A stretch of 64,000 nt of DNA from Anaerohalosphaera lusitana (GTDB lineage Bacteria > Planctomycetota > Phycisphaerae > Sedimentisphaerales > Anaerohalosphaeraceae), in NCBI RefSeq assembly GCF_002007645.1, contig NZ_CP019791.1, positions 1,674,001 through 1,738,000 of the forward strand, given 5' to 3'. Position numbers and translations under genes: made by a program. Positions 1 through 64,000 of the stretch are shown here, piece after piece. The notes beneath the pieces are model-generated. The model had not been told where the DNA came from. It worked only from the letters and a program-made list of their open reading frames with translations, and made no database searches. How positions within the stretch are numbered: position 1 is the first letter of the stretch; each line of letters starts with the position of its first letter.

Positions 1-1185
1 GTGACGCAGGTTCTCCAGCTCGCCCGCGCTGCCTGTGAACATCTTTGAATATATCTCGACCTGTACGGTCAGCCGGTCGAGTGCTCCCTGCTTGTCGAGA
101 CATATCTGATAGTTCGTGCCGACTTCGGGGATCTTCATGATCACTTCTTCGATCTGCGACGGGAAAACGTTCACGCCGTTGATGATAAGCATGTCGTCAG
201 TTCTGCCTTTGATCCTGCTCAACCGGCGGTGCGTTCTGCCGCATTCACACTGACCGGGCAGTATCGACGCCAGATCACGCGTCCTGTACCGCATCAGCGG
301 GGTTGCATGCCGAATAAGATTTGTAACGATCACCTCGCCGGGCTCACCGTCTTCGAGATTCTCGTCCGTCTCCGGATCAACGATCTCAACGATATAGCCG
401 TCTTCCCAGAAATGCATGCCCGCTTTATGTACGCATTCAAACGCAAGCCCCGGCCCGTTCATCTCACTCAGCCCGTAGGAGTTATACGCATCGATATTAT
501 ACAGCTCTTCGATCTTCTTGCGGACGTTTTCGCTGTGCGGCTCCGCCCCGATAAATGCCTTCTGCAGATTGAGCTGTTTGAGCGAAATATCGTTCTCATC
601 CAGCACCGTGCGGATGTGCAGCATATAGCTTGGCGTCGCATGCACCACTGATGTCTGGAAATCCTGCATGATCTGAACCTGCCGAAGAGTATTTCCGCTC
701 GAAACAGGTATTACCGTCATGCCCGCTTTTTCCGCTCCGTAATGCAGCCCCAGTCCGCCTGTGAACAGACCGTACGTCATCATATTCTGGAACACATCCT
801 TCTTGCTCGCGCCGGTGCAGACTACACAACGCGCGACGAGATCGGTCCAGGTATCGACATCTTCACCTGAAAAATATATTACCGTCGGTATCCCCGTGGT
901 GCCGCTGGAGCTGTGTATCCGATTGACCTCGTCCATGTCGCAAGCGAGAAGCCCCTTCGGAAAACTCTTTCGCAGGTCGTCCTTGGTGGTGAAAGGGATC
1001 TTTTTCAAGTCTTCAAGTGACTTGATGTCGTCGCTGGAGGACATGCCCGCCTTGGCAAGGCGTTTCTTGTAAAAGGGCGTTTTGAAGGCCGAGTCCACGA
1101 CCTTTTTCAACCTCTCAAGCTGCAGGGCCTCTAGATCGCCTCTGCTTGCTGTTTCGATTCGTTCGTCCCAGAATGGTACTTGCAT
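1..1185 (-). CDS. paaK: Phenylacetate/arylacetate-CoA ligase, C-terminus cut by window edge
   Basis: AMP-forming ligase that activates phenylacetate or a related aryl acid with ATP and CoA in the cytoplasm. Translating the minus strand from the ATG at 1185 gives 395 residues without a stop. Family members are about 430 residues, so only the last ~35 are missing. The adenylation loop SSSGTTG lies near residues 92-98, and the N-terminus (MQVPFWDERI) is typical of the family. The start lies inside the 3' end of the symporter gene, an overlap of about 55 bases, so the two are probably co-transcribed. A second ligase lies in the same operon at 3281-4582. The two are clearly paralogous, and their substrates (phenyl-, indolyl- or hydroxyphenylacetate) cannot be told apart from sequence. 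Confidence 0.9.
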   Translation of the reverse strand, partial: MQVPFWDERIETASRGDLEALQLERLKKVVDSAFKTPFYKKRLAKAGMSSSDDIKSLEDLKKIPFTTKDDLRKSFPKGLLACDMDEVNRIHSSSGTTGIPTVIYFSGEDVDTWTDLVARCVVCTGASKKDVFQNMMTYGLFTGGLGLHYGAEKAGMTVIPVSSGNTLRQVQIMQDFQTSVVHATPSYMLHIRTVLDENDISLKQLNLQKAFIGAEPHSENVRKKIEELYNIDAYNSYGLSEMNGPGLAFECVHKAGMHFWEDGYIVEIVDPETDENLEDGEPGEVIVTNLIRHATPLMRYRTRDLASILPGQCECGRTHRRLSRIKGRTDDMLIINGVNVFPSQIEEVIMKIPEVGTNYQICLDKQGALDRLTVQVEIYSKMFTGSAGELENLRH

Positions 1186-2714
1186 GTTTTCTGCTCTATG
1201 AATAAACCAGTTTCAGTTATTTCGAGAACCTTGTCATTCGGTTTCTTAGTTGCCAAACTCACCAGTACATAGCTTACCAGCGAAACGCCGAAAGAGAACA
1301 GGCTGAAGTGTACGGGCATAGGTACGGGATTGATGCCCGGGAAAAGCCCTTTACCCATCGCTGCGAAAACAAGGGCGCTGATGAACCCCGCCGCCATCGC
1401 GGTAATACAGCCCTCTCTGGTGCCGCGTTTCCAGTATAAGCCGCCCAGCAGGGGAACCGTGAATGCTGAGAACATCACCCCGACGGCCGCCCAGATCAGA
1501 AATGCAAGAAGCTTGGGCGGATATAGAGCGACGACGACAGCAAGAACCGTAGTGACGAACACCGTTGCACGGTTGATAAGATTCACGAGCTGGTCACTTG
1601 CTGTGCGATGAATGAATTTCTTGTAGATGTCCCAGCTTATGCAGTTGCCGATCGTCAGCATCAGTCGGTCCGTCGTTGTCATCACCGCGGCCAGCACAAC
1701 TGTACCCGCAAGGATCGAAACAAAAGGCATGTCTCTAAATATGAATTCAACCGCCTGTATAAATGCACGGTCGGCTCTCTCAACCTCGATGATACCCCTT
1801 TCAGCCAGGGCGCGTGCGGCAAAACCGGAAGTCTTGATCAATGCCATCATGACAAAATACGCCACGAACACGATCAGCGGAGCCCACTTGAAATACTTTT
1901 TCTGATTCACAGCAAGCACGTTGTTTATGATGTGCGGCGCCGAAGCCAGACCCATTATCAGCAGCATGCACAGCGAAAGTGCAAAGAAGGGCGTCATGAA
2001 CGAGTGGGCATTCGCCGGCGGAAACTCCTGCGGATAAGCTGCCTTGAGCATGTTCGGATCGAGCTTTGCAAGCACACTATTAAAGTCCGGAGCCTTCGAG
2101 ATTATAAGTGGGCAGATGATCAACACGCCGATCAGCATGAGAATGACCTGTAAAGAGGCAATGGAAGCGATCGCACGCAACCCACCCAGCAGAACGTAAG
2201 ACATGGTGATCAGGGCCCCGATTATCAATGCCCATTGATACGGCAGGCCCAGCATCCAGCTCAGTATGAATCCCACCGCGGTAAACTGCCCGATCAGGTA
2301 AACGATCGATACGAAGCCGACCGTAATGGAGGACAGCAGCCGCATCGAGCCTTCGCTCTCGTACCGTTCGCAAAAATAATCTTCGATCGTCTGGTATTCG
2401 CGATTCGATGCGATACGGCTCAGTTTCGCCCCGAAGAATATCAGACAGAAGCTGCAGCTCAACGGAACGGCAAGCTGTTCCCAGAAGGTTGGCCAGCCCG
2501 CGGTATATCCCAGTCCGCTCACGCCCAGTATCGTCATGCCGCTTGCAGCCGAGCCCATCAAAAGCAAAACGAACGACCAGAATTTGAGACCCCGGCCGGC
2601 GAGCATGTAATCGGAACTCGTTTTGATCTTACGTGAGTTCCACACCCCCAGAAAGATCAAGATTGCGAAATAGCCGCAAACAGTGACTACCGTCAGAACG
2701 CGATGTTCGTCCAC
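1131..2714 (-). CDS. SSS-family sodium:solute symporter
   Basis: A 527-residue polytopic membrane protein of the sodium/solute symporter family (PutP/PanF type). The N-terminus has a first membrane span at about residues 8-26, followed by the SSS-like stretch 'SSDYMLAGRGL'. Glycine-rich spans (for example LMGSAASGMTILG) follow in the usual ~12-13 TM pattern. The soluble C-terminal tail is Lys/Gln-rich. It sits between an arylacetate-CoA ligase and an ACT sensor in an operon with indolepyruvate oxidoreductase. From that context I infer it carries an aryl acid or aromatic amino acid with sodium. The family also includes proline, pantothenate and acetate carriers, so the substrate is unproven. 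A tiny membrane peptide is encoded just upstream (2729-2839). Confidence 0.85.
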   Translation of the reverse strand: MDEHRVLTVVTVCGYFAILIFLGVWNSRKIKTSSDYMLAGRGLKFWSFVLLLMGSAASGMTILGVSGLGYTAGWPTFWEQLAVPLSCSFCLIFFGAKLSRIASNREYQTIEDYFCERYESEGSMRLLSSITVGFVSIVYLIGQFTAVGFILSWMLGLPYQWALIIGALITMSYVLLGGLRAIASIASLQVILMLIGVLIICPLIISKAPDFNSVLAKLDPNMLKAAYPQEFPPANAHSFMTPFFALSLCMLLIMGLASAPHIINNVLAVNQKKYFKWAPLIVFVAYFVMMALIKTSGFAARALAERGIIEVERADRAFIQAVEFIFRDMPFVSILAGTVVLAAVMTTTDRLMLTIGNCISWDIYKKFIHRTASDQLVNLINRATVFVTTVLAVVVALYPPKLLAFLIWAAVGVMFSAFTVPLLGGLYWKRGTREGCITAMAAGFISALVFAAMGKGLFPGINPVPMPVHFSLFSFGVSLVSYVLVSLATKKPNDKVLEITETGLFIEQKTCKYHSGTNESKQQAEAI

Positions 2715-2728
2715 AATGGCCTCCTCGC

Positions 2729-2839
2729 TTATTTGTAGTGTATTGCCCAGGCTGTCAGGGCGATGACGACAAGAGCCGCCGCACTGCCGAATACGATCAA
2801 CGGTTGGGTAGGCACGATCTGCGAAAGAAGAGTGACCAT
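2729..2839 (-). CDS. 36-residue single-span membrane peptide, possible symporter accessory subunit
   Basis: A short reading frame: ATG at 2839, 36 codons, TAA at 2729-2731. The product starts MVTLLSQIVPTQP and continues into one hydrophobic span (about residues 14-32, VFGSAAALVVIALTAWAIH), ending in YK. Its ATG shares one base with the TAA of the ACT gene (TAATG), a classic translational-coupling arrangement. It ends 14 bases before the symporter start, with a GAGGAGG-like ribosome site between. Short single-span peptides encoded beside SSS and NSS transporters are known as small accessory proteins. Assignment here rests on size, topology and position only. Confidence 0.65.
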   Translation of the reverse strand: MVTLLSQIVPTQPLIVFGSAAALVVIALTAWAIHYK

Positions 2840-3270
2840 TACAGACCCTCCACTTCTTCCTGATTGATTATCTTAATGCCGTTCTGCTGAAGTATCTTCT
2901 GTGCCCGGTCCGTGTCTTCAAACCGGAAAACCATCAAAGCCTTGTCGGTGAACTTTTCGACAAAGCCGTACATGTATTCGATGTTGACGTCATTGTCCGA
3001 AAGGGTCTTCAGTATTTTAGCAAGTCCGCCCGGCTCGTCCGCGACTTCTGCGACGACGACGGAAGTGATATTCGCTACAAAGCCGTTATCCTTGAGAACC
3101 TCGACGGCCTGCTCAGCCTTGTCGACCACGATCCGCAATACGCCGAATGTCTCCGTCTCCGCGATCGTGCAAGCGCGAATGTTTACGCCGTTCTGTCCGA
3201 GTATGGAGCATGCGTCGAATAGTCTGCCTTTGCGGTTTTCAAGAAAGACTGAAATCTGTTTGATCTTCAT
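2839..3270 (-). CDS. Tandem ACT-domain amino-acid-binding protein
   Basis: A protein of 143 residues made of two ACT folds back to back (about residues 1-66 and 70-140). Each opens with the beta strand and Gly-rich turn typical of ACT ligand sites ('ENRKGRLFDACSILG' and 'DEPGGLAKILKTLSDNDV'). Stand-alone double-ACT proteins like this are common beside ior and paaK genes and probably sense an aromatic amino acid. I chose the ATG at 3270, preceded by GAGGAGG, over the upstream in-frame start at 3303, because the latter lies inside the preceding ligase gene and lacks a ribosome site. The stop overlaps the start of the 36-residue peptide. Whether it regulates transport, enzyme activity or neither is unknown. 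Confidence 0.85.
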   Translation of the reverse strand: MKIKQISVFLENRKGRLFDACSILGQNGVNIRACTIAETETFGVLRIVVDKAEQAVEVLKDNGFVANITSVVVAEVADEPGGLAKILKTLSDNDVNIEYMYGFVEKFTDKALMVFRFEDTDRAQKILQQNGIKIINQEEVEGL

Positions 3271-3280
3271 GCGGCCTCCT

Positions 3281-4582
3281 CTATGCGTTTCGTTTGTCGA
3301 CAACTCTTTTGGCCTTGCCCATGCTTCTTTCGATAGTCTTGGGCTCTACCAGTTTTACGGTCACTCCAATACTGAGAATCGATTCGATCTCTTTTTTGAT
3401 CTTCGTCTCGAGACCGTGAAGCTGCTTGATCTCGTCGCTGAATCTTTTTTCGTCGAGCTCCACCAGAATGTCCACCTTGTCCAGACTGTGCTTTTCACGG
3501 TCGATAACGATCTGGTAGTGCGGCCCGATACCTTCCATACCCACCAGCACATGCTCGATCTGCGACGGGAAGACGTTGATGCCCCGTACAACGATCATGT
3601 CATCCGTCCTGCCCTTGATCTTCGACACACGCGGACTCGTTCGACCACATTCACACTTTTCATAATTGACGCTGACAATGTCCCGTGTCCTGTACCGCAG
3701 AAGGGGAATGCCCTCTTTAGTCAGAGTGGTGATCACCAGTTCACCGTCCTCACCAGGCTCAACCTGCTCACCCGTCTCAGGGTCGATGATCTCCGGGTAG
3801 AACACATCCGAGAATATATGCAGGCCGTCTTTGTACGTGCATTCCTGCGACACGCCCGGCCCGATGATCTCGGACAAGCCGTAAACATCCGTCGCGATCA
3901 GACCGAGCGAATCCTCGATCTCGTTTCGCATTGACTCGCTCCACGGCTCCGCGCCGAATATGCCGATCTCCCAACTGCTCTCACGCGGATCCAGCCCAGC
4001 TTCCTTAGCCGCCTCAGCCATGTAAAGTGCATAGCTCGGTGTACAGGCAAGAATCCGCGGCTGGAAGTCCTGCATGATCTTTAGCTGCCTTGCAGTCTGA
4101 CCCGAAGATGTGGGAATTACCGTCAGCCCCATCTCCAGAGCTCCATAGTGGAAACCAAGCCCGCCGGTAAACAGACCATAGCCGTACGCGATCTGTATTA
4201 TGTCGCCCGGCTCTCCGCCCGCACAGCACAGAGCACGTGCCATAACGTTCGACCACAACGCGACATCCTTGCGAGTATAACCTACCAGCGTCGGATTGCC
4301 GGTCGTACCGCTGGAGACATGTATCTCAGCGATTTCTTTCTGCGGTTTGGAAAACAGACCATACGGATAACTGTCCCGCATGTCCATTTTGGTAGTGAAG
4401 GGGAGCTTCGTAATGTCGGATATGTCGTTTATCGTATCCGGCGTCACTCCGCTACTGTCCAATCTCTCTTTGTAGATCGGATTGTTTTCATAGACGTAAG
4501 TGACCAGTTCCTTAAGGCGTTGCGACTGCAGCTTGCTGAGCTGCTCCTGGTCCATGCATTCTACGTGTTTTTCCCAAATCAC
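3281..4582 (-). CDS. paaK: Phenylacetate/arylacetate-CoA ligase (second copy)
   Basis: A full-length 433-residue AMP-forming aryl-CoA ligase. The ATP-binding loop is VSSGTTGNPT near residues 89-98. Downstream are 'YGLSEI' and 'GRTDDMIVVRGINVFPSQIE', the hinge and C-terminal lid of this family. Translation begins at GTG (4582), overlapping the TGA of iorB in a GTGA junction. IorAB converts aryl pyruvates and CoA to arylacetyl-CoA. A ligase in the same operon would interconvert that thioester with the free aryl acid, or run the route in reverse to salvage aryl acids for amino acid synthesis as reported in methanogens. The direction cannot be read from sequence. Confidence 0.93.
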   Translation of the reverse strand: MIWEKHVECMDQEQLSKLQSQRLKELVTYVYENNPIYKERLDSSGVTPDTINDISDITKLPFTTKMDMRDSYPYGLFSKPQKEIAEIHVSSGTTGNPTLVGYTRKDVALWSNVMARALCCAGGEPGDIIQIAYGYGLFTGGLGFHYGALEMGLTVIPTSSGQTARQLKIMQDFQPRILACTPSYALYMAEAAKEAGLDPRESSWEIGIFGAEPWSESMRNEIEDSLGLIATDVYGLSEIIGPGVSQECTYKDGLHIFSDVFYPEIIDPETGEQVEPGEDGELVITTLTKEGIPLLRYRTRDIVSVNYEKCECGRTSPRVSKIKGRTDDMIVVRGINVFPSQIEHVLVGMEGIGPHYQIVIDREKHSLDKVDILVELDEKRFSDEIKQLHGLETKIKKEIESILSIGVTVKLVEPKTIERSMGKAKRVVDKRNA

Positions 4583-5067
4583 TCTTGGCTAATCCTCCGT
4601 CCTTCCATGAAGACCCTAGTGTTTTCTTCGAGGTACTTCGCGGCAAAAACCTTGGCGATCGCTGCCAGCCAGTGTTCCTCGGCAATGTCGCTGATCTTGG
4701 CAGAGAGGACACCGACCAAAAACGTATTCAGATACCTGGGGTTTTCGATCACATCTTCCGCCTTGGACAGATACCCAGCCAGATCAACACCGTCCGGCTT
4801 GAGAAAGACCTTCAGGCGGTTGTGCTCGTCTTCATGGAAGCAGACGAGGTAGTCCGCCCGGCCTTCTGCAACCAGAGGCGAATTCACTTCCTCGCCGAAC
4901 CGCACATGCGATTCAACCGACCCGCCTCTTTGCGCCATGCCGTGAACCTCGCTCTTTTTAACGTGAAACCCGGCCAACGCAGCCGCCCAGCCGCAAATCT
5001 CTGAAGCCTTGACCACACCCTGGCCGCCGATTCCACCCAACGTTATATTCTGAACATTAGTGCTCAT
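4579..5067 (-). CDS. iorB: Indolepyruvate:ferredoxin oxidoreductase, beta (gamma-domain) subunit
   Basis: A 162-residue subunit of the pyruvate:ferredoxin oxidoreductase gamma-domain type. The N-terminal GGIGGQGV (about 11-18) and the internal 'EVHGMAQRGGSVESHVRFG' are hallmark motifs. With IorA it oxidatively decarboxylates indolepyruvate and other aryl pyruvates, from transamination of Trp, Phe and Tyr, to aryl-acetyl-CoA, reducing ferredoxin. It is somewhat shorter than the ~190-200 residues often seen. It follows iorA after a 14-base gap and overlaps the ligase start by 4 bases. Confidence 0.92.
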   Translation of the reverse strand: MSTNVQNITLGGIGGQGVVKASEICGWAAALAGFHVKKSEVHGMAQRGGSVESHVRFGEEVNSPLVAEGRADYLVCFHEDEHNRLKVFLKPDGVDLAGYLSKAEDVIENPRYLNTFLVGVLSAKISDIAEEHWLAAIAKVFAAKYLEENTRVFMEGRRISQE

Positions 5068-5081
5068 AAGTTTCCTGCTCT

Positions 5082-6611
5082 TTATTTGATAAGCTTACAT
5101 GGATGTTTTGCGATAATGACCGAAAGTGCATCCTCGGTAACCCGTTTTTCGACAAGTGCGTCAAATTCCTTGCGGTTCGTTGGATCGATCACATCTACGT
5201 TATCAGCACCGCAGCTCTTGCAAAGTGCCTCCAGGTCCAGCAGCTTGGTCCGCTCATTACGGATCGTCAGACCCGTCGCGGGGTTCTGCTGTCCACCCGT
5301 CATCGCGGTAATCGAATTGTCCACGATCATTATAACGCCCTTCGAGCCGTTGTAAGCGGCATTGATAAGCCCCGTTACGCCCGAATGCACGAACGTTGAG
5401 TCTCCCACCACGCCTAGTATCTTCTCGTTCGGATGCGCCTTGCGGAGCCCTTCGTTAAAGGTCACGCCCGCACCCATGCAAACGCACGTATGCATCGCAG
5501 AAGTCGGCGGCAGAGACGCAAGCGTATAACAGCCAATATCGCCAGCGACGTATATATTGTGCTTTTTGAGCGTTGCGAACGAGAACCAGTGTGGGCAGCC
5601 CGGACACAAACGCGGTGGCCGTTTCGCAACTGCCGCCGGTGCGGGCCGTTTCTTGCCCTCGACGACGTCCTTCATAACGTCCGGCGTGAGCTCACCCGTC
5701 TGGAATGTCGCATCCTTGGTCTCAAACTCCAGCCCCATAGCCGCCAGATGCGTCTCAAAGAACGGATCGAGCTCTTCGACAACAACCAGCTTATCCACAG
5801 AATCCGCAAACTCCCTGATCTTATCGTCACAGAACGGATACGAAAAGCCGAGCTTCAGATACGAAGCATCGGGGTATTCTTCTTTAAGGTAATGATACGG
5901 AATGCTCGAGGTTAAAAACCCAACCGACTTGTCATTGATGGTGATTTCGTTCAGATCCGTCGTCTCGGCAAAGTCCTTCAGCTTGCCAAGCCGTTCCTCC
6001 ACCACCACATGCCTCTTGCGTGCGAACGCCGGTATCATCACGTATTTCTTCTCGTCATATGACAGCGGGGCGGTCTCCTTTTCGACACGTTTACCCAGCA
6101 CCATATCTTCCTTGGTGTGCGAAATACGCGTGGTCATCCTCACGATCACAGGCGTATCGAATTCTTCGCTGATATCGAATGCCCTCGCAACGTGTTCCTT
6201 CGCCTCGCTCGGGCTCGAAGGTTCCAGCATCGGCATCTTCGAATACAGGCTGACCCAGCGGGTGTCCTGCTCGTTCTGCGAAGAGTGCATCCCCGGATCA
6301 TCGCAGACCACGATGACAAAGCCGGCGTTGATACCGGTATAAGACGATGTCATCAGCGGGTCCATAGCAACGTTCAGCCCTACATGCTTGCATGCATAAA
6401 GGCTCCTCACGCCGCCAACTGCCGCACCGAGTGCAACTTCATAGGCCACTTTTTCATTTACTGACCACTGGGCATCGATTTCTGGGAACTCCGCTATCGC
6501 TTCGAGGATCTCGGTCGAGGGAGTGCCCGGATATGCACAAGCAACCTGCATGCCTGCTTCGTATGCGCCGAAGGCCACCGCTTCGTTTCCTGAGAGGAAC
6601 GCTTTTTCCAT
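5082..6611 (-). CDS. iorA: Indolepyruvate:ferredoxin oxidoreductase, alpha subunit, lacking the C-terminal ferredoxin domain
   Basis: The thiamine-pyrophosphate-containing catalytic subunit. The N-terminal pyrimidine-binding part begins MEKAFLSGNEAVAFGAYEAG. A CPGCPH motif lies near residue 335, and the TPP-binding GDSTFVHSG...DNS region is around residues 405-440. An upstream ATG at 6632 is in frame, but the predicted promoter would start transcription at about 6636, leaving almost no leader. The ATG at 6611 has AAGGA upstream, so I prefer 6611 (509 residues). Oddly, the protein stops at 'HPCKLIK', just where usual ~600-residue IorA proteins continue into a two-[4Fe-4S] ferredoxin domain. 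No such domain is encoded downstream, so an external ferredoxin probably takes the electrons. Confidence 0.92.
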   Translation of the reverse strand: MEKAFLSGNEAVAFGAYEAGMQVACAYPGTPSTEILEAIAEFPEIDAQWSVNEKVAYEVALGAAVGGVRSLYACKHVGLNVAMDPLMTSSYTGINAGFVIVVCDDPGMHSSQNEQDTRWVSLYSKMPMLEPSSPSEAKEHVARAFDISEEFDTPVIVRMTTRISHTKEDMVLGKRVEKETAPLSYDEKKYVMIPAFARKRHVVVEERLGKLKDFAETTDLNEITINDKSVGFLTSSIPYHYLKEEYPDASYLKLGFSYPFCDDKIREFADSVDKLVVVEELDPFFETHLAAMGLEFETKDATFQTGELTPDVMKDVVEGKKRPAPAAVAKRPPRLCPGCPHWFSFATLKKHNIYVAGDIGCYTLASLPPTSAMHTCVCMGAGVTFNEGLRKAHPNEKILGVVGDSTFVHSGVTGLINAAYNGSKGVIMIVDNSITAMTGGQQNPATGLTIRNERTKLLDLEALCKSCGADNVDVIDPTNRKEFDALVEKRVTEDALSVIIAKHPCKLIK

Positions 6612-6642
6612 TTTGATCTTTTCCTTAGTCATAATTGGTGTG

Positions 6643-6671
6643 ATAATACTAATCTGGGCGTTTCATGTCAA
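6643..6671 (-). promoter_or_regulatory. Sigma-70-type promoter of the ior operon
   Basis: On the minus strand TTGACA (6671-6666) and TATTAT (6648-6643) are separated by exactly 17 bases. The -35 box matches the consensus fully and the -10 box matches at 5 of 6 positions. Transcription would start near 6636, which favours the iorA start at 6611. The promoter shares TTGACATGAAAC and TATTATC with the rex promoter at 14415-14443. Confidence 0.75.
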
Positions 6672-6714
6672 CAGAAATTCGAGCACCGGCCAAAGCTGGG
6701 GTGCATCACAATAT

Positions 6715-7746
6715 TTAGGCACAGTCTTTTATAGCATATTCCCATAAATCGCTGTGCAGTGCGGTTCTGACTTCCAGCATAGCGGATGCTCCTTGTCGGC
6801 TCCACCGCATCCCTGAGCTCTTCAGGCGGGCCTGCACAACGGTTTTGCATGAACTTTCTATCGGTCCGCTGTCCACGCGAAGCCCCATAGCCAGCAATTT
6901 CGGATAGTCGATCCGCTCAATCCGCCGAGACAGGAAGTTGATCAGCTTCGACAAGGCCTCGGCGTCTTCGCTGCTCGCAACCCGGCTTTTGCTGATTCGC
7001 AAGCTCCTGATCAGTTTTTTGGGCCCCTTATCTCGAAGTACATGACAGTATTTGCTTCGCCAGCGATTGCTCCTCTTCGAATTTTCACCGTAAAGCAAAC
7101 TGGCACACTCGCCAATGTGCTGACAGCAGTGCCAGTAATCAACTACTTGTTTTGCATTAGGAAGATTGCTTTTTATATGCCTGTGAAAACCTTCCGCACC
7201 GTCCATTAAAAACGTCATGTCTTTGGCTTTCGATGCTCCAATCCGAATCGCCTCACGACGGGCAAGAGAGCCGAACTGCTTGATCGGACCGAGCACAGCA
7301 CGATGGCTGACCTTACTACAGGCGTCATCCTCGTAACGCAGAAGTTTGACTTCCTTCCACCCTTCACGACGTACGTTTATCAACACTCCGTCGGCATAGC
7401 CATACAGCTTACTGCCGGCAATTTCGTCCCACTTCCGGTCGTCGCTGCTGCAATCACGGTTTTGTCTGATAGAGCCTGAAACCGCCAATATCCGCCTTCT
7501 CAGCGATTCGTGAGATATATGAATACTGAAGTCTTGACGCAAAAATCGGCTAACCTCTTTATAAGGGCCACTTGCCGTATGACGCAATACCAGCTCGTTG
7601 GCGATCCGGCTGTATTTGCGGCCGCTGCTGACAAGATTGCTGATCGGCTTGCTGCTGCCGCAACTGCAATGATAATAAGTGCCGGTAAGACTTATATTGC
7701 CACGCTTGGTGATGAACTCGTAGGATTTGCTGCCCTTGTGTCTCAT
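6715..7746 (-). CDS. Transposase ORF B, catalytic part (ISKra4-like)
   Basis: A 343-residue catalytic region of an ISKra4/UPF0236-type transposase. It carries 'YGYADGVLINV' (first catalytic Asp), 'TFLMDGAEGFHRHI' (second Asp), 'VVDYWHCCQHIG' and the C-terminal 'GLRVDSGPIESSCKTVV' (catalytic Glu). The frame opens at ATG 7746 inside a run of nine A residues, in the -1 frame relative to ORF A. The normal product is probably a -1 frameshift fusion of about 420 residues. The N-terminus of this frame contains CSCG, completing a zinc-binding cysteine set begun by CGKC at the end of ORF A. Confidence 0.85.
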   Translation of the reverse strand: MRHKGSKSYEFITKRGNISLTGTYYHCSCGSSKPISNLVSSGRKYSRIANELVLRHTASGPYKEVSRFLRQDFSIHISHESLRRRILAVSGSIRQNRDCSSDDRKWDEIAGSKLYGYADGVLINVRREGWKEVKLLRYEDDACSKVSHRAVLGPIKQFGSLARREAIRIGASKAKDMTFLMDGAEGFHRHIKSNLPNAKQVVDYWHCCQHIGECASLLYGENSKRSNRWRSKYCHVLRDKGPKKLIRSLRISKSRVASSEDAEALSKLINFLSRRIERIDYPKLLAMGLRVDSGPIESSCKTVVQARLKSSGMRWSRQGASAMLEVRTALHSDLWEYAIKDCA

Positions 7747-7982
7747 TTTTTTTTACACTTGCCGCAACGCCGGTAGTCCGAATCAGTCTGGGATTTTTCC
7801 AATGCCGTCTGGATAGCCTTTCGCTGCACATCCTTGAGTAAAGGCTCAAGCGTTCTGACGATCTGATCATCGCTGACATCCAGCAACGTCCCATTAGCCG
7901 CGGAATCGAGCTCGTCGTGGAGCTCCTGGCAACCCTTGCGAAATTCGGCAACCGCTTCTTCAATCCAATCCTGCTGTGACAT
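7743..7982 (-). CDS. Transposase ORF A, N-terminal part
   Basis: A 79-residue frame starting at ATG 7982 after GAGGT, forming the N-terminal domain of the element's transposase. It is acidic and helical, then ends CGKCKKK at a run of nine A residues followed immediately by TGA. The same A-run contains the ATG of ORF B in the -1 frame. Two-frame transposases joined by programmed -1 slippage on A-runs are known in parts of the ISKra4 family. ORF A alone has no catalytic residue. Confidence 0.75.
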   Translation of the reverse strand: MSQQDWIEEAVAEFRKGCQELHDELDSAANGTLLDVSDDQIVRTLEPLLKDVQRKAIQTALEKSQTDSDYRRCGKCKKK

Positions 7983-8107
7983 GATATACCTCGAAAAATA
8001 ACCTTTTCTCTAAGTTATACCATATCCAAAATGTTCGCGCCACCTTTTTTTGATGCACCCCAAAGCTGAGTCGGGAAATCTACCCAAAAACTGCGATTCA
8101 TGATTCG

Positions 8108-8149
8108 TTGACAAACAGCCGGGCTTGAGAAAGAATGTCTGTTTGTCAA
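8108..8149. promoter_or_regulatory. Perfect 11-bp inverted repeat at the sirtuin promoter
   Basis: TTGACAAACAG (8108-8118) and its exact inverse CTGTTTGTCAA (8139-8149) are separated by 20 bases. The left arm contains a TTGACA -35 box. A weak -10, AAGAAT (8131-8136), lies 17 bases downstream. The right arm would cover the start point, so the pair looks like a two-site operator. It could also fold as a hairpin just ahead of the ribosome site if transcription starts further upstream. The binding protein is unknown. Confidence 0.5.
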
Positions 8150-8164
8150 TTTACGGAGGTTTAG

Positions 8165-8917
8165 ATGGACAACGCGATCGAAGATGCTCGCCAATTATTG
8201 GATCTGCTCAAGAAAGCGAACCGGACAGTGGTTCTCACCGGCGCTGGTGTGTCAACCGCCTCCGGCATACCGGATTTTCGCGGTCCCAGCGGACTGTACG
8301 CTACGGTCTCACAGCGGGTGTTCGAGGTGGATTTTCTGCTCTCATCCCCAGAAGAATACTACAAGATAGCATACGAGTACATCCATCCGCTCGTGGATAA
8401 GGAGCCGAACATCGCACATCGAGCACTCGCCGAACTCGAAAAGGCGGGGCTGATTTCTGCAATAATCACGCAGAATATCGACGGCCTGCACCAAAAGGCC
8501 GGTTCACAAGATGTAATAGAGTTTCACGGAAACGTCACCACATTCCGGTGCGTCGACTGCAGCAGGGCGTTTAACAGAACGCGGGTAGACGAAATGATCG
8601 TCACTGACGGGGTGCCGATGTGTCAGTGCGGCGGTCTGATACGTCCAGACCTCGTTTTTTTCGGTGACCTCATACCCGAGGACGCGATTAGTCGTTCCCA
8701 GGAGCTGGCGACAACCTGTGACGTCCTGCTCATTATGGGAACGTCCCTCGCGGTTTACCCCGCAGCAAGCATCCCGGTGCTTGCCGATCAAAGCGGCGCT
8801 AAGATCGTGATCGTCAACAAGGGCCCTACTGAGCTGGATCATATAGCTGACTATCGCTACGAAGTGGGGCTGGAGGCGTTCTCCCAGGCATTGATGGAGC
8901 TGATACAGCCGAAGTGA
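8165..8917 (+). CDS. cobB: NAD-dependent protein deacylase (sirtuin, Sir2/CobB family)
   Basis: A 250-residue sirtuin that removes acyl groups from lysines using NAD+, giving nicotinamide and O-acyl-ADP-ribose. The Rossmann motif GAGVSTASGIPDFRG is at residues 26-40, TQNIDGLHQKAG near 100-111 and the catalytic His in 'EFHGN' near 119. A structural zinc site follows, formed by CVDC and CQC. Later NAD-binding stretches are 'MGTSLAVYPA' and 'VNKGPTE'. The start has a strong site, GGAGG, 5 bases upstream. It is monocistronic and convergent with the hydrogenase protease gene 21 bases downstream. It likely tunes acetylated enzymes such as acyl-CoA ligases, and the operon next door encodes two such ligases. 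Confidence 0.95.
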   Translation: MDNAIEDARQLLDLLKKANRTVVLTGAGVSTASGIPDFRGPSGLYATVSQRVFEVDFLLSSPEEYYKIAYEYIHPLVDKEPNIAHRALAELEKAGLISAIITQNIDGLHQKAGSQDVIEFHGNVTTFRCVDCSRAFNRTRVDEMIVTDGVPMCQCGGLIRPDLVFFGDLIPEDAISRSQELATTCDVLLIMGTSLAVYPAASIPVLADQSGAKIVIVNKGPTELDHIADYRYEVGLEAFSQALMELIQPK

Positions 8918-8938
8918 GGTTAAACACCATCAGGTGCG

Positions 8939-9403
8939 TTAATCCGTCCCCAGTTCAGCATCGATTGTTTGCAGATAGTCATCGATCTTGCCGGCAAGCG
9001 TGTCCGACAGTTCCATGCCGTCCTCAACTGCCGCAGGCTCGATACCGAAAAAGACGACCTCATCCGGAGCTTCACCCAACTGTTCCGACAGTTCGATCAC
9101 CTTGAGAATGTCCACCTCGTGCAGGGACAGGTGTGAGAGTTTTTTGATGCTTTTGACCTCGTCCGCCGTGAAGCGTTTTATCGTGCCCGGCTCAGTTCCC
9201 ATGAATGCGCAGTCTATAAGCACAGCCTTCTTTCTTCCGGAGATGTAATGCAAAAGCTGCATCCCCCCCGTGCCTGCATCGATGAAATCTACATCCGGGT
9301 GTTCATCCTGCTTTTTAGTGAGGTATTCGATAAGCGTGATGCCGATGCCTTCGTCGCACATCAGCGGATTTCCCAATCCTATTACTATCGTATCTTTGCC
9401 CAT
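8939..9403 (-). CDS. [NiFe]-hydrogenase maturation endopeptidase
   Basis: A 154-residue HyaD/HycI-type protease that trims the C-terminal tail of the hydrogenase large subunit after nickel insertion. The signature is 'GLGNPLMCDEGIG' near the N-terminus. 'DAGTGG' and 'LSLHEVD' supply the other nickel-sensing Asp and His. I start at ATG 9403 (MGKDTIVIGLGNP) rather than an upstream in-frame ATG at 9460, because the family begins directly at the beta strand before GxGN. Its presumed substrate is the large subunit at 9677-10972, whose motif DPCISCSTH is followed by an 8-residue tail. It lies past the hydrogenase terminator and so may have its own promoter. Confidence 0.9.
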   Translation of the reverse strand: MGKDTIVIGLGNPLMCDEGIGITLIEYLTKKQDEHPDVDFIDAGTGGMQLLHYISGRKKAVLIDCAFMGTEPGTIKRFTADEVKSIKKLSHLSLHEVDILKVIELSEQLGEAPDEVVFFGIEPAAVEDGMELSDTLAGKIDDYLQTIDAELGTD

Positions 9404-9488
9404 TGTGAGCCCCGAGAGAAATAATCGCAACAAAATGGCCGGAAAGGGATCAGTATTCAAATATTTGCTCCCATTGCCGGACTCGCCA

Positions 9489-9565
9489 GCCGCATAATTT
9501 CACAGTTCGCCGAGAATGGACTCTCCAAAAAGTTCGTCGGAGGCGCGGCTGTTAAATTATGCGGC
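9489..9565. repeat. 12-bp perfect inverted repeat upstream of the maturation protease
   Basis: GCCGCATAATTT (9489-9500) and AAATTATGCGGC (9554-9565) are exact inverses with a 53-base interval. They lie in the 270-base stretch between the protease start (9403) and the hydrogenase terminator. This could be a folded leader or spaced operator half-sites. No coding potential is visible here. Confidence 0.5.
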
Positions 9566-9599
9566 GGTCCAATTGAATGCTATACTATTATATGTGTTG

Positions 9600-9657
9600 A
9601 AAAAAAACAGGCCCCGTCTCTCCTCCGCCTCCTCCAAGGCAAAAGGGACGGGACCTG
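9600..9657 (-). terminator. Rho-independent terminator of the hydrogenase operon
   Basis: On the minus strand, about 20 bases after the large-subunit stop, CAGGTCCCGTC pairs with GACGGGGCCTG (9608-9618 with 9647-9657, one wobble) around a 28-base loop. Eight T residues follow. The loop also contains repeated GGAGG. Confidence 0.8.
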
Positions 9658-9676
9658 AAATTGTGAGTCGATCTGT

Positions 9677-10972
9677 TTAGCGTACGAATTCTACGTCAAG
9701 GAAGTGGGTTGAACAGGAGATACACGGATCATACGCACGAACCAGCATTTCCAGTCCCTGGCGGAGATTGTCCTCGCCAGACTCGAGATTCTCGGGTACG
9801 AACTTCTCAAAGTCCTTCTGGATATTTGCGTGGTTCTGGTTAGTCGGGATACACATGTTGCCCCAGGTGCATTCGAAGTTTTCGTCAAACTCGTATGCGT
9901 GGAACAGTATGCCGCGAGGAGCCTCGACAGCTGCATAACCTCTGCCAGGCTTAGGCGAGATATTCGGACGCTCGTCCTCGATGCCCTTGCTCAGGATCTT
10001 GTCGATCAGCTCGATTGAGTGCTCAACGACATGTGCAGCCTCTGCAAGCTGTGCAATATTGTTCATGAACGGATTGCAGCAGCCCTTCTTCAGACCAAAC
10101 ATGCCTGCTACTTCCTTACCCAGAGGGCTCAGGTACTCGGCATTGTTGTTGTAACGTGCCAGGGCACCGACCATGTAAGTTTCGCGGTTCCACTTCGCCC
10201 ATTTAGCTGTGGACTGGTCAACGACATACTCGTTAGCAACACTTTCCCACTCACTGACAGGCTTGACAGTACCCTCGGTCGACGCTATATCGCCGTGATA
10301 GAAGGTATACGTCTTGTCCTGCTTGAGCGAGACGTACTCAGTATCGCGTTCGAAGTTCGGCAGATTGCCCGCTACACTTGCCACAACGTCACAGATCGTC
10401 TGCAGCGGCTTTACTTGTGCCTTCAGCGTATCCTGAAGCTGCCTGAGTTCCTTTTCACTCGGCACCTTCGAAAATCCGCCCGGCACCAGTGTGATCGGGT
10501 GCGTGATCCTGCCCGCCAGCAGCTCGGACATCTGGTTTGCTACGCGGTGAACGCCGATAATCGTCTTCACAGCCTCCGGAGCCTTTCCAACCAGCGGTAC
10601 AACCGATGGAGCGTTGAACAGGTCCGGAGCTACCAGGTAGCCGACGTGCAGAACGTGGCTCTGGAGCTGTTCCGAGTAGTGCATCAGAAGACGCAGCATG
10701 TCGGTCTGTTCCGATATGTCGATGCTCAGTGCATCCTCGACAGCCTTGATGGCTACGAGTGAGTGACTGATCGAACATATCCCGCAGATCCTGCTGACGA
10801 TCGTCTGAATATCATCGAATTTTCTTCCCCGCACCATCGCTTCGAAGAAACGCGGCGCTTCGGGAACCTGCCATTGAACTTTTTCCACTGTGCCGTCACT
10901 AGCGTTTACGACAATATTGCCGTGCCCCTCGACACGTGTCATGTGATGTACATTTATATTTACATTACTCAT
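9677..10972 (-). CDS. [NiFe] hydrogenase, large (alpha) subunit, group 3b type
   Basis: A 431-residue catalytic subunit carrying the NiFe(CN)2CO site. The L1 motif RICGIC lies at residues 61-66 and the L2 motif DPCISC at 415-420, giving all four nickel-ligating cysteines. After His423 come eight residues (FLDVEFVR), the tail removed by the maturation protease. The length and the companion diaphorase-like subunits fit the soluble NAD(P)-linked group 3b (sulfhydrogenase) class. These enzymes interconvert H2 and NADPH/NADH and in some species reduce polysulfide. The start ATG overlaps the small-subunit stop (ATGA), so the subunits are translationally coupled. Hyp maturation proteins are not in this window. 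Confidence 0.95.
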   Translation of the reverse strand: MSNVNINVHHMTRVEGHGNIVVNASDGTVEKVQWQVPEAPRFFEAMVRGRKFDDIQTIVSRICGICSISHSLVAIKAVEDALSIDISEQTDMLRLLMHYSEQLQSHVLHVGYLVAPDLFNAPSVVPLVGKAPEAVKTIIGVHRVANQMSELLAGRITHPITLVPGGFSKVPSEKELRQLQDTLKAQVKPLQTICDVVASVAGNLPNFERDTEYVSLKQDKTYTFYHGDIASTEGTVKPVSEWESVANEYVVDQSTAKWAKWNRETYMVGALARYNNNAEYLSPLGKEVAGMFGLKKGCCNPFMNNIAQLAEAAHVVEHSIELIDKILSKGIEDERPNISPKPGRGYAAVEAPRGILFHAYEFDENFECTWGNMCIPTNQNHANIQKDFEKFVPENLESGEDNLRQGLEMLVRAYDPCISCSTHFLDVEFVR

Positions 10973-11715
10973 ATTGTAGGTCCTTGCTTACTTCCGAACA
11001 ATACCATTCTGCTTTTCAGGTCCTCTACGGTAAGATCGTATTTGTCCATGATCTCTTTCGCGGCGTCGACATTGGGGTTGTCAACATAGCCCCTACAGCC
11101 GAAGCATCTGTAACCTGCCGAAGGACACTTCGCTCCGCAGCCTGCACGGATGATCGGTCCCAGGCACAGCTCGCCGTACTCGTAGCGACATACGTTTTCT
11201 TTCGCCTTGCATTCTACGCAAACCGGATAATCCGGGATGACGGGCTTTTTGCCCATCAGCAGACAGCGGACTACATACGCGAATTCCTCGTTGTTCATCG
11301 GACAGCCGTGTATCTTGTAGTCTACTTCTACCACCTCGTCGAGCGCCTTCGTCATCTCGGTATCTACGTGCGGCTTGTCAGCCGAATCAGCGTAGACACA
11401 TTTTTTGACGTCCTTGAGATCGAAATTGTTCTTGAGCTTGTTGATCCCGCCGATAGTCGCACATGCACCGATCGCGATCAGAACCTTTGCCCGGCTTCTT
11501 ATGATCTCCAGGCGTTTCTCATCTTCGGGCCTGGTTATCGAACCTTCGATGATCGCGATATCATATTCGTGACTTTTTTCGCTCATTGCCTCCCGCCATT
11601 CGACAACGTCGACAGCGCCGATGAGATCGAGGATCGTCTCCTCTAAATTCACTATCTGGAGCTGACAACCTTCGCAGCAGGCAAAATCAAAAATTGCTAC
11701 TTTGGGTTTGTCCAT
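10969..11715 (-). CDS. [NiFe] hydrogenase, small (delta) subunit
   Basis: A 248-residue electron-transfer subunit holding three iron-sulfur clusters. The proximal cluster ligands are visible as CCEGC (13-17), GACATIGG and HGCPMN. The C-terminal part is cysteine-rich (CVEC, CRYEYGELC, GCGAKCPSAGYRCFGC) for the medial and distal clusters. No twin-arginine signal is present, so the enzyme is cytoplasmic, as expected for group 3. The gene starts one base after the stop of the gamma subunit and overlaps the large-subunit start by 4 bases. Confidence 0.93.
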   Translation of the reverse strand: MDKPKVAIFDFACCEGCQLQIVNLEETILDLIGAVDVVEWREAMSEKSHEYDIAIIEGSITRPEDEKRLEIIRSRAKVLIAIGACATIGGINKLKNNFDLKDVKKCVYADSADKPHVDTEMTKALDEVVEVDYKIHGCPMNNEEFAYVVRCLLMGKKPVIPDYPVCVECKAKENVCRYEYGELCLGPIIRAGCGAKCPSAGYRCFGCRGYVDNPNVDAAKEIMDKYDLTVEDLKSRMVLFGSKQGPTI

Positions 11716-11716
11716 T

Positions 11717-12556
11717 TTATATAGCCTCCGGCATTGCGCCTATCTCTGAATAACGGTACACAGGACCACTCTGGCATACGTATTCGCCGTTTATCTGACA
11801 GTGGCCGCACTTTCCTACGCCGCACTTCATGCGCCGTTCAAGATTGACATAAATGTCATCGTGAGGTATGTCATATTCTTCAAGTGCCATCAGCACGAAC
11901 TTATACATAACGGGCGGACCGCACACGAGCACTGCAGAATCTTTAAGATGGCTTTCCACCTTCGGGATCAGCGTGGTTACCACACCCACGTTCCCTGTCC
12001 AGCAGTCATGTTCTTCGTCCACTGTTTCCTTGAACGTCATGTCGTCACCCTCTGCCCACTTCGCCAGTTCTTCACGGAAGAACCGCTGCGGATAACATTT
12101 AGTACCCAGCAGCACGGTCAGCGTGCCGAAATCACTCGGGTTATCCAGGATGTAGTTGATCAGCGAACGCTGTGGTGCAAGACCCAGACCGCCGCAGATG
12201 CAGATGAGATTTCTGTTCTTGAGCTGATCGATATGATAACCTTCACCGAACGGCCCCCGGATACCAACTTTGTCGCCGACCTTGAGCTTGTGAATAGCCT
12301 TGGTCACGCTTCCCGCGTTCCTGACTACCAGCTCGAAACCGCCTTTTTGCGTTGGCGATGATGATATTGAGATCGGACATTCGCCGATTCCTGCTATGGA
12401 TACTTCGACGAACTGACCGGGCTTATGTCCCAGTTCTTCGCCTGAATCGAGCTGGATCAGAAGATACAGCTCCGTGCCGTTCATTAGCTTCCTCTTTTTG
12501 ACCGTCGCTAACTCAGGCAGGTATATGTCTTTTTTACTGCTGCAACAATCACACAT
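11717..12556 (-). CDS. Hydrogenase gamma subunit, FAD/NAD(P)-binding diaphorase
   Basis: A 279-residue ferredoxin reductase-like subunit that passes electrons between the hydrogenase clusters and NAD(P). It has an FAD-binding 'CPISISSSP' segment, a nucleotide-binding 'CGGLGLAPQRSL' around residues 130-141 and 'VCGPPVMYKFV'. The C-terminal [2Fe-2S] cluster motif is CGVGKCGHC...C, as in dihydroorotate dehydrogenase PyrK and sulfhydrogenase HydG. The N-terminus has an unusual MCDCCSS. A site AAGGAG lies 11 bases before the ATG. Confidence 0.92.
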   Translation of the reverse strand: MCDCCSSKKDIYLPELATVKKRKLMNGTELYLLIQLDSGEELGHKPGQFVEVSIAGIGECPISISSSPTQKGGFELVVRNAGSVTKAIHKLKVGDKVGIRGPFGEGYHIDQLKNRNLICICGGLGLAPQRSLINYILDNPSDFGTLTVLLGTKCYPQRFFREELAKWAEGDDMTFKETVDEEHDCWTGNVGVVTTLIPKVESHLKDSAVLVCGPPVMYKFVLMALEEYDIPHDDIYVNLERRMKCGVGKCGHCQINGEYVCQSGPVYRYSEIGAMPEAI

Positions 12557-12596
12557 TTACCAGTTCTCCTTAATTTCGAGTCGCCTCGTTACTTCT

Positions 12597-13640
12597 TTAT
12601 ATTTTGACGTCTTCCAGAAGCCTGTTGTAAATGTCAACAGGGTTGGCGATGTCTGTAGTACAAGCTGTCACGCATCGGCCGCAGCCCACGCATGCGATCT
12701 GCCCGCCGATCTTCGAGGGCACGTATTTACCCTTTCGGAAGATGCGGTGACGGAATCGCTGTGCACGCTGTTTACGGAAGTTATGCTCGCCTGTAACTGT
12801 TGCAAAGTTTTCCAGCACACAGCCGTCCCATGCACGCCAGCGTTTACCTTCCTTGAGGTTCCACTCTACGTCGTCCTGAACGTCGAAGCAGTAGCAGGTC
12901 GGACACACAGAGGTACAAGAACCGCACGAATAACACATCGAGGCCTTTTCTTCCCAGACGGGGTGATCGTAAACTTCTTCTTTGTCCAGAAGCTTAGGAA
13001 TGTCGCCGGGCTCACAATTGAGCTTGTGCTTGTTGAGCTTTTCCTTGTTTTCCTGCCATACCTTGCTGCGGGCTTCAATATCCTGCGGCGAAGCGTCGTC
13101 TGCCTGAGCTGCCTTTGCCAGAAGCTCCTCGCCCTTGTCAGTAGCAGCTTCGGCCAGGTAACTGTCACCCATATCAGTCAGCAGAACATCATAGCCCTTG
13201 TCGACCGTAGCTGTGCCCATTGAGCCGGCAAAAACGTTCTTCGAAGGTGTGACGACATCGCAGGCAATAATGGTAATATTGTTTCTGCGATTCATATAAT
13301 ACTTATCGTACTCATCCTGTGCGAATATCTCGTCCATCTGATTTATCGCAACCAGATCATACGGATGCACGCCGATAAGCGTCATTTTCGGAGCTTCGCC
13401 CGCTGACTTATACTCACCGCCGACTTCATACTTGAGCAGCGTTTCCATCTGCGGAAGCATGAACTTCTTTGGAGGCAGCAAAGTCACATCGTAGTCGAGC
13501 CTCAGCTCGTCAGCGGATTCGAGATCGCCGAATGCAAATCGATCTCCCTTGGCCTTGACGCCTACAACTCTCTGGTCGGAATCGATCAGCGCGGCGACCA
13601 GATCATTGAAAACATCTTTTTTCAACTTCTTAATGCTCAT
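12597..13640 (-). CDS. Hydrogenase beta subunit, 4Fe-4S electron-transfer protein
   Basis: A 347-residue subunit of the sulfhydrogenase beta type. The N-terminal two thirds match the HydB-like fold. Two cysteine clusters follow in the C-terminal third, CYSCGSCTSVCPTC and CVGCGRCVTAC, each able to hold a [4Fe-4S] centre. I use the ATG at 13640 (MSIKKLKKD), preceded by AGGGA, rather than the in-frame TTG at 13664. It is the first structural gene of the hydrogenase operon, about 100 bases after rex with no clear terminator between, so rex and the hydrogenase are probably co-transcribed. Confidence 0.9.
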   Translation of the reverse strand: MSIKKLKKDVFNDLVAALIDSDQRVVGVKAKGDRFAFGDLESADELRLDYDVTLLPPKKFMLPQMETLLKYEVGGEYKSAGEAPKMTLIGVHPYDLVAINQMDEIFAQDEYDKYYMNRRNNITIIACDVVTPSKNVFAGSMGTATVDKGYDVLLTDMGDSYLAEAATDKGEELLAKAAQADDASPQDIEARSKVWQENKEKLNKHKLNCEPGDIPKLLDKEEVYDHPVWEEKASMCYSCGSCTSVCPTCYCFDVQDDVEWNLKEGKRWRAWDGCVLENFATVTGEHNFRKQRAQRFRHRIFRKGKYVPSKIGGQIACVGCGRCVTACTTDIANPVDIYNRLLEDVKI

Positions 13641-13742
13641 AATTCCCTGTTTCCTGTAACACAAAGAACCGCGTTAACAAAAAGCCCGTTCCAAAGTCGT
13701 TTTCACCCGGAGTTCTCCTCCGCCGGCCTTGAAACATGGTAT

Positions 13743-14357
13743 TTATATGTAATAGGGCAACGCGCCCAATTCCATTGCTATATCTATAGTTACCACTTTC
13801 ACATCAGGTGGTACATCAAGGTAGCAGGGCGATAAGTTCAGTATTCCGGTAATGCCTGCCTGAACCAGCTCTGCAGTAGTGCTTTGAGCAGTATTGGCCG
13901 GCACAGCCAGGATTGCAAGTTTTATGTTCCGTTGGGTGAGTGAGTCTACTGTTGCTACGTCCTCGATCGTGGTGTTTCCTATTTTTTTGCCGATCTTATC
14001 AGGATCTTTGTCAAAAATCGCGGAAATTTCAAATCCGTACGCCTTAAAGCCCGGAAACAGGCAAAGAGCTGTCCCCAGCTTGCCCGCACCGATAAGAGCA
14101 GCTTTTTGAGGGCTGTCGAGCTTGAGAATGCTCTGTATTTCATTAATCAGGTTCTTGATATCGTAACCGATGCCCTTGGTGCCGAAGGCGCCGAAATAAG
14201 AGAAATCTTTACGGATTTGAGGTGGTTTGATGTGTACGAACTCTGCAAGCTCGCTGCTTGAGATGTAATCCTTCTGGTTTTTCTCAAGAAAAACCAGCGC
14301 CCGGAAGTACATCGGGAGCCTCCGGATAGTTTCGCTCGGAATTTTACGGTATCTCAT
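13743..14357 (-). CDS. rex: Redox-sensing transcriptional repressor Rex
   Basis: A 204-residue Rex protein, which leaves DNA when the NADH/NAD+ ratio rises. The N-terminal winged helix starts MRYRKIPSETIRRLP and includes 'SSSELAEFVHIKPPQIRKDFSYFGAFG'. The Rossmann domain carries 'ALIGAGKLGTAL' near residue 88. ATG 14357 is the natural start; a TTG codon directly before it is also in frame. It heads the hydrogenase operon and has a Rex-box-like palindrome at its own transcription start. The simplest reading is that Rex represses itself and the hydrogenase until NADH accumulates. Confidence 0.95.
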   Translation of the reverse strand: MRYRKIPSETIRRLPMYFRALVFLEKNQKDYISSSELAEFVHIKPPQIRKDFSYFGAFGTKGIGYDIKNLINEIQSILKLDSPQKAALIGAGKLGTALCLFPGFKAYGFEISAIFDKDPDKIGKKIGNTTIEDVATVDSLTQRNIKLAILAVPANTAQSTTAELVQAGITGILNLSPCYLDVPPDVKVVTIDIAMELGALPYYI

Positions 14358-14386
14358 CAAGCTATTTAAATCCTCTTGAATATGTG

Positions 14387-14406
14387 CTTGAGTTCACATT
14401 CACAAG
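14387..14406. promoter_or_regulatory. Candidate Rex operator
   Basis: On the minus strand the sequence is CTTGTGAATGTGAACTCAAG. The first half TTGTGAA matches the Rex consensus TTGTGAANNNNTTCACAA fully. The second half (AACTCAA) matches at 4 of 7 positions, with the right 4-base spacing. It sits at or just after the predicted start point (~14408), ideal for repression of rex and the genes behind it. Confidence 0.6.
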
Positions 14407-14414
14407 CTTTTACG

Positions 14415-14443
14415 ATAATAGCTATTTGCGTGTTTCATGTCAA
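14415..14443 (-). promoter_or_regulatory. Sigma-70-type promoter of rex and the hydrogenase operon
   Basis: TTGACA (14443-14438) and TATTAT (14420-14415) on the minus strand are separated by 17 bases. The predicted start is near 14408, giving a leader of about 50 bases. The box and its first spacer bases, TTGACATGAAAC, are identical to the ior promoter. Confidence 0.75.
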
Positions 14444-14774
14444 ATCGATTTTCGGGGGTGAATGATAAATTTCTTGAGGAAAATCGGGTCTGACTGGTGA
14501 AATCTGGCTGGTGGGTGATATAAATCGTTGATTAAATGCCTTAAGTTGAATAAGATTAGGCGTTTACCGCAAAATCAGGGCGGCGTAAGTCCTGCTGCTT
14601 CAGGTCGCGGTTGTGGCTTTGATACGAGCGGCAAGCAACGTAAGTCGAGAAAGTGCACGACTTCAGCGGATAATGAATGCCCATATTGGGTGGGAAATTG
14701 ACCGGTAGAAACTTAGCAAAAGTGGGTCAAAACTTGGAAAAACTAGTAAGAAAAACAGCAAAACAGGGATAAAA
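14444..14774 (+). other. Non-coding leader region before leuS
   Basis: No convincing gene lies in the 330 bases between the rex promoter and leuS. A weak promoter, TTGATT (14528-14533) with 17 bases to TAAGAT (14551-14556), would leave a leader of about 210 bases. Inside it several short stems are possible, for example AAGTCG/CGACTT around 14642-14664. Near leuS, TTGACC (14698-14703) and GGTCAA (14725-14730) form a spaced inverted repeat. I do not recognise a T-box, tmRNA or other known RNA. Confidence 0.3.
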
Positions 14775-17309
14775 ATGGCTGACTATTTTGGTACGTATGA
14801 TCATCAAGAAATAGAAAAGAAGTGGCAGAAAGTCTGGGAAAACAACAGGACTTTCAAGGTTGAACTGGACAGCAGCAAGCCAAAATACTACGTCCTGGAC
14901 ATGTTCCCGTACCCGAGCGGACAGGGTCTGCACGTGGGACACCCGGAGGGCTACACTGCCACCGACATAGTCTCGCGATATAAAAGGATGAAGGGTTTCA
15001 ATGTTCTGCATCCGATGGGTTTTGATTCATTCGGCCTGCCCGCGGAGCAGTATGCGGTCAAAACGGGTACACATCCTGCGATCACTACCAAAAAGAACAT
15101 TGCTAATATGCGCAGGCAGATCAAGGCGCTGGGGTTCAGTTATGACTGGGACCGCGAGGTGCAGACGACGGATCCGGATTATTACAAGTGGACGCAGTGG
15201 ATCTTCCTGAAATTCTACAACAGCTATTTCGACGAGAAAGAACAGAAGGCCAAGCCCATAGAAGAACTGCCGATACCCGATGGACTCAGCGAAGAAGAGA
15301 AAGAGGCCTATATAGCCGATCATCGGCTTGCGTATGAGTCTGAAGCACCCGTGAACTGGTGTCCGGAGCTGGGTACCGTGCTGGCGAACGAAGAAGTTGT
15401 GGGCGGGGTGAGCGAACGCGGCGGTCATCCGGTAATCAGAAAACCCATGCGTCAGTGGATGCTGCGGATAACTAAGTACGCGGATCGTCTGCTGAAGGGG
15501 CTGGAAGGGCTGGACTGGTCGGATTCGATCAAGAAGCTGCAGCACGACTGGATCGGCAAGAGCGTGGGCGCTGAGGTCGATTTCAAGGTTGACGGCTATG
15601 ACGAAGATATAAAGGTTTTCACGACGCGACCTGACACGCTGTTCGGGGCGACATATATGGTGCTCGCGCCCGAGCATGAGCTTGTCGATAAGATAACGAC
15701 GGACGAGTATCGCGAGAAGGTTGTCGATTACCGCGAGGCAGCGTCGCGCAAGAGTGATCTGGATCGGACCGATCTTGCTAAGGAGAAGACTGGACAGTTC
15801 ACTGGCGCGTACGCGATCAATCCCGTGAACGGTGAGAAAATACCGGTCTGGATCAGCGACTATGTGCTGGTCAGTTACGGCACGGGCGCGATCATGGCGG
15901 TTCCAGCGCATGATACGCGTGACTATGAGTTCGCACAGGCTTTCGGCCTGCCGATCGTAGAGGTGGTAAAGCCGTCCGAGGGCAAGGAAGTGGAAGGCTG
16001 TTTTGCAGGCGAGGGGACGGCGATCAATTCGGGGCAGTTTGACGGATTGTCCACCGAAGAGTTCAAGGAAAAGATCACGGACTGGCTCGAAGAGAAGGGC
16101 TGCGGCAAGAAGGCGGTCAATTTCAAGCTGCGTGACTGGCTGTTCAGCCGACAGCGTTACTGGGGCGAGCCTTTCCCGATCGTGCACGGTGAGGGCGGTT
16201 CGGTGCATCCGATTAGTGAAAATGATCTGCCGGTGATGCTTCCGGAGGTGGACCGGTACAAGCCGACGGGCGACGGCGAGCCGCCTTTGAACAACTCAAA
16301 GGAATGGGTGAATGTTACTCTGCCTGACGGTACAAAGGGCAAGCGTGAGACGAATACCATGCCTCAGTGGGCGGGGAGCTGCTGGTACTATCTGCGGTAC
16401 ATCGATCCCAAGAATGATCAGGCTGCGTTCGATGGTGAAAAGGAAAAATACTGGCTGCCCGTGGACCTGTATATAGGCGGGGCGGAGCATGCGGTGCTGC
16501 ATCTGCTTTATTCGCGGTTCTGGCACATGCTTCTGCATGACCTGGGTTATGTCGAGAGCCCCGAGCCGTTCAAGAAGCTGGTGAACCAGGGGATGATCCT
16601 GGGTGAGGACGGCCAGAAGATGAGCAAGTCGCGCGGTAACGTGGTAAACCCGGATGACGTTATGGACCAGTACGGCGCGGACTCGATGCGTCTGTATGAG
16701 ATGTTCATGGGGCCGTTGGAAGCTACCAAGCCCTGGTCGATGCAGGGTGTGGAAGGCGTGCACAGGTTCCTGAGCAAGGTCTGGAGGCTTATTGTCGACG
16801 AGCAGACCGGCGAGCTTTGCAGCAGGGTGGTAGATGCGGACATGGACGAGGAGACTACTCGTTTGCTGCATCAGACGATCAAAAAGGTCGGCTCGGACGT
16901 AGAAGGTTTCGGGTTCAACACCGCGATCAGTCAGATGATGATTTTTGCGAATCATACGAACAAGCTGGAGCAGAAGCCGCGCTGGGCTCTGGAACAGTTC
17001 GTCAAGGTTCTCGCGCCGTTCGCTCCGCATATGTGCGAAGAGCTCTGGGAGAAACTCGGACATGAGGGGACAATGGCTTATGAGCCGTGGCCTGAGTATG
17101 ATGAAGAACTGACAAAGGAAAAGGAAGTCGAGTTGGCGGTACAGATCAAGGGTAAGATCAAGGATCGCATAACCGTTGCAGCGGACGCTTCCGAAGATCA
17201 GATCAAGGAAAAGGCACTGGCGAGCGAAAAGGTCCAGGCAGCGATGGCGGGCAAGGAGCCACGAAAGATAATCGTGGTCAAATCGCGTCTGGTCAATATC
17301 GTGGTATGA
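14775..17309 (+). CDS. leuS: Leucyl-tRNA synthetase
   Basis: An 844-residue class I synthetase, normal length for bacteria. It charges tRNA-Leu. The HIGH-type motif appears in '[16 protein letters not shown]' near residues 44-60. The editing (CP1) domain spans roughly 225-420, with '[19 protein letters not shown]'. '[11 protein letters not shown]' and KMSKS (about 614-618, followed by RGNVVNPDD) complete the catalytic domain. The C-terminus ends [14 protein letters not shown] as usual. The start has AGGGA 6 bases upstream. It leads a plus-strand run of five closely spaced genes. Confidence 0.98.
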
Positions 17310-17334
17310 TGACAAACTGCTGAGGTTGTCACCT

Positions 17335-17919
17335 ATGAACATGGAGATCGAAGCCAAAATAAAGGTTGCGGAGCTCGCGTCTTTTGCTGAAAAGCTGAAG
17401 GATGCGGGTGCGGCCTTCAAACAGGCGGAGAGACACCATGACAGCTATTTCATTGACAAGGGTGACGGCCTGTCGAAATCCGACAGGGGGCTGCGTCTGC
17501 GTCAGTTGGACGCTGACGGGGAGCGCTCAGTGTTTTTGACGTACAAGGGCCCGAGGCAAGGCGGTCCGTTCAAGTCGCGTGAAGAGCTGGAAGTGCGGGT
17601 CGACGATTTTGAAACGATGTCGGCTATGCTGGTTTCGCTGGGGTTTGAAAAGACGCTGGAATTCGAGAAGAAACGCAGGGTATGGCTGCTGGACGGCTGT
17701 GAGGTCTGCCTGGACGAGTTACCTGTACTCGGTTCGTTCGTAGAGATAGAGGGACCTGAAGAGAAGGCGATATCAGGCGTGCTGGCAAAGATGGGTCTGG
17801 CGGAAAAGGAGCATATAAGCGAAGGTTACTCGCGGATAATGGCCGACGCTTTGAAGGACGCAGGACGACAAAGCAAGTCTGTTCTATTCGGTGAAGCCGG
17901 GGAAGAGAGAGGAATATGA
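17335..17919 (+). CDS. CYTH-domain protein (class IV adenylate cyclase / ThTPase-like)
   Basis: A 194-residue triphosphate-tunnel protein. The diagnostic ExExK motif is at the very N-terminus (MNMEIEAKIKV). Basic and acidic residues recur along the barrel ('GLRLRQL', 'LTYKGPR', 'REELEVRV', 'FVEIEGPEE'). Members act as CyaB adenylate cyclases, thiamine triphosphatases or polyphosphatases, and the substrate cannot be decided here. ATG 17335 follows TGAGGT; an in-frame TTG at 17326 is less likely. The stop overlaps the start of the lipid kinase by 4 bases (ATGA). Confidence 0.85.
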   Translation: MNMEIEAKIKVAELASFAEKLKDAGAAFKQAERHHDSYFIDKGDGLSKSDRGLRLRQLDADGERSVFLTYKGPRQGGPFKSREELEVRVDDFETMSAMLVSLGFEKTLEFEKKRRVWLLDGCEVCLDELPVLGSFVEIEGPEEKAISGVLAKMGLAEKEHISEGYSRIMADALKDAGRQSKSVLFGEAGEERGI

Positions 17920-18863
17920 ACATCTCAAAAGAAGGCTACATCCTGTTCATAATCAATCCCAGTTCGGGAAAGAGCAGCTCCAAACTCATGTTCCATGAGT
18001 TTCGCAGTTACCTCGAAGAGAAGGGGTACAGTATAAAGATCGCTTTTACCGAATCGCTGGAGCATGCCCAGGAGCTGGCGCGCAAGGCCGCGGTTGAATA
18101 TGACTGCAAGCTGGTCGTGGCTGCGGGAGGTGACGGGACGGTTCGCGAGATCGTCCAGGGGCTGGAGGGCAGCGACAAGCCGATGATGATCGTTCCTGCG
18201 GGTACGGAGAATTTACTTGCGAACGAGATGGGTTACGATGAGAAGGGTAAAACGCTGATCAAGGCATTTGAGGGTGACGCCAGTCGCGATCTGGACCTGG
18301 GAAAGGCGAACGGTCGGTGCTTTACATGCGTGGCAGGTTTCGGCTTTGACGCGAATGTCATAGATATGGTCAACGAGAGACGAGAAGGGCACATTAATCA
18401 TCTCGACTACTTCTGGCCGATCTGGCGTACTTTCTGGGCCTACAAGTTTCCGGATATCACGGTCAGCGTCGATGGTGAGCAGATACACTCCGGGCCGGGC
18501 ATATTGTTCGTGGGCAACATTAGCAGGTACGCGGTAGGGCTGGAGATCCTTCAGAATGCCGATTTCGGCGACGGGCTGCTCGACGTCTGCATATATAAAT
18601 GCGAGTCGCAGATACAACTGCTCAAACACTCCGTATTCACGCTGAGCAAAAGGCACATCAATGCGAGCGACGTAGTGTACAGACAGGGTAAGATCGTGGA
18701 AATAGGTGGCGACCCGCAGGTGGTTTCGTGCCAACTGGACGGCGATCCGGGGCCGGACCTGCCGGTCAAGATCAGATTGATACCGCAGGCAGTTAAGGTG
18801 CTGGTTCCGCCGGACGCAAAGCCCGCGGGGATAAGAACGAGACTTGTAAGAGCGTTAGGATAA
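17916..18863 (+). CDS. Diacylglycerol kinase-family lipid kinase (YegS/BmrU-like)
   Basis: A 315-residue member of the diacylglycerol/sphingosine kinase catalytic family, which phosphorylates a membrane lipid with ATP. The N-terminal 'IINPSSGK' and the nucleotide loop 'AAGGDGTVREIV' (about 67-78) are plain. 'VPAGTENLLANEMGYD' corresponds to the usual G-T-x-N-x-x-A segment. The C-terminal half holds the beta-rich domain with 'DGDPG'. It is translationally coupled to the CYTH gene upstream and followed 6 bases later by kdsA, suggesting a role in envelope lipid turnover. Confidence 0.9.
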   Translation: MNISKEGYILFIINPSSGKSSSKLMFHEFRSYLEEKGYSIKIAFTESLEHAQELARKAAVEYDCKLVVAAGGDGTVREIVQGLEGSDKPMMIVPAGTENLLANEMGYDEKGKTLIKAFEGDASRDLDLGKANGRCFTCVAGFGFDANVIDMVNERREGHINHLDYFWPIWRTFWAYKFPDITVSVDGEQIHSGPGILFVGNISRYAVGLEILQNADFGDGLLDVCIYKCESQIQLLKHSVFTLSKRHINASDVVYRQGKIVEIGGDPQVVSCQLDGDPGPDLPVKIRLIPQAVKVLVPPDAKPAGIRTRLVRALG

Positions 18864-18869
18864 GGCGAT

Positions 18870-19682
18870 ATGTTCAGAATAGGTGATTTTAAAGTCGGGC
18901 TGGAAAGCGATCTGTTTTTGATGGCAGGTCCCTGTGTGCTGGAGGATATGGACACGTGCAGGGCGATCGCTGAAGAGCTGGTCAAGGTGAGGGAGAACAC
19001 CGGGATCGGCGTCATATACAAGGGCAGCTTCGATAAGGCGAATCGTTCGAGTATTGACAGCTTTCGCGGGCCGGGCCTGGAAAAGGGCATGGAAGTGCTG
19101 GCGGCGATCCGAGATGAGTTCGGATTTGCAGTGATGACTGATGTGCACGAGCCCTGGCAGGCCGAGCAGATCGCAAAGACGGTGGACTGTATGCAGGTGC
19201 CGGCGTTTCTGTGCAGACAGACGGATCTGCTGATGGCGTGTGCGAAGACGGGCAAGCCGACGGCAGTGAAGAAGGGGCAGTTCGTCTCGCCCGGTGAGAT
19301 GAAGAATGTAGTCGGCAAGCTGCGGGCGTCGGGACTGGACGATATCATGCTGACCGAGCGCGGGACGTTCTTCGGCTACAATCGACTGGTGAACGATATG
19401 ACTGCGATAGAGCAGATGAAGCAGTTGGGTGCTCCGGTGATATTTGACGCGACGCACAGTACGCAGCAGCCGGGCGGACTTGGTAGTGCCAGTGCGGGCA
19501 GGCGCGAGATGGCTCCGCTGCTTGCAAGGTCGGCTGTGGCAGCGGGGGCGAATGGATTGTTCCTCGAGGTGCATACAGATCCTGAGAACGCAAAGTGTGA
19601 CGCTGCCTGCATTATGCCGGTCGGCTGGGTGGAAAAGCTGATCAGGGAGTGTCAGGCAATAGCTGAAGTTATTCGAAATTAA
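18870..19682 (+). CDS. kdsA: 3-deoxy-8-phosphooctulonate (KDO-8-P) synthase
   Basis: A 270-residue enzyme condensing phosphoenolpyruvate with arabinose 5-phosphate to KDO-8-phosphate, the first committed step to the KDO of LPS. Diagnostic stretches are 'LMAGPCVLED' near the start, 'YKGSFDKANRSS', 'TDVHEPWQ', 'VPAFLCRQTDLL' and 'FDATHSTQQPGG'. Its presence shows that the organism builds an LPS-type outer membrane, which fits the polysaccharide locus further right. Confidence 0.96.
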   Translation: MFRIGDFKVGLESDLFLMAGPCVLEDMDTCRAIAEELVKVRENTGIGVIYKGSFDKANRSSIDSFRGPGLEKGMEVLAAIRDEFGFAVMTDVHEPWQAEQIAKTVDCMQVPAFLCRQTDLLMACAKTGKPTAVKKGQFVSPGEMKNVVGKLRASGLDDIMLTERGTFFGYNRLVNDMTAIEQMKQLGAPVIFDATHSTQQPGGLGSASAGRREMAPLLARSAVAAGANGLFLEVHTDPENAKCDAACIMPVGWVEKLIRECQAIAEVIRN

Positions 19683-19702
19683 AGTGAAGGAGTGTGTCGG
19701 GT

Positions 19703-20641
19703 ATGGGTGAGTCGAAGAAATATACTTTTGGGCCGGTTCCGTCGAGGCGTCTTGGTTTGAGCCTGGGTGTCGATCTGGTGCCGCTGAAGACGTGCAGTCA
19801 AAACTGTGTTTACTGTCAGCTCGGAGTGCATGGTGAGCAGACGGTGGAACGCAAGCCGTATGTCGATATCGATGTTGTTCTGGCGGAGCTTCAGCAGCGG
19901 ATCGATGGTGGGCTAGAGGCGGATTATATTACGCTGAGCGGTTCGGGTGAGCCGACGCTTCATTCGCAGATCGGGGAGCTGATCGACCGCATTCATGGTA
20001 TGACGGACATTCCGGTTGCGCTGATAACGAACAGTACGATGCTGTGGGATCCTGCTGTGCGGGCGGATTGCGGGAAGGCGGACGTTGTTCTGCCCTCGCT
20101 GGATGCGGGTGATGGACGGACGTTTGAGGCGATGAACAGACCCGAAGGCTCGGTCACGTTTACAAAGCTGGTGGATGGGCTGGAGAAATTCTGCAGCGAA
20201 TACAAGGGCAAGGTCTGGCTAGAGGTGTTCTTGTGCGAGGGGATAAATACAGCACCTGAGGAGGTCGCGAGGATGAAGGAGCTGGTCGGGAAGCTGGATC
20301 CTGATAAGGTGCATCTTAATACGGCTGTCAGACCGACGGCTGATCCGCAGGCGAAGGCGGTATCGGCGGCCAGGCTGGCAGCCATAGCTGAGGAATTCGG
20401 GCCGAAGGCAGAGGCAGTGGTAGATTACGCCAAACTGCCGGCAAGGTCCGATAAGGATGTCGACGAGGGGCAGGTGCTTGAAATGCTCGAGCGGAGGCCT
20501 TGCAGGATCGACGATCTTTGTTCCAGCCTGGGTATCAGCATTCCCAGGGCGATAAATCTGCTTCAGAGGCTGCTGATCAGCGAGGAAGTAACTGCTGAGG
20601 CGCGGGGTCTGGAACGCTGGTTCAGGGCCAAACACGCCTGA
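19703..20641 (+). CDS. Radical SAM protein of the COG0731 type
   Basis: A 312-residue radical S-adenosylmethionine protein. The CxxxCxxC motif for the [4Fe-4S]/SAM centre is at residues 31-38 (CSQNCVYC). It is preceded by 'FGPVPSRRLGLSLGVDLVP', typical of this conserved but functionally undefined group. 'LSGSGEPTLH' corresponds to the SAM-binding GGE-like strand. The C-terminus carries a small winged-helix-like segment (about 255-310). ATG 19703 has AAGGAG at good spacing; the in-frame GTG at 19694 would overlap that site. The role is unknown. Confidence 0.85.
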   Translation: MGESKKYTFGPVPSRRLGLSLGVDLVPLKTCSQNCVYCQLGVHGEQTVERKPYVDIDVVLAELQQRIDGGLEADYITLSGSGEPTLHSQIGELIDRIHGMTDIPVALITNSTMLWDPAVRADCGKADVVLPSLDAGDGRTFEAMNRPEGSVTFTKLVDGLEKFCSEYKGKVWLEVFLCEGINTAPEEVARMKELVGKLDPDKVHLNTAVRPTADPQAKAVSAARLAAIAEEFGPKAEAVVDYAKLPARSDKDVDEGQVLEMLERRPCRIDDLCSSLGISIPRAINLLQRLLISEEVTAEARGLERWFRAKHA

Positions 20642-20872
20642 TCGAGCAGATTATTAGTCATTTCCAGAAGTTAAAAGCCTGCATTTTCCTGTAAAAACAC
20701 CAGATATTGTGTTTCTCGGCGTTGCTGCGCGCCTGGTGCGCAAAGAAGGTGATTGTAGTTCTGAGATGTTTTGAAAAAAATGACCAGTTTTTTGTTTAGA
20801 GAAATGGTCTGAGACCGATAACAAAGATATAGACGTTGGTGCTGGTTTGATTTTTGGCTTTGGAATGCGGCA

Positions 20873-21106
20873 ATGAAAAGAACAAAACAGTTGGTTTTGA
20901 ACAAAGGTTCGGAAAAGTATATTTTCCGCTATGAGCACGGATGCGAGGGGGAGCTTCTGGATTCACTCGTAGCCAAGGCCAGCGATGCGGATTGCCCGTT
21001 TGACTGGTTCGATGCTGCTGTTTTGAGCTTCAAGCTCACTCAAAAGCTCATCGGCGAGGCCGACAAACTGCTGCACAACGACCCGTCTGACACTCTGCCT
21101 CTTTAG
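20873..21106 (+). CDS. Small protein of unknown function
   Basis: A 77-residue soluble protein starting MKRTKQLVLNKGSEKYIFRY, with an acidic middle (EGELLDSLVAKASDADCPFDWFDAAVLSF) and a Leu-rich helix toward the end. I do not recognise a domain. The codon use looks like that of its neighbours, and it sits alone between the radical SAM and XerC genes. The ribosome site is weak. The preceding 230 bases hold only an imperfect GC hairpin around 20727-20745. Confidence 0.5.
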   Translation: MKRTKQLVLNKGSEKYIFRYEHGCEGELLDSLVAKASDADCPFDWFDAAVLSFKLTQKLIGEADKLLHNDPSDTLPL

Positions 21107-21198
21107 CGGGTATGATCGGGCTTAGGCCGATACATTTCGGCAACAGATATTCGTCTTAAATGGATGTAAGCGAAACCGGACTCTTATAGGTGGTTATT

Positions 21199-22206
21199 AT
21201 GAAGGATTGTTCACTCACTCAGGATTTTCTTGACTATCTCAAATTCGAGAAGCACTTCTCGGATCATACTGCCAAGTGCTATGGTGCTGACCTTGTTCAG
21301 TACGGCCAGTGGCTCAAGCCGGAGCAGGAATCGTCCGGTTCTGAGGGTACAGCGGAGTCCGGTGAGTGGGCCGGCGAGGGCGAGGTCGCTACCGCAACGG
21401 CTGTTAAGCCTGCAGTGGAGACGAGTATCAAGGAGCTGACTCTCACAGCAGATACAGATGTTATTCGGGGATATCTGGCTCATCTGAATCAGAAGGGTTA
21501 TTCTAAGTCCACCACCGCACGGAAGCTGGCGACACTTCGAAGCTTTTATAAGTTCCTGGTTCGCAGGAACTTTATCGACAGCAATCCGGTAACGCCCGTT
21601 AAGACGCCTAAGCAGGAAAAGAAGCTGCCGCGTTTTCTGGAATATGAAGAGGTTCAGAGGCTGCTCAATGCTCCGTCTACTAAGAACTGGCTGGGTGCGA
21701 GGGATCGGGCTATACTCGAGGTACTCTACAGTACGGGTATGCGTGTCAGCGAGATCGTTTCTCTGAACATGGATGACGTTGACTTTCTTGGCGAGGTCAT
21801 TCATATTCGCGGTAAGGGCAAGAAAGAGAGGATCGCGCCGATCGGGTCTAATGCTCTGCAGGCGATCCAGCGGTATATCGAGTTTCGTAATCGCAGAATG
21901 CAGAACGACAGTAATTTTGATGCGAAGGTGCTTTTTGCGAATAAGCACGGCAAGAGGTTGAGCGTGAGAAGCGTTCGGCGGAAGATGGATAAGTATCTGA
22001 TCGAGGCGGGGCTGGATCCGGATATCAGTCCGCATACGCTGCGGCACAGTTTTGCGACGCACATGCTGAACAACGGAGCGGATCTGCGGAGCGTTCAGGA
22101 GCTGCTCGGGCATCAGTCGCTGTCGACGACACAGGTTTATACGCATCTGACGACGACACGCCTTAAGGAGATCTATGATAAGGCGCATCCGCTGTCGGAG
22201 CTGTAG
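21199..22206 (+). CDS. xerC: Tyrosine site-specific recombinase, XerC/XerD type
   Basis: A 335-residue recombinase likely to resolve chromosome dimers at dif. The catalytic set is complete: Arg182 (TGMRVSE), Lys206-208 (GKGKKER), His279/Arg282 (HTLRHS), His305 (GHQS) and the nucleophile Tyr314 (TTQVYTH). Typical Xer proteins have ~300 residues. The extra length is an acidic, Ala/Glu/Gly-rich insertion at about residues 41-77 inside the N-terminal core-binding domain. ATG 21199 has AGGTGG upstream; an in-frame GTG at 21190 overlaps that site. A strong terminator follows. Confidence 0.9.
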   Translation: MKDCSLTQDFLDYLKFEKHFSDHTAKCYGADLVQYGQWLKPEQESSGSEGTAESGEWAGEGEVATATAVKPAVETSIKELTLTADTDVIRGYLAHLNQKGYSKSTTARKLATLRSFYKFLVRRNFIDSNPVTPVKTPKQEKKLPRFLEYEEVQRLLNAPSTKNWLGARDRAILEVLYSTGMRVSEIVSLNMDDVDFLGEVIHIRGKGKKERIAPIGSNALQAIQRYIEFRNRRMQNDSNFDAKVLFANKHGKRLSVRSVRRKMDKYLIEAGLDPDISPHTLRHSFATHMLNNGADLRSVQELLGHQSLSTTQVYTHLTTTRLKEIYDKAHPLSEL

Positions 22207-22227
22207 GAATATAAATGACGCAATGAG

Positions 22228-22260
22228 AAAAGCCCGCTGAACGGATCGGCGGGCTTTTTT
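22228..22260. terminator. Bidirectional terminator between xerC and the dehydrogenase
   Basis: AAAAGCCCGC (22228-22237) pairs with GCGGGCTTTT (22249-22258) around an 11-base loop. T6 follows on plus and A-rich sequence precedes it, so it can serve both convergent genes. Confidence 0.88.
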
Positions 22261-22290
22261 AGTGGGCTCGGGTTGAGGGTGTTAAGCGGT

Positions 22291-23244
22291 TCAGCTTACG
22301 ACGTTTTGCGGATCGCCTGCCATGAAGGCTTTGATGTTTTCGGCGACGATGTCAAGGCAGCGTTTTCTGGAGGCGAGGGTTGCCCAGCCGATGTGAGGGG
22401 TTATGGTGCAGTTTTTCGCGTTCAGCAGGGGGTTGTCGGGGTTGGGCGGTTCGGTTGAGAGGACGTCGAGGCCGGCTCCGGCGATGCGTTCGTTGTTGAG
22501 TGCGTCTGCGAGGGCCTGTTCTTCGACGATGGGGCCGCGGCTGGTGTTGATGAATATTGCGTTCGGTTTCATTCTGGCGATCAGATCGTGGTTGACCAGG
22601 CCTTGCGTTTGTTCGGTCAGTGGGCAGTTCACGCTGAGGACGTCGCTTTTGGTGAAGAGGTCTTTGAGGCCGACCATCTGGACGCCGGCGGGTTTGTCGT
22701 CGGGTTCGGATCTGCTGTGGGCGATGACGTTCATGCCGAATGCCTGGGCGATCTGGGCGACGGCTTTGCCGATCTGTCCGAGGCCGAGGATGCCCATTGT
22801 GTTGCCAGCGAGTTCGATGAGCGGGAAATCCCAGTAGCAGAAATCTTCAGACTCGCACCATCTGCCTTTTGAGACTTCCCGGCTGTGGTCGGCGACGTGC
22901 TGTGTGTGTGCTAGAAGATGTGCGAAGACGGTTTGTGCGACTGAGTCAGTGCTGTAGGCCGGGACGTTGGTGACGGTGATGTTGTGTTTGCGTGCGGCGT
23001 CGATGTCGACTGTGTTGTAGCCTGTGGCGAGTACGCCGATGTATTTCAGTTTCGGCAGTGCAGCGATGTGTTCGCCGCGTATGATCGTTTTGTTGGTCAG
23101 GAGGATCTCGGCTTCTTTTGATCGCTCGATAACCTGTTCGGGTTTGGTGCGGTCATAAAGTTTGAACGTTCCCAGCTTTTCGAGCGGTTCGCAACTGAGA
23201 TCGCCGGGGTTTACGGTATGACTGTCTAAAAGAACTATATTCAT
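22291..23244 (-). CDS. D-isomer-specific 2-hydroxyacid dehydrogenase
   Basis: A 317-residue NAD-dependent enzyme of the glycerate/hydroxypyruvate reductase branch. It has the NAD-binding 'LGLGQIGKAVAQ' near residue 150, the catalytic Arg in 'NTSRGPIV', Glu in 'LDVLSTEPP' and His in 'TPHIGWAT'. It reduces a small 2-oxoacid such as hydroxypyruvate to the D-hydroxyacid. It lies 32 bases after the pepD gene in the same orientation, so they may share a transcript. Confidence 0.9.
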   Translation of the reverse strand: MNIVLLDSHTVNPGDLSCEPLEKLGTFKLYDRTKPEQVIERSKEAEILLTNKTIIRGEHIAALPKLKYIGVLATGYNTVDIDAARKHNITVTNVPAYSTDSVAQTVFAHLLAHTQHVADHSREVSKGRWCESEDFCYWDFPLIELAGNTMGILGLGQIGKAVAQIAQAFGMNVIAHSRSEPDDKPAGVQMVGLKDLFTKSDVLSVNCPLTEQTQGLVNHDLIARMKPNAIFINTSRGPIVEEQALADALNNERIAGAGLDVLSTEPPNPDNPLLNAKNCTITPHIGWATLASRKRCLDIVAENIKAFMAGDPQNVVS

Positions 23245-23276
23245 TTTAATGCCTTGTTAATTATCAGGTATCGGGG

Positions 23277-24734
23277 TTAGTTTAGTTCAGGCAGCAGAGC
23301 CTTCAGGAAGTTCCAGAGATGGTCCACGGATTCTATGTTTACCCGCTCCTGTGGGCTGTGCGGGTTTTCTATTGTTGCGCCGATGGAGATCATGTCCATG
23401 CCTTCGAATTTTTCGCCGAGCAGGCCGCATTCGAGTCCCGCGTGTATGGCTTCGATCTTCGTTTCTTTGCCGCGGACCTTCTTGTAGACTTCACGGCTAA
23501 TGTTCAGCAGGTCGGAATCGGGGTTCGGTTCCCAGCCGGGGTACTTGCCGTTGGTGACGGGGTTTGCACCGGCGAGCTTTGCTGTCGCTTCGATCCGGCC
23601 GGTGATGCGGGACAGGGCCGAATCGATACAGCTTCGCTGGGAGGACATTATGTTGATCATTCCATCTTCGATGTCGGTGGAAAGAGTTGCGATGTTGTTG
23701 GACGTTTCGACCAGTCCTTCGACATCAAAGCTGTAGCGGTCAACGCCGTCCGGCAGGGCGATTATGAGGTCGATCGTGCTTTTTGTTGAATCGGTGTCGA
23801 GCGTCTTTTCGGAAGGCGTTGATGGGTCATGGACAAGTATCTTTAATTTGCTGTCGCGTGGGCCCAGTTCGTTTGCCAGCGATGTCTGCAGGTCGTTGAT
23901 TTTCTTATCTAAAGCGTACTTCTGATCTTCAGCGAACGCAATCATTGCCGACGCGTTGCGCGGTATCGCGTTGTGTGCGCTGCCGCCCTGAAGGTGGCAG
24001 ATGTTGATATTGAGCTCGTCGTTTATGCTGCTCAGGACGCGGCCGAGCAGTTTGATGGCGTTTGCTCTTTGTTCGTGGATGTTGACGCCTGAATGGCCGC
24101 CTGCGAGCCCGTCGATCTCGATAGTCATCTGCACCGCTTTGGGATCGGCAGACACAAAGTTTACGGGAAGTGCAATCTCGGTCTGTATGCCGCCTGCACA
24201 ACCTATAGTGAAGACGCCTTCATCTTCGGTGTCGATATTGATGAGCTTTCTGCCCTTGATGAAATTTGCCTGAAGCTCTGCGGCTCCGGTCAGCCCTGTC
24301 TCTTCGTCAACGGTGAACAGCAGTTCGAGCGGCGGGTGCTTTACGGTGTCATCGGTTGCAAGAGCGAGTGAAATAGCGACCCCGATACCGTTGTCCGCGC
24401 CGAGGGTGGTTTTGTCAGCGGTTGCCCAGCCGTCTTTTTCGATTATGGTGATGGGGTCCTTGCTGAAGTCGTGTGTGCTGTCGGGTGTCTTTTCGCATAC
24501 CATGTCGACGTGTCCCTGGAGGGTGACAGGGAGGCTGTTTTCCATGCCGGGTGTTGCCGGGACGTGTATGACGATATTGTTGACGTGGTCGCTTTGCCAT
24601 TTGAATCTGTGCTTGTTGGCGAAGTCTTTGAGCCACTGGCATATCTGCTCTTCGTGCTTGCTGGGCCGGGGGATTTGGGATATCCGGCGGAATATGTCCC
24701 AAACATTTTGTGCTTTTGCATCACTGAGTTTCAT
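23277..24734 (-). CDS. pepD: Aminoacyl-histidine dipeptidase (cytosol non-specific dipeptidase)
   Basis: A 485-residue M20-family metallopeptidase that splits dipeptides in the cytoplasm with two zinc ions. 'VTLQGHVDMVCEK' carries the first metal His and Asp. 'LGADNGIGVAIS' carries the bridging Asp and 'FTVDEETGLTGA' the catalytic Glu pair. The lid domain follows ('GLAGGHSGVNIHEQRANA'). Near the C-terminus 'AIHAGLECGLL' provides the last His. The length matches PepD (~485). Confidence 0.95.
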   Translation of the reverse strand: MKLSDAKAQNVWDIFRRISQIPRPSKHEEQICQWLKDFANKHRFKWQSDHVNNIVIHVPATPGMENSLPVTLQGHVDMVCEKTPDSTHDFSKDPITIIEKDGWATADKTTLGADNGIGVAISLALATDDTVKHPPLELLFTVDEETGLTGAAELQANFIKGRKLINIDTEDEGVFTIGCAGGIQTEIALPVNFVSADPKAVQMTIEIDGLAGGHSGVNIHEQRANAIKLLGRVLSSINDELNINICHLQGGSAHNAIPRNASAMIAFAEDQKYALDKKINDLQTSLANELGPRDSKLKILVHDPSTPSEKTLDTDSTKSTIDLIIALPDGVDRYSFDVEGLVETSNNIATLSTDIEDGMINIMSSQRSCIDSALSRITGRIEATAKLAGANPVTNGKYPGWEPNPDSDLLNISREVYKKVRGKETKIEAIHAGLECGLLGEKFEGMDMISIGATIENPHSPQERVNIESVDHLWNFLKALLPELN

Positions 24735-24930
24735 GTGTCAGCAAGTCCTCTTTATTTCTAGGCTTCGTTCGGCAAGTAGTTTTACAACATCTGCATGGTA
24801 CTGCCGGTTCATTATTAACCCAATAAGCGTGTTTTTCCCAGTGAAAAGGCTGTTTTTTGGACTATTTTGCTCCCGGCCGGGCGATGTGACCGTGCCCGAC
24901 AAAAATTTGCAAGAAACCCCCCGTTTTTGG

Positions 24931-24958
24931 TTGAAATGTTGCAAATCGCGTGTAAACT
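24931..24958 (+). promoter_or_regulatory. Probable promoter of tRNA-Tyr
   Basis: TTGAAA (24931-24936) and TAAACT (24953-24958) are separated by 16 bases and lie about 17 bases before the mature 5' end. The match is moderate. Confidence 0.4.
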
Positions 24959-24967
24959 ATCTCTTCC

Positions 24968-26464
24968 TTATTGAGGGTCGGTGCCCGAGTGGCTAAAGGG
25001 GATGGGCTGTAAACCCATTGGCGAGAGCCTTCGCTGGTTCGAATCCAGCCCGGCCCAGTTTTTTATGCGCTTATTTTCCACGCCTAAGTCCTTGTTTTTA
25101 CTGCACTTATCATTACCTTCTAAAGAAGGTCTTTGAGGTGCTTCAATGTCGTTAGATGACGACTGGTGACATCCAGAGACAGGCGTTTTTGCAAGGTTTC
25201 TGTAAGCATTCCTGTAAGTTTTACTATAACTATTTTGGCCCTGATCTGAGGAAAAATCCGCGTTTTTGGGCCCGCCAGCGGCGAATTTCGGCAGATTAGC
25301 GACTGCATCGTGCTCCTGGCCCTTAAAAACGTGCGTATATCGGCTCATTGTGAGGTTTATAGAGCTGTGCCGCATCAATTCCTGGGCGACCTTTGGATGT
25401 ACGCCGCTGGCCGCCAGCAGACTGCCGAACGTGTGCCTGAGGGCATGGAAATCCAGCTTGCCTTCCTCGGTCTCGGGCTTGAGAAAATCGCTCTTGAGCC
25501 GTCTCTTGTACTCTTGAGGATTGTCCTGTGCCTTGGCGATCCAGGCAGTGCGGGCTTTATTCAGGTCATTACGCAGTCCGTCAGCCAGATGGCTAGCTAC
25601 GGGCATATCGAAAAGTTTGCACTTGGGTGTTTTGTCTTTGAGCAAGGACTTTAGCAGCTCAGCGGTCTCTTTACGCAACGGCAGGACGGCTTGCTTGCGG
25701 TTTTTGGTTTTCTTTTCCGACAGTGTTACTTTCAGTTGATCAAAGTCTAACGATGACACAGTCAGGCTCTGCAGCTCAGAAGCCCTCAGGCCGGTCTCAA
25801 GGGCCAATCGGTACAGCAGCGACCTCTCAGGGCCTTTCAAGCGTCTACGCCTGTCTGTGCATCTGTGGGTGTATGTGAGCAGCTCGGTTATCTCCTCTGG
25901 TGACATAGCACGTCTCTGCTGCATGTCTGATTTGGTCACGGAGACTTTTTTCAAGTATGCGATCGGACTCTCCGGGGCCCGGTTGTCTTTGACCATCCAG
26001 TTGCAGAATTGTTTCGCGGCCTGCTGGTAATCGTGGCAGGTCTTGACGGCCCTGATCTGTTTCATGTCGGCAATATAGCACTGGACCTTGCTGGCAGAGA
26101 TGTCCCTCCAGAACTTGAAACCGCAGCCGATTAAAACCTGTTCCGCTCGTCTGCGTGTTGTCCTGGCGTGGTGCTTTGTCATGCCGTCGGCAAGGATGGC
26201 TCGTTCGAATTCTTCGAGGTGCTCTTTGAGAGGTTTTTGGCGGTGGTCCTGGTAGCGGTCGAGCAGGCCGGCCTTGATCAGCTCCGTATCTTTTTCCATC
26301 TTGGCAGCTAACTGCAGGCTGGATGCTTTGTCCTTGAAGGCCTTCTGCCGCCTTCTTATGCCGTCAGCATCACGGTATTCGACATACCAGTGCTGCGACT
26401 TTTTAGTTACGGACTTGCCGTCTTTGTTCTTTACTGTGTACCGCTGTTTGAAAATACTCGCCAT
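24968..26464 (-). CDS. int: Phage-type tyrosine integrase, C-terminus antisense to tRNA-Tyr
   Basis: A 498-residue tyrosine recombinase. Residues 1-70 resemble the arm-binding domain, about 75-165 the core-binding SAM-like domain, and 185-390 the catalytic domain. Catalytic residues are Arg227 (GLRASE), a Lys around 252-254, His340/Arg343 (HALRHT), His366 (RHSS) and Tyr376 (SRYTH). After ~400 the sequence is a poorly conserved Ser/Asn-rich tail. The last ~30 codons (WAGLDSNQRRL...) are the reverse complement of tRNA-Tyr, and the stop lies just past the tRNA 5' end. The tail therefore depends on the integrated state. The enzyme would integrate and excise the element extending to the right. Confidence 0.92.
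   Translation of the reverse strand: MASIFKQRYTVKNKDGKSVTKKSQHWYVEYRDADGIRRRQKAFKDKASSLQLAAKMEKDTELIKAGLLDRYQDHRQKPLKEHLEEFERAILADGMTKHHARTTRRRAEQVLIGCGFKFWRDISASKVQCYIADMKQIRAVKTCHDYQQAAKQFCNWMVKDNRAPESPIAYLKKVSVTKSDMQQRRAMSPEEITELLTYTHRCTDRRRRLKGPERSLLYRLALETGLRASELQSLTVSSLDFDQLKVTLSEKKTKNRKQAVLPLRKETAELLKSLLKDKTPKCKLFDMPVASHLADGLRNDLNKARTAWIAKAQDNPQEYKRRLKSDFLKPETEEGKLDFHALRHTFGSLLAASGVHPKVAQELMRHSSINLTMSRYTHVFKGQEHDAVANLPKFAAGGPKNADFSSDQGQNSYSKTYRNAYRNLAKTPVSGCHQSSSNDIEAPQRPSLEGNDKCSKNKDLGVENKRIKNWAGLDSNQRRLSPMGLQPIPFSHSGTDPQ
24975..25057 (+). tRNA. tRNA-Tyr (anticodon GTA)
   Basis: A type II tRNA of 83 bases with a full cloverleaf. The acceptor GGGTCGG pairs with CCGGCCC, the anticodon stem is ATGGG/CCCAT with loop CTGTAAA, there is a long variable arm (GGC-GAGA-GCC), and the T arm is GCTGG-TTCGAAT-CCAGC. 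The discriminator is A, and CCA is not encoded. The gene is intact and serves as the integration site of the element to its right, whose integrase frame reads antisense through it. Confidence 0.95.
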
Positions 26465-26668
26465 TTGCTTGCCTCATAATTGCTGCATACCACCATCACA
26501 AATTCCTGTGACCGAGACCAGATTAGCCGTAACTCGCTGAAACTGCAAGTTTTTATCGGGCCAGATCACAACCACTTTAACTATCCCGATTCTATACGGC
26601 ACGAAAAAAACTGTCCTTGTTTTTCTGGAATTTTCATTTTTTCCGCATTTTTTGCAGGCAATTCTTAC

Positions 26669-27784
26669 CTAGGAATTGTTTGTGTACGGTTCGAATGTAT
26701 TCTCATCCTGAGTGAGAAGGGCGAGAAACTTGGTATGAACGTAGACCTTCTCCCTGCCGACTTGATTTTCTTCTAAAAGGCCTATTTCCGTCAAGCGTTT
26801 CAGGTAGACGGATGCTGTTTGTCTTGCGGCAATACCCTTTTCGATTAGATTTGGAATTCGGCAGTACGGCTGTTCAAAAACAGTTTCTACCAATTCTCGC
26901 GAGTAAGTGCGGGGCAACTTCTGCTTTACATAGTCACAGGTATGTTCAATCAGCTGCTGAGCGGCTTTGATTTTCCGTGTTGTCCATTTTGATGTTTCCT
27001 CGATCCCCTGAAGTACATAGATGATCCAGCCGTGCCAGTTGCCATTCTCGGTGACGTCTCGCAAGAGAGAGTAATACTGAGTTTTCGTTCTGATGAAATG
27101 CCGGCTGAGATAGAGTATTGGGGTTTTCAGAAGTTGTTCCTGTACTAGCAGTAAAGCATTGAGAATTCTGCCTGTTCTTCCGTTACCGTCAGTAAAAGGG
27201 TGAATTGCCTCAAACTGGTAATGCATCACTGCCATGCGGATCAGCGGATCAAGGCTGGTTTCTTCGTTGATAAACCTCTCCCAATTGGTGAGCTTTTCAC
27301 GGATGATCTGTTCGCCGGCAGGAGGTGTGTAGATGATCTGGCCTGTAGAAGGATTGGAAAGGGTTGTGCCGGGGACTTTTCGGATGTCTACCGCTGTATC
27401 TCTTATTGTGCTGCATATCTCAACTGCGATAGATGTGCACAACGGTTTTTTTTCGATAGCCTTACAGCCCTGATACAGGGCCTGACGGTATCTCAGGGCC
27501 TCTCTGGTGGCGGAATCGGCTGATTGCTTGCTGCCGGAAGCTAGCTGGAAAAGTTTATCTGTTGTTGTCACAATGTTTTCAATTTCAGAACTGAGCTGGG
27601 CTTCCAGTAACGGAATGGTGTGAATGAGAACTGACTTGTTTGGAAGAAGCTCACCTGCTTGCTCCAGAGCGGCTAATTCACTTCTGGCTAAAATGCACTG
27701 TTTTAGAATTGTCTTGCTCTCAATGTCCGCTTTGGGCGGGAGTAATGGCAAATCGTTGTAGGGTTGTGATCGCTTGAAGGCCAT
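26669..27784 (-). CDS. Fic-family protein adenylyltransferase
   Basis: A 371-residue Fic protein that transfers AMP (or another nucleotide moiety) to hydroxyl side chains. The active-site motif HPFTDGNGRTGR at 195-206 is canonical. SSEIEN at 65-70 matches the class II inhibitory helix motif (S/T)xxxE(G/N), so activity is probably auto-inhibited by Glu69. The C-terminal third (about 290-370) looks like a winged helix ('AARQTASVYLKRLTEIGLLEE'), as in many Fic/Fido regulators. It is the only evident accessory gene of the element and is expressed leftward from the AAACAT box cluster. It may modify a host or rival-phage target, or regulate itself; no partner antitoxin gene is seen. Confidence 0.92.
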   Translation of the reverse strand: MAFKRSQPYNDLPLLPPKADIESKTILKQCILARSELAALEQAGELLPNKSVLIHTIPLLEAQLSSEIENIVTTTDKLFQLASGSKQSADSATREALRYRQALYQGCKAIEKKPLCTSIAVEICSTIRDTAVDIRKVPGTTLSNPSTGQIIYTPPAGEQIIREKLTNWERFINEETSLDPLIRMAVMHYQFEAIHPFTDGNGRTGRILNALLLVQEQLLKTPILYLSRHFIRTKTQYYSLLRDVTENGNWHGWIIYVLQGIEETSKWTTRKIKAAQQLIEHTCDYVKQKLPRTYSRELVETVFEQPYCRIPNLIEKGIAARQTASVYLKRLTEIGLLEENQVGREKVYVHTKFLALLTQDENTFEPYTNNS

Positions 27785-28250
27785 ATTTGTATCCTTGAAA
27801 TATGTCGAAAAAACCTGAATTCATAAACATATCGACCTGAATATGTTTACATCATAAACATAAATGCCAAACATGTCGATGTTTTTCGGTTTTTTAAACA
27901 CGTCCATTTTGCCAAACATGGGTGAGAACAAGGTCAAATTCAGTTGAATACGGCAGATTTTGCATGCTGATAAATTTTGCAAAAATTTTTTTTGGGGCGA
28001 TGCCGGGGTTGTCACGAAAATTTTTTCGGTCCTGGTTTGTTACATGTTGTTACCCTTTTGCCTTAGTTGGCTCAGCGAGATTAGCTGATCCAACCGCTGG
28101 TCGGCTGTGACCGGAAAAATGGTGTTGCAGCTTCTTTTCGTGCCATTAATAATCTGCCTGCGACGTGCCAATCAGGGCGTTTTGAGGAACGCTCAGTTGA
28201 ATTGGCGAAAAGCGGTTATGTTTGGTTATTGCGAATAAAGGCAGGTGCGA
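27785..28250. promoter_or_regulatory. Divergent regulatory region with six AAACAT/ATGTTT boxes
   Basis: This 466-base gap separates the leftward Fic gene from the rightward replication genes. AAACAT occurs at 27825, 27856, 27869 and 27914, and its inverse ATGTTT at 27843 and 27879. Two pairs are palindromic: AAACATAT-8-ATATGTTT (27825-27848) and AAACAT-GTCG-ATGTTT (27869-27884). This fits an operator array or replication iterons. Two AAAAATTTTTT-type tracts (around 27978-27993 and 28016-28027) lie nearby and could be bent or easily melted. No gene is visible in the gap. Confidence 0.55.
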
Positions 28251-29168
28251 ATGGGCAAGCTGGACCACATACGGATCCCACGGGAAGTTCTTAAATTTGG
28301 GCTCAAGGGCAGTCATGAAATCTGCATCATGGGTCTGATCTACAGCTTTGGACGAAATGGGCTGATGCTGACGGATATGCAGTTGGCCAATTTTCTGCAT
28401 ACCAGCAGCCGGACGGTGGAAAGGGCGCTGAAGAAACTCAGGGACAGAGGTTTTGTCGTGAGCAAGAGAGCCGCGGGCTGCCGTCGGCGTCTTGTAGTGG
28501 GTCCTGCGGTTGAGTCGGTTCACAATGCAGGCAGTGCCCCGGACGCTCTTGGGCAATCTGGTTCTGATATGGACCCAGGTGTAACCGACCCGAGGTCGGG
28601 AGGGTGGCCGGTTTCAAGTCCCGACATATTGTCGGTCAATACCGACGTGACCGCGGGTTTTAATCCGACGTCAATGGGGGACGAAACCGACGTGACTGCC
28701 GGACAAAAGGAAAGTAATAAAATGAAAGTAGAGGAAGAGTCTTCTGCGGGGAGAAACTCGCATAACAGGGCCTTTGTGGATTATTGGAACGCGAAAGAGA
28801 ACCTGCCTGTTATCAGGGCGTTTTCGGACCAGAGGCAAAACAGGCTGAAAGTGCGGATGTCGGAAAGGGTGTTTGCCGACAACTGGCGAGAAGCGATCGA
28901 TAAGCTTTCTGCGTCTTCGTTTGCCACAGGTCACAATGATCGTGCCTGGCGGGCTGATGTGGACTGGCTGCTCAAGAACTCGACCAACTACATCAAGGTG
29001 TTGGAGGGCAAATATGACGATCGTGACTTACCTGGGCCTGTTAAGGGAGCTGGTGATACAAAGCAGGAGTTCACGCCTGAGATGGAAGAAGCGTTCCTGG
29101 CTGAAAACACACGAACAATAACCGACAGCGAAGCCAAAAAGCTCTTTGAGGAGATCGGATTAGCATGA
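28251..29168 (+). CDS. Replication initiator-like protein with N-terminal helix-turn-helix
   Basis: A 305-residue protein. Residues ~8-85 form a winged helix of the phage replication/initiator type ('ANFLHTSSRTVERALKKLRDRGFV'). Residues ~90-165 are a low-complexity linker. The C-terminal part has 'WRADVDWLLKN' followed by 'NYIKVLEGKYDD', a motif frequent at the end of phage replisome organisers and DnaD-like proteins. ATG 28251 is chosen over an in-frame GTG at 28245 because of AGG spacing. The stop overlaps the primase-helicase start (ATGA), so the two are coupled. It probably recognises the element's origin and loads the helicase. Confidence 0.7.
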   Translation: MGKLDHIRIPREVLKFGLKGSHEICIMGLIYSFGRNGLMLTDMQLANFLHTSSRTVERALKKLRDRGFVVSKRAAGCRRRLVVGPAVESVHNAGSAPDALGQSGSDMDPGVTDPRSGGWPVSSPDILSVNTDVTAGFNPTSMGDETDVTAGQKESNKMKVEEESSAGRNSHNRAFVDYWNAKENLPVIRAFSDQRQNRLKVRMSERVFADNWREAIDKLSASSFATGHNDRAWRADVDWLLKNSTNYIKVLEGKYDDRDLPGPVKGAGDTKQEFTPEMEEAFLAENTRTITDSEAKKLFEEIGLA

Positions 29169-30985
29169 GCTTAGTACGGCAGATGAAAAATCAAAAGGAG
29201 CGACTGGTCGAAGAATTGACCAGGGCCGGTGCAACGTGCAAGGGCAATACGGTTACATGTTTTTGCGGCGATACGCATCCCAGCGGCGGCATCTATCAGA
29301 ACGAAAATGGATGGCGGTACAAATGCCACAGGTGCGGATTCAGCGGCGATGTATTTGATGTGCAGGCAAAACGAGAAGGTCGCCGGCCGAGCGAAGTCTT
29401 GCGGGAATTCAGTAAAAGGCGAGATGGCCGTCCTGAGGTTCGCTCAGGGCTTGGAAAGGACAGAGAGGACTCTGGGTCAGGCTGGGGCGAGAAATCGCCT
29501 ACAGCGGTCGCAGATCGTCCGAGAAGGGGCAATTGCAGAGTGTTCGGTTCACTCGATGACCTCGAAACAAGCCTTCCTGGTGAAATAGTGAGCAAACACA
29601 GATATGCCGATGAGAAGGGCAGGCCTTTTCATTGTGTCTACCGGCTGCAGCTTCCGGACGGCAGCAAGACCTATCGGCCGGCACATTATCACAACGGCAG
29701 CTACATTCTCAAGGCACCGCCAAAGCTTTGGAAGCTGTACAATCTGCCTATCGTAGTGGAGTCCGAAGGCCTGATCATGGTAGAGGGTGAGAAAGCGGCC
29801 GATGCGCTGATCGAATGCGGATTCAAGGCAACGACCACGCCGGGTGGATCGGGTAAAGCAGCGTACACGGATTTGACGCCGCTCGCGGGCAAAAGCGTGG
29901 TTCTCTGGCCCGACAATGACCAGGCAGGCAGAGAGCACATGGACCAGGTAAAGGACATGCTGCTGGAGATGGATCCGCCTGCGGAACTGGACATCATCGA
30001 GCCTGCGGACATTTTGCTTGAAGAGAAGCAGGATGCGGCAGACTTTGTTGAGCGTGTTCGAGAACTCGAAACTGACATGACCACGGAAATAATTAATGCG
30101 CTCAATGAGAGCAAGCCTGTCGGTCCCGCGGACGGTCTGGCACAGCGTATCGAGGCGATGATAGCGGGAGAGTACAAGGCGATCGATCTGCCCTGGGGCG
30201 CGACGTCGAAGCTGACGAAGGCACTTTTACCCGGTACGGTTACGTTGTTGTGCGGCAGTCCTGGTGCTTCGAAAAGCTTTATGCTGCTGCAGGCGGTGGC
30301 ATTCTGGCTGGACTGCGGAGTGAAGGCGTGCGTGTACGAACTTGAGGAGGATCGTGAGTTTCATCTCATGCGGGCGCTGGCACAGCGGTCCGGGTTGGCG
30401 AGTATCACCGATCCTGACTGGGTGAAAAATAATCCGGACACAGCGAGAAATGCCTGTTTGGAGCATTACAAGTTTTTGTCCAAACTGGCCCGAGCGATGC
30501 AAGCGGCCCCAGATAAGCAGCCGACATATGAGCATGTGGTGCAGTGGGCCAGAGAAAAAGCCGAAGCAGGCAATCGGATCATATGCATCGATCCGATTAC
30601 CGCTGTTGCCCAGGATCCCAGGCCATGGGCTAAGGACAGCGAATTTCTTGAGCAGATCAAGACGATAGCAACGGCATACGGTTGTTCGTTTGTACTGGTG
30701 ACGCATCCCAGCAAGGAAATATTGCAGTCGCCGAATATGAATAAGCTGGCTGGTGGGGCGGCTTATTCGCGGTTTTCGCAGACGGTTCTCTGGCTGGAGA
30801 ATCATCCTGCCAAAGACAGCATGGTCAGAACGAGTGTGGGCCGAATAGAAGAGGGACACAACCGAACGCTGCACATAATCAAAGCGCGAAACAGCAGAGG
30901 GCAGGGGCTTTCGGTGGCTTGCGAGTTCAATGCGGAATCTCTAACACTGGATGAAGCGGGGCTTATAGTTGGCGAGAAAGATTAG
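29165..30985 (+). CDS. Primase-helicase (CHC2 zinc finger, TOPRIM, RecA-like ATPase)
   Basis: A 606-residue fusion resembling T7 gp4-type primase-helicases. A zinc-binding segment lies around residues 32-57 (CFCGDTHPSGG...CHRCGFSGD). The TOPRIM region has 'MVEGEKAADAL' near 203-213 and 'LWPDNDQAG' near 253-261. A RecA/DnaB-like domain has Walker A GSPGASKS around 362-369 and Walker B 'RIICIDPITAV' near 470. It would both prime and unwind the element's DNA. Coupled to the initiator upstream, it overlaps the convergent serine recombinase gene by 23 bases at its 3' end. Confidence 0.85.
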   Translation: MSLVRQMKNQKERLVEELTRAGATCKGNTVTCFCGDTHPSGGIYQNENGWRYKCHRCGFSGDVFDVQAKREGRRPSEVLREFSKRRDGRPEVRSGLGKDREDSGSGWGEKSPTAVADRPRRGNCRVFGSLDDLETSLPGEIVSKHRYADEKGRPFHCVYRLQLPDGSKTYRPAHYHNGSYILKAPPKLWKLYNLPIVVESEGLIMVEGEKAADALIECGFKATTTPGGSGKAAYTDLTPLAGKSVVLWPDNDQAGREHMDQVKDMLLEMDPPAELDIIEPADILLEEKQDAADFVERVRELETDMTTEIINALNESKPVGPADGLAQRIEAMIAGEYKAIDLPWGATSKLTKALLPGTVTLLCGSPGASKSFMLLQAVAFWLDCGVKACVYELEEDREFHLMRALAQRSGLASITDPDWVKNNPDTARNACLEHYKFLSKLARAMQAAPDKQPTYEHVVQWAREKAEAGNRIICIDPITAVAQDPRPWAKDSEFLEQIKTIATAYGCSFVLVTHPSKEILQSPNMNKLAGGAAYSRFSQTVLWLENHPAKDSMVRTSVGRIEEGHNRTLHIIKARNSRGQGLSVACEFNAESLTLDEAGLIVGEKD

Positions 30986-31694
30986 AAGCGGATGCATCTA
31001 CCCGCTGGAGTATCCGCTGTAACTTTGTGTGATGCCAACTCGAGTTGCGACATCTGATGCCTTCGCTTTCGAGTTGGCGGCATATAGCTCGAAGCGGCAG
31101 TCCCGATTCGCGCAAGATGATAATACGCTGGATTACCTTTTGTTCAGCTTGGCTTGGGATCAGGCGGTCAGGATCAGCGGGATCGATCGCAAAGCCGTAC
31201 GGCGGGTGTTTGCTCATGCGTTTGCCGTTGGCCTGATGACGCAGCATTGCGGCCTTGGTGCGGGCTGCTGTAACCTTGCGTTCATATTCGGCAAGTGTTT
31301 GGAGGATCTTGCGGACGAGCCAGTCCTCGTCGCTGTCTGCCCAGGTGCCTTCGCCCGATATGCTGACGATAGAAGCGCCTTTCTTTTTGACCGTGCGTTC
31401 GACGATGTCGGAGAGATAGACGCTGCGGGCCAGCCGGTCCAGTCGATAGACTACAAGGCATTGACCGCGTTTGAGAGCATTCATTGCCGCCCACAATCCT
31501 GGACGATCTTCATCTGAGCCGGAGAAAGCCTTGTCGCTGAACCTGGCGACGATCTCGATTTGGTTCTTGCTGCAGTAATCCTCACAAAGCTCGAATTGTG
31601 TTTCGATCGATTCGCACTGGTCGGCATTGCGCCGCGGTGAGAAGCGTGCGTAGAGAATTGCTTTTCGGCCTGGTTGGTGAGTTTGCCTGATCAT
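30963..31694 (-). CDS. Serine recombinase (resolvase/invertase family)
   Basis: A 243-residue serine recombinase. The catalytic Ser is Ser19 in 'LYARFSPRR', followed by 'ESIETQFELCEDY' and 'VYRLDRLARSVYL', which supply the catalytic arginines. The C-terminal segment (about 155-240) resembles a short 'recombinase' domain rather than the long one of phage integrases. It is the second site-specific recombinase of the element. It may resolve multimers, invert a segment or represent an older insertion. The 3' end overlaps the convergent primase-helicase gene. Confidence 0.85.
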   Translation of the reverse strand: MIRQTHQPGRKAILYARFSPRRNADQCESIETQFELCEDYCSKNQIEIVARFSDKAFSGSDEDRPGLWAAMNALKRGQCLVVYRLDRLARSVYLSDIVERTVKKKGASIVSISGEGTWADSDEDWLVRKILQTLAEYERKVTAARTKAAMLRHQANGKRMSKHPPYGFAIDPADPDRLIPSQAEQKVIQRIIILRESGLPLRAICRQLESEGIRCRNSSWHHTKLQRILQRVDASASNLSRQL

Positions 31695-32306
31695 GGCTAT
31701 AAGTGTAACAGAACGGGCTCAGAGGGGCAATAAGCAAATGCCAGTGAGAGATATGTTTTGGTGGACGATACCATGAATATGTCTTGAGATAACTCAGGTC
31801 GGCGGACCTCCTGCGCGCACGCGCGAGGCAAGTTGTAAATGAAGATCTTTTTGGGCTGCGTGTTTGGGCATGTTTGGACTGATAACGCTGAGACGCGATG
31901 CACCTTAGTTTCAGCATTGTCATGAATTGATGCCGTTTGGCACAATGCGTGCCCATCGTGCCGGTCGGCGGCATTGATTTATCGCTAGGGGTCGGGCGAT
32001 GAGGGGCAATTTGCATGTGTCATTTGTTATCAGTGTGAAGTGACAGAGCAGCTGCTTGCGGATGAAGAACAGATCAGATGAATTGAAAAAAGTTTGTGGG
32101 ACTCCTGCCTGCTCATATCCGAACCACACCCCCGCCCCCGTCTTCGACGGGACTCCTACTTAGCCCGAAAACCGCGAGAGCAATTTTTGAAAAACTTATG
32201 CGGCTAAGACCATGTTGAGTGCGTATGTGTTGACTGAAATTTTCGTGCCGTTGAGAATAGTGGAAAGGTAAGGAAAAATGTGAACTCTAATTGACAGGGC
32301 AATGCA
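31695..32306. other. 612-base gap with hairpin, no convincing gene
   Basis: Short open frames on the minus strand here have biased, Arg/Ser/Thr-rich translations and no ribosome site. A tight hairpin, CCCGTC-TTC-GACGGG (32137-32151), lies next to one of two copies of GGGACTCCT (32098 and 32149). A GC-rich alternating stretch (GCGCGCACGCGCG) is at 31814-31826. The end of the element could lie here or just past the AlpA gene, but no tRNA-derived repeat was found. Confidence 0.35.
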
Positions 32307-32585
32307 ATGAATTCACCGAAAAACATGATCATGGAAGCAAGTCGAAACTGCCAGAACAAACGAGAGGGTGAGGCGGAGCCGCAAATTCGTTTGATAACCG
32401 CCGAACAGTTCGGGCATATTCTGGGTCTTAGCAAAAGGCAGATATTCCGTCTGAACGCAACCGGCAGGGTGCCCAAACCGCTGAAGATCGGCGGGGCGGT
32501 TCGCTGGAACAAAGGCGAGATACATGCCTGGCTGCAGAAAGGGGCGCCGGATAGACTGACCTGGGAAGCGATACAGAGTAAATAA
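32307..32585 (+). CDS. AlpA/excisionase-like helix-turn-helix protein
   Basis: A 92-residue protein with a MerR/AlpA-type winged helix from about residue 28: 'LITAEQFGHILGLSKRQIFRL' followed by the wing 'GRVPKPLKIGGAVRWNKGEIHAWL'. This is the standard form of AlpA regulators and excisionases in satellites and integrative elements. The first ~25 residues are polar and may be untranslated if a later Met (7 or 9) is used. The ribosome site is weak. It probably promotes excision or integrase expression. Confidence 0.75.
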   Translation: MNSPKNMIMEASRNCQNKREGEAEPQIRLITAEQFGHILGLSKRQIFRLNATGRVPKPLKIGGAVRWNKGEIHAWLQKGAPDRLTWEAIQSK

Positions 32586-32759
32586 TTGTCTCTTCTTTTT
32601 TCACTCTGATAGCTTGTAGGGAAATTGATGAAATCTGAAAAAGGAAGATGTGGATTATTAAGCGTAGTTGTGCGGTATTCAGCCCCAGTCATGCTTTCTT
32701 CCTCTGAGCAAACCGTATCCGTACAAATACGGGAATTGTGGATTGTGCCGTGATTGTTT

Positions 32760-32788
32760 TTGATTGGCATGGCCGAATTCTGTATGAT
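32760..32788 (+). promoter_or_regulatory. Probable promoter of the first PEP-CTERM gene
   Basis: TTGATT (32760-32765) and TATGAT (32783-32788) are separated by 17 bases. The start would be near 32795, with a 36-base leader containing GGAGAGG before ATG 32831. Confidence 0.5.
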
Positions 32789-32830
32789 GCAGGTGCAAAG
32801 ATTACATATAGATTTGGAGAGGGCTTGATT

Positions 32831-33451
32831 ATGACTAGGTTAGCTTTGGTTTCTCTTGTGGCTTGTTTGATGGCGGTGTGTGCACCGAGTCATGCCGGTT
32901 TGATTAACATTGACGCAGACGGTTTTGCAGACGGTGTGGATATTTCAAACGCCTTTGCAGGTGCTACCTTATCTGCCGTGGGATCCTATTCCGGTCTTGA
33001 CGGCAAGGTTTATGCTGCCGAGGATTCCCTGGCGAGCACTGGTGACATGGTGTTTGCCAACAATCTGGCGTTTGGTGCGGAATGGTCGACAGATTCCGAT
33101 CTGGGTTTTGCTCTCCGCGTTGATTTCGACCAGATGGCAGACTATGTCGCGATCGACTTTATCGGTGACGATCAGGCAGATTCGGCTATCGTCAAGGCCT
33201 ATAACGGCCAGGGGCAGCTAATTGCTGCGGGTCTGTCTTACCTGCTCGACAACGGTGAAGTTGCTAAGGCACAAATCAACCGTCCCAATTATGACATCGC
33301 CTATATCGTGGCAGGCGGATTGACAATTGACGGTGACGCAGCAACTGTTCATCTGGACAATATCGAGGCCAATGTTGTGCCTGAGCCAGCCACACTGGCG
33401 TTGTTAGGAGTTGGTGGCCTTACCTTGCTTCGCAAGAGGCGAAATGCGTAG
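32831..33451 (+). CDS. PEP-CTERM secreted protein
   Basis: A 206-residue exported protein. The signal peptide spans about residues 1-23 (MTRLALVSLVACLMAVCAPSHA). The body is beta-rich with many Asp and Gly, and the C-terminus is a complete sorting signal: VPEPATLALL, a hydrophobic span, then KRRNA. Such tails are processed by an exosortase in bacteria that make exopolysaccharide; no exosortase is in this window. I start at 32831 after GGAGAGG, because the longer open frame begins 93 bases upstream without a signal peptide. The body resembles no enzyme family I know. Confidence 0.85.
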   Translation: MTRLALVSLVACLMAVCAPSHAGLINIDADGFADGVDISNAFAGATLSAVGSYSGLDGKVYAAEDSLASTGDMVFANNLAFGAEWSTDSDLGFALRVDFDQMADYVAIDFIGDDQADSAIVKAYNGQGQLIAAGLSYLLDNGEVAKAQINRPNYDIAYIVAGGLTIDGDAATVHLDNIEANVVPEPATLALLGVGGLTLLRKRRNA

Positions 33452-33547
33452 ACTCTCGAAATTTTCCTGATAAACACCAGAGTTTAACTAAAAAGTCAAA
33501 ATCTTTTTCAAGCATTAGTATTTGTTGGCCGATCCAAGAACTCACAT

Positions 33548-33575
33548 CTACCGTGCCTTAATTAAAGGCCGGTAG
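33548..33575. repeat. Hairpin between the PEP-CTERM gene and the regulators
   Basis: CTACCG-T-GCCTT pairs with AAGGC-CGGTAG around a 5-base loop, giving 11 pairs with one bulged T. No T-run follows, so it is either an operator-like palindrome or an RNA stem near the start of the downstream transcript. Confidence 0.45.
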
Positions 33576-33643
33576 GTATGAGATAAGTATTTGTAGCAAG
33601 GGATGGATGGCATATCTGTATTACTCGAAAAAGGATATGCCTG

Positions 33644-34276
33644 ATGAACAATTCAAAATGCGGATCTAAGACAGTCTTTCTTGTTCATCATGAGGACTGC
33701 GTTCGTGAATATCTGTATAACGAAATCCAGAAGCGAGGGTTTCGTTGTGTCGCCTTTGATTCACCAGATAAATGCATCCAGAGGTTAAGCGACTTTGAAC
33801 CGCCAGTACTCGTTGCTCCTCTCAAAATACCTAACAGTGATGGTTTGCACTTGTTAGAGCAAATCAAGCAACATTCACCATGCGTCAACTTAATCTTCTT
33901 TACCAGATATGCTACCATTGCACGAGCGGTAAAGGCAGTTAGGCAAGGCGCTTTCAGCCTGGTTGATCATAATTGCCATCATTCGAGATTGTTTGAAGAG
34001 ATAGAGATGGCAATTGAACATGGCGACCGCATCAATATGAATCTCGGGCTGACTCCAGCGGAGACGAAGATTTTCGAGCTGATACTTGAAGGTTACAGTA
34101 ACAAAGAAATAGCGAAGATGCTGCATCGCTCGGTTCGTACCATTGAGGATCACAGGGCCAGGATAATGAAAAAAGCCGGAGCTGAAAATGTTGTCGAATT
34201 GGTCAAGAAGGCGTTCAGCCTGGGATTAATATCCAATAGTGCCGGCCATTATGAAGTGAGTGCGGAGTGCGGTTAA
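33644..34276 (+). CDS. FixJ/NarL-type regulator with degenerate receiver (first of tandem pair)
   Basis: A 210-residue DNA-binding regulator. Residues ~10-128 fold like a response-regulator receiver, but the phospho-acceptor position holds Pro59 (VLVAPLKIPNSDGL against the family VxxDxxMPxxDG). The acidic pair is replaced by His15-His16 and the conserved Lys by His. Residues ~138-195 are a LuxR-type helix-turn-helix ('LTPAETKIFELILEGYSNKEIAKMLHRSVRTIEDH'). Phosphorylation control is therefore unlikely; it may respond to a ligand or partner, or act constitutively. A paralogue follows at 34402. The position beside surface-protein and polysaccharide genes suggests they are the targets. Confidence 0.88.
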   Translation: MNNSKCGSKTVFLVHHEDCVREYLYNEIQKRGFRCVAFDSPDKCIQRLSDFEPPVLVAPLKIPNSDGLHLLEQIKQHSPCVNLIFFTRYATIARAVKAVRQGAFSLVDHNCHHSRLFEEIEMAIEHGDRINMNLGLTPAETKIFELILEGYSNKEIAKMLHRSVRTIEDHRARIMKKAGAENVVELVKKAFSLGLISNSAGHYEVSAECG

Positions 34277-34401
34277 AGTCATATCAGTGGAGAGTGTGAT
34301 ACGGATTGGTATGAAATTTGACAACAAATTCCATATCAATTTTTCTGTTCCAGTAATATCCACGATTGATTTAGAAAGCTCAGGCAAGTATCACTTCCGC
34401 T

Positions 34402-34998
34402 ATGGAAAATATAAAGGAAAACGGCAACCACCCTGTATGTGTGATCCATCCTGAGAAGTCGTTTCGGGAGATTATAAAACAGCACATTTGTGAAAAAGGC
34501 TTTGAATGCCACTGTTATGGGGGGAATGATGGATTTTTTCAGGACTTTGATGGAGATCAGGCTGGTGTATTGATAACGCCTGCACAAACCCGGGATGGTT
34601 TTGATAATGAAATTAAGCAGATAAAGCAGACTTGTCCGGGATTCCAGGTGATCGCTCTGGCAGATAATGCCTCCGTCGAAGAAGCGGTTGAACTGATGAG
34701 GAAAGGTGCGTTTGGTGTGGTCGAACCAAGCAAATTTGATCAGCAGCTGTTTAAAGAGCTTGAAAATGCTTTTGAGCAGATAGGCTGTTATTCAAAGCTG
34801 GCAGACCTTACGCCAACAGAGAAGGTGGTACTTGGGCATCTCCTTGAAGGTATGGGCAATAAACAAATAGCCAGGAAAATGCATCGATCGGTACGTACGA
34901 TAGAGGACCATCGGGCTAACATCATGAAAAAGATGGAAGCTGCCAATGTCGTCGATCTAGTTAAAAAGGCCCTGGCATTTGGATATTGTGATTTGTAG
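34402..34998 (+). CDS. FixJ/NarL-type regulator with degenerate receiver (second of tandem pair)
   Basis: A 198-residue paralogue of the preceding regulator. In the receiver-like domain (about 10-125) the acceptor Asp is again Pro (Pro60 in GVLITPAQTRDG), the acidic pair is His16-Pro17, and the Thr and Lys switch residues are also lost. The LuxR-type DNA-binding domain (about 133-190) is well kept and nearly the same as in the first copy ('MHRSVRTIEDHRANIMKK'). The two recognition helices are almost identical, so both probably bind the same sites. The start codon has only a weak ribosome site. Confidence 0.86.
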   Translation: MENIKENGNHPVCVIHPEKSFREIIKQHICEKGFECHCYGGNDGFFQDFDGDQAGVLITPAQTRDGFDNEIKQIKQTCPGFQVIALADNASVEEAVELMRKGAFGVVEPSKFDQQLFKELENAFEQIGCYSKLADLTPTEKVVLGHLLEGMGNKQIARKMHRSVRTIEDHRANIMKKMEAANVVDLVKKALAFGYCDL

Positions 34999-35317
34999 TT
35001 GATGCATCTCCCGCCATCAGTTGTTGGATACGGGAATAAAGTTCAAAACATTAGCTCTGTGTCAAATTGGCTCTATGAGTATTTTTTAGTCAAACCATGC
35101 AACTTGACTTGATTTTGTAAGTCCATCACCCCCCCCCCCCTTTCTTGTTAATAGCTACTACTATTCAAGAATCATTCCTATTGTTTAAGGTTGTTTTGAC
35201 CGGATTTACCGTATTCACCACGATTGAATTGAGAAGGTGAAATCCTGTAGAGTGTAACAACCGATTCGCGTTGTTTCGGAGGGTTGCAGATTTGTATTTA
35301 GTAGTAAGGAGTTGGCG
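34999..35317 (+). promoter_or_regulatory. Intergenic leader with C12 tract
   Basis: These 319 bases hold no gene. A run of 12 C residues at 35129-35140 lies about 180 bases before the next start. AGTCAA and TTGACT (about 35090-35110) form a small inverted repeat beside it. No strong promoter could be fixed by eye. Confidence 0.35.
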
Positions 35318-36136
35318 ATGAAAGTATCAAAGTTTGTTTTCATCTGTGTGGTCGCATTGATTTGCAGTTGTCAGGCATTTGCAAATTACCATGTGAAGTA
35401 TGATTTTAATAATCAATGGACCGGTGATTATGCTCCGGGGTGGGAAAATACAGATTTCGCAGGAGGCGAAGATCCCACCGGCGTTATGATGCAGTTTGCC
35501 TATGCGGGACTGCAGGGCAGCGGTGCGGTGAGGATTATCGCCACGGATACACCTGACGACAGTTACTGGTGGGCCGATGTAAATCCGACTAATGTGGATG
35601 AAGCGGCCATGGCCAAACAGTACAATCCGTGGGTCAGTGCGTGGTACTGGGACGAAGGCTACAACAGTGAATCAGGTAATACAGAGGGCCTGCACAGAGG
35701 CGGACAGATTTTTGCTGTGCCGGATACGCAGGCAGGTTCTGGCGATTGGAGTGACACTCAGCTGGGTGCCGGGATTAACAGCGGCGACCAGTACTATTAT
35801 GCATATGCTGATAACGGCGGTACCACCGTTGCAGGTACAGATACAGTTCGCTCAGAGGGCTGGCATCAGCTGAAACTTCAGCTGTCCAGTGATGACGGCA
35901 AGATACATTACTATATCGACGGCCAGGAGGTTGGAGCCACGGTCAGGGATGATTATGATAACTTGCTCGGATTTGGACTCTCTACAGTGTTCACAAATCC
36001 GCTCAGCGAGTGGTCATATAATTATCCGTGGTCAGTTTGGGATGATTTTGAGTATGGATCGTCTATTCCAGAGCCGACAACTATTGCTTTGCTTGGTTTT
36101 GGTTCTGCAATCTTCATCAGAAGAAGGCGCGCGTAG
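35318..36136 (+). CDS. PEP-CTERM secreted protein, lectin/LamG-like fold possible
   Basis: A 272-residue exported protein. The signal peptide is residues 1-22 (cleavage after 'CQAFA'). The body is rich in Trp, Tyr, Asp and Gly. 'GWHQLKLQLSSDDGKIHYYI' followed by 'DGQEVGA' recalls the strand pairs of concanavalin/LamG-like sugar-binding domains. The C-terminal sorting tail is IPEPTTIALLGFGSAIFIRRRRA. ATG 35318 has AAGGAG 6 bases upstream; the in-frame TTG at 35312 is less likely. It is probably anchored at or released from the surface through an exosortase encoded elsewhere. Confidence 0.85.
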   Translation: MKVSKFVFICVVALICSCQAFANYHVKYDFNNQWTGDYAPGWENTDFAGGEDPTGVMMQFAYAGLQGSGAVRIIATDTPDDSYWWADVNPTNVDEAAMAKQYNPWVSAWYWDEGYNSESGNTEGLHRGGQIFAVPDTQAGSGDWSDTQLGAGINSGDQYYYAYADNGGTTVAGTDTVRSEGWHQLKLQLSSDDGKIHYYIDGQEVGATVRDDYDNLLGFGLSTVFTNPLSEWSYNYPWSVWDDFEYGSSIPEPTTIALLGFGSAIFIRRRRA

Positions 36137-36155
36137 TAGCCAAATCTTCTTCCAC

Positions 36156-36202
36156 GGCTGTAGTCCTTTCTACCCTCCTTGAAAGGATTACAGCTTGCTT
36201 TT
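36156..36202 (+). terminator. Probable terminator after the second PEP-CTERM gene
   Basis: GCTGTAGTCCTTTC (36156-36169) pairs with GAAAGGATTACAGC (36180-36193), 14 pairs with one G-T, around a 10-base loop. TTGCTTTTG follows. The T-run is interrupted, so efficiency is uncertain. Confidence 0.65.
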
Positions 36203-36282
36203 GTCGGTTTGATGTTCTGCCGTTGAGCTCTCTGTATTCGGACTTGTAAAACCGAAATCGAGACTTAACTGCGAGGAGAAAA

Positions 36283-37485
36283 ATGAACTCAACAAGCACA
36301 AAAACGACAGTCGTGCTGCTGGTTATGGCGGTGTTAGCCGGATCTGTCATCGCAGGTGCGCAGAACACCGGCCAGGCAATGGAGGCGATGGCCAATCGGT
36401 TGGTCGACAACCAGAACGTTGACGGATTCTGGAATGCCGAGCCATACCACACGGGAAGCATTGTCCCGGGTCTGGTGGCCGGTTATGAGTATGCATGTGA
36501 TCAGTCATATCTAGATGCGGCAGGGATGGCTTGTGAGTTTATTATCTGGGAGGCACAGGGCAACTATTTCGGCGATGAGGCTTACGCGTTAGTCCAATAC
36601 GGTGATGTTGCCGATGAGCCTTACTATCTGACTGAGGTATATGATTTTTATCAGTGGGTCGATGAGGTTTTGCTGGGCAGCACCGAGCAATACATTGCCG
36701 ATTTTGAAAATGGCACCGAGCCTAGCAGTGCTGTTTTTTATGTGGCGCACCATACGGTTGCTGCTTACGCGGTAGATTCGCCGGCCAAGTATAAATGGAG
36801 GCAAGGGTTAAGGCATCATTTGGCAAGGGTCGATGACACATCGTCGTTCCCTCTGATGGGGATGGCGGTTGCGGCGTGGGCGTTTGCCCAGACAGATGCC
36901 GGGCTTGATTCTACGCCTGTTACTCCAGCGGGTGAGACGCCGGCAAGCGACTACTGGGATGGTGTTACCCTGGCTGATCTGCCCGGTAAGGTTGCCGATC
37001 TTCAGGTCCAAAGGGCGCAGAATGATGGCACCTTTTTTGAAAAGCTGTTGCCTGAGGAAAACGGATTTGAATCCGGATACAGCGAAGACACGATTTATGC
37101 CGTCCTGGCTTTACAGCAGGCAAAGGAGGCCGGGATCGAGGTTAACTACAGCGTAGCCGATGCCCGTGAAAAGATGCTCGGCGGTATAGAGATGGTAACC
37201 AACGGCAGTAGGTTGCTCGGCAAGGTGTATGGTCATTTGACTGATCCGGATCCGACCGACACTTATCATTTTTATGCAGGAAAAATGCTGTCTGCATTGG
37301 ATGCGGCCTCGATACCGACCGATCTCAATGGCGACGATGTGATCGATATTAAGGATTTGGAGATACTGGCGGCAAACTGGCTGTCTGATTCTGGCTGTCA
37401 GTGTGAGCGAGTAGATATTAATGATGACGGCGTAGTTAATTATCCAGACTTCGCTGAAATAGTGAAAAACAAATCAGAGAAATAA
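36283..37485 (+). CDS. Secreted dockerin-domain protein with alpha-helical toroid-like repeats
   Basis: A 400-residue exported protein with a signal peptide at 1-25. Residues ~30-330 are helical repeats with motifs such as 'DGFWNAEPYHTGSIVPGLVAGYEYA' spaced through the chain, resembling alpha/alpha-toroid proteins (polysaccharide lyases, terpene-cyclase-like folds). No catalytic site is recognised. The C-terminus is a type I dockerin with two calcium loops, DLNGDDVIDIKDL near 347-359 (followed by EILAANWL) and DINDDGVVNYPDF near 379-391. Dockerins with 'LAANWL' are abundant in Sedimentisphaerales. No cohesin is seen here. GGAG lies just upstream of the ATG. Confidence 0.8.
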   Translation: MNSTSTKTTVVLLVMAVLAGSVIAGAQNTGQAMEAMANRLVDNQNVDGFWNAEPYHTGSIVPGLVAGYEYACDQSYLDAAGMACEFIIWEAQGNYFGDEAYALVQYGDVADEPYYLTEVYDFYQWVDEVLLGSTEQYIADFENGTEPSSAVFYVAHHTVAAYAVDSPAKYKWRQGLRHHLARVDDTSSFPLMGMAVAAWAFAQTDAGLDSTPVTPAGETPASDYWDGVTLADLPGKVADLQVQRAQNDGTFFEKLLPEENGFESGYSEDTIYAVLALQQAKEAGIEVNYSVADAREKMLGGIEMVTNGSRLLGKVYGHLTDPDPTDTYHFYAGKMLSALDAASIPTDLNGDDVIDIKDLEILAANWLSDSGCQCERVDINDDGVVNYPDFAEIVKNKSEK

Positions 37486-37521
37486 TTAGTTTCAATAAAT
37501 TGGAGCTAGGGAGAAAAGTTT

Positions 37522-37851
37522 ATGTTGATTAGTTTGATGAAATCAAAGCGTTTTGTTGTATTTGGTGTGGCTGTTCTAGCAGCTGTGGTGGTTTTTGCTG
37601 CGAATACTTCTGCAGCACCGGAAGACCAGACGGATGGCTTTCTGGATCCGTTCAGCTTGACTGTCAGCAGTTACAGCACAGACTCTGATGCTCAGAGTTT
37701 CGATCCAACCGTGTCATCTGCGATGTTCGAAGGTTTCACAGATGTTTCGGGATCTGTTGATTCGACAGAAGCGACAGTGGTCGAGATAAGCATGCCTCGT
37801 CCGCCGATCGTACCGTATCGTCCACGGCCGAGAAGCCCGATACGCTTCTAA
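37522..37851 (+). CDS. Small secreted protein with Pro/Arg tail
   Basis: A 109-residue protein starting with a Lys-Arg-flanked hydrophobic signal (about residues 6-31, cleavage after 'NTSA'). The mature part is Ser/Asp/Thr-rich. It ends in a basic Pro/Arg tail, PRPPIVPYRPRPRSPIRF. No family is recognised. AGGGAG precedes the ATG by 8 bases. It lies between the dockerin protein and the polysaccharide export gene and may be a secreted matrix or cell-surface component. Confidence 0.6.
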   Translation: MLISLMKSKRFVVFGVAVLAAVVVFAANTSAAPEDQTDGFLDPFSLTVSSYSTDSDAQSFDPTVSSAMFEGFTDVSGSVDSTEATVVEISMPRPPIVPYRPRPRSPIRF

Positions 37852-37914
37852 AATGACCGGACAAGTACGGGAAAAGGATGTAATAAACCAATAAATGGTA
37901 AGGTTGCATTTGCA

Positions 37915-37942
37915 TTGACCGAAAAAAAGTTTGTAGTATTTG
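37915..37942 (+). promoter_or_regulatory. Possible promoter of the polysaccharide locus
   Basis: TTGACC (37915-37920) and TATTTG (37937-37942) are separated by 16 bases, about 80 bases before the wza-like start. The match is weak to moderate. Confidence 0.35.
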
Positions 37943-38024
37943 GACAAACTGCAAACGAGTATCCAGCCTGATAGGTTAAGAATATGGCAGGGGATGGCCG
38001 TATTGCTGGAGACAGGAGAGTAAA

Positions 38025-39527
38025 TTGAACCTCAGTTGTTACAAAAAAATCAAGACGCTTTGTTTGTGCGTGTTTACTGGATTTTTTGCGGTCCTGATTT
38101 CTGGCTGTGCTGAATCGGACAGCAAAATGCTTTCGACTCCAGAGCAGCTCGAAATGTTTCACGCCGCAGGGCCCATAAAGACCGAGATCGATGTCGAACA
38201 GCTGATGCAGGCAAAGGTCAGTCTTGATGAGTATCGGCTTGTGCAGGGCGATATGCTTGAATTTCAGATGCCTGCGGTTCTTGCAAAGACTGATGTTCAG
38301 ATAGAATCAGAGCAGTTCTTCATCCACCGCACGCGTGTCGCGAGTGATGGAACAATCCAAATACCTGTGATAGGGCAGGTGCATGCAGCTGGTAAAACGC
38401 TGGTTGAGCTTGAGAAGACAGTTACCGATGCGTTTTATCCCAGGTATGCCAGGAACAAACCCGCGATCGTTGCTAACATCTCTCAGTACCAGAAGGCCAA
38501 GGTCTCTATAACCGGTGCCGTGGAAAATCCTGGTGTGTACAGCCTGAGAAGCGATCAGATGTCACTGGTCTCGCTTATCATGGAAGCAGGGGGTGTTGTA
38601 GAAGATGGGGCGGCGGTAATAAAGATATTCAATCCAGGCGCTCGGACAGCTAAGGTTGGTGGTCCGGAAGGGATCGTGATAACTGCTGCCCAGATGCCGG
38701 ATAGTAAGCAGGTTCAGTTCTCGTTTGTCTCACAGGCAGGCGGCAGCAAGGGGGTTTTGAAACTCAAACGTGGTGGGGAGCTGATTTTCTCAGATCTATT
38801 AGATGTTGCTAAGGCTGAGGACCGCGAAGGATTTATTGGTGAGGTTACTTCGCAGTTCAATGACATTCCCAAGAGTTTTGTAAGTAAGCGGCTAAATGCA
38901 TTAGCTCAGGCTGTTGCCCCTGATTCAGTTGATACAGAAGAAGCAAATCCAAAGCATGCAGCTGTAAAAGAGGATACTTTGCCAACGGCTGCCAAACCAA
39001 TCGAGGAAGAGCCTGAAAAGACGAAAAAAGACCATAATACCAAAACGCAGGATACGGCCGGCAAGGTCAGAAAGCTGACCCTTCCGGTTAAAGGGCTAAA
39101 TGTGCCCTTTAGTGATGTCGCATTGCAGGACGGTGCTTCTGTCGAGGTTGAGGCGTTAAATCCCGAGACGTTTACCGTGATTGGCCTGGTGAAGAAGGCT
39201 GGTGCGTTTCCTTATCCTGCGAACGTAAACTACAACCTTCTGCAGGCATTGGCTTTTGCAGGGGGTGTGGATCCGGTGACGGATCCTCGATATGTGAGAG
39301 TATACAGGCAGGACAACGATGGGCAGGTGGTGGATGCTACTTTCAAGCTTAATGATACACTGCCCGCAAGTGGTGCCAGTGTTTCGATAAAACCTGGCGA
39401 CGTTGTCTCAGTGGAACATACGCCGCGTACAAGGCGGAATATGCTGATGGCTGAGATATTAGGCGTCAGGTTGGGTGTCGGTGCTACGTATAACATGATT
39501 GACGGTAAGGATCTCCGCAATTACTAG
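38025..39527 (+). CDS. wza: Polysaccharide export outer-membrane lipoprotein, Wza-like
   Basis: A 500-residue export protein. The lipoprotein signal has lipobox ISGC with the lipidated Cys at 28. A Poly_export domain begins near residue 65 ('YRLVQGDMLEFQMP'). A first SLBB domain follows at about 155 ('VSITGAVENPGVYSL') and a second near 390 ('FTVIGLVKKAGAFPYP'). Between them is a charged linker (about 305-345, EEPEKTKKDHNTKT). It forms the periplasmic and outer-membrane exit channel with the Wzc-like protein downstream. Translation starts at TTG (38025), supported by AGGAG at good spacing. It is longer than typical Wza (~380). Confidence 0.88.
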   Translation: MNLSCYKKIKTLCLCVFTGFFAVLISGCAESDSKMLSTPEQLEMFHAAGPIKTEIDVEQLMQAKVSLDEYRLVQGDMLEFQMPAVLAKTDVQIESEQFFIHRTRVASDGTIQIPVIGQVHAAGKTLVELEKTVTDAFYPRYARNKPAIVANISQYQKAKVSITGAVENPGVYSLRSDQMSLVSLIMEAGGVVEDGAAVIKIFNPGARTAKVGGPEGIVITAAQMPDSKQVQFSFVSQAGGSKGVLKLKRGGELIFSDLLDVAKAEDREGFIGEVTSQFNDIPKSFVSKRLNALAQAVAPDSVDTEEANPKHAAVKEDTLPTAAKPIEEEPEKTKKDHNTKTQDTAGKVRKLTLPVKGLNVPFSDVALQDGASVEVEALNPETFTVIGLVKKAGAFPYPANVNYNLLQALAFAGGVDPVTDPRYVRVYRQDNDGQVVDATFKLNDTLPASGASVSIKPGDVVSVEHTPRTRRNMLMAEILGVRLGVGATYNMIDGKDLRNY

Positions 39528-39781
39528 CACCTGAGCCTGATCAGGGAGGATGTCATTTGTAAAACGATGCAAGTTCCAGCTGTGGGGAAGGTGCGCGCAG
39601 ATTGAGAACTTCTCGCTTGGTTTTGCAACGGCATGTGGTGGTCGGTTCTTTTAGACCTTAAGACCACATACGCCGAAAACTTGTTTGTGTTCAATTTAAG
39701 GTGGCATGTACACCGACGGGGACGGAGTCTATCAACACTTTCTAACCGCCTATTTCCGTCTGATACAAAGGTTTTTGTACT
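39528..39781 (+). other. 254-base leader before the Wzc-like gene
   Basis: No gene is visible. ATGTGGTG and GACCACAT around 39632-39679 can pair, and CCTGATCAGG (39536-39545) is a palindrome without a T-run. This may be an attenuator or processing region between wza and wzc. Confidence 0.3.
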
Positions 39782-41959
39782 ATGAACGAATCATTTAAAA
39801 CTCCCCAGGTGAATAGCTCGCACGAAGAGGCAAACGGCGATTTTGAAGGCCGCGAGGAAGGTTTTCAAAGGAGCCTGTTTGAGGTTGCCTGGGCCAACAG
39901 GTGGCTGATACTTGCCACGACCATCTTGTCGCTTACAGCTGCTTTTATCTATCTTGCCAAGGCTACGCCCATATTTACCAGTTCTTCTCGTGTTTATGTC
40001 GAACAGTCCGGGCCAAAGATACTCGATGAAACGCAGGGTGTGATGACCCAGTCCAAGAATTACCTGTACACACAGGCCGAGTTGATGAAATCCACACCCA
40101 TCATCAAAGAGGCGATCGAAGAGAATGATATGGCGTCCATGCGGACGTTTGACGAAATCGACAATCCAACAGGTTATCTTAAAAAGCAGCTGCAGGTCAG
40201 CGTTGGAAAAAAGGATGACATACTCAGCGTTTCGTTCGATTCGCCATATCCGGCAGAAGCGGCTCATGTTGTAAACGAAATTATCGATTCTTATATCACA
40301 TACCACTCTCAACGGAAAAGATCCACTTCTGCTGAGGTTCTAAAGATCCTGCAGAAGGAAAAGACCAAGCGGGCAAAAGAACTCGAAGAAAACCTGCACG
40401 CAATGATGAATTTTAAGCGAGAAAATGAGGGACTCGCTTTTGAGAACAATGGAAATAATATAATACTCGATCGTCTGGCAAACCTCTCGCAGGCGGTCAC
40501 CGATGCCCAGCTGGCCTTGATAGAAGCGAAAAGTGAATATGACACTGTCAAAGCAATGGTCTCCGATCCTAAAAAGGTTAAACAATTCGTCGAAGCTAAG
40601 CGGGTAAGCGGGTTGTATGTCTCATCCGGGACGGAAAATACACGTCTAAAGGCCGAGCTGGACAGGCTGGAACTTAGGTTGGCGGACTTGAAAAGGCAAG
40701 TGACAGAGGACCATCCGTCTGTAATTGCGTTAGAAGAGAAAATTGCCTCAATTGAAACAGACTTGGAAGAATCTGATCAAGAGTTCGCAAGTGCACAGCT
40801 GGCGGTAGCCCGGGAAAGGCATATGGCGGCGAAAAAGCAGCTCGATGAAGTTTCGACATTCTTCGAAGAACAAAGGGCTGCTGCGATGGATCTCAATGAT
40901 CAGCTTGCTCAGTATACCATACTTGAATCTGAGTACCAGCAGAGCAAGAAGCTCAACGACATCCTCGATGAGCGGATTAAAGAGCTCAATATCACTGAGG
41001 ACGTTGGTGCTCTCAATATAAGCATACTTGAGGTTGCACGGGCACCTAAGGATCCCAGCAAGCCGCAAAAGGCTCGTGTAGCGGCCATGGCCCTTGTGCT
41101 GGGATTGATGGCTGGAGGCGGTCTGGCACTTCTCAGAGACTTTATGGACAAGCGGATTCGCGGTGCCGAGGAGATTACCGCGTTGCTCGGTCTGCCTGTG
41201 CTGGGAGTTATCCCTCTTATGTCAAAACGCAAGTCCATGGCCGAAAGAGGCCGCAGGGTTGCTCTAAATCCCTCATCACCCGTTTCGGAGGCCTACCGTA
41301 CGGTACGTACAGCGGTATTCTTCGGCGTACCAAAGGAATCTTGCAAGACAATCCTTGTCACATCTCCTCAGCCTGCTGAGGGTAAAAGTACACTCATCAG
41401 CAATCTTGGCATAACCATGGCCCAGGCCGGGCAGAAGACACTTATCGTTGATGCTGATTTTAGAAGACCGAAACAGCATGAGGTTTTCGAATTCGATCGA
41501 GAGCCCGGTATCTCCAATATTCTGGCCGGGGAATCGCAGATAGACTCTGTTATCAAGAATACAAGTATTGATGGATTGGATGTGCTTGCTTGCGGGCCGT
41601 CCATACCAAATGCTTCAGAACTTTTGAACAGCGATGAGTTTGGAGAGCTGCTTAGCAGCCTGAAGGCAAAGTATGACAGAATCCTGCTCGACGCACCTCC
41701 TGTAATGCCCGTCGCGGATGCACGTATCCTGGCCGCGATGTGCGATGTTACGTTGCTTGTTCTCCGTGCCGACAGCTCCACACGAAATGTTAGTGTAGCA
41801 GCCTGTGAAGCACTTGCCGGGGTTGGTGCAAGGCCTCTTGGGGTTGTCGTAACTGCACCAGGTAAAAAGATGTCCAAATACGGCTACGGCTACGGATATG
41901 GCTATGGCTACGGCTACTCATATGAAGAAGATGATAAATCGTCTGCCAAGTCCGCTTAA
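39782..41959 (+). CDS. wzc: Wzc-like chain-length regulator and tyrosine autokinase
   Basis: A 725-residue inner-membrane protein. The Wzz domain includes a first membrane span near 38-58 and a long coiled-coil periplasmic part (about 180-420). The second span is near 438-456. The cytoplasmic BY-kinase has Walker A 'SPQPAEGKST' near 527-536, Walker A' 'TLIVDADFRRP' and Walker B 'RILLDAPPVMP'. The C-terminus is a Gly-Tyr repeat (GYGYGYGYGYGYSY) for autophosphorylation, which controls polymer length with the phosphatase encoded next. The kinase and transmembrane parts are fused, as in proteobacterial Wzc. Confidence 0.93.
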   Translation: MNESFKTPQVNSSHEEANGDFEGREEGFQRSLFEVAWANRWLILATTILSLTAAFIYLAKATPIFTSSSRVYVEQSGPKILDETQGVMTQSKNYLYTQAELMKSTPIIKEAIEENDMASMRTFDEIDNPTGYLKKQLQVSVGKKDDILSVSFDSPYPAEAAHVVNEIIDSYITYHSQRKRSTSAEVLKILQKEKTKRAKELEENLHAMMNFKRENEGLAFENNGNNIILDRLANLSQAVTDAQLALIEAKSEYDTVKAMVSDPKKVKQFVEAKRVSGLYVSSGTENTRLKAELDRLELRLADLKRQVTEDHPSVIALEEKIASIETDLEESDQEFASAQLAVARERHMAAKKQLDEVSTFFEEQRAAAMDLNDQLAQYTILESEYQQSKKLNDILDERIKELNITEDVGALNISILEVARAPKDPSKPQKARVAAMALVLGLMAGGGLALLRDFMDKRIRGAEEITALLGLPVLGVIPLMSKRKSMAERGRRVALNPSSPVSEAYRTVRTAVFFGVPKESCKTILVTSPQPAEGKSTLISNLGITMAQAGQKTLIVDADFRRPKQHEVFEFDREPGISNILAGESQIDSVIKNTSIDGLDVLACGPSIPNASELLNSDEFGELLSSLKAKYDRILLDAPPVMPVADARILAAMCDVTLLVLRADSSTRNVSVAACEALAGVGARPLGVVVTAPGKKMSKYGYGYGYGYGYGYSYEEDDKSSAKSA

Positions 41960-41986
41960 GTTATTCAAATATTATCATATTGCATA

Positions 41987-42790
41987 ATGGTATCTGAGAA
42001 CAAATTTATTGACATTCATTGCCACTGTCTTCCCGACCTTGATGACGGTCCCAGGAATATGGCCGAGTCCATACAGCTGTGTCAGGCCCTGGTTGAGGAT
42101 GGGGTAAAGGAGGTCATTGCAACTCCTCACTGGCTGGGAAGATATGATGGTAAGTACGGTTTGTCGGAAGTGCTGACGTCCGCGGAAATACTGCAGAAAG
42201 AGCTCATCAAGCAAAATATTCCATTGGATATTCTTTTGGGAGCGGAGGTCAGAATCGATGAGCGGCTCATGACGATGATCGATGCTGGAAGGATTCCAAC
42301 CCTTGGCATGAGCGGCAAGTATCTGCTGCTTGAACTGTTCAATGAGTTTGCCTTTGATATTTCGCCCATAGCTGAACAGTTGCACAAAAGAAATATCATC
42401 CCACTGATAGCACATCCGGAAAGAGTTCCTGCGATCATAAGGAATAAATCACTTCTGTACAAATGGCACATCAAGGGTGTAAGGCTGCAGGTTACAGCGG
42501 AAAGTCTGACAGGTGCCGCTGGTCCCCAGGCTCGCGATAATGCCCTGGAATATATATCAAACGGGTGGGTCGCCGCTGTTGCGTCGGATGCCCATGGACT
42601 CGCGGTGAGATGGCCAGCAATGAAAGAGGCCTACGGGATAGTGTGTGAGGCCTTTGGAGAAGAAGTAGCACAAGCTCTTTTCATTACCAATCCTGGACGA
42701 ATCGCCAGCGGTGTGGATCTTTGCATCATTCCGCCATGCATATCGCCTCAAAGATCCGTTTCTGGGATGCTTAAAAAGATCTTTGGATAG
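41987..42790 (+). CDS. CpsB/YwqE-type tyrosine-protein phosphatase (PHP fold)
   Basis: A 267-residue metal-dependent phosphatase of the PHP superfamily. Metal ligands are visible in 'DIHCHCLPDLDDGP' (residues ~6-19), 'ATPHW', 'GAEVRID', 'IAHPERV' and 'ASDAHGL'. It dephosphorylates the tyrosine tail of the kinase encoded 27 bases upstream, closing the phosphorylation cycle that sets chain length. The kinase-phosphatase order is the same as in capsule loci. The ribosome site is weak, so translation may depend on the upstream gene. Confidence 0.9.
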   Translation: MVSENKFIDIHCHCLPDLDDGPRNMAESIQLCQALVEDGVKEVIATPHWLGRYDGKYGLSEVLTSAEILQKELIKQNIPLDILLGAEVRIDERLMTMIDAGRIPTLGMSGKYLLLELFNEFAFDISPIAEQLHKRNIIPLIAHPERVPAIIRNKSLLYKWHIKGVRLQVTAESLTGAAGPQARDNALEYISNGWVAAVASDAHGLAVRWPAMKEAYGIVCEAFGEEVAQALFITNPGRIASGVDLCIIPPCISPQRSVSGMLKKIFG

Positions 42791-42845
42791 AGTGCAACAA
42801 TTATCTGATGTTTTCGGATGTAAACGATATTAAGCAATAGATCTG

Positions 42846-45377
42846 ATGAACCCCAATACAGGAAAAATTAGCATTCTAGACAGCGGGATTGAGTGTTTGA
42901 CATATGCACTCCTGCTGTTTATGCCTGCCGCTTTTGGCGTGGTAAACGCATGGAGCGAGCAGGTGGTAATAATCGTATCTTCTTTGATACTTATCGCTGT
43001 CCTGCTGCGAAGTGTTTTGTTCTCGGGCCGCTTTATCTGGACCTGGGCCTATGTTCCTGTTCTTGTATTTATTGGCCTTGTAGCCTTTCAGCTGGTAGAT
43101 ATGCCGACAGAGACTGTCGAAAAAATTTCGCCCAATACAGCAGCCATTAAGACGGACTTGCTGTCTTCGCTGCCGGATTCGGCTGACGCTCAACAGGAAT
43201 CTACATCTATTTCGTTCTATAAGCATGCAACGCGTCATAATCTGATACTTGTCGTAGCGGTGTTCTCCATGTTCATAGCTGCTGTTCATCTTTTCCAGCG
43301 TGAAGAGGCGGTCAAGAGGCTCCTGATAGTCATATCATCGGTCGGCTGTTTTATGGCTTTGCTGGCGATAGGGCAGTTTATCACACGGACTGACAGTATC
43401 TATTGGGTCTTCCAAACGCCATATAAGATTGCTGATGGAGGTCCGTTTGTAAACCATAGCAACTATGCTCAATTCATGAATCTCTCGATCGGAGCTGCAT
43501 TGGGTCTGCTGCTTTACAAGATACATGACAGGTTTTCCGGTCTTCGAGCCCGAGCGGCGGATGTGGCAGAACATCTAACCTCTCGTGAGTCGCGACCCCT
43601 CTGGTTTTTGGCGGGCTTTGTAATCATAGGGGTCGCCTCCATTTTCACATCTCTTTCCCGCGGCGGTATGGTAAGTATGCTGGTAGCAGCTTCGTTTACC
43701 ACACTTATACTTACCAGGCGTCAGTCGATACGGGGTCGTGGATGGATTATGGCCGTGATGGCACTGGGGGCCTTTATCTGCGTTCTGTATATCGGTTTTG
43801 ACGCGGTCTATGACCGTTTGGCTACTCTTCAAGATATGCATCATGCCGAAGGCGGCCGAATGGAAATCATCGAAAACATTGCCCTGGCCTGGACGAAATT
43901 CCCGATTCTCGGAACAGGTCTTGGTACGCATGAGGTAGTCTATCCCATGTTTGACAGGGCAACCATAGCATCCCTTGCTACACATGCAGAAAACGAATAT
44001 GCCCAGACAGCCGAGGAAACAGGCGCGCTTGGCTTTTTGTCTTTGGTTGTTTTCGGGATTTTCGTGTGGATTGCTTACACCAAAAATATCCGAGCAGCTC
44101 AGACACCGATCCGCTCGGTAGCATATGGGCTCGGTTTCGGATTACTTGCAATATTGCTTCACAGTTTCAGTGATTTCGGTCAGCACCTTCCGGCCAATTC
44201 GATGCTGTCTGCGATCTTTTGCGGGGGGCTTATTGGCCTTGCCAAGAAAAACAGCGAACAAGAGAGTATCAGGAAATCTGCTTTGCCTCAGCGGATATGT
44301 CTCGCGGCGGCTTTGTTGGCGTTTGTTCCTTTTGCCTCATGGTCCATGTATAGGGCGAACGCAGCTCGGATAGCTGAAGCTAATTTCGAAACCGCCCTTG
44401 GAATCGAAGAGGACCTTGTTGAAGATCAGTGGCAGGGCGACAACCTTATTTATATCGATCTGATCAGCAATGCCCAGACTGCTGTAGGGTATATGCCGGA
44501 TAATATCAAGTACCGTCACTGGCTCAATGTATATCGTTGGAAATCCATCGCACGAAATATAAATGCCGAAACCGGCACTTTGACCTTGCCCGCCAAAGGA
44601 CTTCAATCCGTCGAAAAGATCGTAGACCAATTCTATGATCTCATCGAGATATGTCCTACCTATGGACCTTCGTGGTGCATGGCTGGCCAGCTGGAGTATA
44701 ATATACTCGGCAATAGAAAGACCGGTCTCCGACTTGCTGATAAGGGTTATGAACTCGCACCGTATCACAGCACTGCCTGTTTTACGGCTGGACTGCTTGA
44801 GATACTGGAACTGGTAAAGGTAGATAACTTTGATGACAGCGGAGCCTTGGCTGACAGCAGCGGCTTGAATGGTGCCGTGGCAAAACTCAATCGCAGCGTG
44901 AAATTAAACGGCGGTATGTTCGATTCGGTGGCTCAAATATACATCAACGAGGTAAAAAGGCCCGACCTTGCGGTGGATCTTGCTGGCGATAAAGTTTGGC
45001 GGTTGACCAGAGTAGCCAACATGGTGGCTGAATCCGGTTTCGATGAAGAGAAGATCGGCACCATCCGGCAGCGGCTGGTTTTCCTACTGCAAGAGCAAGC
45101 CTCCAGCCCCGATGCACCGGCCTCGGTTTTTGCATCGCTTGGCGGTGTGTACAGAGACTCGGGTGATATTGAGCTTGCTGTGGAATACTATCGAAAGGCA
45201 CTTCAGCACCAGTATGACAATGTGTACTGGCGTTTGAGACTTGCCAGGCTTTTGGCCGAGCTGAAGCAAAAATCTGAAGCTATCCATGAAGCGAGAATTG
45301 TGCTTAGATTGCGCCCAGGCTATGAGCCTGCCGAAAGGCTGATTGGTGATCTTTCTGTTGAAAGACAGTCCTACTGA
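42846..45377 (+). CDS. O-antigen ligase/polymerase (Wzy_C) fused to C-terminal TPR region
   Basis: An 843-residue membrane protein. Residues ~10-490 contain about 12 spans and the Wzy/WaaL-type periplasmic loop with 'GTGLGTHEVVYPMF' and 'HAENEYAQTAEETG' near 355-395. After a last span near 475-500 the chain becomes soluble and helical. It ends with TPR-like repeats ('ASLGGVYRDSGDIELAVEYYRKALQHQYD', about 757-785, and a second after it). It would join or polymerise the polysaccharide; the TPR part may recruit partner proteins. A second, TPR-free polymerase-like protein lies at 50181. Confidence 0.85.
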   Translation: MNPNTGKISILDSGIECLTYALLLFMPAAFGVVNAWSEQVVIIVSSLILIAVLLRSVLFSGRFIWTWAYVPVLVFIGLVAFQLVDMPTETVEKISPNTAAIKTDLLSSLPDSADAQQESTSISFYKHATRHNLILVVAVFSMFIAAVHLFQREEAVKRLLIVISSVGCFMALLAIGQFITRTDSIYWVFQTPYKIADGGPFVNHSNYAQFMNLSIGAALGLLLYKIHDRFSGLRARAADVAEHLTSRESRPLWFLAGFVIIGVASIFTSLSRGGMVSMLVAASFTTLILTRRQSIRGRGWIMAVMALGAFICVLYIGFDAVYDRLATLQDMHHAEGGRMEIIENIALAWTKFPILGTGLGTHEVVYPMFDRATIASLATHAENEYAQTAEETGALGFLSLVVFGIFVWIAYTKNIRAAQTPIRSVAYGLGFGLLAILLHSFSDFGQHLPANSMLSAIFCGGLIGLAKKNSEQESIRKSALPQRICLAAALLAFVPFASWSMYRANAARIAEANFETALGIEEDLVEDQWQGDNLIYIDLISNAQTAVGYMPDNIKYRHWLNVYRWKSIARNINAETGTLTLPAKGLQSVEKIVDQFYDLIEICPTYGPSWCMAGQLEYNILGNRKTGLRLADKGYELAPYHSTACFTAGLLEILELVKVDNFDDSGALADSSGLNGAVAKLNRSVKLNGGMFDSVAQIYINEVKRPDLAVDLAGDKVWRLTRVANMVAESGFDEEKIGTIRQRLVFLLQEQASSPDAPASVFASLGGVYRDSGDIELAVEYYRKALQHQYDNVYWRLRLARLLAELKQKSEAIHEARIVLRLRPGYEPAERLIGDLSVERQSY

Positions 45378-45405
45378 TCCTCCAACTATCGCAGGAGTAG
45401 AGAAT

Positions 45406-45792
45406 TTGGGTTTGTTAGATTTTATCAAAAGCAATGATAGGGCAAACACTGTTCTCGTTATTTGTGCCCGAGATAAGGAAAAGGCACTGGCTGGTTTTAC
45501 CGCAAGAGTGTTGTTTGCAGATGACTGCGAAGAGGCACTGGAGATACTCAAAGACATAGATGTTGATGTGGTTGTAGCCAGGTGGAGTATCAATGGACAT
45601 CCAGATGGCGATATTCTTATAAAAGTTCGTTCAGCCATCCCTTCGCTGCCTTTGATTGCGATTGTTGACTCTATGGATAACGGATGTGAGCGAGCAGCCA
45701 GAGCGTCCGGCATGACCGCAGTAATCACCGAAGAAATACACGCTCACCAATTAAGATACAAGCTCACCCATCTAATAAACAGGGCAGGTTGA
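45406..45792 (+). CDS. Stand-alone degenerate receiver domain protein
   Basis: A protein of 128 residues (if started at TTG 45406, with AGGAG 8 bases upstream) resembling a single response-regulator receiver. No acidic residue stands where the acceptor Asp should be ('VDVVVARWSINGHPDGD'), and the N-terminal acidic pair is absent. The frame opens 63 bases earlier inside the ligase gene with a TTG/GTG but no ribosome site. There is no output domain. Its place inside the polysaccharide locus suggests a protein-protein regulator of synthesis. The domain call is moderately sure. Confidence 0.6.
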   Translation: MGLLDFIKSNDRANTVLVICARDKEKALAGFTARVLFADDCEEALEILKDIDVDVVVARWSINGHPDGDILIKVRSAIPSLPLIAIVDSMDNGCERAARASGMTAVITEEIHAHQLRYKLTHLINRAG

Positions 45793-45819
45793 TATAATGC
45801 CCGATACTATTTACTGAAT

Positions 45820-47304
45820 ATGCAGACATATATCCTTACAATCTCTTTGAGTTTTCTGCTCTCTCTTGCAATTACGCCGCTTGTGATCGCCTGGGCACGC
45901 AAGCTGGGGGTGGTTGACAGGCCCAACGCTCGGTCGGCCCACAAAAAGCCGGTGGCACGTGCTGGAGGGGTTGCGATCTTTGTCGCTTGTATGCCGGTGG
46001 TTGTTGGCATTCTTGCGGTTCCCAACGCGATAGGTGAAAGCTTCCGCGAGATTTGGCCGCAGGTTACGGTGCTGCTGGCAGGGGCCTCGGTAATGTTTGC
46101 GGTAGGGCTTCTGGACGATGTATTTAATCTGCGTGCCCGGTATAAGCTGGTCGTTCAGGTGCTGGCTGCGGTTGCCGCCTGTGCGGTGGGCATTCGGATC
46201 GAGGTTGTCGAAGTACGCGATCTGTTTACTATTGATTTTGGCATATATTCATGGCCGTTGACGCTGGTGTGGATAGTGGGTGTGACAAACGCGGTGAATC
46301 TGATCGACGGCCTGGACGGACTTGCTGCGGGCATTTCCGCCATAGCTTGCGGTGTGATAGCGGTTCTGTCGGTCTTTTTTGGCAATGCCGTTATGACCGT
46401 TATTATGCTCTCCCTGATGGGCTCGCTGACGGGCTTTTTGTTCTTCAACTTCAACCCAGCCAGGGTGTTCATGGGTGACTGCGGCAGTCTGTTCTTGGGC
46501 TATATGCTTGCGACGGCGTCTGTGATGTGCTCAGTAAAAAGCCAGGCACTGGTCGGATTGGCGCTGCCGATACTTGCTTTGGGTGTGCCGATTTTTGACA
46601 CGTTTTTTGCGATGCTGCGGCGTTTTTTGGAGAGAAGATCAATGTTCGCACCTGACAAGGGGCACTTCCATCACCGTCTGCAAGAGCTTGGCCTGCACCA
46701 GCGGCACGTGGTGATGATCGCATATGCAGTGACCATTGCTGTCGCTGCTTTAGGCTGTTTTATGATGGCAACCCGCAGCCTGGCATCTATCGTGCTATTT
46801 ATCGCTCTTTTAGCAATGATAGTGTTCATCTTCCGATGGGTGGGCTCGGTCCGATTGCGAGAGACTATCTCCGGCCTCAGACAAAAATACAGCCTAGCTC
46901 AGCGAATTAAATCCGAGATCCGTGGTTTTGAAGACGTTCAATTGCACTTTCGCAATGCGACTACCTTTGATCAATGGTGGGAAAGCGTATGCCTGGCAGC
47001 CGAACAGATGGACTTTTCATCCATCTCAATGCCGCTCTCAAGCCGTGACGGCACCCAACGAATCCTTAGCTGGCACTCAAAGTCAAACAACGTAAGAAAA
47101 GACGACCTGATCAGCATGGTGGTCCCAATAAAGGACCGCCGCTCAGACAGCCCGCTCCGCCTGGATATAGTTCTGCACACCAACGGCTGCCTGGAATCCG
47201 CCGGCCGCCGAGTAACCCTCTTCGGCCGCCTAATGCAAGAGAACGGCCCAAAAACACTTTCAGGTGATAGAGATTTAGGTGATAGACAGGCCAAGCTTGC
47301 TTGA
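45820..47304 (+). CDS. Undecaprenyl-phosphate sugar-1-phosphate transferase, WecA/MraY family
   Basis: A 494-residue polyprenyl-phosphate transferase that starts repeat-unit synthesis. Family motifs are 'LLDDVFNLRARYKL' near 91-104, 'NAVNLIDGLDGLAAG' near 157-171, 'FMGDCGSLFLGY' near 218-229 and 'FAPDKGHFHHRL' near 278-289. About 11 spans fill residues 1-345. The last ~150 residues are an extra soluble domain ('EDVQLHFRNATTFDQWWESV'). The same tail architecture is known in some WecA-like proteins, but its function is unclear. With WecB and Ugd in the locus, UDP-GlcNAc is a plausible donor. Confidence 0.9.
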   Translation: MQTYILTISLSFLLSLAITPLVIAWARKLGVVDRPNARSAHKKPVARAGGVAIFVACMPVVVGILAVPNAIGESFREIWPQVTVLLAGASVMFAVGLLDDVFNLRARYKLVVQVLAAVAACAVGIRIEVVEVRDLFTIDFGIYSWPLTLVWIVGVTNAVNLIDGLDGLAAGISAIACGVIAVLSVFFGNAVMTVIMLSLMGSLTGFLFFNFNPARVFMGDCGSLFLGYMLATASVMCSVKSQALVGLALPILALGVPIFDTFFAMLRRFLERRSMFAPDKGHFHHRLQELGLHQRHVVMIAYAVTIAVAALGCFMMATRSLASIVLFIALLAMIVFIFRWVGSVRLRETISGLRQKYSLAQRIKSEIRGFEDVQLHFRNATTFDQWWESVCLAAEQMDFSSISMPLSSRDGTQRILSWHSKSNNVRKDDLISMVVPIKDRRSDSPLRLDIVLHTNGCLESAGRRVTLFGRLMQENGPKTLSGDRDLGDRQAKLA

Positions 47305-47391
47305 AGAATGTTTCCGTATGTCGGACCATTTGTTTCAGTGAGACCGACAGTTAATGAACAGGTTGAAATGCTACTGAGGGTGGTAAGTGGA

Positions 47392-48681
47392 ATGAACGAG
47401 ACAATGCAAAAGAAAATCGATGATCGTAGTGCAAAGATTGCAATTATTGGCCTGGGTTATGTAGGCCTGCCGCTAGCAGTAGAATTTGGCAAAATATTTT
47501 CAACAATCGGCTTTGATATTAACTCAGATCGCATCGAAGAGCTTGAAAATGGCCACGACCGCACACGCGAGGTTGAATCCGAAAAGCTAAAAGCAGCAGA
47601 CAAACTCACCTACGGCTCCGATCTGGAAAGCATCAAAGATGCGGATATTTATGTCGTCACCGTCCCCACTCCCATTGACAAATATAAGAAGCCCGATCTC
47701 ACCCCATTGATCAAAGCTAGCACCACTGTAGGCAAGGTTCTGAGCAAGGGTAACATCGTTATCTACGAAAGTACGGTGTACCCAGGGTGCACGGAAGAAG
47801 ACTGCGTATCCGTTCTCGAAGCCAACAGCGGCCTGAAATTCAATACGAACTTCTTCTGCGGGTACAGCCCTGAGCGCATAAATCCAGGTGATAAGGAACA
47901 CACTGTTACGAAAATCAAGAAGGTTACGTCAGGCTCGACTCCCGAGATAGGCCAAGTGGTCGATAGTCTCTACAAAACCATCATCGTAGCCGGAACCCAT
48001 TTGGCAGGCAGCATCAGAGTAGCCGAAGCTGCCAAGGTTATCGAAAATTCGCAACGCGACATCAACATCGCATTCGTGAATGAACTTAGCAAGATTTTCA
48101 ATCTTATGGGTATCGATACAATTGAAGTGCTGGAGGCAGCGGGTTCCAAGTGGAATTTCCTCCCGTTCCGCCCAGGTCTTGTTGGCGGCCACTGCATTGG
48201 GGTTGATCCATACTACCTTACTCACAAGGCACAGTCTCTCGGCTATCACCCGGAAATAATCCTCGCAGGCCGGCGCATAAATGACGGCATGGGCTCACAT
48301 GTCGCCAGCGAAGTAGTCAAGCTGATGATCCAGAAGGGCCACCGCATCAAAGGCTCAAAGGTCCTCGTGCTCGGTATTACATTCAAAGAAAACTGCCCCG
48401 ACATCCGCAACAGCCGGGTGATAGACGTAATCGAAGAGCTGAAAAGCTACGGCTGCGAACTAACCGTCCACGACCCCTGGGCCGATCCCGAAGAAGTAAA
48501 AGAAGAATACGGAATCCAGCTTAAAGAAGTGCCGACAGATCAGAAAGATTTTGACGCAGTGGTAATAGCCGTTGCTCATAACCAGTTCAAGCAAATAGAT
48601 TTCAACACATTCGACCATGGCCAGATAGTCGTGTATGATCTCAAAAGATCATTGGCCACTAAGATAGACGGAGGATTGTAA
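47392..48681 (+). CDS. Nucleotide-sugar dehydrogenase, TviB/WbpO-like
   Basis: A 429-residue UDP-sugar 6-dehydrogenase. '[19 protein letters not shown]' is the NAD-binding Rossmann motif near residues 14-32. '[14 protein letters not shown]' and the catalytic Cys in '[12 protein letters not shown]' near 267-278 follow. The branch with 'VPTPID...KKPDLTPL' oxidises UDP-GlcNAc or UDP-GalNAc to the uronic acid (as in Vi antigen), distinct from the UDP-glucose enzyme at 61081. The longer open frame from 47308 adds 28 residues with no family match; ATG 47392 (or 47404) fits better. Confidence 0.9.
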
Positions 48682-48735
48682 GCGTGGTTCTGAAAAATGG
48701 TTCTAAAATGACAATGAATATAAGGCATAGCGAAT

Positions 48736-50088
48736 ATGCGTGAAGTCGGCCTGAAAAAGTTGGCTTACAAATTTAGTCCTGCAGTTGCTCACCCGGTGAT
48801 TAGAAGAGTTGAGCGATCAGACATTGCCTCTCGACTTGCTGGCGGTGCTTTCTGGTCGTTAGTGGGGCGGGTAGTATCGCGAGGCTTTTTGCTAGTCAGC
48901 TTGATTTTAGCAGCAAGAATTTTAGGCCAAGAAGAATACGGCAGAGTTGGTATCGTACGGTCTACCATCGGTACTTTCATGATATTTGCGTCTTTTTCCA
49001 TGTCGATCACGACTACAAAGTTCATTGCGCAGTATCGCAATACCTCTAAATCTCACATTTCTGGAATTGTTTTTTGGTCCCTATTGGTTGTTGTTGTCGC
49101 GGGAAGTCTGGTTACCTTGGCTCTTATCGGTTTAAGTCCATTTATTGCTTCACAATTTATCAATGATCTTTCCATATCGCCGATGCTTAAACTCGCTGCG
49201 TGTATCTTATTCCTGGTAGCCTTAGAAGGTGTATTGCAAGGTGTTTTGGCTGGCTATGAATCATTTGGAAAAATAGCACTCGCCAATACTGTTTCCGGCA
49301 TTACCGGACTAGTGGGTATAATATTGCTGGCACAACTCTTGGGTGGTCTGGGTGTGATTTTAGGGCTTTTACTTCGGATGGCTGTTCAGGTGATGGCCTT
49401 AGGGGCATTAGTCTTTAGAGAATTGAGGGTGCAGGGTATAAGGCCAGCACCAATCCACAAACGAGAATCCTTCAAAATGCTTTTTTCTTTTGGACTGCCG
49501 GCCTTTCTCGGAGGAATAGTTCCGTCAATTGCTTTCTGGGCCTCAGCTGTATTACTCACAAGAGAGGCGGGCTATGAGCAGATGGCAATTTTCGATGCTG
49601 CTAATCAATTTCGAGCTGGAATATTAACATTGCACAGTGCGGCAGGAATGATATTGTTGCCTGTATTTTCAAACATGTTTGAAAAAGAAAAATCCAGATA
49701 CGAACGAGTTATAGGAAAAGTATTAACAATAAACATTGTTTTAGCAGGAATGATTTTTGCAGGTATTGCGGCTCTATCTCCGTTCCTGATGGGCTTGTTT
49801 GGTGAGAAATATGCATTGTCTTGGCATGTACTTGTATTTATTGCGTTGACAGCGGCGTTAGGAATTGGATGTGACATTCTAAAAAAAGTCTTAGCTAGTC
49901 AAGGCAGAATGTGGGTAAACTTTTTTACAGGCCTAATTATGGCGTTGATTCTCATGGGGACTGCAAGATTATGTGTCAGATACGGAGCTTTTGGTTTAAG
50001 CATCAGCTATACAACTGCATCTACGGTGTTGCTGTGTATGCTCTTATACTATACTCGCACAAGTGTTAAGTATAAGACAGGGAACTAA
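48736..50088 (+). CDS. wzx: Polysaccharide flippase (Wzx-like, MOP superfamily)
   Basis: A 450-residue polytopic protein with about 12-14 spans from residue 35 onward ('GGAFWSLVGRVVSRGFLLVSL'). It moves the lipid-linked repeat unit across the inner membrane. The N-terminal ~30 residues are soluble. Sequence conservation in this family is low and the call rests on topology, the N-terminal 'A(R)ILGQEEYG' motif typical of flippases, and context. Confidence 0.88.
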   Translation: MREVGLKKLAYKFSPAVAHPVIRRVERSDIASRLAGGAFWSLVGRVVSRGFLLVSLILAARILGQEEYGRVGIVRSTIGTFMIFASFSMSITTTKFIAQYRNTSKSHISGIVFWSLLVVVVAGSLVTLALIGLSPFIASQFINDLSISPMLKLAACILFLVALEGVLQGVLAGYESFGKIALANTVSGITGLVGIILLAQLLGGLGVILGLLLRMAVQVMALGALVFRELRVQGIRPAPIHKRESFKMLFSFGLPAFLGGIVPSIAFWASAVLLTREAGYEQMAIFDAANQFRAGILTLHSAAGMILLPVFSNMFEKEKSRYERVIGKVLTINIVLAGMIFAGIAALSPFLMGLFGEKYALSWHVLVFIALTAALGIGCDILKKVLASQGRMWVNFFTGLIMALILMGTARLCVRYGAFGLSISYTTASTVLLCMLLYYTRTSVKYKTGN

Positions 50089-50180
50089 ATACTATCAATG
50101 CGTAAAAGTAAAAACTGTGCTTTTTATTCAGACAAAAATTTACAGTCAAGCTTCAGGGCGACAGTCTATAAATATATGAA

Positions 50181-51413
50181 ATGAAAAAAAACAATAGCAA
50201 AATTCTTATAGGTATACTTTTCATCTTACTATTTGTATATGCCGGTTTTTCGCCAGTTTATTGGGTTCCTGGTATGTCATATACTGTATTTAGAATTGCC
50301 AAGATATGCGTAATAAGTACTATAATGATATTCAGCTTGCTTCTGGGCTACCTTAATCCCAAAAGAGTTCTCTCCAATTCAATTATAATTGCTTTTCTGT
50401 TTTTCGTGACGACTGCTTTTGCAGTTGCTCTTGGCAATGAAAAAAACAGTACTGGTGCAATATTTGGAGAGTTTTCAGATTTTGCGTTTGCTGGGCTTAC
50501 TGTTGTGCTATTTTTCAACTTACATCAAAGACATCCTAATAGTGTGAACAAAGTATTTAAAAGCGGGTATGTATTGCTGTGTTTCATGGCCTTATTTCCG
50601 GTGCTTAATTTTTTAATAGGATGGCCTGATATACAGCCTCCCAAATTTGGTCGCGAGGTCCTATTATCCTTCTGGAGCACAGGCTTTGCGGGGTCACGTA
50701 CAAACTGGAGCACAGGTCTGGCTTTATTTGTTCCAATCAGTTTTCTCTTTACAATTAATTACAACCATAGGCTACTTGTGATATTGACTCGACTGGTTCT
50801 ATTGTCACCTATTATCGCAAGTCAACTATTCTGCGGTAGCAGGGGAGGTCTGTTGGCTACCATAAGTGCTTTGGGTTATATTACGGTTAAATGCTTCAAT
50901 GTGAGATATTTACTTATATTAATGGCGATAATTGGAATTATAAGTATTTGTGTATGGCCGTTTATTGTTGAGCATTTAAGATTAGGTAGACAGGATATTA
51001 GTACTGGTAGGCTGCAACAATATGGAGTGGCGATAGAAGCAATATCTTCTCCTTCGCTGCTGGGACAGGGTATTGATGGGTCGAAAAGAGTTGTGTATCA
51101 TAAAGTTTATGAAGACCATGAGGTACATAATGTTGTGTTAAGGGCAATGATCGATTATGGGCCATTAGTCTATGTATCGGTTGTTGCGTTCTTTATCATT
51201 CTTCTGATGAGGATTTTATTTTCTGCGGGGACATTGGTAGATGTTGTCTGCTATGCGATCATATTGACTATTTTAGTAACTTCTATGTTTGAACCCAACG
51301 GATTCATTGGTGGATTTCAAAATAAGTTTCTGTTTTGGGCAGCTTTAGGTATTGTGGTTTCCATAGAATATACGGAGCAGTATAAAAAATCAAAGGATAA
51401 AAGACATGCATAA
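50181..51413 (+). CDS. O-antigen polymerase-like membrane protein
   Basis: A 410-residue protein with about 11 spans and a Wzy/ligase-type loop ('GRLQQYGVAIEAISSPSLLGQGIDG' near 275-299, then 'HEVHNVVLRAMIDYG'). It probably polymerises the repeat unit. The gene is AT-rich against its neighbours on either side. The stop lies inside the start of the next glycosyltransferase gene (8-base overlap). Confidence 0.78.
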   Translation: MKKNNSKILIGILFILLFVYAGFSPVYWVPGMSYTVFRIAKICVISTIMIFSLLLGYLNPKRVLSNSIIIAFLFFVTTAFAVALGNEKNSTGAIFGEFSDFAFAGLTVVLFFNLHQRHPNSVNKVFKSGYVLLCFMALFPVLNFLIGWPDIQPPKFGREVLLSFWSTGFAGSRTNWSTGLALFVPISFLFTINYNHRLLVILTRLVLLSPIIASQLFCGSRGGLLATISALGYITVKCFNVRYLLILMAIIGIISICVWPFIVEHLRLGRQDISTGRLQQYGVAIEAISSPSLLGQGIDGSKRVVYHKVYEDHEVHNVVLRAMIDYGPLVYVSVVAFFIILLMRILFSAGTLVDVVCYAIILTILVTSMFEPNGFIGGFQNKFLFWAALGIVVSIEYTEQYKKSKDKRHA

Positions 51414-52566
51414 GGTCGCTGTTGTATACCAAATTTTAGCACATTACCGCGAGCCAATTTTTCGCAGACTTTGTGAGCAAGATTACGGTGTAGAATTCAC
51501 ATTGTTCTCAGATAGTAAGAATACGATTAACTCTGTTAAAGCGATTGATTCTGAAATAGCCAAGTTGCCAGTTGAAAAGGGAGGGTTACGTTGGAAATTT
51601 GTGAAAAACATGAAGCTGCCGCATCATTTCCTCTGGCAGAGGGGTGTGGTTAAATTAGCGTTTAGCAAAAAGTACGATACAATTATTTATCTTGGCGATG
51701 CCTATTATCTATCAACCTGGGTAAGTTGTTTCTTGGCTAAAATAACAGGCAAACGGACACTGATGTGGACACATGGTTTTTTATCTGAAGAAAACGGTCT
51801 AAAAGGTTATGTCAGGAAACATTTTTATGATTTGGCAGATGGTGTACTTGTTTATGGAGACCGAGCCAAAAATATTATGATTAAAAAAGGTTTTGACCCT
51901 AAGTCAATCTATGTAGTCTACAATTCACTTGACTATGAAAAACAGAAAAGTCTGAGGTCAAGTGTTGGGGTGCAAAAATGCGAAGCACTTAAAAAAAGGC
52001 TATTTCCCAAAAGTGTTGAACAGCCAACTATATTTTTTATCGGCAGATTAATTAAAAATAAAAACCTGAAGTTACTTCTTCAGGTAGCTAAACTACTGAA
52101 GAATAGCGGGAGCGAAATCAATATACTTTTCATTGGCGATGGTCCTGAGCGCGGCCAGTTAGAACGAGTAACACTGGAATACGATCTTAAAGAGAATGTG
52201 TGTTTCTATGGTGAATGCCACGAAGAAAGTGAATTGGCCCCTCTGATAATGATGTCTGACTTGTGTATTTCACCCGGCAGTGTAGGTTTAACTGCTATGC
52301 ATGCACTGGCTTATGGAAAGCCGGTAATAACGCATGACAATTTAGACAGGCAGAAGCCTGAGGTTGAGGCCATTCAGCCTGGTAAAAATGGTGATTTATT
52401 TCAGGAAGGCAACTTTGAGGAACTGTGTGCTAAAGTAGAAAGTTGGCTTGATAGAAAAGTATCAAGCTGTGAATGTTACGATATTATTGATAAAAAATAT
52501 AACCCAGAAAATCAATGCCGGATAATCATGAATGCAATTGCTGAGGTGTCTAAAGGTGGACATTAA
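51406..52566 (+). CDS. Glycosyltransferase, GT4-like (family 1 domain)
   Basis: A 386-residue GT-B glycosyltransferase. The N-terminal Rossmann half begins 'VAVVYQILAHYREPIFRRL'. The C-terminal half has 'PTIFFIGRLIKNKNLKLLLQVA' near 205-226, 'LFIGDGPERGQLE' and 'LCISPGSVGLTAMHALAYGKPVI'. The last segment lacks the usual first Glu of the EX7E motif. It would add one sugar to the lipid-linked repeat unit at the cytoplasmic membrane face. It is AT-rich like the polymerase gene before it. Confidence 0.85.
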   Translation: MHKVAVVYQILAHYREPIFRRLCEQDYGVEFTLFSDSKNTINSVKAIDSEIAKLPVEKGGLRWKFVKNMKLPHHFLWQRGVVKLAFSKKYDTIIYLGDAYYLSTWVSCFLAKITGKRTLMWTHGFLSEENGLKGYVRKHFYDLADGVLVYGDRAKNIMIKKGFDPKSIYVVYNSLDYEKQKSLRSSVGVQKCEALKKRLFPKSVEQPTIFFIGRLIKNKNLKLLLQVAKLLKNSGSEINILFIGDGPERGQLERVTLEYDLKENVCFYGECHEESELAPLIMMSDLCISPGSVGLTAMHALAYGKPVITHDNLDRQKPEVEAIQPGKNGDLFQEGNFEELCAKVESWLDRKVSSCECYDIIDKKYNPENQCRIIMNAIAEVSKGGH

Positions 52567-53104
52567 GAACATATTGAGAAACGGGCTGACAAGGCTTAAG
52601 TATCCTTTGTATTTCCAAAGAATGGCACAAGTTGGCAAGAATGTAATATTTGGGCGTAATGGCTGCATAATCCGTCCTGAGGAAGTGTATTTAGGTGATC
52701 ATGTTTTTATAGCTGCCAACTTTCATTTATCTGCGAGAAATCTGCACATAGGTAATTATGTCATGATCGGTCCAAATGTCGTAATTGAATGTGATGATCA
52801 CATCTTTCATTGCATTGGTAGACGTATGTATGAAGTAAGGGATGAACGTACAGTTTCAGGCATTAATATAGAGGATGATGTTTGGATCGGTGCAAACGTT
52901 ACAATTTTGAAGGGAGTTACGATAGGTGAGGGCTGTGTAATTGGAGCTGGTTCAGTTGTGACCAAATCAATCCCTCCATACTGCGTTGCATTTGGAAATC
53001 CTTGCAAAGTATACAGGCAGAGGTTCGATATGGTGGACCTCGAAAAGCATTTGAAGGACGTTCGGTCTAAATACACCATGACAAATATTAAAGCAATGTG
53101 GTAA
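52556..53104 (+). CDS. Hexapeptide-repeat acyltransferase (WbbJ/LbH family)
   Basis: A 182-residue left-handed beta-helix acyltransferase, likely adding an acetyl group to a sugar of the polymer. Repeats include 'VYLGDHVFIAANFHLSARNLHIGNYVMIG', 'INIEDDVWIGANVTILKGVTIGEGCVIGAGSVV' and the closing 'YCVAFGNPCKVYRQ'. GTG 52556 has GAGGTG about 8 bases upstream and overlaps the preceding stop by 11 bases. An in-frame ATG at 52532 is an alternative with no ribosome site. Confidence 0.87.
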   Translation: MDIKNILRNGLTRLKYPLYFQRMAQVGKNVIFGRNGCIIRPEEVYLGDHVFIAANFHLSARNLHIGNYVMIGPNVVIECDDHIFHCIGRRMYEVRDERTVSGINIEDDVWIGANVTILKGVTIGEGCVIGAGSVVTKSIPPYCVAFGNPCKVYRQRFDMVDLEKHLKDVRSKYTMTNIKAMW

Positions 53105-53143
53105 AGGCAGAGTCGAAATAGTTAAATAGTGAGTTGGTTCGTG

Positions 53144-55276
53144 ATGAGACAAATTTTACAACACTTAAAAACTGGTCAAATGGAAATAGCAGAGGTGCCC
53201 TGCCCCCAAGTGGGTGCTGGGCAAGTTCTGATTCAGACCCGGGCATCGTTGATCTCCGCGGGCACTGAACGGATGTTGGTCGAGTTTTCTCAAGCCAATC
53301 TTATCCAAAAAGCCCGGCAGCAGCCGGACAAGGTCAAGCAGGTACTGGACAAGATGAAAACCGATGGTTTGATGCCGACACTGGAGGCAGTCTTTCGCAA
53401 ACTCGATGAGCCTATGCCGCTTGGTTACTGCAATGCCGGGGTTGTGCTGGAGGTTGGATCTGGAGTAACAGATCTGCAGCCAGGCGACAGGGTTATTAGC
53501 AACGGGAATCATGCGGAGGTCGTCTGTGTTCCTAGGAATCTTGTCGCAAAGATTCCGGATGGCGTTACAGACGAGCAGGCGGCTTTTACTGTGCTCAGCA
53601 GCATCGCCTTGCAAGGGATCAGGCTTGTCCAGCCGACTCTGGGCGAAAGGGTTATGGTTTTTGGCATGGGCCTGATCGGTATCATCACCACGCAGTTGCT
53701 GAGGGCGAGCGGTTGTGATGTGCTTGGCGTTGACTTCAATAGCCAGCGGCTGGCAATGGCTGAGAAGTTCGGCGCGAAGACAGTGGATCTGTCCAAGGGG
53801 GCCGATCCGATCGCTGCGGCTAACGGCTGGACAGGGGAGCAGGGAGTTGATGCTGTAATTATTACTGCTGCTGCAAAGACGGATGAGATCATGCACCAAG
53901 CCGCTGAGAGCTGCCGTAAGCGTGGCCGGATTGTGCTTGTTGGGGTAGTAGGCTTGAACCTGCGGCGTGATGACTTCTTTAAGAAGGAAATCACCTTCCA
54001 AGTATCCGCCAGCTATGGTCCGGGTCGTTATGATGAAAATTATGAGCAGATGGGGCAGGATTATCCGCTGGGGTTCGTTCGCTGGACCGAAGGGCGAAAC
54101 TTTCAGGCAGTACTTGGTGCGATGGCCTCAGGCGGTTTGAATGTCGATCCGCTTATCACCCATAATTACAAGCTGGATGATGCTCTCAGTGCATATGACA
54201 AAATTCAGAATGACCCTTCGGCTCTGGGGGTTATACTTGAGTATCCCCAGCAGGTTGAGCAGAGTACAAAAGTGCAGGTTACTGCGCCTGCATCAAAAAA
54301 GGCTGGCAGCGGTATTGTGGGCGTGATCGGTGCCGGTAATTTCTCAGTAAGTACTATCTTGCCATGTCTCAAGAAGACCGATGCCAGGTTGAAATATATC
54401 TGCGGCAAAAGCAACCCTCCAGCTGTACAACATGCGGCGAAGAAATTCGAGATTGAAAATGCCTTGACTGATTATGAACGGGTTTTGGCAGATGGGGAAG
54501 TGGATACGGTGTTTATTGTTACCGGCCACCACACTCATGCTAAATTTGTGACTGAGGCTCTGGCGGCAGGAAAACATGTCTTTGTCGAAAAACCGCTTTG
54601 CATATATCCAGAAGATATGCCAGACATCGCTGATGCGGTTGCAAAATGCCCCGACCGGCAGGTCATGGTCGGGTTCAATCGTCGCTACAGCCCTCATACA
54701 ATGAAGATCAAGGAATTGCTTGTCGGTCGTGGTGGTCCCCTGACCATGAATATGACCGTTAATGCAGGTGACATTCCTGCTGACATCTGGATACAGGACC
54801 CAAAACGCGGCGGTGGCCGCATTATTGGCGAAGGCTGTCACTTTATGGATCTGCTCAGTTATATTGCTGAGAGTCCGATCCGGTCAGTCTCGGCGATGAT
54901 GGTGGGTGATGGCCCGGCTATTCGCGAAGATAAAATGTCGATTATTTTGGGGTTCGAAGATGGCTCGGTCGGTACCGTTAATTATTTTGCTAATGGTGCT
55001 AAGAGCTATCCGAAAGAAACGTTGGAAGTCTTTAGCGATGGTCGGGTACTAAGACTTGATAACTTCCGTAAAACCACTGGTTATGGCTTCAAGGGTTTTA
55101 AGAAGTTCAAAACTACGCGTCAGGACAAGGGGCATGCCGCTGAGATTGCCGGTTTTATCCAGCGGGTTAAAGAGGGCGGGGAGCCAATGATCGAATATTG
55201 TTGGCTTGAGAATATCACAAGGGCTAGTTTTGCAGCGGTAGAATCTGCTCGAGAACGAAAAACAGTTGAGCTATAA
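53144..55276 (+). CDS. Two-domain oxidoreductase: zinc-type alcohol dehydrogenase fused to Gfo/Idh/MocA
   Basis: A 710-residue fusion. The N-terminal ~370 residues are an MDR-type dehydrogenase ('RQILQHLKTGQMEIAEVPCPQVGAGQVLI'; cofactor site 'VMVFGMGLIGIITTQLL'). The C-terminal ~330 residues are a Gfo/Idh/MocA oxidoreductase ('GIVGVIGAGNFSVSTILPCL', 'HVFVEKPLC'). This fusion is regularly found beside heparinase-like genes in exopolysaccharide loci and is presumed to modify a uronic acid-containing repeat unit; its reaction is not known. Normal MDR zinc ligands are not evident. The stop overlaps the neighbouring reading frame region by few bases. Confidence 0.85.
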   Translation: MRQILQHLKTGQMEIAEVPCPQVGAGQVLIQTRASLISAGTERMLVEFSQANLIQKARQQPDKVKQVLDKMKTDGLMPTLEAVFRKLDEPMPLGYCNAGVVLEVGSGVTDLQPGDRVISNGNHAEVVCVPRNLVAKIPDGVTDEQAAFTVLSSIALQGIRLVQPTLGERVMVFGMGLIGIITTQLLRASGCDVLGVDFNSQRLAMAEKFGAKTVDLSKGADPIAAANGWTGEQGVDAVIITAAAKTDEIMHQAAESCRKRGRIVLVGVVGLNLRRDDFFKKEITFQVSASYGPGRYDENYEQMGQDYPLGFVRWTEGRNFQAVLGAMASGGLNVDPLITHNYKLDDALSAYDKIQNDPSALGVILEYPQQVEQSTKVQVTAPASKKAGSGIVGVIGAGNFSVSTILPCLKKTDARLKYICGKSNPPAVQHAAKKFEIENALTDYERVLADGEVDTVFIVTGHHTHAKFVTEALAAGKHVFVEKPLCIYPEDMPDIADAVAKCPDRQVMVGFNRRYSPHTMKIKELLVGRGGPLTMNMTVNAGDIPADIWIQDPKRGGGRIIGEGCHFMDLLSYIAESPIRSVSAMMVGDGPAIREDKMSIILGFEDGSVGTVNYFANGAKSYPKETLEVFSDGRVLRLDNFRKTTGYGFKGFKKFKTTRQDKGHAAEIAGFIQRVKEGGEPMIEYCWLENITRASFAAVESARERKTVEL

Positions 55277-55279
55277 GTC

Positions 55280-56959
55280 GTGTACAAGTTATCGAGACTT
55301 TATCATACAGTTAAACACCTTAAGTCTGAGCAGGTGTACGGCCAAATTTGGAATAGATTACGAGGTAAGTTTGAGAATACGGAACATTTTTGCAAGCAAT
55401 CAGTTCCGGAATGCGATGGTTGCCGGTGGCCAGCAAGCATTGAAATTTTGCCTCCTGGAATGCAGGACAATAAGACTGAGCATCTTTTAAATGGTAAATT
55501 TTCATTCGTTAACTGCACACACAACATCGGTTGGATGCCTGAGTGGAACTGCGAGTATCTGCCTAAACTATGGCAATATAATCTGCACTACTTTGAGTGG
55601 CTTTGGGCTCTGGAGTATGAGGATGCAAAGGCAGTCGTCAGCGATTGGATCGATAGTCATAAGCTCGCCCGAGGGCAAGTCGGTTGGGAACCGTATCCAG
55701 TTTCACTGAGATTGATGAATTGGTGTGGTGTTTTCTTTTCAAAACATAGGGTGGACATTGAAAGCGATGGTGAATTTACTGAGCGACTATGGAAAAGTTT
55801 TTTTTTACAGTGCCAGTGGTTGATCAAACACTTAGAAGTGCATCTCCTGGGTAACCACTACTTTGAAAACGCTGCAGCTCTAGTATTTGTGGGTAGCTGT
55901 TTTGAGGGACAGTCGGCAAAGAAATGGCTTGATTGTGGCCTGGGCATCCTGCATGAGCAAATACCTGAGCAGATCCTGCCGGATGGGATGCATTTTGAAT
56001 TGTCTCCCATGTATCACAGTCGAATGGTGTATCTGCTGGCAATATTGGCAGCGACGAAAAATCGACTAATTACTGAGCTGGTAGAAGAGCCACTGGAGCG
56101 TATGGTAGATGCCTTGAAAAAAATATGTCATCCTGATGGGCAGATTGCTCTTTTAAATGATAGTGCATTGGGAATTTACAACGAACCAGATCAGTTGATT
56201 GAATACTGTGGCAAGCTGCTTGATCGAGACTTTTCGCAGGAACAATGTGGCAACTTTGAACTGCCGAATGCAGGGTACTACGGGTGGCGCGATAAGGATG
56301 ACAATTATGTGATCTGTGATGCGGGAAACATCGGGCCTGATTATATCCCCGGTCATGCACATGCGGATATATTCAATTTTGAATTGTCCTTAGGTGGTCA
56401 ACGGGTCATTATCGACAGTGGAGTGTACGACTATGTCGAATCTGATGAGCGGCGGTATTGCCGTTCAACCGCTGCACATAACACAGTTGAAATTAATGGA
56501 CTGGACCAGTGTGAGTGTTGGGGGGCGTTTCGCGTTGCCAGACGTGGTTATCCTCGTGATATTAAATTTCAAGCCGACGAGAATGGGTTTGTTCTCAGCG
56601 GGAACCATAGCGGCTATGAACGGGTACCAGGAGGGCCGATTCATCACAGGGCAGTTCACTGGCATGAATCTGGTAGATTAAAAATCTGTGATAGAATCAC
56701 CTCAAAACGACCAGTGCATTCTATTTCTCATATGCATTTACATTCGGAATGTGAAATTGTATCGTTCAATGATCATGAAATTATTGTGAGTTACCCTGCA
56801 GGGCAGTTTCTAATCAATATGAGCAAACAAAGTGTAGTGTCGATAGTGAATTCACATTATTGTCCAAGGTTTGGTATTAAACTGAAGTCGAATGTTATCT
56901 GTATGACATCGGAAGGTTCGGATATTAGATTGGCATACAGCCTGATGAATATGGATTAA
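55280..56959 (+). CDS. Heparinase II/III-family protein
   Basis: A 559-residue protein of the uronate-lyase superfamily. The helical toroid spans about residues 60-330 ('WQYNLHYFEWLWALEYEDAKA', 'QWLIKHLEVHLLGNHYFENAAALV'). The beta-sandwich domain follows with 'PGHAHADIFNFELSLGGQRVIIDSGVYDY'. Tyr and His residues of the heparinase active site are present in those stretches. There is no signal peptide. Start is GTG 55280, just after the preceding stop. Within such loci the role may be editing or epimerising uronic acid units rather than degradation. Confidence 0.85.
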   Translation: MYKLSRLYHTVKHLKSEQVYGQIWNRLRGKFENTEHFCKQSVPECDGCRWPASIEILPPGMQDNKTEHLLNGKFSFVNCTHNIGWMPEWNCEYLPKLWQYNLHYFEWLWALEYEDAKAVVSDWIDSHKLARGQVGWEPYPVSLRLMNWCGVFFSKHRVDIESDGEFTERLWKSFFLQCQWLIKHLEVHLLGNHYFENAAALVFVGSCFEGQSAKKWLDCGLGILHEQIPEQILPDGMHFELSPMYHSRMVYLLAILAATKNRLITELVEEPLERMVDALKKICHPDGQIALLNDSALGIYNEPDQLIEYCGKLLDRDFSQEQCGNFELPNAGYYGWRDKDDNYVICDAGNIGPDYIPGHAHADIFNFELSLGGQRVIIDSGVYDYVESDERRYCRSTAAHNTVEINGLDQCECWGAFRVARRGYPRDIKFQADENGFVLSGNHSGYERVPGGPIHHRAVHWHESGRLKICDRITSKRPVHSISHMHLHSECEIVSFNDHEIIVSYPAGQFLINMSKQSVVSIVNSHYCPRFGIKLKSNVICMTSEGSDIRLAYSLMNMD

Positions 56960-56968
56960 GGGGAATAT

Positions 56969-58222
56969 ATGAGCAAAAATAATAGTAAAAGGATATTGTT
57001 TCTGACTCACTACTTTCCACCCGAAAGTAATGCCCCAGCCTCTCGTGTTTATGAAATGACAAAACGCTGGGTAGCCGCTGGTCATGATGTGACGGTATTG
57101 ACCTGCGCTCCTAATGTCCCCAATGGCATAGTCTATGAGGGATATAAGAATAAGTTCCGGCAAACTGAGCTAATTGATGGCATTAATGTAATTCGTGTCT
57201 GGAGCTATATGGCAGCCAATAAAGGTACGCTACGGCGAACTCTCAACTATCTAACATATATGCTCAGTGCGATCTTTTGGGGTTTATTTGTCAAAAAGCC
57301 TGATGTGATTATTGCCACCAGTCCACAGTTTTTCTGTGGATGGGCTGGTGTTTGGCTGAAAAGATTGCGTCGAGTACCATTCATTTTGGAAATTAGAGAT
57401 ATTTGGCCGGAGACGGTTGTTGCGATCGGAGCAATAAAGAATAGGAACTTGTTGAGGCTTTTTGAGTGGCTTGAGATAAAGATGTATAAAGCTTCCGATA
57501 TTATCGTTACAGTGGGAGAAGGGTATCGACAGAAACTATTAGAAAGAAATGTGTCTTCAAAGAAGATAGTTATAGTGTCAAATGGGGCTGACTTAAACTT
57601 TTTTAAACCTTCAGATCCCGATTCTCAGTTGCTAGAGAGCATCGGAATAAAGGATAAATTTATTTGTTCGTTTATTGGTACTGTTGGCATGTGTTCTGGC
57701 TTGAAAGTAATTGTGGATGCTGCTAAGCTATTGTCACAAAAAGGGTATAGTGAGCTAGTTTTTTTGGTGGTTGGCGATGGTGCTGTGCGTCAAGAATTAC
57801 AAGCTGAATCAGAAAAACTAAAACTATCGAATATTGTGTTTACTGGGCGGCGACCAAAAATAGAAATGCCTAAATTCATTGCAAGTTCCGATGTATGTTT
57901 GGCCCATCTACAAAAAAAAGATTTGTTTAAAACTGTTATTCCATCAAAAATATTTGAAGCTGCCGCTATGGCAAAACCTATTGTGTTGGGGGTAGAAGGG
58001 TTTGCTGCTAAATTACTTAATGAGGCTAAAGCTGGTATTTGTATCGAACCAGAGAATTATGTAGAGCTTGCTGATGCGTTAATTCTGCTATATGAAGATC
58101 CTAATAGGAAAACACAATATGGTCAGTCAGGATATAGCTATGTTCTCAAAAATTTTAATAGGGATAAGCTTGCTAAAGACTATCTGAATACAATAGAGTG
58201 TTTAGTTGGTATGGGTAAATAA
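56969..58222 (+). CDS. Glycosyltransferase family 4 (WbuB-like)
   Basis: A 417-residue GT-B transferase. 'RILFLTHYFPPESNAPASRVYEMTKRWV' opens the N-terminal half, and 'FILEIRDIWPETVVAIGAI' near 140 is a WbuB-type hallmark. The C-terminal nucleotide-sugar domain has 'FICSFIGTVGMCSGLKVIVDAAKLL', 'VVGDGAVRQELQ' and 'KTVIPSKIFEAAAMAKPIVLGVEG' with the EX7E-like Glu. WbuB enzymes transfer an aminosugar such as N-acetylfucosamine. GGGGAA precedes the ATG. Confidence 0.9.
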   Translation: MSKNNSKRILFLTHYFPPESNAPASRVYEMTKRWVAAGHDVTVLTCAPNVPNGIVYEGYKNKFRQTELIDGINVIRVWSYMAANKGTLRRTLNYLTYMLSAIFWGLFVKKPDVIIATSPQFFCGWAGVWLKRLRRVPFILEIRDIWPETVVAIGAIKNRNLLRLFEWLEIKMYKASDIIVTVGEGYRQKLLERNVSSKKIVIVSNGADLNFFKPSDPDSQLLESIGIKDKFICSFIGTVGMCSGLKVIVDAAKLLSQKGYSELVFLVVGDGAVRQELQAESEKLKLSNIVFTGRRPKIEMPKFIASSDVCLAHLQKKDLFKTVIPSKIFEAAAMAKPIVLGVEGFAAKLLNEAKAGICIEPENYVELADALILLYEDPNRKTQYGQSGYSYVLKNFNRDKLAKDYLNTIECLVGMGK

Positions 58223-58223
58223 T

Positions 58224-59006
58224 ATGAAAATCATTATTCTCACCCAAGAAGAAAATCTGTATCTGCCGCAATCCTTTGCCACGGTGTGCCGGGCCTTTCC
58301 CGATGAAGTGGTCTGTATCGTGGCATCACCGGCCATGAGTACGCATGGAGGGGCGGTAAAGGGCTTTCTCAAACATTTTCAGTTGTTTGGTATCAGGGGC
58401 ACCTGGATCATGGCCTGTCGTTTGATTATAGCCAAGCTCAAGGGTAGGTTCGCCAAGCCGTCATCTGAAGGGCCGTTTCATTCCATAAAGCAGGTGGCCG
58501 ATGGTTTTGATATACCATATTATCATGTGCCTAAAGTCCGGGAGCAGCAGTTCCAGTATATCCTGGACAAGTACAGGCCAGATCTGCTCATATCCATCAG
58601 CTGCCCGCAGATCATCGGTAAAAAGATCAGGGAGCGCATACCCATGGGCTGTATTAATGTCCATGGCGCGCCATTGCCGAAATATCGCGGGCTGATGCCT
58701 GCTTTCTGGGTGCTGCGTAACGGAGAAACTGAAACCGCTACCAGTGTCCATGATTTAATGGCTAAGCTGGACGATGGAGAAATTCTGGTACAGAAGAAGG
58801 TTGCAATTGATCCTAATGACACCTGGGATTCCCTGGTGACCAAAACCAAGGCTGAGGGTGCGAGGGCACTTGTTGAGGCCATAGAACAGATTAAGGCCGG
58901 CACAGTTCAGCGTAAACCTAATCGTGAAGAAGACGCGACTTATTTTTCATTCCCGACAGCAGAAGATAGGAAGGCCTTTATTAAAGCGGGGAGGAGTTTC
59001 TTCTGA
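58224..59006 (+). CDS. Formyltransferase-family protein (sugar N-formyltransferase-like)
   Basis: A 260-residue enzyme with the formyl-transferase fold. 'INVHGAPLPKYRGLMPAFW' near 140-158 contains the catalytic Asn/His pair. 'LMAKLDDGEILVQKK' near 178-192 contains the Asp. It resembles methionyl-tRNA formyltransferase but lacks the C-terminal tRNA-binding domain length and lies in a sugar locus. A role in formylating an aminosugar with 10-formyl-THF is likely. ATG 58224 lies just past the previous stop. Confidence 0.82.
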   Translation: MKIIILTQEENLYLPQSFATVCRAFPDEVVCIVASPAMSTHGGAVKGFLKHFQLFGIRGTWIMACRLIIAKLKGRFAKPSSEGPFHSIKQVADGFDIPYYHVPKVREQQFQYILDKYRPDLLISISCPQIIGKKIRERIPMGCINVHGAPLPKYRGLMPAFWVLRNGETETATSVHDLMAKLDDGEILVQKKVAIDPNDTWDSLVTKTKAEGARALVEAIEQIKAGTVQRKPNREEDATYFSFPTAEDRKAFIKAGRSFF

Positions 59007-59941
59007 ATGCTAACATTAAAAATGTGATCTCGATTGATGTCGAGGACTGGTTTCATATACTCGACTCTTCAGTCACGCCAGAGATTCGTACTTGGTCTGA
59101 TCTGCCTTTACGGGCACAAGCAAGTATGATGAAGATCCTCGAGATGTTGGCAGAGACTGGTACAAAGGCCACCTTTTTCTGGCTGGGCTGGATGGCAGAG
59201 CGGATGCCGCAGCTGGTTAGGCGTTGTGCCGATGAGGGCCATGAGATTGCCAGTCATGGTTATGGCCATATTCTTGCCTATAAAGCAGGACGGCAGGCTT
59301 TTAGGGAGGATATACGTAAGGCAAAGTTGATCCTGGAAGGTATCGTTGGACAGCCTGTCCAAGGATTTCGGGCACCAGGATTTGGTATTACAGAAAAGGC
59401 TTCATGGGCTTTTGATGTGATCAAGAATGTGGGCTATGAATATGATACCAGCGTTTTTCCAGCTTCTCGTGGGCATGGTGGTTTATTGGATGCTCCTTTA
59501 GGTTTACACTTTATAACAACTGAGTCCGGACCTCTACCGGAGGTTCCGATGTCGATGGTAGAGCTATTTGATAAGCGGTTTAGCATCTTTGGCGGTGGCT
59601 ATCTGCGGTTGGCCCCGCAGGGATTGATCCGATGGGGAATAAAACAGTTGCACAAGCAGGGGCAGCCGCTGATTATCTATGTGCATCCGCGTGAAGTCGA
59701 TCCGGATCATCCCCGTCTACCGCTGGGTTTGGTGCGGCGGTTTAAGAGCTATGTCAATTTGAGATCGACCATGCCAAAGCTGAACTGGTTGTGCCACAAT
59801 TATTCGTTCTTCACAATGCGTGAACTGGTGGCTGATTATGTGAAATCAGCAGACCGTGAAAAACTTCTGAAAAAGCTCGGAAATTCAGAAGATAAAGACT
59901 GGTTTGATTCTGTCTTTTTTTTGAAAGGAGATCCTTCTTGA
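59003..59941 (+). CDS. Polysaccharide deacetylase, XrtA/PEP-CTERM-associated type
   Basis: A protein of 312 residues of carbohydrate esterase family 4. The NodB domain starts with 'ISIDVEDWFHIL' (catalytic Asp). It continues with 'GTKATFFWLGWMAERMPQLVRRCADEGHEIASHGYGH' (metal His pair) and 'VQGFRAPGFGITEKASWAFD', and ends with the DUF3473-like part typical of exosortase-linked loci ('YVHPREVDPDHPRLPL'). Start choice is open. GTG 59024 lacks a ribosome site. CTG 59003 has GGGGAGGAG 6 bases upstream, overlaps the previous stop as CTGA and gives a natural N-terminus (NANIKNVISIDVED). I list 59003. Confidence 0.85.
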   Translation: MNANIKNVISIDVEDWFHILDSSVTPEIRTWSDLPLRAQASMMKILEMLAETGTKATFFWLGWMAERMPQLVRRCADEGHEIASHGYGHILAYKAGRQAFREDIRKAKLILEGIVGQPVQGFRAPGFGITEKASWAFDVIKNVGYEYDTSVFPASRGHGGLLDAPLGLHFITTESGPLPEVPMSMVELFDKRFSIFGGGYLRLAPQGLIRWGIKQLHKQGQPLIIYVHPREVDPDHPRLPLGLVRRFKSYVNLRSTMPKLNWLCHNYSFFTMRELVADYVKSADREKLLKKLGNSEDKDWFDSVFFLKGDPS

Positions 59942-61041
59942 AAATAATCAATGTAGTTGGTGCCAGACCGAATTTTATGAAAATAGCCCCTCTGATGGAG
60001 GCTTATAATAAGAACGGACAAATTGAACCTCTACTTGTTCATACCGGTCAGCACTACGATGAAAAAATGAGTGATTTATTCTTCCGCCAGTTGGGGATCC
60101 CGGAGCCGGATATGAACCTTGGAATTGGTTCCGCTTCTCATGCTGTACAAACTGCAGAAATAATGAAGGCGTTTGAGCCTGTCTGTCTGGAGCATAAGCC
60201 AGATGTAGTTCTGGTTGTGGGGGATGTTAACAGTACGATAGCCTGCGGCCTGGTAGCAGTGAAGCTGGGCATAAAGCTGATCCATGTCGAGGCCGGCCTT
60301 CGCAGCGGCGACCGCTCTATGCCCGAGGAGATCAACCGTATTTTGACAGATTCGATTTCAGATCTGTTGTTCTGTACAGAGCAGAGCGGCGTTGACAATT
60401 TACTGGCAGAGGGAGTGGAAGACGACCGTATTCATATGGTCGGCCATGTTATGATCGACACACTGCTGAAGAATCTGGAAAAGGCTCAAAAGTCAAATAT
60501 GCTTGCCGATCTTGAGTCCAGATTCGGTGTCAATGGCGATGGCTATGCAGTTTTGACTATGCATCGTCCGAGCAATGTGGATGATCCGGTAGTGTTCAGC
60601 CGTATTTTGGATGCGTTAGAAGTTATTCAGAAGGACTTGCCAATTATCTTCCCAATGCATCCGCGTACAAGGAACAATATCGCGGGTACTGAACTCGGCA
60701 GTCGAATCGAAGATATGACCAACTTGCATCTTCTCGAACCTGTGGGTTATCTGGATTTCTTGAAGCTAACCTCTTCCGCCAAAATAGTCCTTACCGATTC
60801 GGGCGGCATCCAGGAGGAAACTACTGTGCTCCAAATTCCTTGCATAACGCTTCGTGAGAATACCGAGCGACCCATCACAGCCGAAATCGGCTCTAACCAA
60901 ATAGTCGGCACTAGCACGGAATCAATTCTGCAAGCTTATTCAGTGGTGAAATCAGGACAATTCCGCAAGCCGCAAGTACCGCCTCTGTGGGACGGCAAAG
61001 CTGCAGAGAGAATAGTGAAAGCATTAGTCAAAAAAATATAG
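59938..61041 (+). CDS. wecB: UDP-N-acetylglucosamine 2-epimerase (non-hydrolysing)
   Basis: A 367-residue enzyme that interconverts UDP-GlcNAc and UDP-ManNAc. Family motifs are 'VVGARPNFMKIAPLMEA' at the start, 'HTGQHYDEKMSDLFF', 'HVEAGLRSGDRSMPEEINR' near 115-133, 'MHRPSNVDD' and 'LTDSGGIQEETTVL' near 280. Translation begins at TTG 59938, with AAGGAG well placed and a TTGA overlap with the deacetylase stop. The product feeds the ManNAc(A) branch of the polysaccharide. Confidence 0.94.
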   Translation: MKIINVVGARPNFMKIAPLMEAYNKNGQIEPLLVHTGQHYDEKMSDLFFRQLGIPEPDMNLGIGSASHAVQTAEIMKAFEPVCLEHKPDVVLVVGDVNSTIACGLVAVKLGIKLIHVEAGLRSGDRSMPEEINRILTDSISDLLFCTEQSGVDNLLAEGVEDDRIHMVGHVMIDTLLKNLEKAQKSNMLADLESRFGVNGDGYAVLTMHRPSNVDDPVVFSRILDALEVIQKDLPIIFPMHPRTRNNIAGTELGSRIEDMTNLHLLEPVGYLDFLKLTSSAKIVLTDSGGIQEETTVLQIPCITLRENTERPITAEIGSNQIVGTSTESILQAYSVVKSGQFRKPQVPPLWDGKAAERIVKALVKKI

Positions 61042-61080
61042 GGACTATTTCGTAAAGTCTGAAAAGTTGAGGAGTTTATC

Positions 61081-62433
61081 ATGAAAGTATCGGTAGTTGG
61101 TGTTGGATATGTTGGTCTTGTTGCAGCTGCATGCCTTGCCGAGGGCGGCAATCATGTGGTCTGTGTTGATAACGATCAGAAAAAGATTGATGACCTTAAC
61201 CAGGGCGTGATTCCAATCTATGAGCCGGGGCTTACCGAGATAGTCAAAAAGAATGTTGAGGCAGGAAGGCTCATCTTCACGACCGATCTTTCGGAAGGCG
61301 TTGCCAAATCGCTGCTTGTGTTCATTGGAGTTGGGACGCCCAGTGCGGACGATGGATCAGCTGACATATCGGCTGTTCTGGCGGTTGCGAAGGATGTTGC
61401 TCGCTGTATGGATGGCTACCGAATTGTCGTGACCAAGAGTACTGTTCCTGTCGGCACACACAAAAAGGTAAGCGATATTATTTCGAGTTATACCGAACAT
61501 CCATTCGATTACGTCTCGAACCCCGAATTTCTGAAAGAAGGTTCGGCGGTGGACGATTTCTTAAAGCCTGATCGGGTCATCATAGGGACGACAAACCCAG
61601 CAGTAATGGAGATCATGAAACAGCTCTACGCACCCTTCATGCGTAAAAAGAGCAGGATGATTTTCATGGATCCAGCAAGTGCGGAGATGGCGAAATATGC
61701 CGCAAATGCCATGCTGGCTACCAGAATTACTTTCATGAATGAGTTAAGCGGTTTGTGCGATGAGCTTGGCGCAGATATTGAAATGGTTCGCCACGGAATT
61801 GGCAGTGATGGCCGAATAGGTTCATCTTTCCTGTTTGCAGGGCTAGGGTATGGCGGAAGCTGTTTTCCTAAGGACGTGCGGGCCTTATCTTTTATGGGTG
61901 ATGGCTGCGGTTGCGAAATGACTTTGGCCAAAGCTGTTCAAGCTGCGAACTATAAGCAGCAGGATCGGTTTGCTGAACGTGTTATTGAGTATTATAAGAA
62001 TCGACCTGAAACTACCCTGGCAGCCTGGGGTTTGGCGTTCAAGGCCCGAACCGACGATGTCCGCGAATCACCAGCATTGAGATGTGTCAATAAATTTATC
62101 GCTGCAGGTATCAAAGTCAAAGCTTATGACCCTGAGGCAATGGAAACTGCCGTGGCCGATATAGATGGCAAGGTCGAAATGGGTGAGAATGCTTATGACA
62201 TACTCAACGGCTGCGATGGGCTCGTGATCATGACTGACTGGCAGGAGTTCCGCAGCCCGGCCTTCGATGACATAAAAGACAAACTCAACAAAGCGGTGAT
62301 CTTTGATGGGCGAAACCTCTATGAGCCTCCCTTTGTGGCAAAGCAGGGGATCGAATATCATAGCATCGGGCGAGTTTCTGTATTTCCCCAGGGTGTCCAG
62401 CAGGAAACAGACAGCCTGAGAATGAGAGCATAA
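61081..62433 (+). CDS. ugd: UDP-glucose 6-dehydrogenase family protein
   Basis: A 450-residue dehydrogenase of the Ugd type. 'VSVVGVGYVGLVAAACLAEGG' is the NAD motif. 'TKSTVPVGTHKKV' and 'YVSNPEFLKEGSAVDDFLKPDRVIIG' are typical of UDP-glucose enzymes. The catalytic Cys is in 'GYGGSCFPKDVRAL' near 258-271, and 'WGLAFKARTDDVRESPAL' follows. It makes UDP-glucuronate. AGGAG lies 7 bases before the ATG. It would supply the 4-epimerase (galacturonate pathway) at the window's end. Confidence 0.94.
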   Translation: MKVSVVGVGYVGLVAAACLAEGGNHVVCVDNDQKKIDDLNQGVIPIYEPGLTEIVKKNVEAGRLIFTTDLSEGVAKSLLVFIGVGTPSADDGSADISAVLAVAKDVARCMDGYRIVVTKSTVPVGTHKKVSDIISSYTEHPFDYVSNPEFLKEGSAVDDFLKPDRVIIGTTNPAVMEIMKQLYAPFMRKKSRMIFMDPASAEMAKYAANAMLATRITFMNELSGLCDELGADIEMVRHGIGSDGRIGSSFLFAGLGYGGSCFPKDVRALSFMGDGCGCEMTLAKAVQAANYKQQDRFAERVIEYYKNRPETTLAAWGLAFKARTDDVRESPALRCVNKFIAAGIKVKAYDPEAMETAVADIDGKVEMGENAYDILNGCDGLVIMTDWQEFRSPAFDDIKDKLNKAVIFDGRNLYEPPFVAKQGIEYHSIGRVSVFPQGVQQETDSLRMRA

Positions 62434-62451
62434 ACTGAAAAAAGGTTTCCT

Positions 62452-63372
62452 ATGAAAGTTCTAATCACCGGTGGGGCTGGGTTTATTGCCAGCCATATCG
62501 TCGAGCATTTTGCCGGCAAAGCTGAGATAACCGTTTTGGACAATCTGCGATCTGGCTATCGGCGGAATCTTGAAGGGCGTGACGTGGAGTTTATTGAAGG
62601 GTCGATTACCGATCGTGCGGCTGTGAAAAGAGCGGTTGCGGGGGCGGATTACGTCTTTCATCTGGCGGCGATGGTCAGCGTGCCAGAATCGATGCAGCAG
62701 CCCAGTGAGTGCGTGGACATAAACGTCCATGGCCTGCTCAATGTACTTAAAGAATCTGCGGCGGCTGATGTAAAAAAGCTCGTTTTCTCCAGTTCGGCCG
62801 CTATCTACGGCGATAACCCCACCGTCCCCAAACTGGAAAATATGCTGCCCGAGCCAAAGAGCCCGTATGCTATAACCAAGCTGGACGGCGAATACTACTG
62901 CCGGATGTTTGCCGAAGAAGGGCGGCTGGAAACTTGCTGTCTGCGATATTTCAACGTGTTCGGACCGCGACAGGACCCCAACAGTGCATATGCTGCTGCT
63001 GCTGTGCCGATCTTTATCAGCAAGGCACTTGCTAACGAACCGATCACAATCTTTGGCGACGGCACTCAGACTCGTGATTTTATATACGTCAAGGACATAG
63101 TCGCTGCCAACATATACGCCGCTGCCAATGAAAACTGCCGAGGCGTTTACAACGTGGCATATGGCAAACGCCTCTCGATAAATGATCTCGCCGAGCGGAT
63201 CATTCGGCTGACCGGCTCAAAATCCGAGATACACTATGCCCCTGAACGCCCAGGCGATGTGAAGCATTCCCAGGCTTGCATCGACCAAATCGTCCAGGCT
63301 GGGTTTACGCCCGATTGCGATTTTGATTCGGGCCTGTTGGCAACCATTGATTACTTCAAGAACACACACTAA
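62452..63372 (+). CDS. NAD-dependent UDP-sugar epimerase (SDR, WbpP/GalE-like)
   Basis: A 306-residue extended SDR enzyme. '[17 protein letters not shown]' is the NAD loop near 4-20. The catalytic Ser is in '[12 protein letters not shown]' and Tyr/Lys in '[13 protein letters not shown]' near 142-154. '[21 protein letters not shown]'-like sequence (near 165-185) and '[21 protein letters not shown]' follow. It probably swaps C4 of UDP-GlcNAc or UDP-Glc derivatives. It lies 18 bases after ugd. Confidence 0.9.
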   Translation: [306 protein letters not shown]

Positions 63373-63394
63373 TTTCGAAGCCGTATCAACGTTA

Positions 63395-63823
63395 ATGAAA
63401 TTCCACCCGATTAGACTCACTCTAAGCATAGCCGTTATCCTGGGCATGTTTGTGGTTACTCATATTCCGCAGGATAGAATGTCCGTCGACCTTGGTACAT
63501 TCGGTTTTGACAAGCTGCTGCATGCCGGAGCCTATTTTATCATCACGCTGTCCGTTCTGTGGTCATTTGAGGGACGGCATCGGCTATTTTTAACGACCGT
63601 GGCATGTACAGTAGCTTCGTGGGGAGCATTTGATGAGCTTACACAGCCGATGTTTGGCCGAACTACATCAGCGGGCGACTGGCTGGCCGACTGTGTGGGA
63701 GTGGGGTTGGCAGTACTGCTATATAGAGGTATTAAGATGATTTCTGACAAACAAAAACAGCAGGAAATAGATCCTTGCGAAGAATACATTGAGATTTCCG
63801 TCGAGGAGAACAAAGTTTCATGA
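63395..63823 (+). CDS. VanZ-family membrane protein
   Basis: A protein of 142 residues with about three to four hydrophobic spans. VanZ hallmarks are '[19 protein letters not shown]' and '[33 protein letters not shown]'. The last ~25 residues are charged and cytoplasmic. VanZ proteins often accompany exosortase and exopolysaccharide genes; the biochemical role is unknown. I begin at ATG 63395, which follows the epimerase stop. The open frame extends upstream into that gene. The stop overlaps the next start as ATGA. Confidence 0.83.
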
Positions 63824-64000
63824 AGATACTGATCACTGGAACCGCTGGTTTTATCGGTTATAATCTTGCTAAAAAGCTCATCGCTCGTGGTGACGAGGTC
63901 GTCGGGCTCGACAGCATAAACGATTACTATGATGTCCGGCTAAAGTACGGCAGGCTGGTGGAGACTGGTATCGCGGCGGACGAAATTGAGTACAACAAGC
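63820..64000 (+). CDS. UDP-glucuronate 4-epimerase-like SDR protein, 3' end cut by window edge
   Basis: The first 60 codons of an extended SDR epimerase, from ATG 63820, which overlaps the VanZ stop (ATGA). The visible N-terminus is [20 protein letters not shown], followed by '[20 protein letters not shown]', a pattern characteristic of the CapI / UDP-glucuronate 4-epimerase group. With Ugd upstream it would turn UDP-glucuronate into UDP-galacturonate for the polymer. The active-site part lies beyond the window. Confidence 0.85.

Follow-up and report, generated by a model that had tools for sequence, protein, structure and literature searches.

A probable integrative island of 44.3 kb at the tRNA-Tyr gene of Anaerohalosphaera lusitana and an integrase whose C-terminus appears to be swapped by integration

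The window analysed here is a stretch of 64,000 nucleotides from Anaerohalosphaera lusitana (NZ_CP019791.1), in which an initial annotation had placed a compact tRNA-Tyr element at 24975-32585. The tRNA-Tyr, integrase, Fic enzyme, initiator, primase-helicase, serine recombinase and AlpA-type regulator that it named were all recovered there by ARAGORN, Rfam, Pfam and PHROG matches, and, as it had stated, no capsid or mating gene is among the six genes named. The features, in window coordinates, are as follows.

24968..26464, minus strand: tyrosine integrase, integrated form, 498 aa (PF00589, E 2.5e-25)
24975..25057, plus strand: tRNA-Tyr(GTA), the target gene (ARAGORN and Rfam)
24975..64000, no strand: part within the window of a 44.3 kb island (direct repeat of the tRNA-Tyr 3′ end, no internal copy)
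24992..25065, plus strand: att identity block, tRNA side (differs from the far copy at 25002 and 25063 only)
26669..27784, minus strand: SoFic-type Fic adenylyltransferase (Fic_N, Fic and SoFic-like_C; SoFic structure matches)
28245..29168, plus strand: replication initiator or helicase loader, O-like and DnaD-like (phrog_10469, E 3.2e-24; phrog_345, E 4.7e-19)
29165..30985, plus strand: primase-helicase (phrog_239, E 2.9e-41; PF13481)
30963..31694, minus strand: short serine recombinase (PF00239)
32307..32585, plus strand: AlpA-type regulator (PF05930, E 6.1e-7)
33644..34998, plus strand: two LuxR-type regulators with receiver domain (PF00196, PF00072; the second receiver match is below Pfam's cut-off)
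36283..37485, plus strand: dockerin-domain protein (PF00404)
38025..45377, plus strand: exopolysaccharide export and polymerisation: Wza-like, Wzz/tyrosine-kinase-like, CpsB/CapC, Wzy_C-TPR (PF02563, PF02706, PF19567, PF04932)
45820..64000, plus strand: exopolysaccharide synthesis: glycosyltransferase family 4, flippase, glycosyltransferase group 1, GFO/IDH/MocA enzyme, heparinase II/III-like, formyltransferase, deacetylase, UDP-GlcNAc epimerase, UDP-sugar dehydrogenase (part of the ORFs in this span scanned)
63820-64872: NAD epimerase continuing beyond the window
69325: far end of the island (position 8325 of L004)

The tRNA-Tyr(GTA) gene was the sole full-length copy found by a DNA search of its own genome (E <= 1e-3). 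A second copy of its 3′ end, identical at 72 of 74 bases, lies at 69252-69325, 5.25 kb past the window end. In an alignment search of 24.5-70.5 kb this copy scored 138 and the next best match 23, compared with best scores of 19-33 for 20 shuffles; the same search found no further att copy between it and the tRNA gene and no tRNA fragment near 32.6 kb. The att-bounded unit is 44.3 kb long and extends past the window end, with the tRNA gene and its 3′ fragment bracketing the integrase in direct orientation, the arrangement of a tRNA genomic island. Thus the proposal of a compact element with its own replication module stands insofar as the element is site-specific, integrative and equipped with such a module, but its size is 44.3 kb and not 7.6 kb; an end near 32.6 kb is rejected because no att copy lies there, and with the far end at 69.3 kb the exopolysaccharide cluster falls inside. 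Arm-type repeats common to both ends gave no signal (one shared 10-mer against 1.03 expected). No empty tRNA-Tyr site was seen, because no same-genus genome was found; the left-flank peptidase occurs in 10 of 59 genomes, its own included, and the others are 40-52% identical.

Along the island, the integrase, SoFic-like Fic, initiator, primase-helicase, serine recombinase and AlpA-type regulator, which is probably the excision factor, are followed by the exopolysaccharide cluster and then by an AbiEi/AbiEii pair. The Fic protein is a near full-length match to SoFic structures (up to 490 bits across residues 3-367) and carries the Fic motif HPFTDGNGRTGR at residue 195; SSEIEN at residue 65 is consistent with the inhibitory motif found at the N-terminus of class II Fic proteins. 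At E <= 1e-4 the Fic query had no match in 55 related stretches (36 + 19, some covering the same region and many containing only part of an element), and because no second copy was found there Fic is rejected as the defining factor of the element and is, on this sequence comparison, better described as accessory cargo. Nor did anything in these data link this close relative of SoFic, a known enzyme, to phage interference, which had been suggested as its role.

A Pfam scan of 28 island proteins, with eight larger ORFs outside the scan, found no structural phage gene and no relaxase or type IV secretion gene. The former argues against descent from a prophage in which cargo had taken the place of the capsid genes. 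On the other hand, the primase-helicase and the integrase each have relatives in viral contigs, among which some encode a terminase or portal protein, and at 44 kb the island resembles several such contigs (40-50 kb). Prophage ancestry, which concerns origin and is compatible with an integrative island, seems to us possible, if somewhat unlikely. The serine recombinase is 53% identical (120/225) to one in a viral contig (L187) that also encodes the primase.

Less probable still, and in our judgement unlikely, is that the proposed bounds hold but a smaller element had already integrated when it acquired the exopolysaccharide cluster, or that two elements fused. Poly_export has two additional loci elsewhere in this genome and at least one in all 40 genomes searched, so such clusters are common, and G+C is uneven along the island; both would suit a later insertion, whereas the lack of an internal att copy speaks against it. 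The cluster as a habitual partner of the integrase is unsupported: the Wzy-like protein was found in 14 of 59 genomes, its own included, and among the other 13 only G044 has an integrase on the same contig, with the Wzy-like protein across the tRNA from it.

The integrase ORF runs antisense through the entire tRNA-Tyr gene, such that the last part of the integrated form (ending ...IPFSHSGTDPQ) is antisense tRNA-Tyr. When the circle is reconstructed, the ORF continues through attP without a stop and, at the sequence level, gains a tail of 71 codons encoded 44 kb away at 69263-69048 on the minus strand, which ends in a conserved motif, W..LP..IR..I. The window tail is divergent (15.6 bits); nevertheless, among 2809 six-frame segments from 81 kb it was the top match (E 0.0011; next 0.15) to a model based on 11 other tails. 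Because the tail was found there, the right end at 69252-69325 is confirmed. The conserved catalytic residues (R227, H340, R343, H366 and Y376, invariant in 12 sequences) lie upstream of att and are intact after integration, and hence a loss of integrase activity does not follow. In an AlphaFold2 model of the L341 integrase, confidence was high to about residue 380 and pLDDT was below 50 for residues 411-534; helices were predicted at 538-545 and 552-557, with pLDDT near 80 for residues 541-560.

The same arrangement was found in relatives, and all fractions given here refer to loci retrieved. A class-level search supplied 38 of 77 new match places (counted from the matches listed), and a phylum-level search supplied 20 places in genomes outside the class, chosen for high scores and long contigs; the assignment to Planctomycetota rests on named relatives. 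In the first set, with L107 and L116 left out as duplicates of L069 and L078, the 13 distinct bounded elements, among them that of the window, all remain open for 51-82 codons beyond the point of divergence, and 12 have a homologous tail. When the junction was shifted by 1 or 2 bases, only 1 of 26 frames reached 51 codons and none contained the motif (0/26). The second set, from outside the class, included 16 of 20 integrases overlapping an antisense tRNA and seven with an att copy; six of these seven are open in frame (58-79 codons) and five have tails that outscore all 4000 shuffled tails, while the shifted controls reached 51 codons or more once in 14 and never had the motif (0/14). Together, 19 of 20 bounded elements, including the window's, stay open in frame and 17 of 20 carry the tail, a total that leaves out L401, whose score is within the shuffled range; the other exceptions are L112, which has no motif, and L406, which closes after 13 codons. 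The three codon phases relative to the tRNA end are about equally frequent (16/16/14 of 46), and therefore the in-frame position of the tail does not simply follow from a single fixed tRNA frame.

Members of the integrase family were found at 11 tRNA isotypes among the loci examined. No far att copy was found for 33 of 46 tRNA-overlapping integrases of the first set, for which mostly less than 20 kb of DNA was available; two of these (L086x and L320) gained a right end through the tail model. Apart from the window's own locus, the tail pointed in five loci to right ends that the DNA search had missed. Among the 64 first-set integrases, 18 have no overlap with a tRNA, five of them being ORFs that run to a contig edge. 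Some bounded relatives at other tRNA genes are only 4.3-6.8 kb long, and one of 6.6 kb has a small terminase subunit; by these sequence signs satellite-like relatives are real, and a satellite lifestyle of the 44.3 kb island is unproven.

Integrase and tail occur as one ORF in two of 30 viral contigs inspected, L341 (47.6 bits against the 11-tail model) and L348 (28.0 bits); the tRNA 3′ part could be aligned inside L341, and L348 encodes a large terminase. The remaining 28 encode a related integrase whose ORF is without this tail; four of these contigs have a tRNA near the integrase 3′ end, and some of the ORFs stop at the contig edge while others end without a tail. A tail scan of viral contigs gave five loci: L388 is the L341 contig again, L387 has the same peptide on a different contig, and L389-L391 have the tail near a contig end with no integrase ahead of it. 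The L341 tail had no match in the plasmid or the phage collection, and the integrase query had weak partial matches and nothing more among those listed for plasmids and phages.

These results leave little room for the idea that the tail is a separate small right-end gene, in frame with the integrase only incidentally. The window tail is short and divergent and the tail is missing from 28 of 30 viral contigs, as a separate gene would allow, yet it is in frame in 13/13 first-set and 6/7 second-set elements despite the varying tRNA frame, and in L341 and L348 it is part of a single ORF; we regard this explanation as very improbable. Even less credible is a compact satellite or integrative plasmid ending near 32.6 kb, with the exopolysaccharide genes belonging to the ordinary chromosome and the tRNA copy at 69 kb being an unrelated relic, since, for all that 4.3-6.8 kb relatives share the integrase family, no att copy lies near 32.6 kb and the 69 kb copy has the tail expected of that family on the right strand and in the right frame.

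We consider it probable, from the sequence comparisons, that the 44.3 kb unit is an integrative island at the sole full-length tRNA-Tyr gene found, with a phage-type module at one end and cargo in the rest, and that its integrase gene is cut in the linker and has the tail in the circle form. The att pair, the in-frame open junction, the conserved tail and the natural fused ORFs are all directly seen at the level of DNA. Because 19 of 20 elements are open in frame, 17 of 20 have the tail and fused ORFs exist in viral contigs, integration appears to swap the integrase C-terminus. We infer that the fused protein is translated, that the tail has a function and that its loss has an effect.

In the excised circle, which the island would form on excision, the integrase gene spanning attP would encode a catalytic domain, a disordered linker containing the antisense tRNA 3′ segment, and, at the C-terminus, a short helical hairpin. 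When the circle recombined with the tRNA, the gene would be cut inside the linker; the catalytic part would stay at the tRNA, now ending in antisense-tRNA codons, and the hairpin codons would be moved to the far end of the island, so that integrase made in the integrated state would have no native tail. The likeliest outcome is that integration alters the activity or the site preference of the integrase in a way that favours remaining integrated. Excision might then be carried out by the tail-less integrase with AlpA, or by full-length integrase from another copy, and the island may spread, perhaps by phage particles. More broadly, we see an even chance that phages and islands of Planctomycetota share an integrase with attP in its disordered linker, with severance of the hairpin recording integration as a DNA-encoded memory that alters what the integrase can do. 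The hairpin codons would be severed at any of many tRNA genes and carried up to 44 kb to the opposite end, and an attP within a disordered linker would allow switching of tRNA targets without harm to the enzyme.

Two natural forms of one enzyme, from a common bacterial family whose conserved tail is removable, could be compared to test how the direction of integration is controlled, a long-standing question. The tail is also a practical marker for the far ends of islands; here it confirmed the right end by which a supposed element of 7.6 kb became a 44 kb island with an exopolysaccharide cluster. The literature searched held no report of a planctomycetal tail-swapping integrase family, and the bacterial precedent found was phage Mx8 only.

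The island is like PICMI and PICI in having an integrase, AlpA and primase with no capsid genes seen (PMC10803314), but it is 44 kb long with no helper known, and, unlike PICMI, it lies in tRNA-Tyr and not beside fis and has no match to DUF3987/DUF5906, its primase matching PF13481 alone in Pfam (E <= 0.01). It resembles the tRNA genomic islands of Islander, in which a tRNA gene and a fragment bracket a cargo-bearing island (PMC4383910), and differs in that the integrase spans attP, an exception that PMC4383910 allows, naming Mx8 and SSV. SSV-type archaeal integrases are described as extending across attP, with the gene broken by integration and att often in tRNA genes (PMC8371274, PMC4383910); the planctomycetal gene likewise appears to be broken at a tRNA gene, but its catalytic residues are not split off, as partition of the gene would entail, and the family is bacterial, as is Mx8. 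The review PMC8371274 describes integrases that are disrupted on integration as exclusive to archaea, whereas PMC4383910 and PMC6070905 give Mx8 as a bacterial case. In Mx8, according to PMC6070905 (citing Tojo 1996 and Magrini 1999), the coding sequence of the integrase contains attP and acquires a new 3′ end on integration, which alters specificity without inactivation. The planctomycetal integrase shares with Mx8 a reading frame that crosses the att core when the element is free and, at the sequence level, a C-terminus changed by integration; compared with Mx8 as described, its family has members across a phylum, occupies 11 tRNA isotypes in the loci examined and spans islands with varied cargo as well as viral contigs, and the part that is severed is a conserved hairpin.

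The initial annotation had proposed a compact 7.6 kb element at tRNA-Tyr (24975-32585) carrying a Fic enzyme and a replication module. All of the genes that it listed were found in the window at their positions. The end that it placed near 32.6 kb was not retained, because the sole strong second copy of the tRNA lies at 69252-69325, giving an island of ∼44.3 kb. The window (G000:C1:1674001-1738000) is part of a genome of a single contig (4,250,973 bases), and a search of this genome with the tRNA region located the far att copy at 1743252-1743325, past the end of the window (72 of 74 bases identical). This copy contains tRNA base 18 through the 3′ end plus 8 bases; a third, weak match corresponded to a tRNA-Ser gene. 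Local alignment over 24.5-70.5 kb revealed no further att copy (the far copy scored 138 and the runner-up 23; best scores in 20 shuffled controls were 19-33). The island's cargo includes:

Past the AlpA gene: two LuxR-type regulators, a dockerin protein, and an exopolysaccharide export and synthesis cluster
67266-68725 (6266-7725 of L004, the stretch holding the far end), minus strand: toxin-antitoxin pair of the AbiEii/AbiEi type, within the island and close to its far att

Because Poly_export occurs at two more loci elsewhere in this genome and the Wzy-like protein was present in 14 of 59 genomes searched (own genome counted), the exopolysaccharide cluster is accessory.

The integrase ORF (24968-26464, minus strand) continues antisense across the entire tRNA-Tyr (24975-25057), with no stop before the tRNA. 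To follow this frame in the circular form, the excised junction (attP) was reconstructed for each element with a far att copy available. The first set, drawn from the class, provided 13 distinct bounded elements, including both of this genome; no far att copy was present within the stretches examined for the other 33 tRNA-overlapping integrases. The integrase frame was open across attP in all 13, for 51-82 residues past the divergence of the two forms, and in 12 the circle ORF ended in a homologous C-terminal tail (motif W..LP in 11, W..LN in L318), the tail motif being absent from L112, the most distant integrase of the set. When the junction was shifted by 1 or 2 bases, only 1 of 26 control frames reached 51 codons and none contained the motif. 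The tail pattern was absent from the last 120 residues of all 66 integrated-set ORFs. Codon phase relative to the tRNA 3′ end was distributed 16/16/14 across 46 loci; thus, what is conserved is the frame into the tail and not that of the antisense tRNA.

Since 12 first-set tails went into the 14-tail model, the independent tests are a second set of 20 loci from outside the class and the window tested with an 11-tail profile from which its own element was left out. In the latter, six-frame translation of 81 kb gave 2809 segments, among which the window tail was the top match (15.6 bits; E 0.0011, against 0.15 for the second). An att copy was found in seven second-set loci, six of which were open in frame for 58-79 codons; the frame of L406 closed after 13. 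Scored against the 14-tail model, five of the seven tails gave 14.9-50.4 bits, compared with 8.6 for the best of 4000 shuffled tails, a value that L401 (5.3 bits) and L406 (−0.5 bits) did not reach. Shifted junctions gave 14 control frames, one of them open for 55 codons and all without the motif. Pooling both sets, 19 of 20 elements were open in frame and 17 of 20 had the tail. For 52 rows no att copy had been found; in 5 of these (one a duplicate), the 14-tail model also marked a right end on the same strand as the integrase. In the two having the tRNA available, L086x (L330 joined to L086) and L320, a tRNA 3′ fragment was present where the tail lies, at distances of 20.3 and 6.0 kb. The opposite strand gave a single weak match (L305, E 0.021).

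The integrase family was present in 31 of 59 near relatives (E≤1e-30); at the level of the class it occurred in 69 of 296 genomes (E≤1e-50), and at that of the phylum in 80 of 297 (E≤1e-40). These genome sets overlap, and each count includes the own genome. Antisense tRNAs of 10 isotypes were overlapped by 46 of 64 distinct first-set ORFs, the remaining 18 (5 reaching a contig edge) overlapping no tRNA; in the second set, 16 of 20 did so and 4 did not, with tRNA-Glu an added isotype. The second member in this genome lies in a 24.8 kb element at tRNA-Ser (far att 63 bases, 100% match) that also has a related primase, AlpA and ORFs resembling, by eye, a type I restriction-modification system. 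An extra match to this tRNA-Ser region (L104, G000:C1:3872300-3872378), 66 kb from the tRNA, comprises the final 24 tRNA bases and ∼55 bases further (97% identical), and may be what is left of an earlier or a tandem element.

Other genomes of the same family contained, at tRNA-Tyr, a degraded related integrase of which the C-terminal half is present (L098:9146-9796, 50% identical, in-frame stop) and a PICI-like 6.6 kb element with integrase and AlpA between tRNA-Arg and its fragment, encoding a small terminase subunit (PF03592; L097:4917-5339, minus). A 13.6 kb element at tRNA-Arg encodes a large terminase with an internal, intein-like homing-endonuclease domain (L078:13855-16215, minus).

A scan of viral contigs identified 46 integrase loci, and ORFs were inspected in 30 (L331-L360). 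Integrase and tail formed a single ORF in L341 (43.2 kb; 47.6 bits with the 11-tail model) and L348 (49.4 kb; 28.0 bits), neither with a complete tRNA near its 3′ end. In L341, the one contig aligned in this way, the fused ORF contains the 3′ part of a tRNA-Arg but lacks its 5′ half. L348 also encodes a large terminase and a primase-helicase; two 444 aa ORFs with identical first 50 residues (2909-4243 and 10234-11568) flank its integrase gene. The other 28 integrase ORFs lacked such a tail: 4 were near a tRNA at the 3′ end, some stopped at the contig edge and others simply ended. In a further viral contig (L389:1-235), the tail follows what appears by eye to be a sense 5′ tRNA segment, in contrast to the antisense 3′ segment of other loci.

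An AlphaFold2 model of the L341 integrase (14 aligned sequences; mean pLDDT 71.5, pTM 0.49) was confident to about residue 380, followed by a linker at 411-534 (pLDDT below 50) and a pair of short helices (538-545 and 552-557; residues 541-560 near 80). This predicted hairpin rests mostly on single sequences because only two alignment rows include the tail. By position, the antisense-tRNA residues fall within the linker.

The replication module also has viral relatives. The closest named relatives of the primase-helicase include Sedimentisphaerales and Phycisphaerales bacteria, and near full-length relatives (33-40% identity) occur in at least eight viral contigs among the best 80 of 495 matches. 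Large terminase and portal were among 25 of 110 families listed for seven of these contigs, scanned as a pool (80 of 127 ORFs) rather than contig by contig; the eighth, L187, encodes a serine recombinase 53% identical to that of the island. The 44 kb island is close in size to six viral contigs of 40-50 kb (L188, L190, L193, L194, L341 and L348), a size that a phage head could accommodate; this match is only suggestive because other contigs span 11-101 kb and may be incomplete.

We propose that the circle would produce full-length integrase and that integration into tRNA-Tyr would exchange the hairpin for antisense-tRNA residues; loss of the tail would be expected to shift integrase activity toward staying integrated. 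According to PMC10803314, AlpA resembles excisionases and is required for excision of a PICMI; it is assumed to have the same role here. No description of the present integrase family was among the matches listed in the open-licence literature, which is weak evidence of absence. A review on archaea describes self-disrupting integrases as exclusively archaeal (PMC8371274). In Mx8, the same kind of event is reported to alter integrase specificity without inactivation (PMC6070905). An integrase extending across attP is of an already known kind, as the Islander paper describes for the Mx8 and SSV integrases (PMC4383910).
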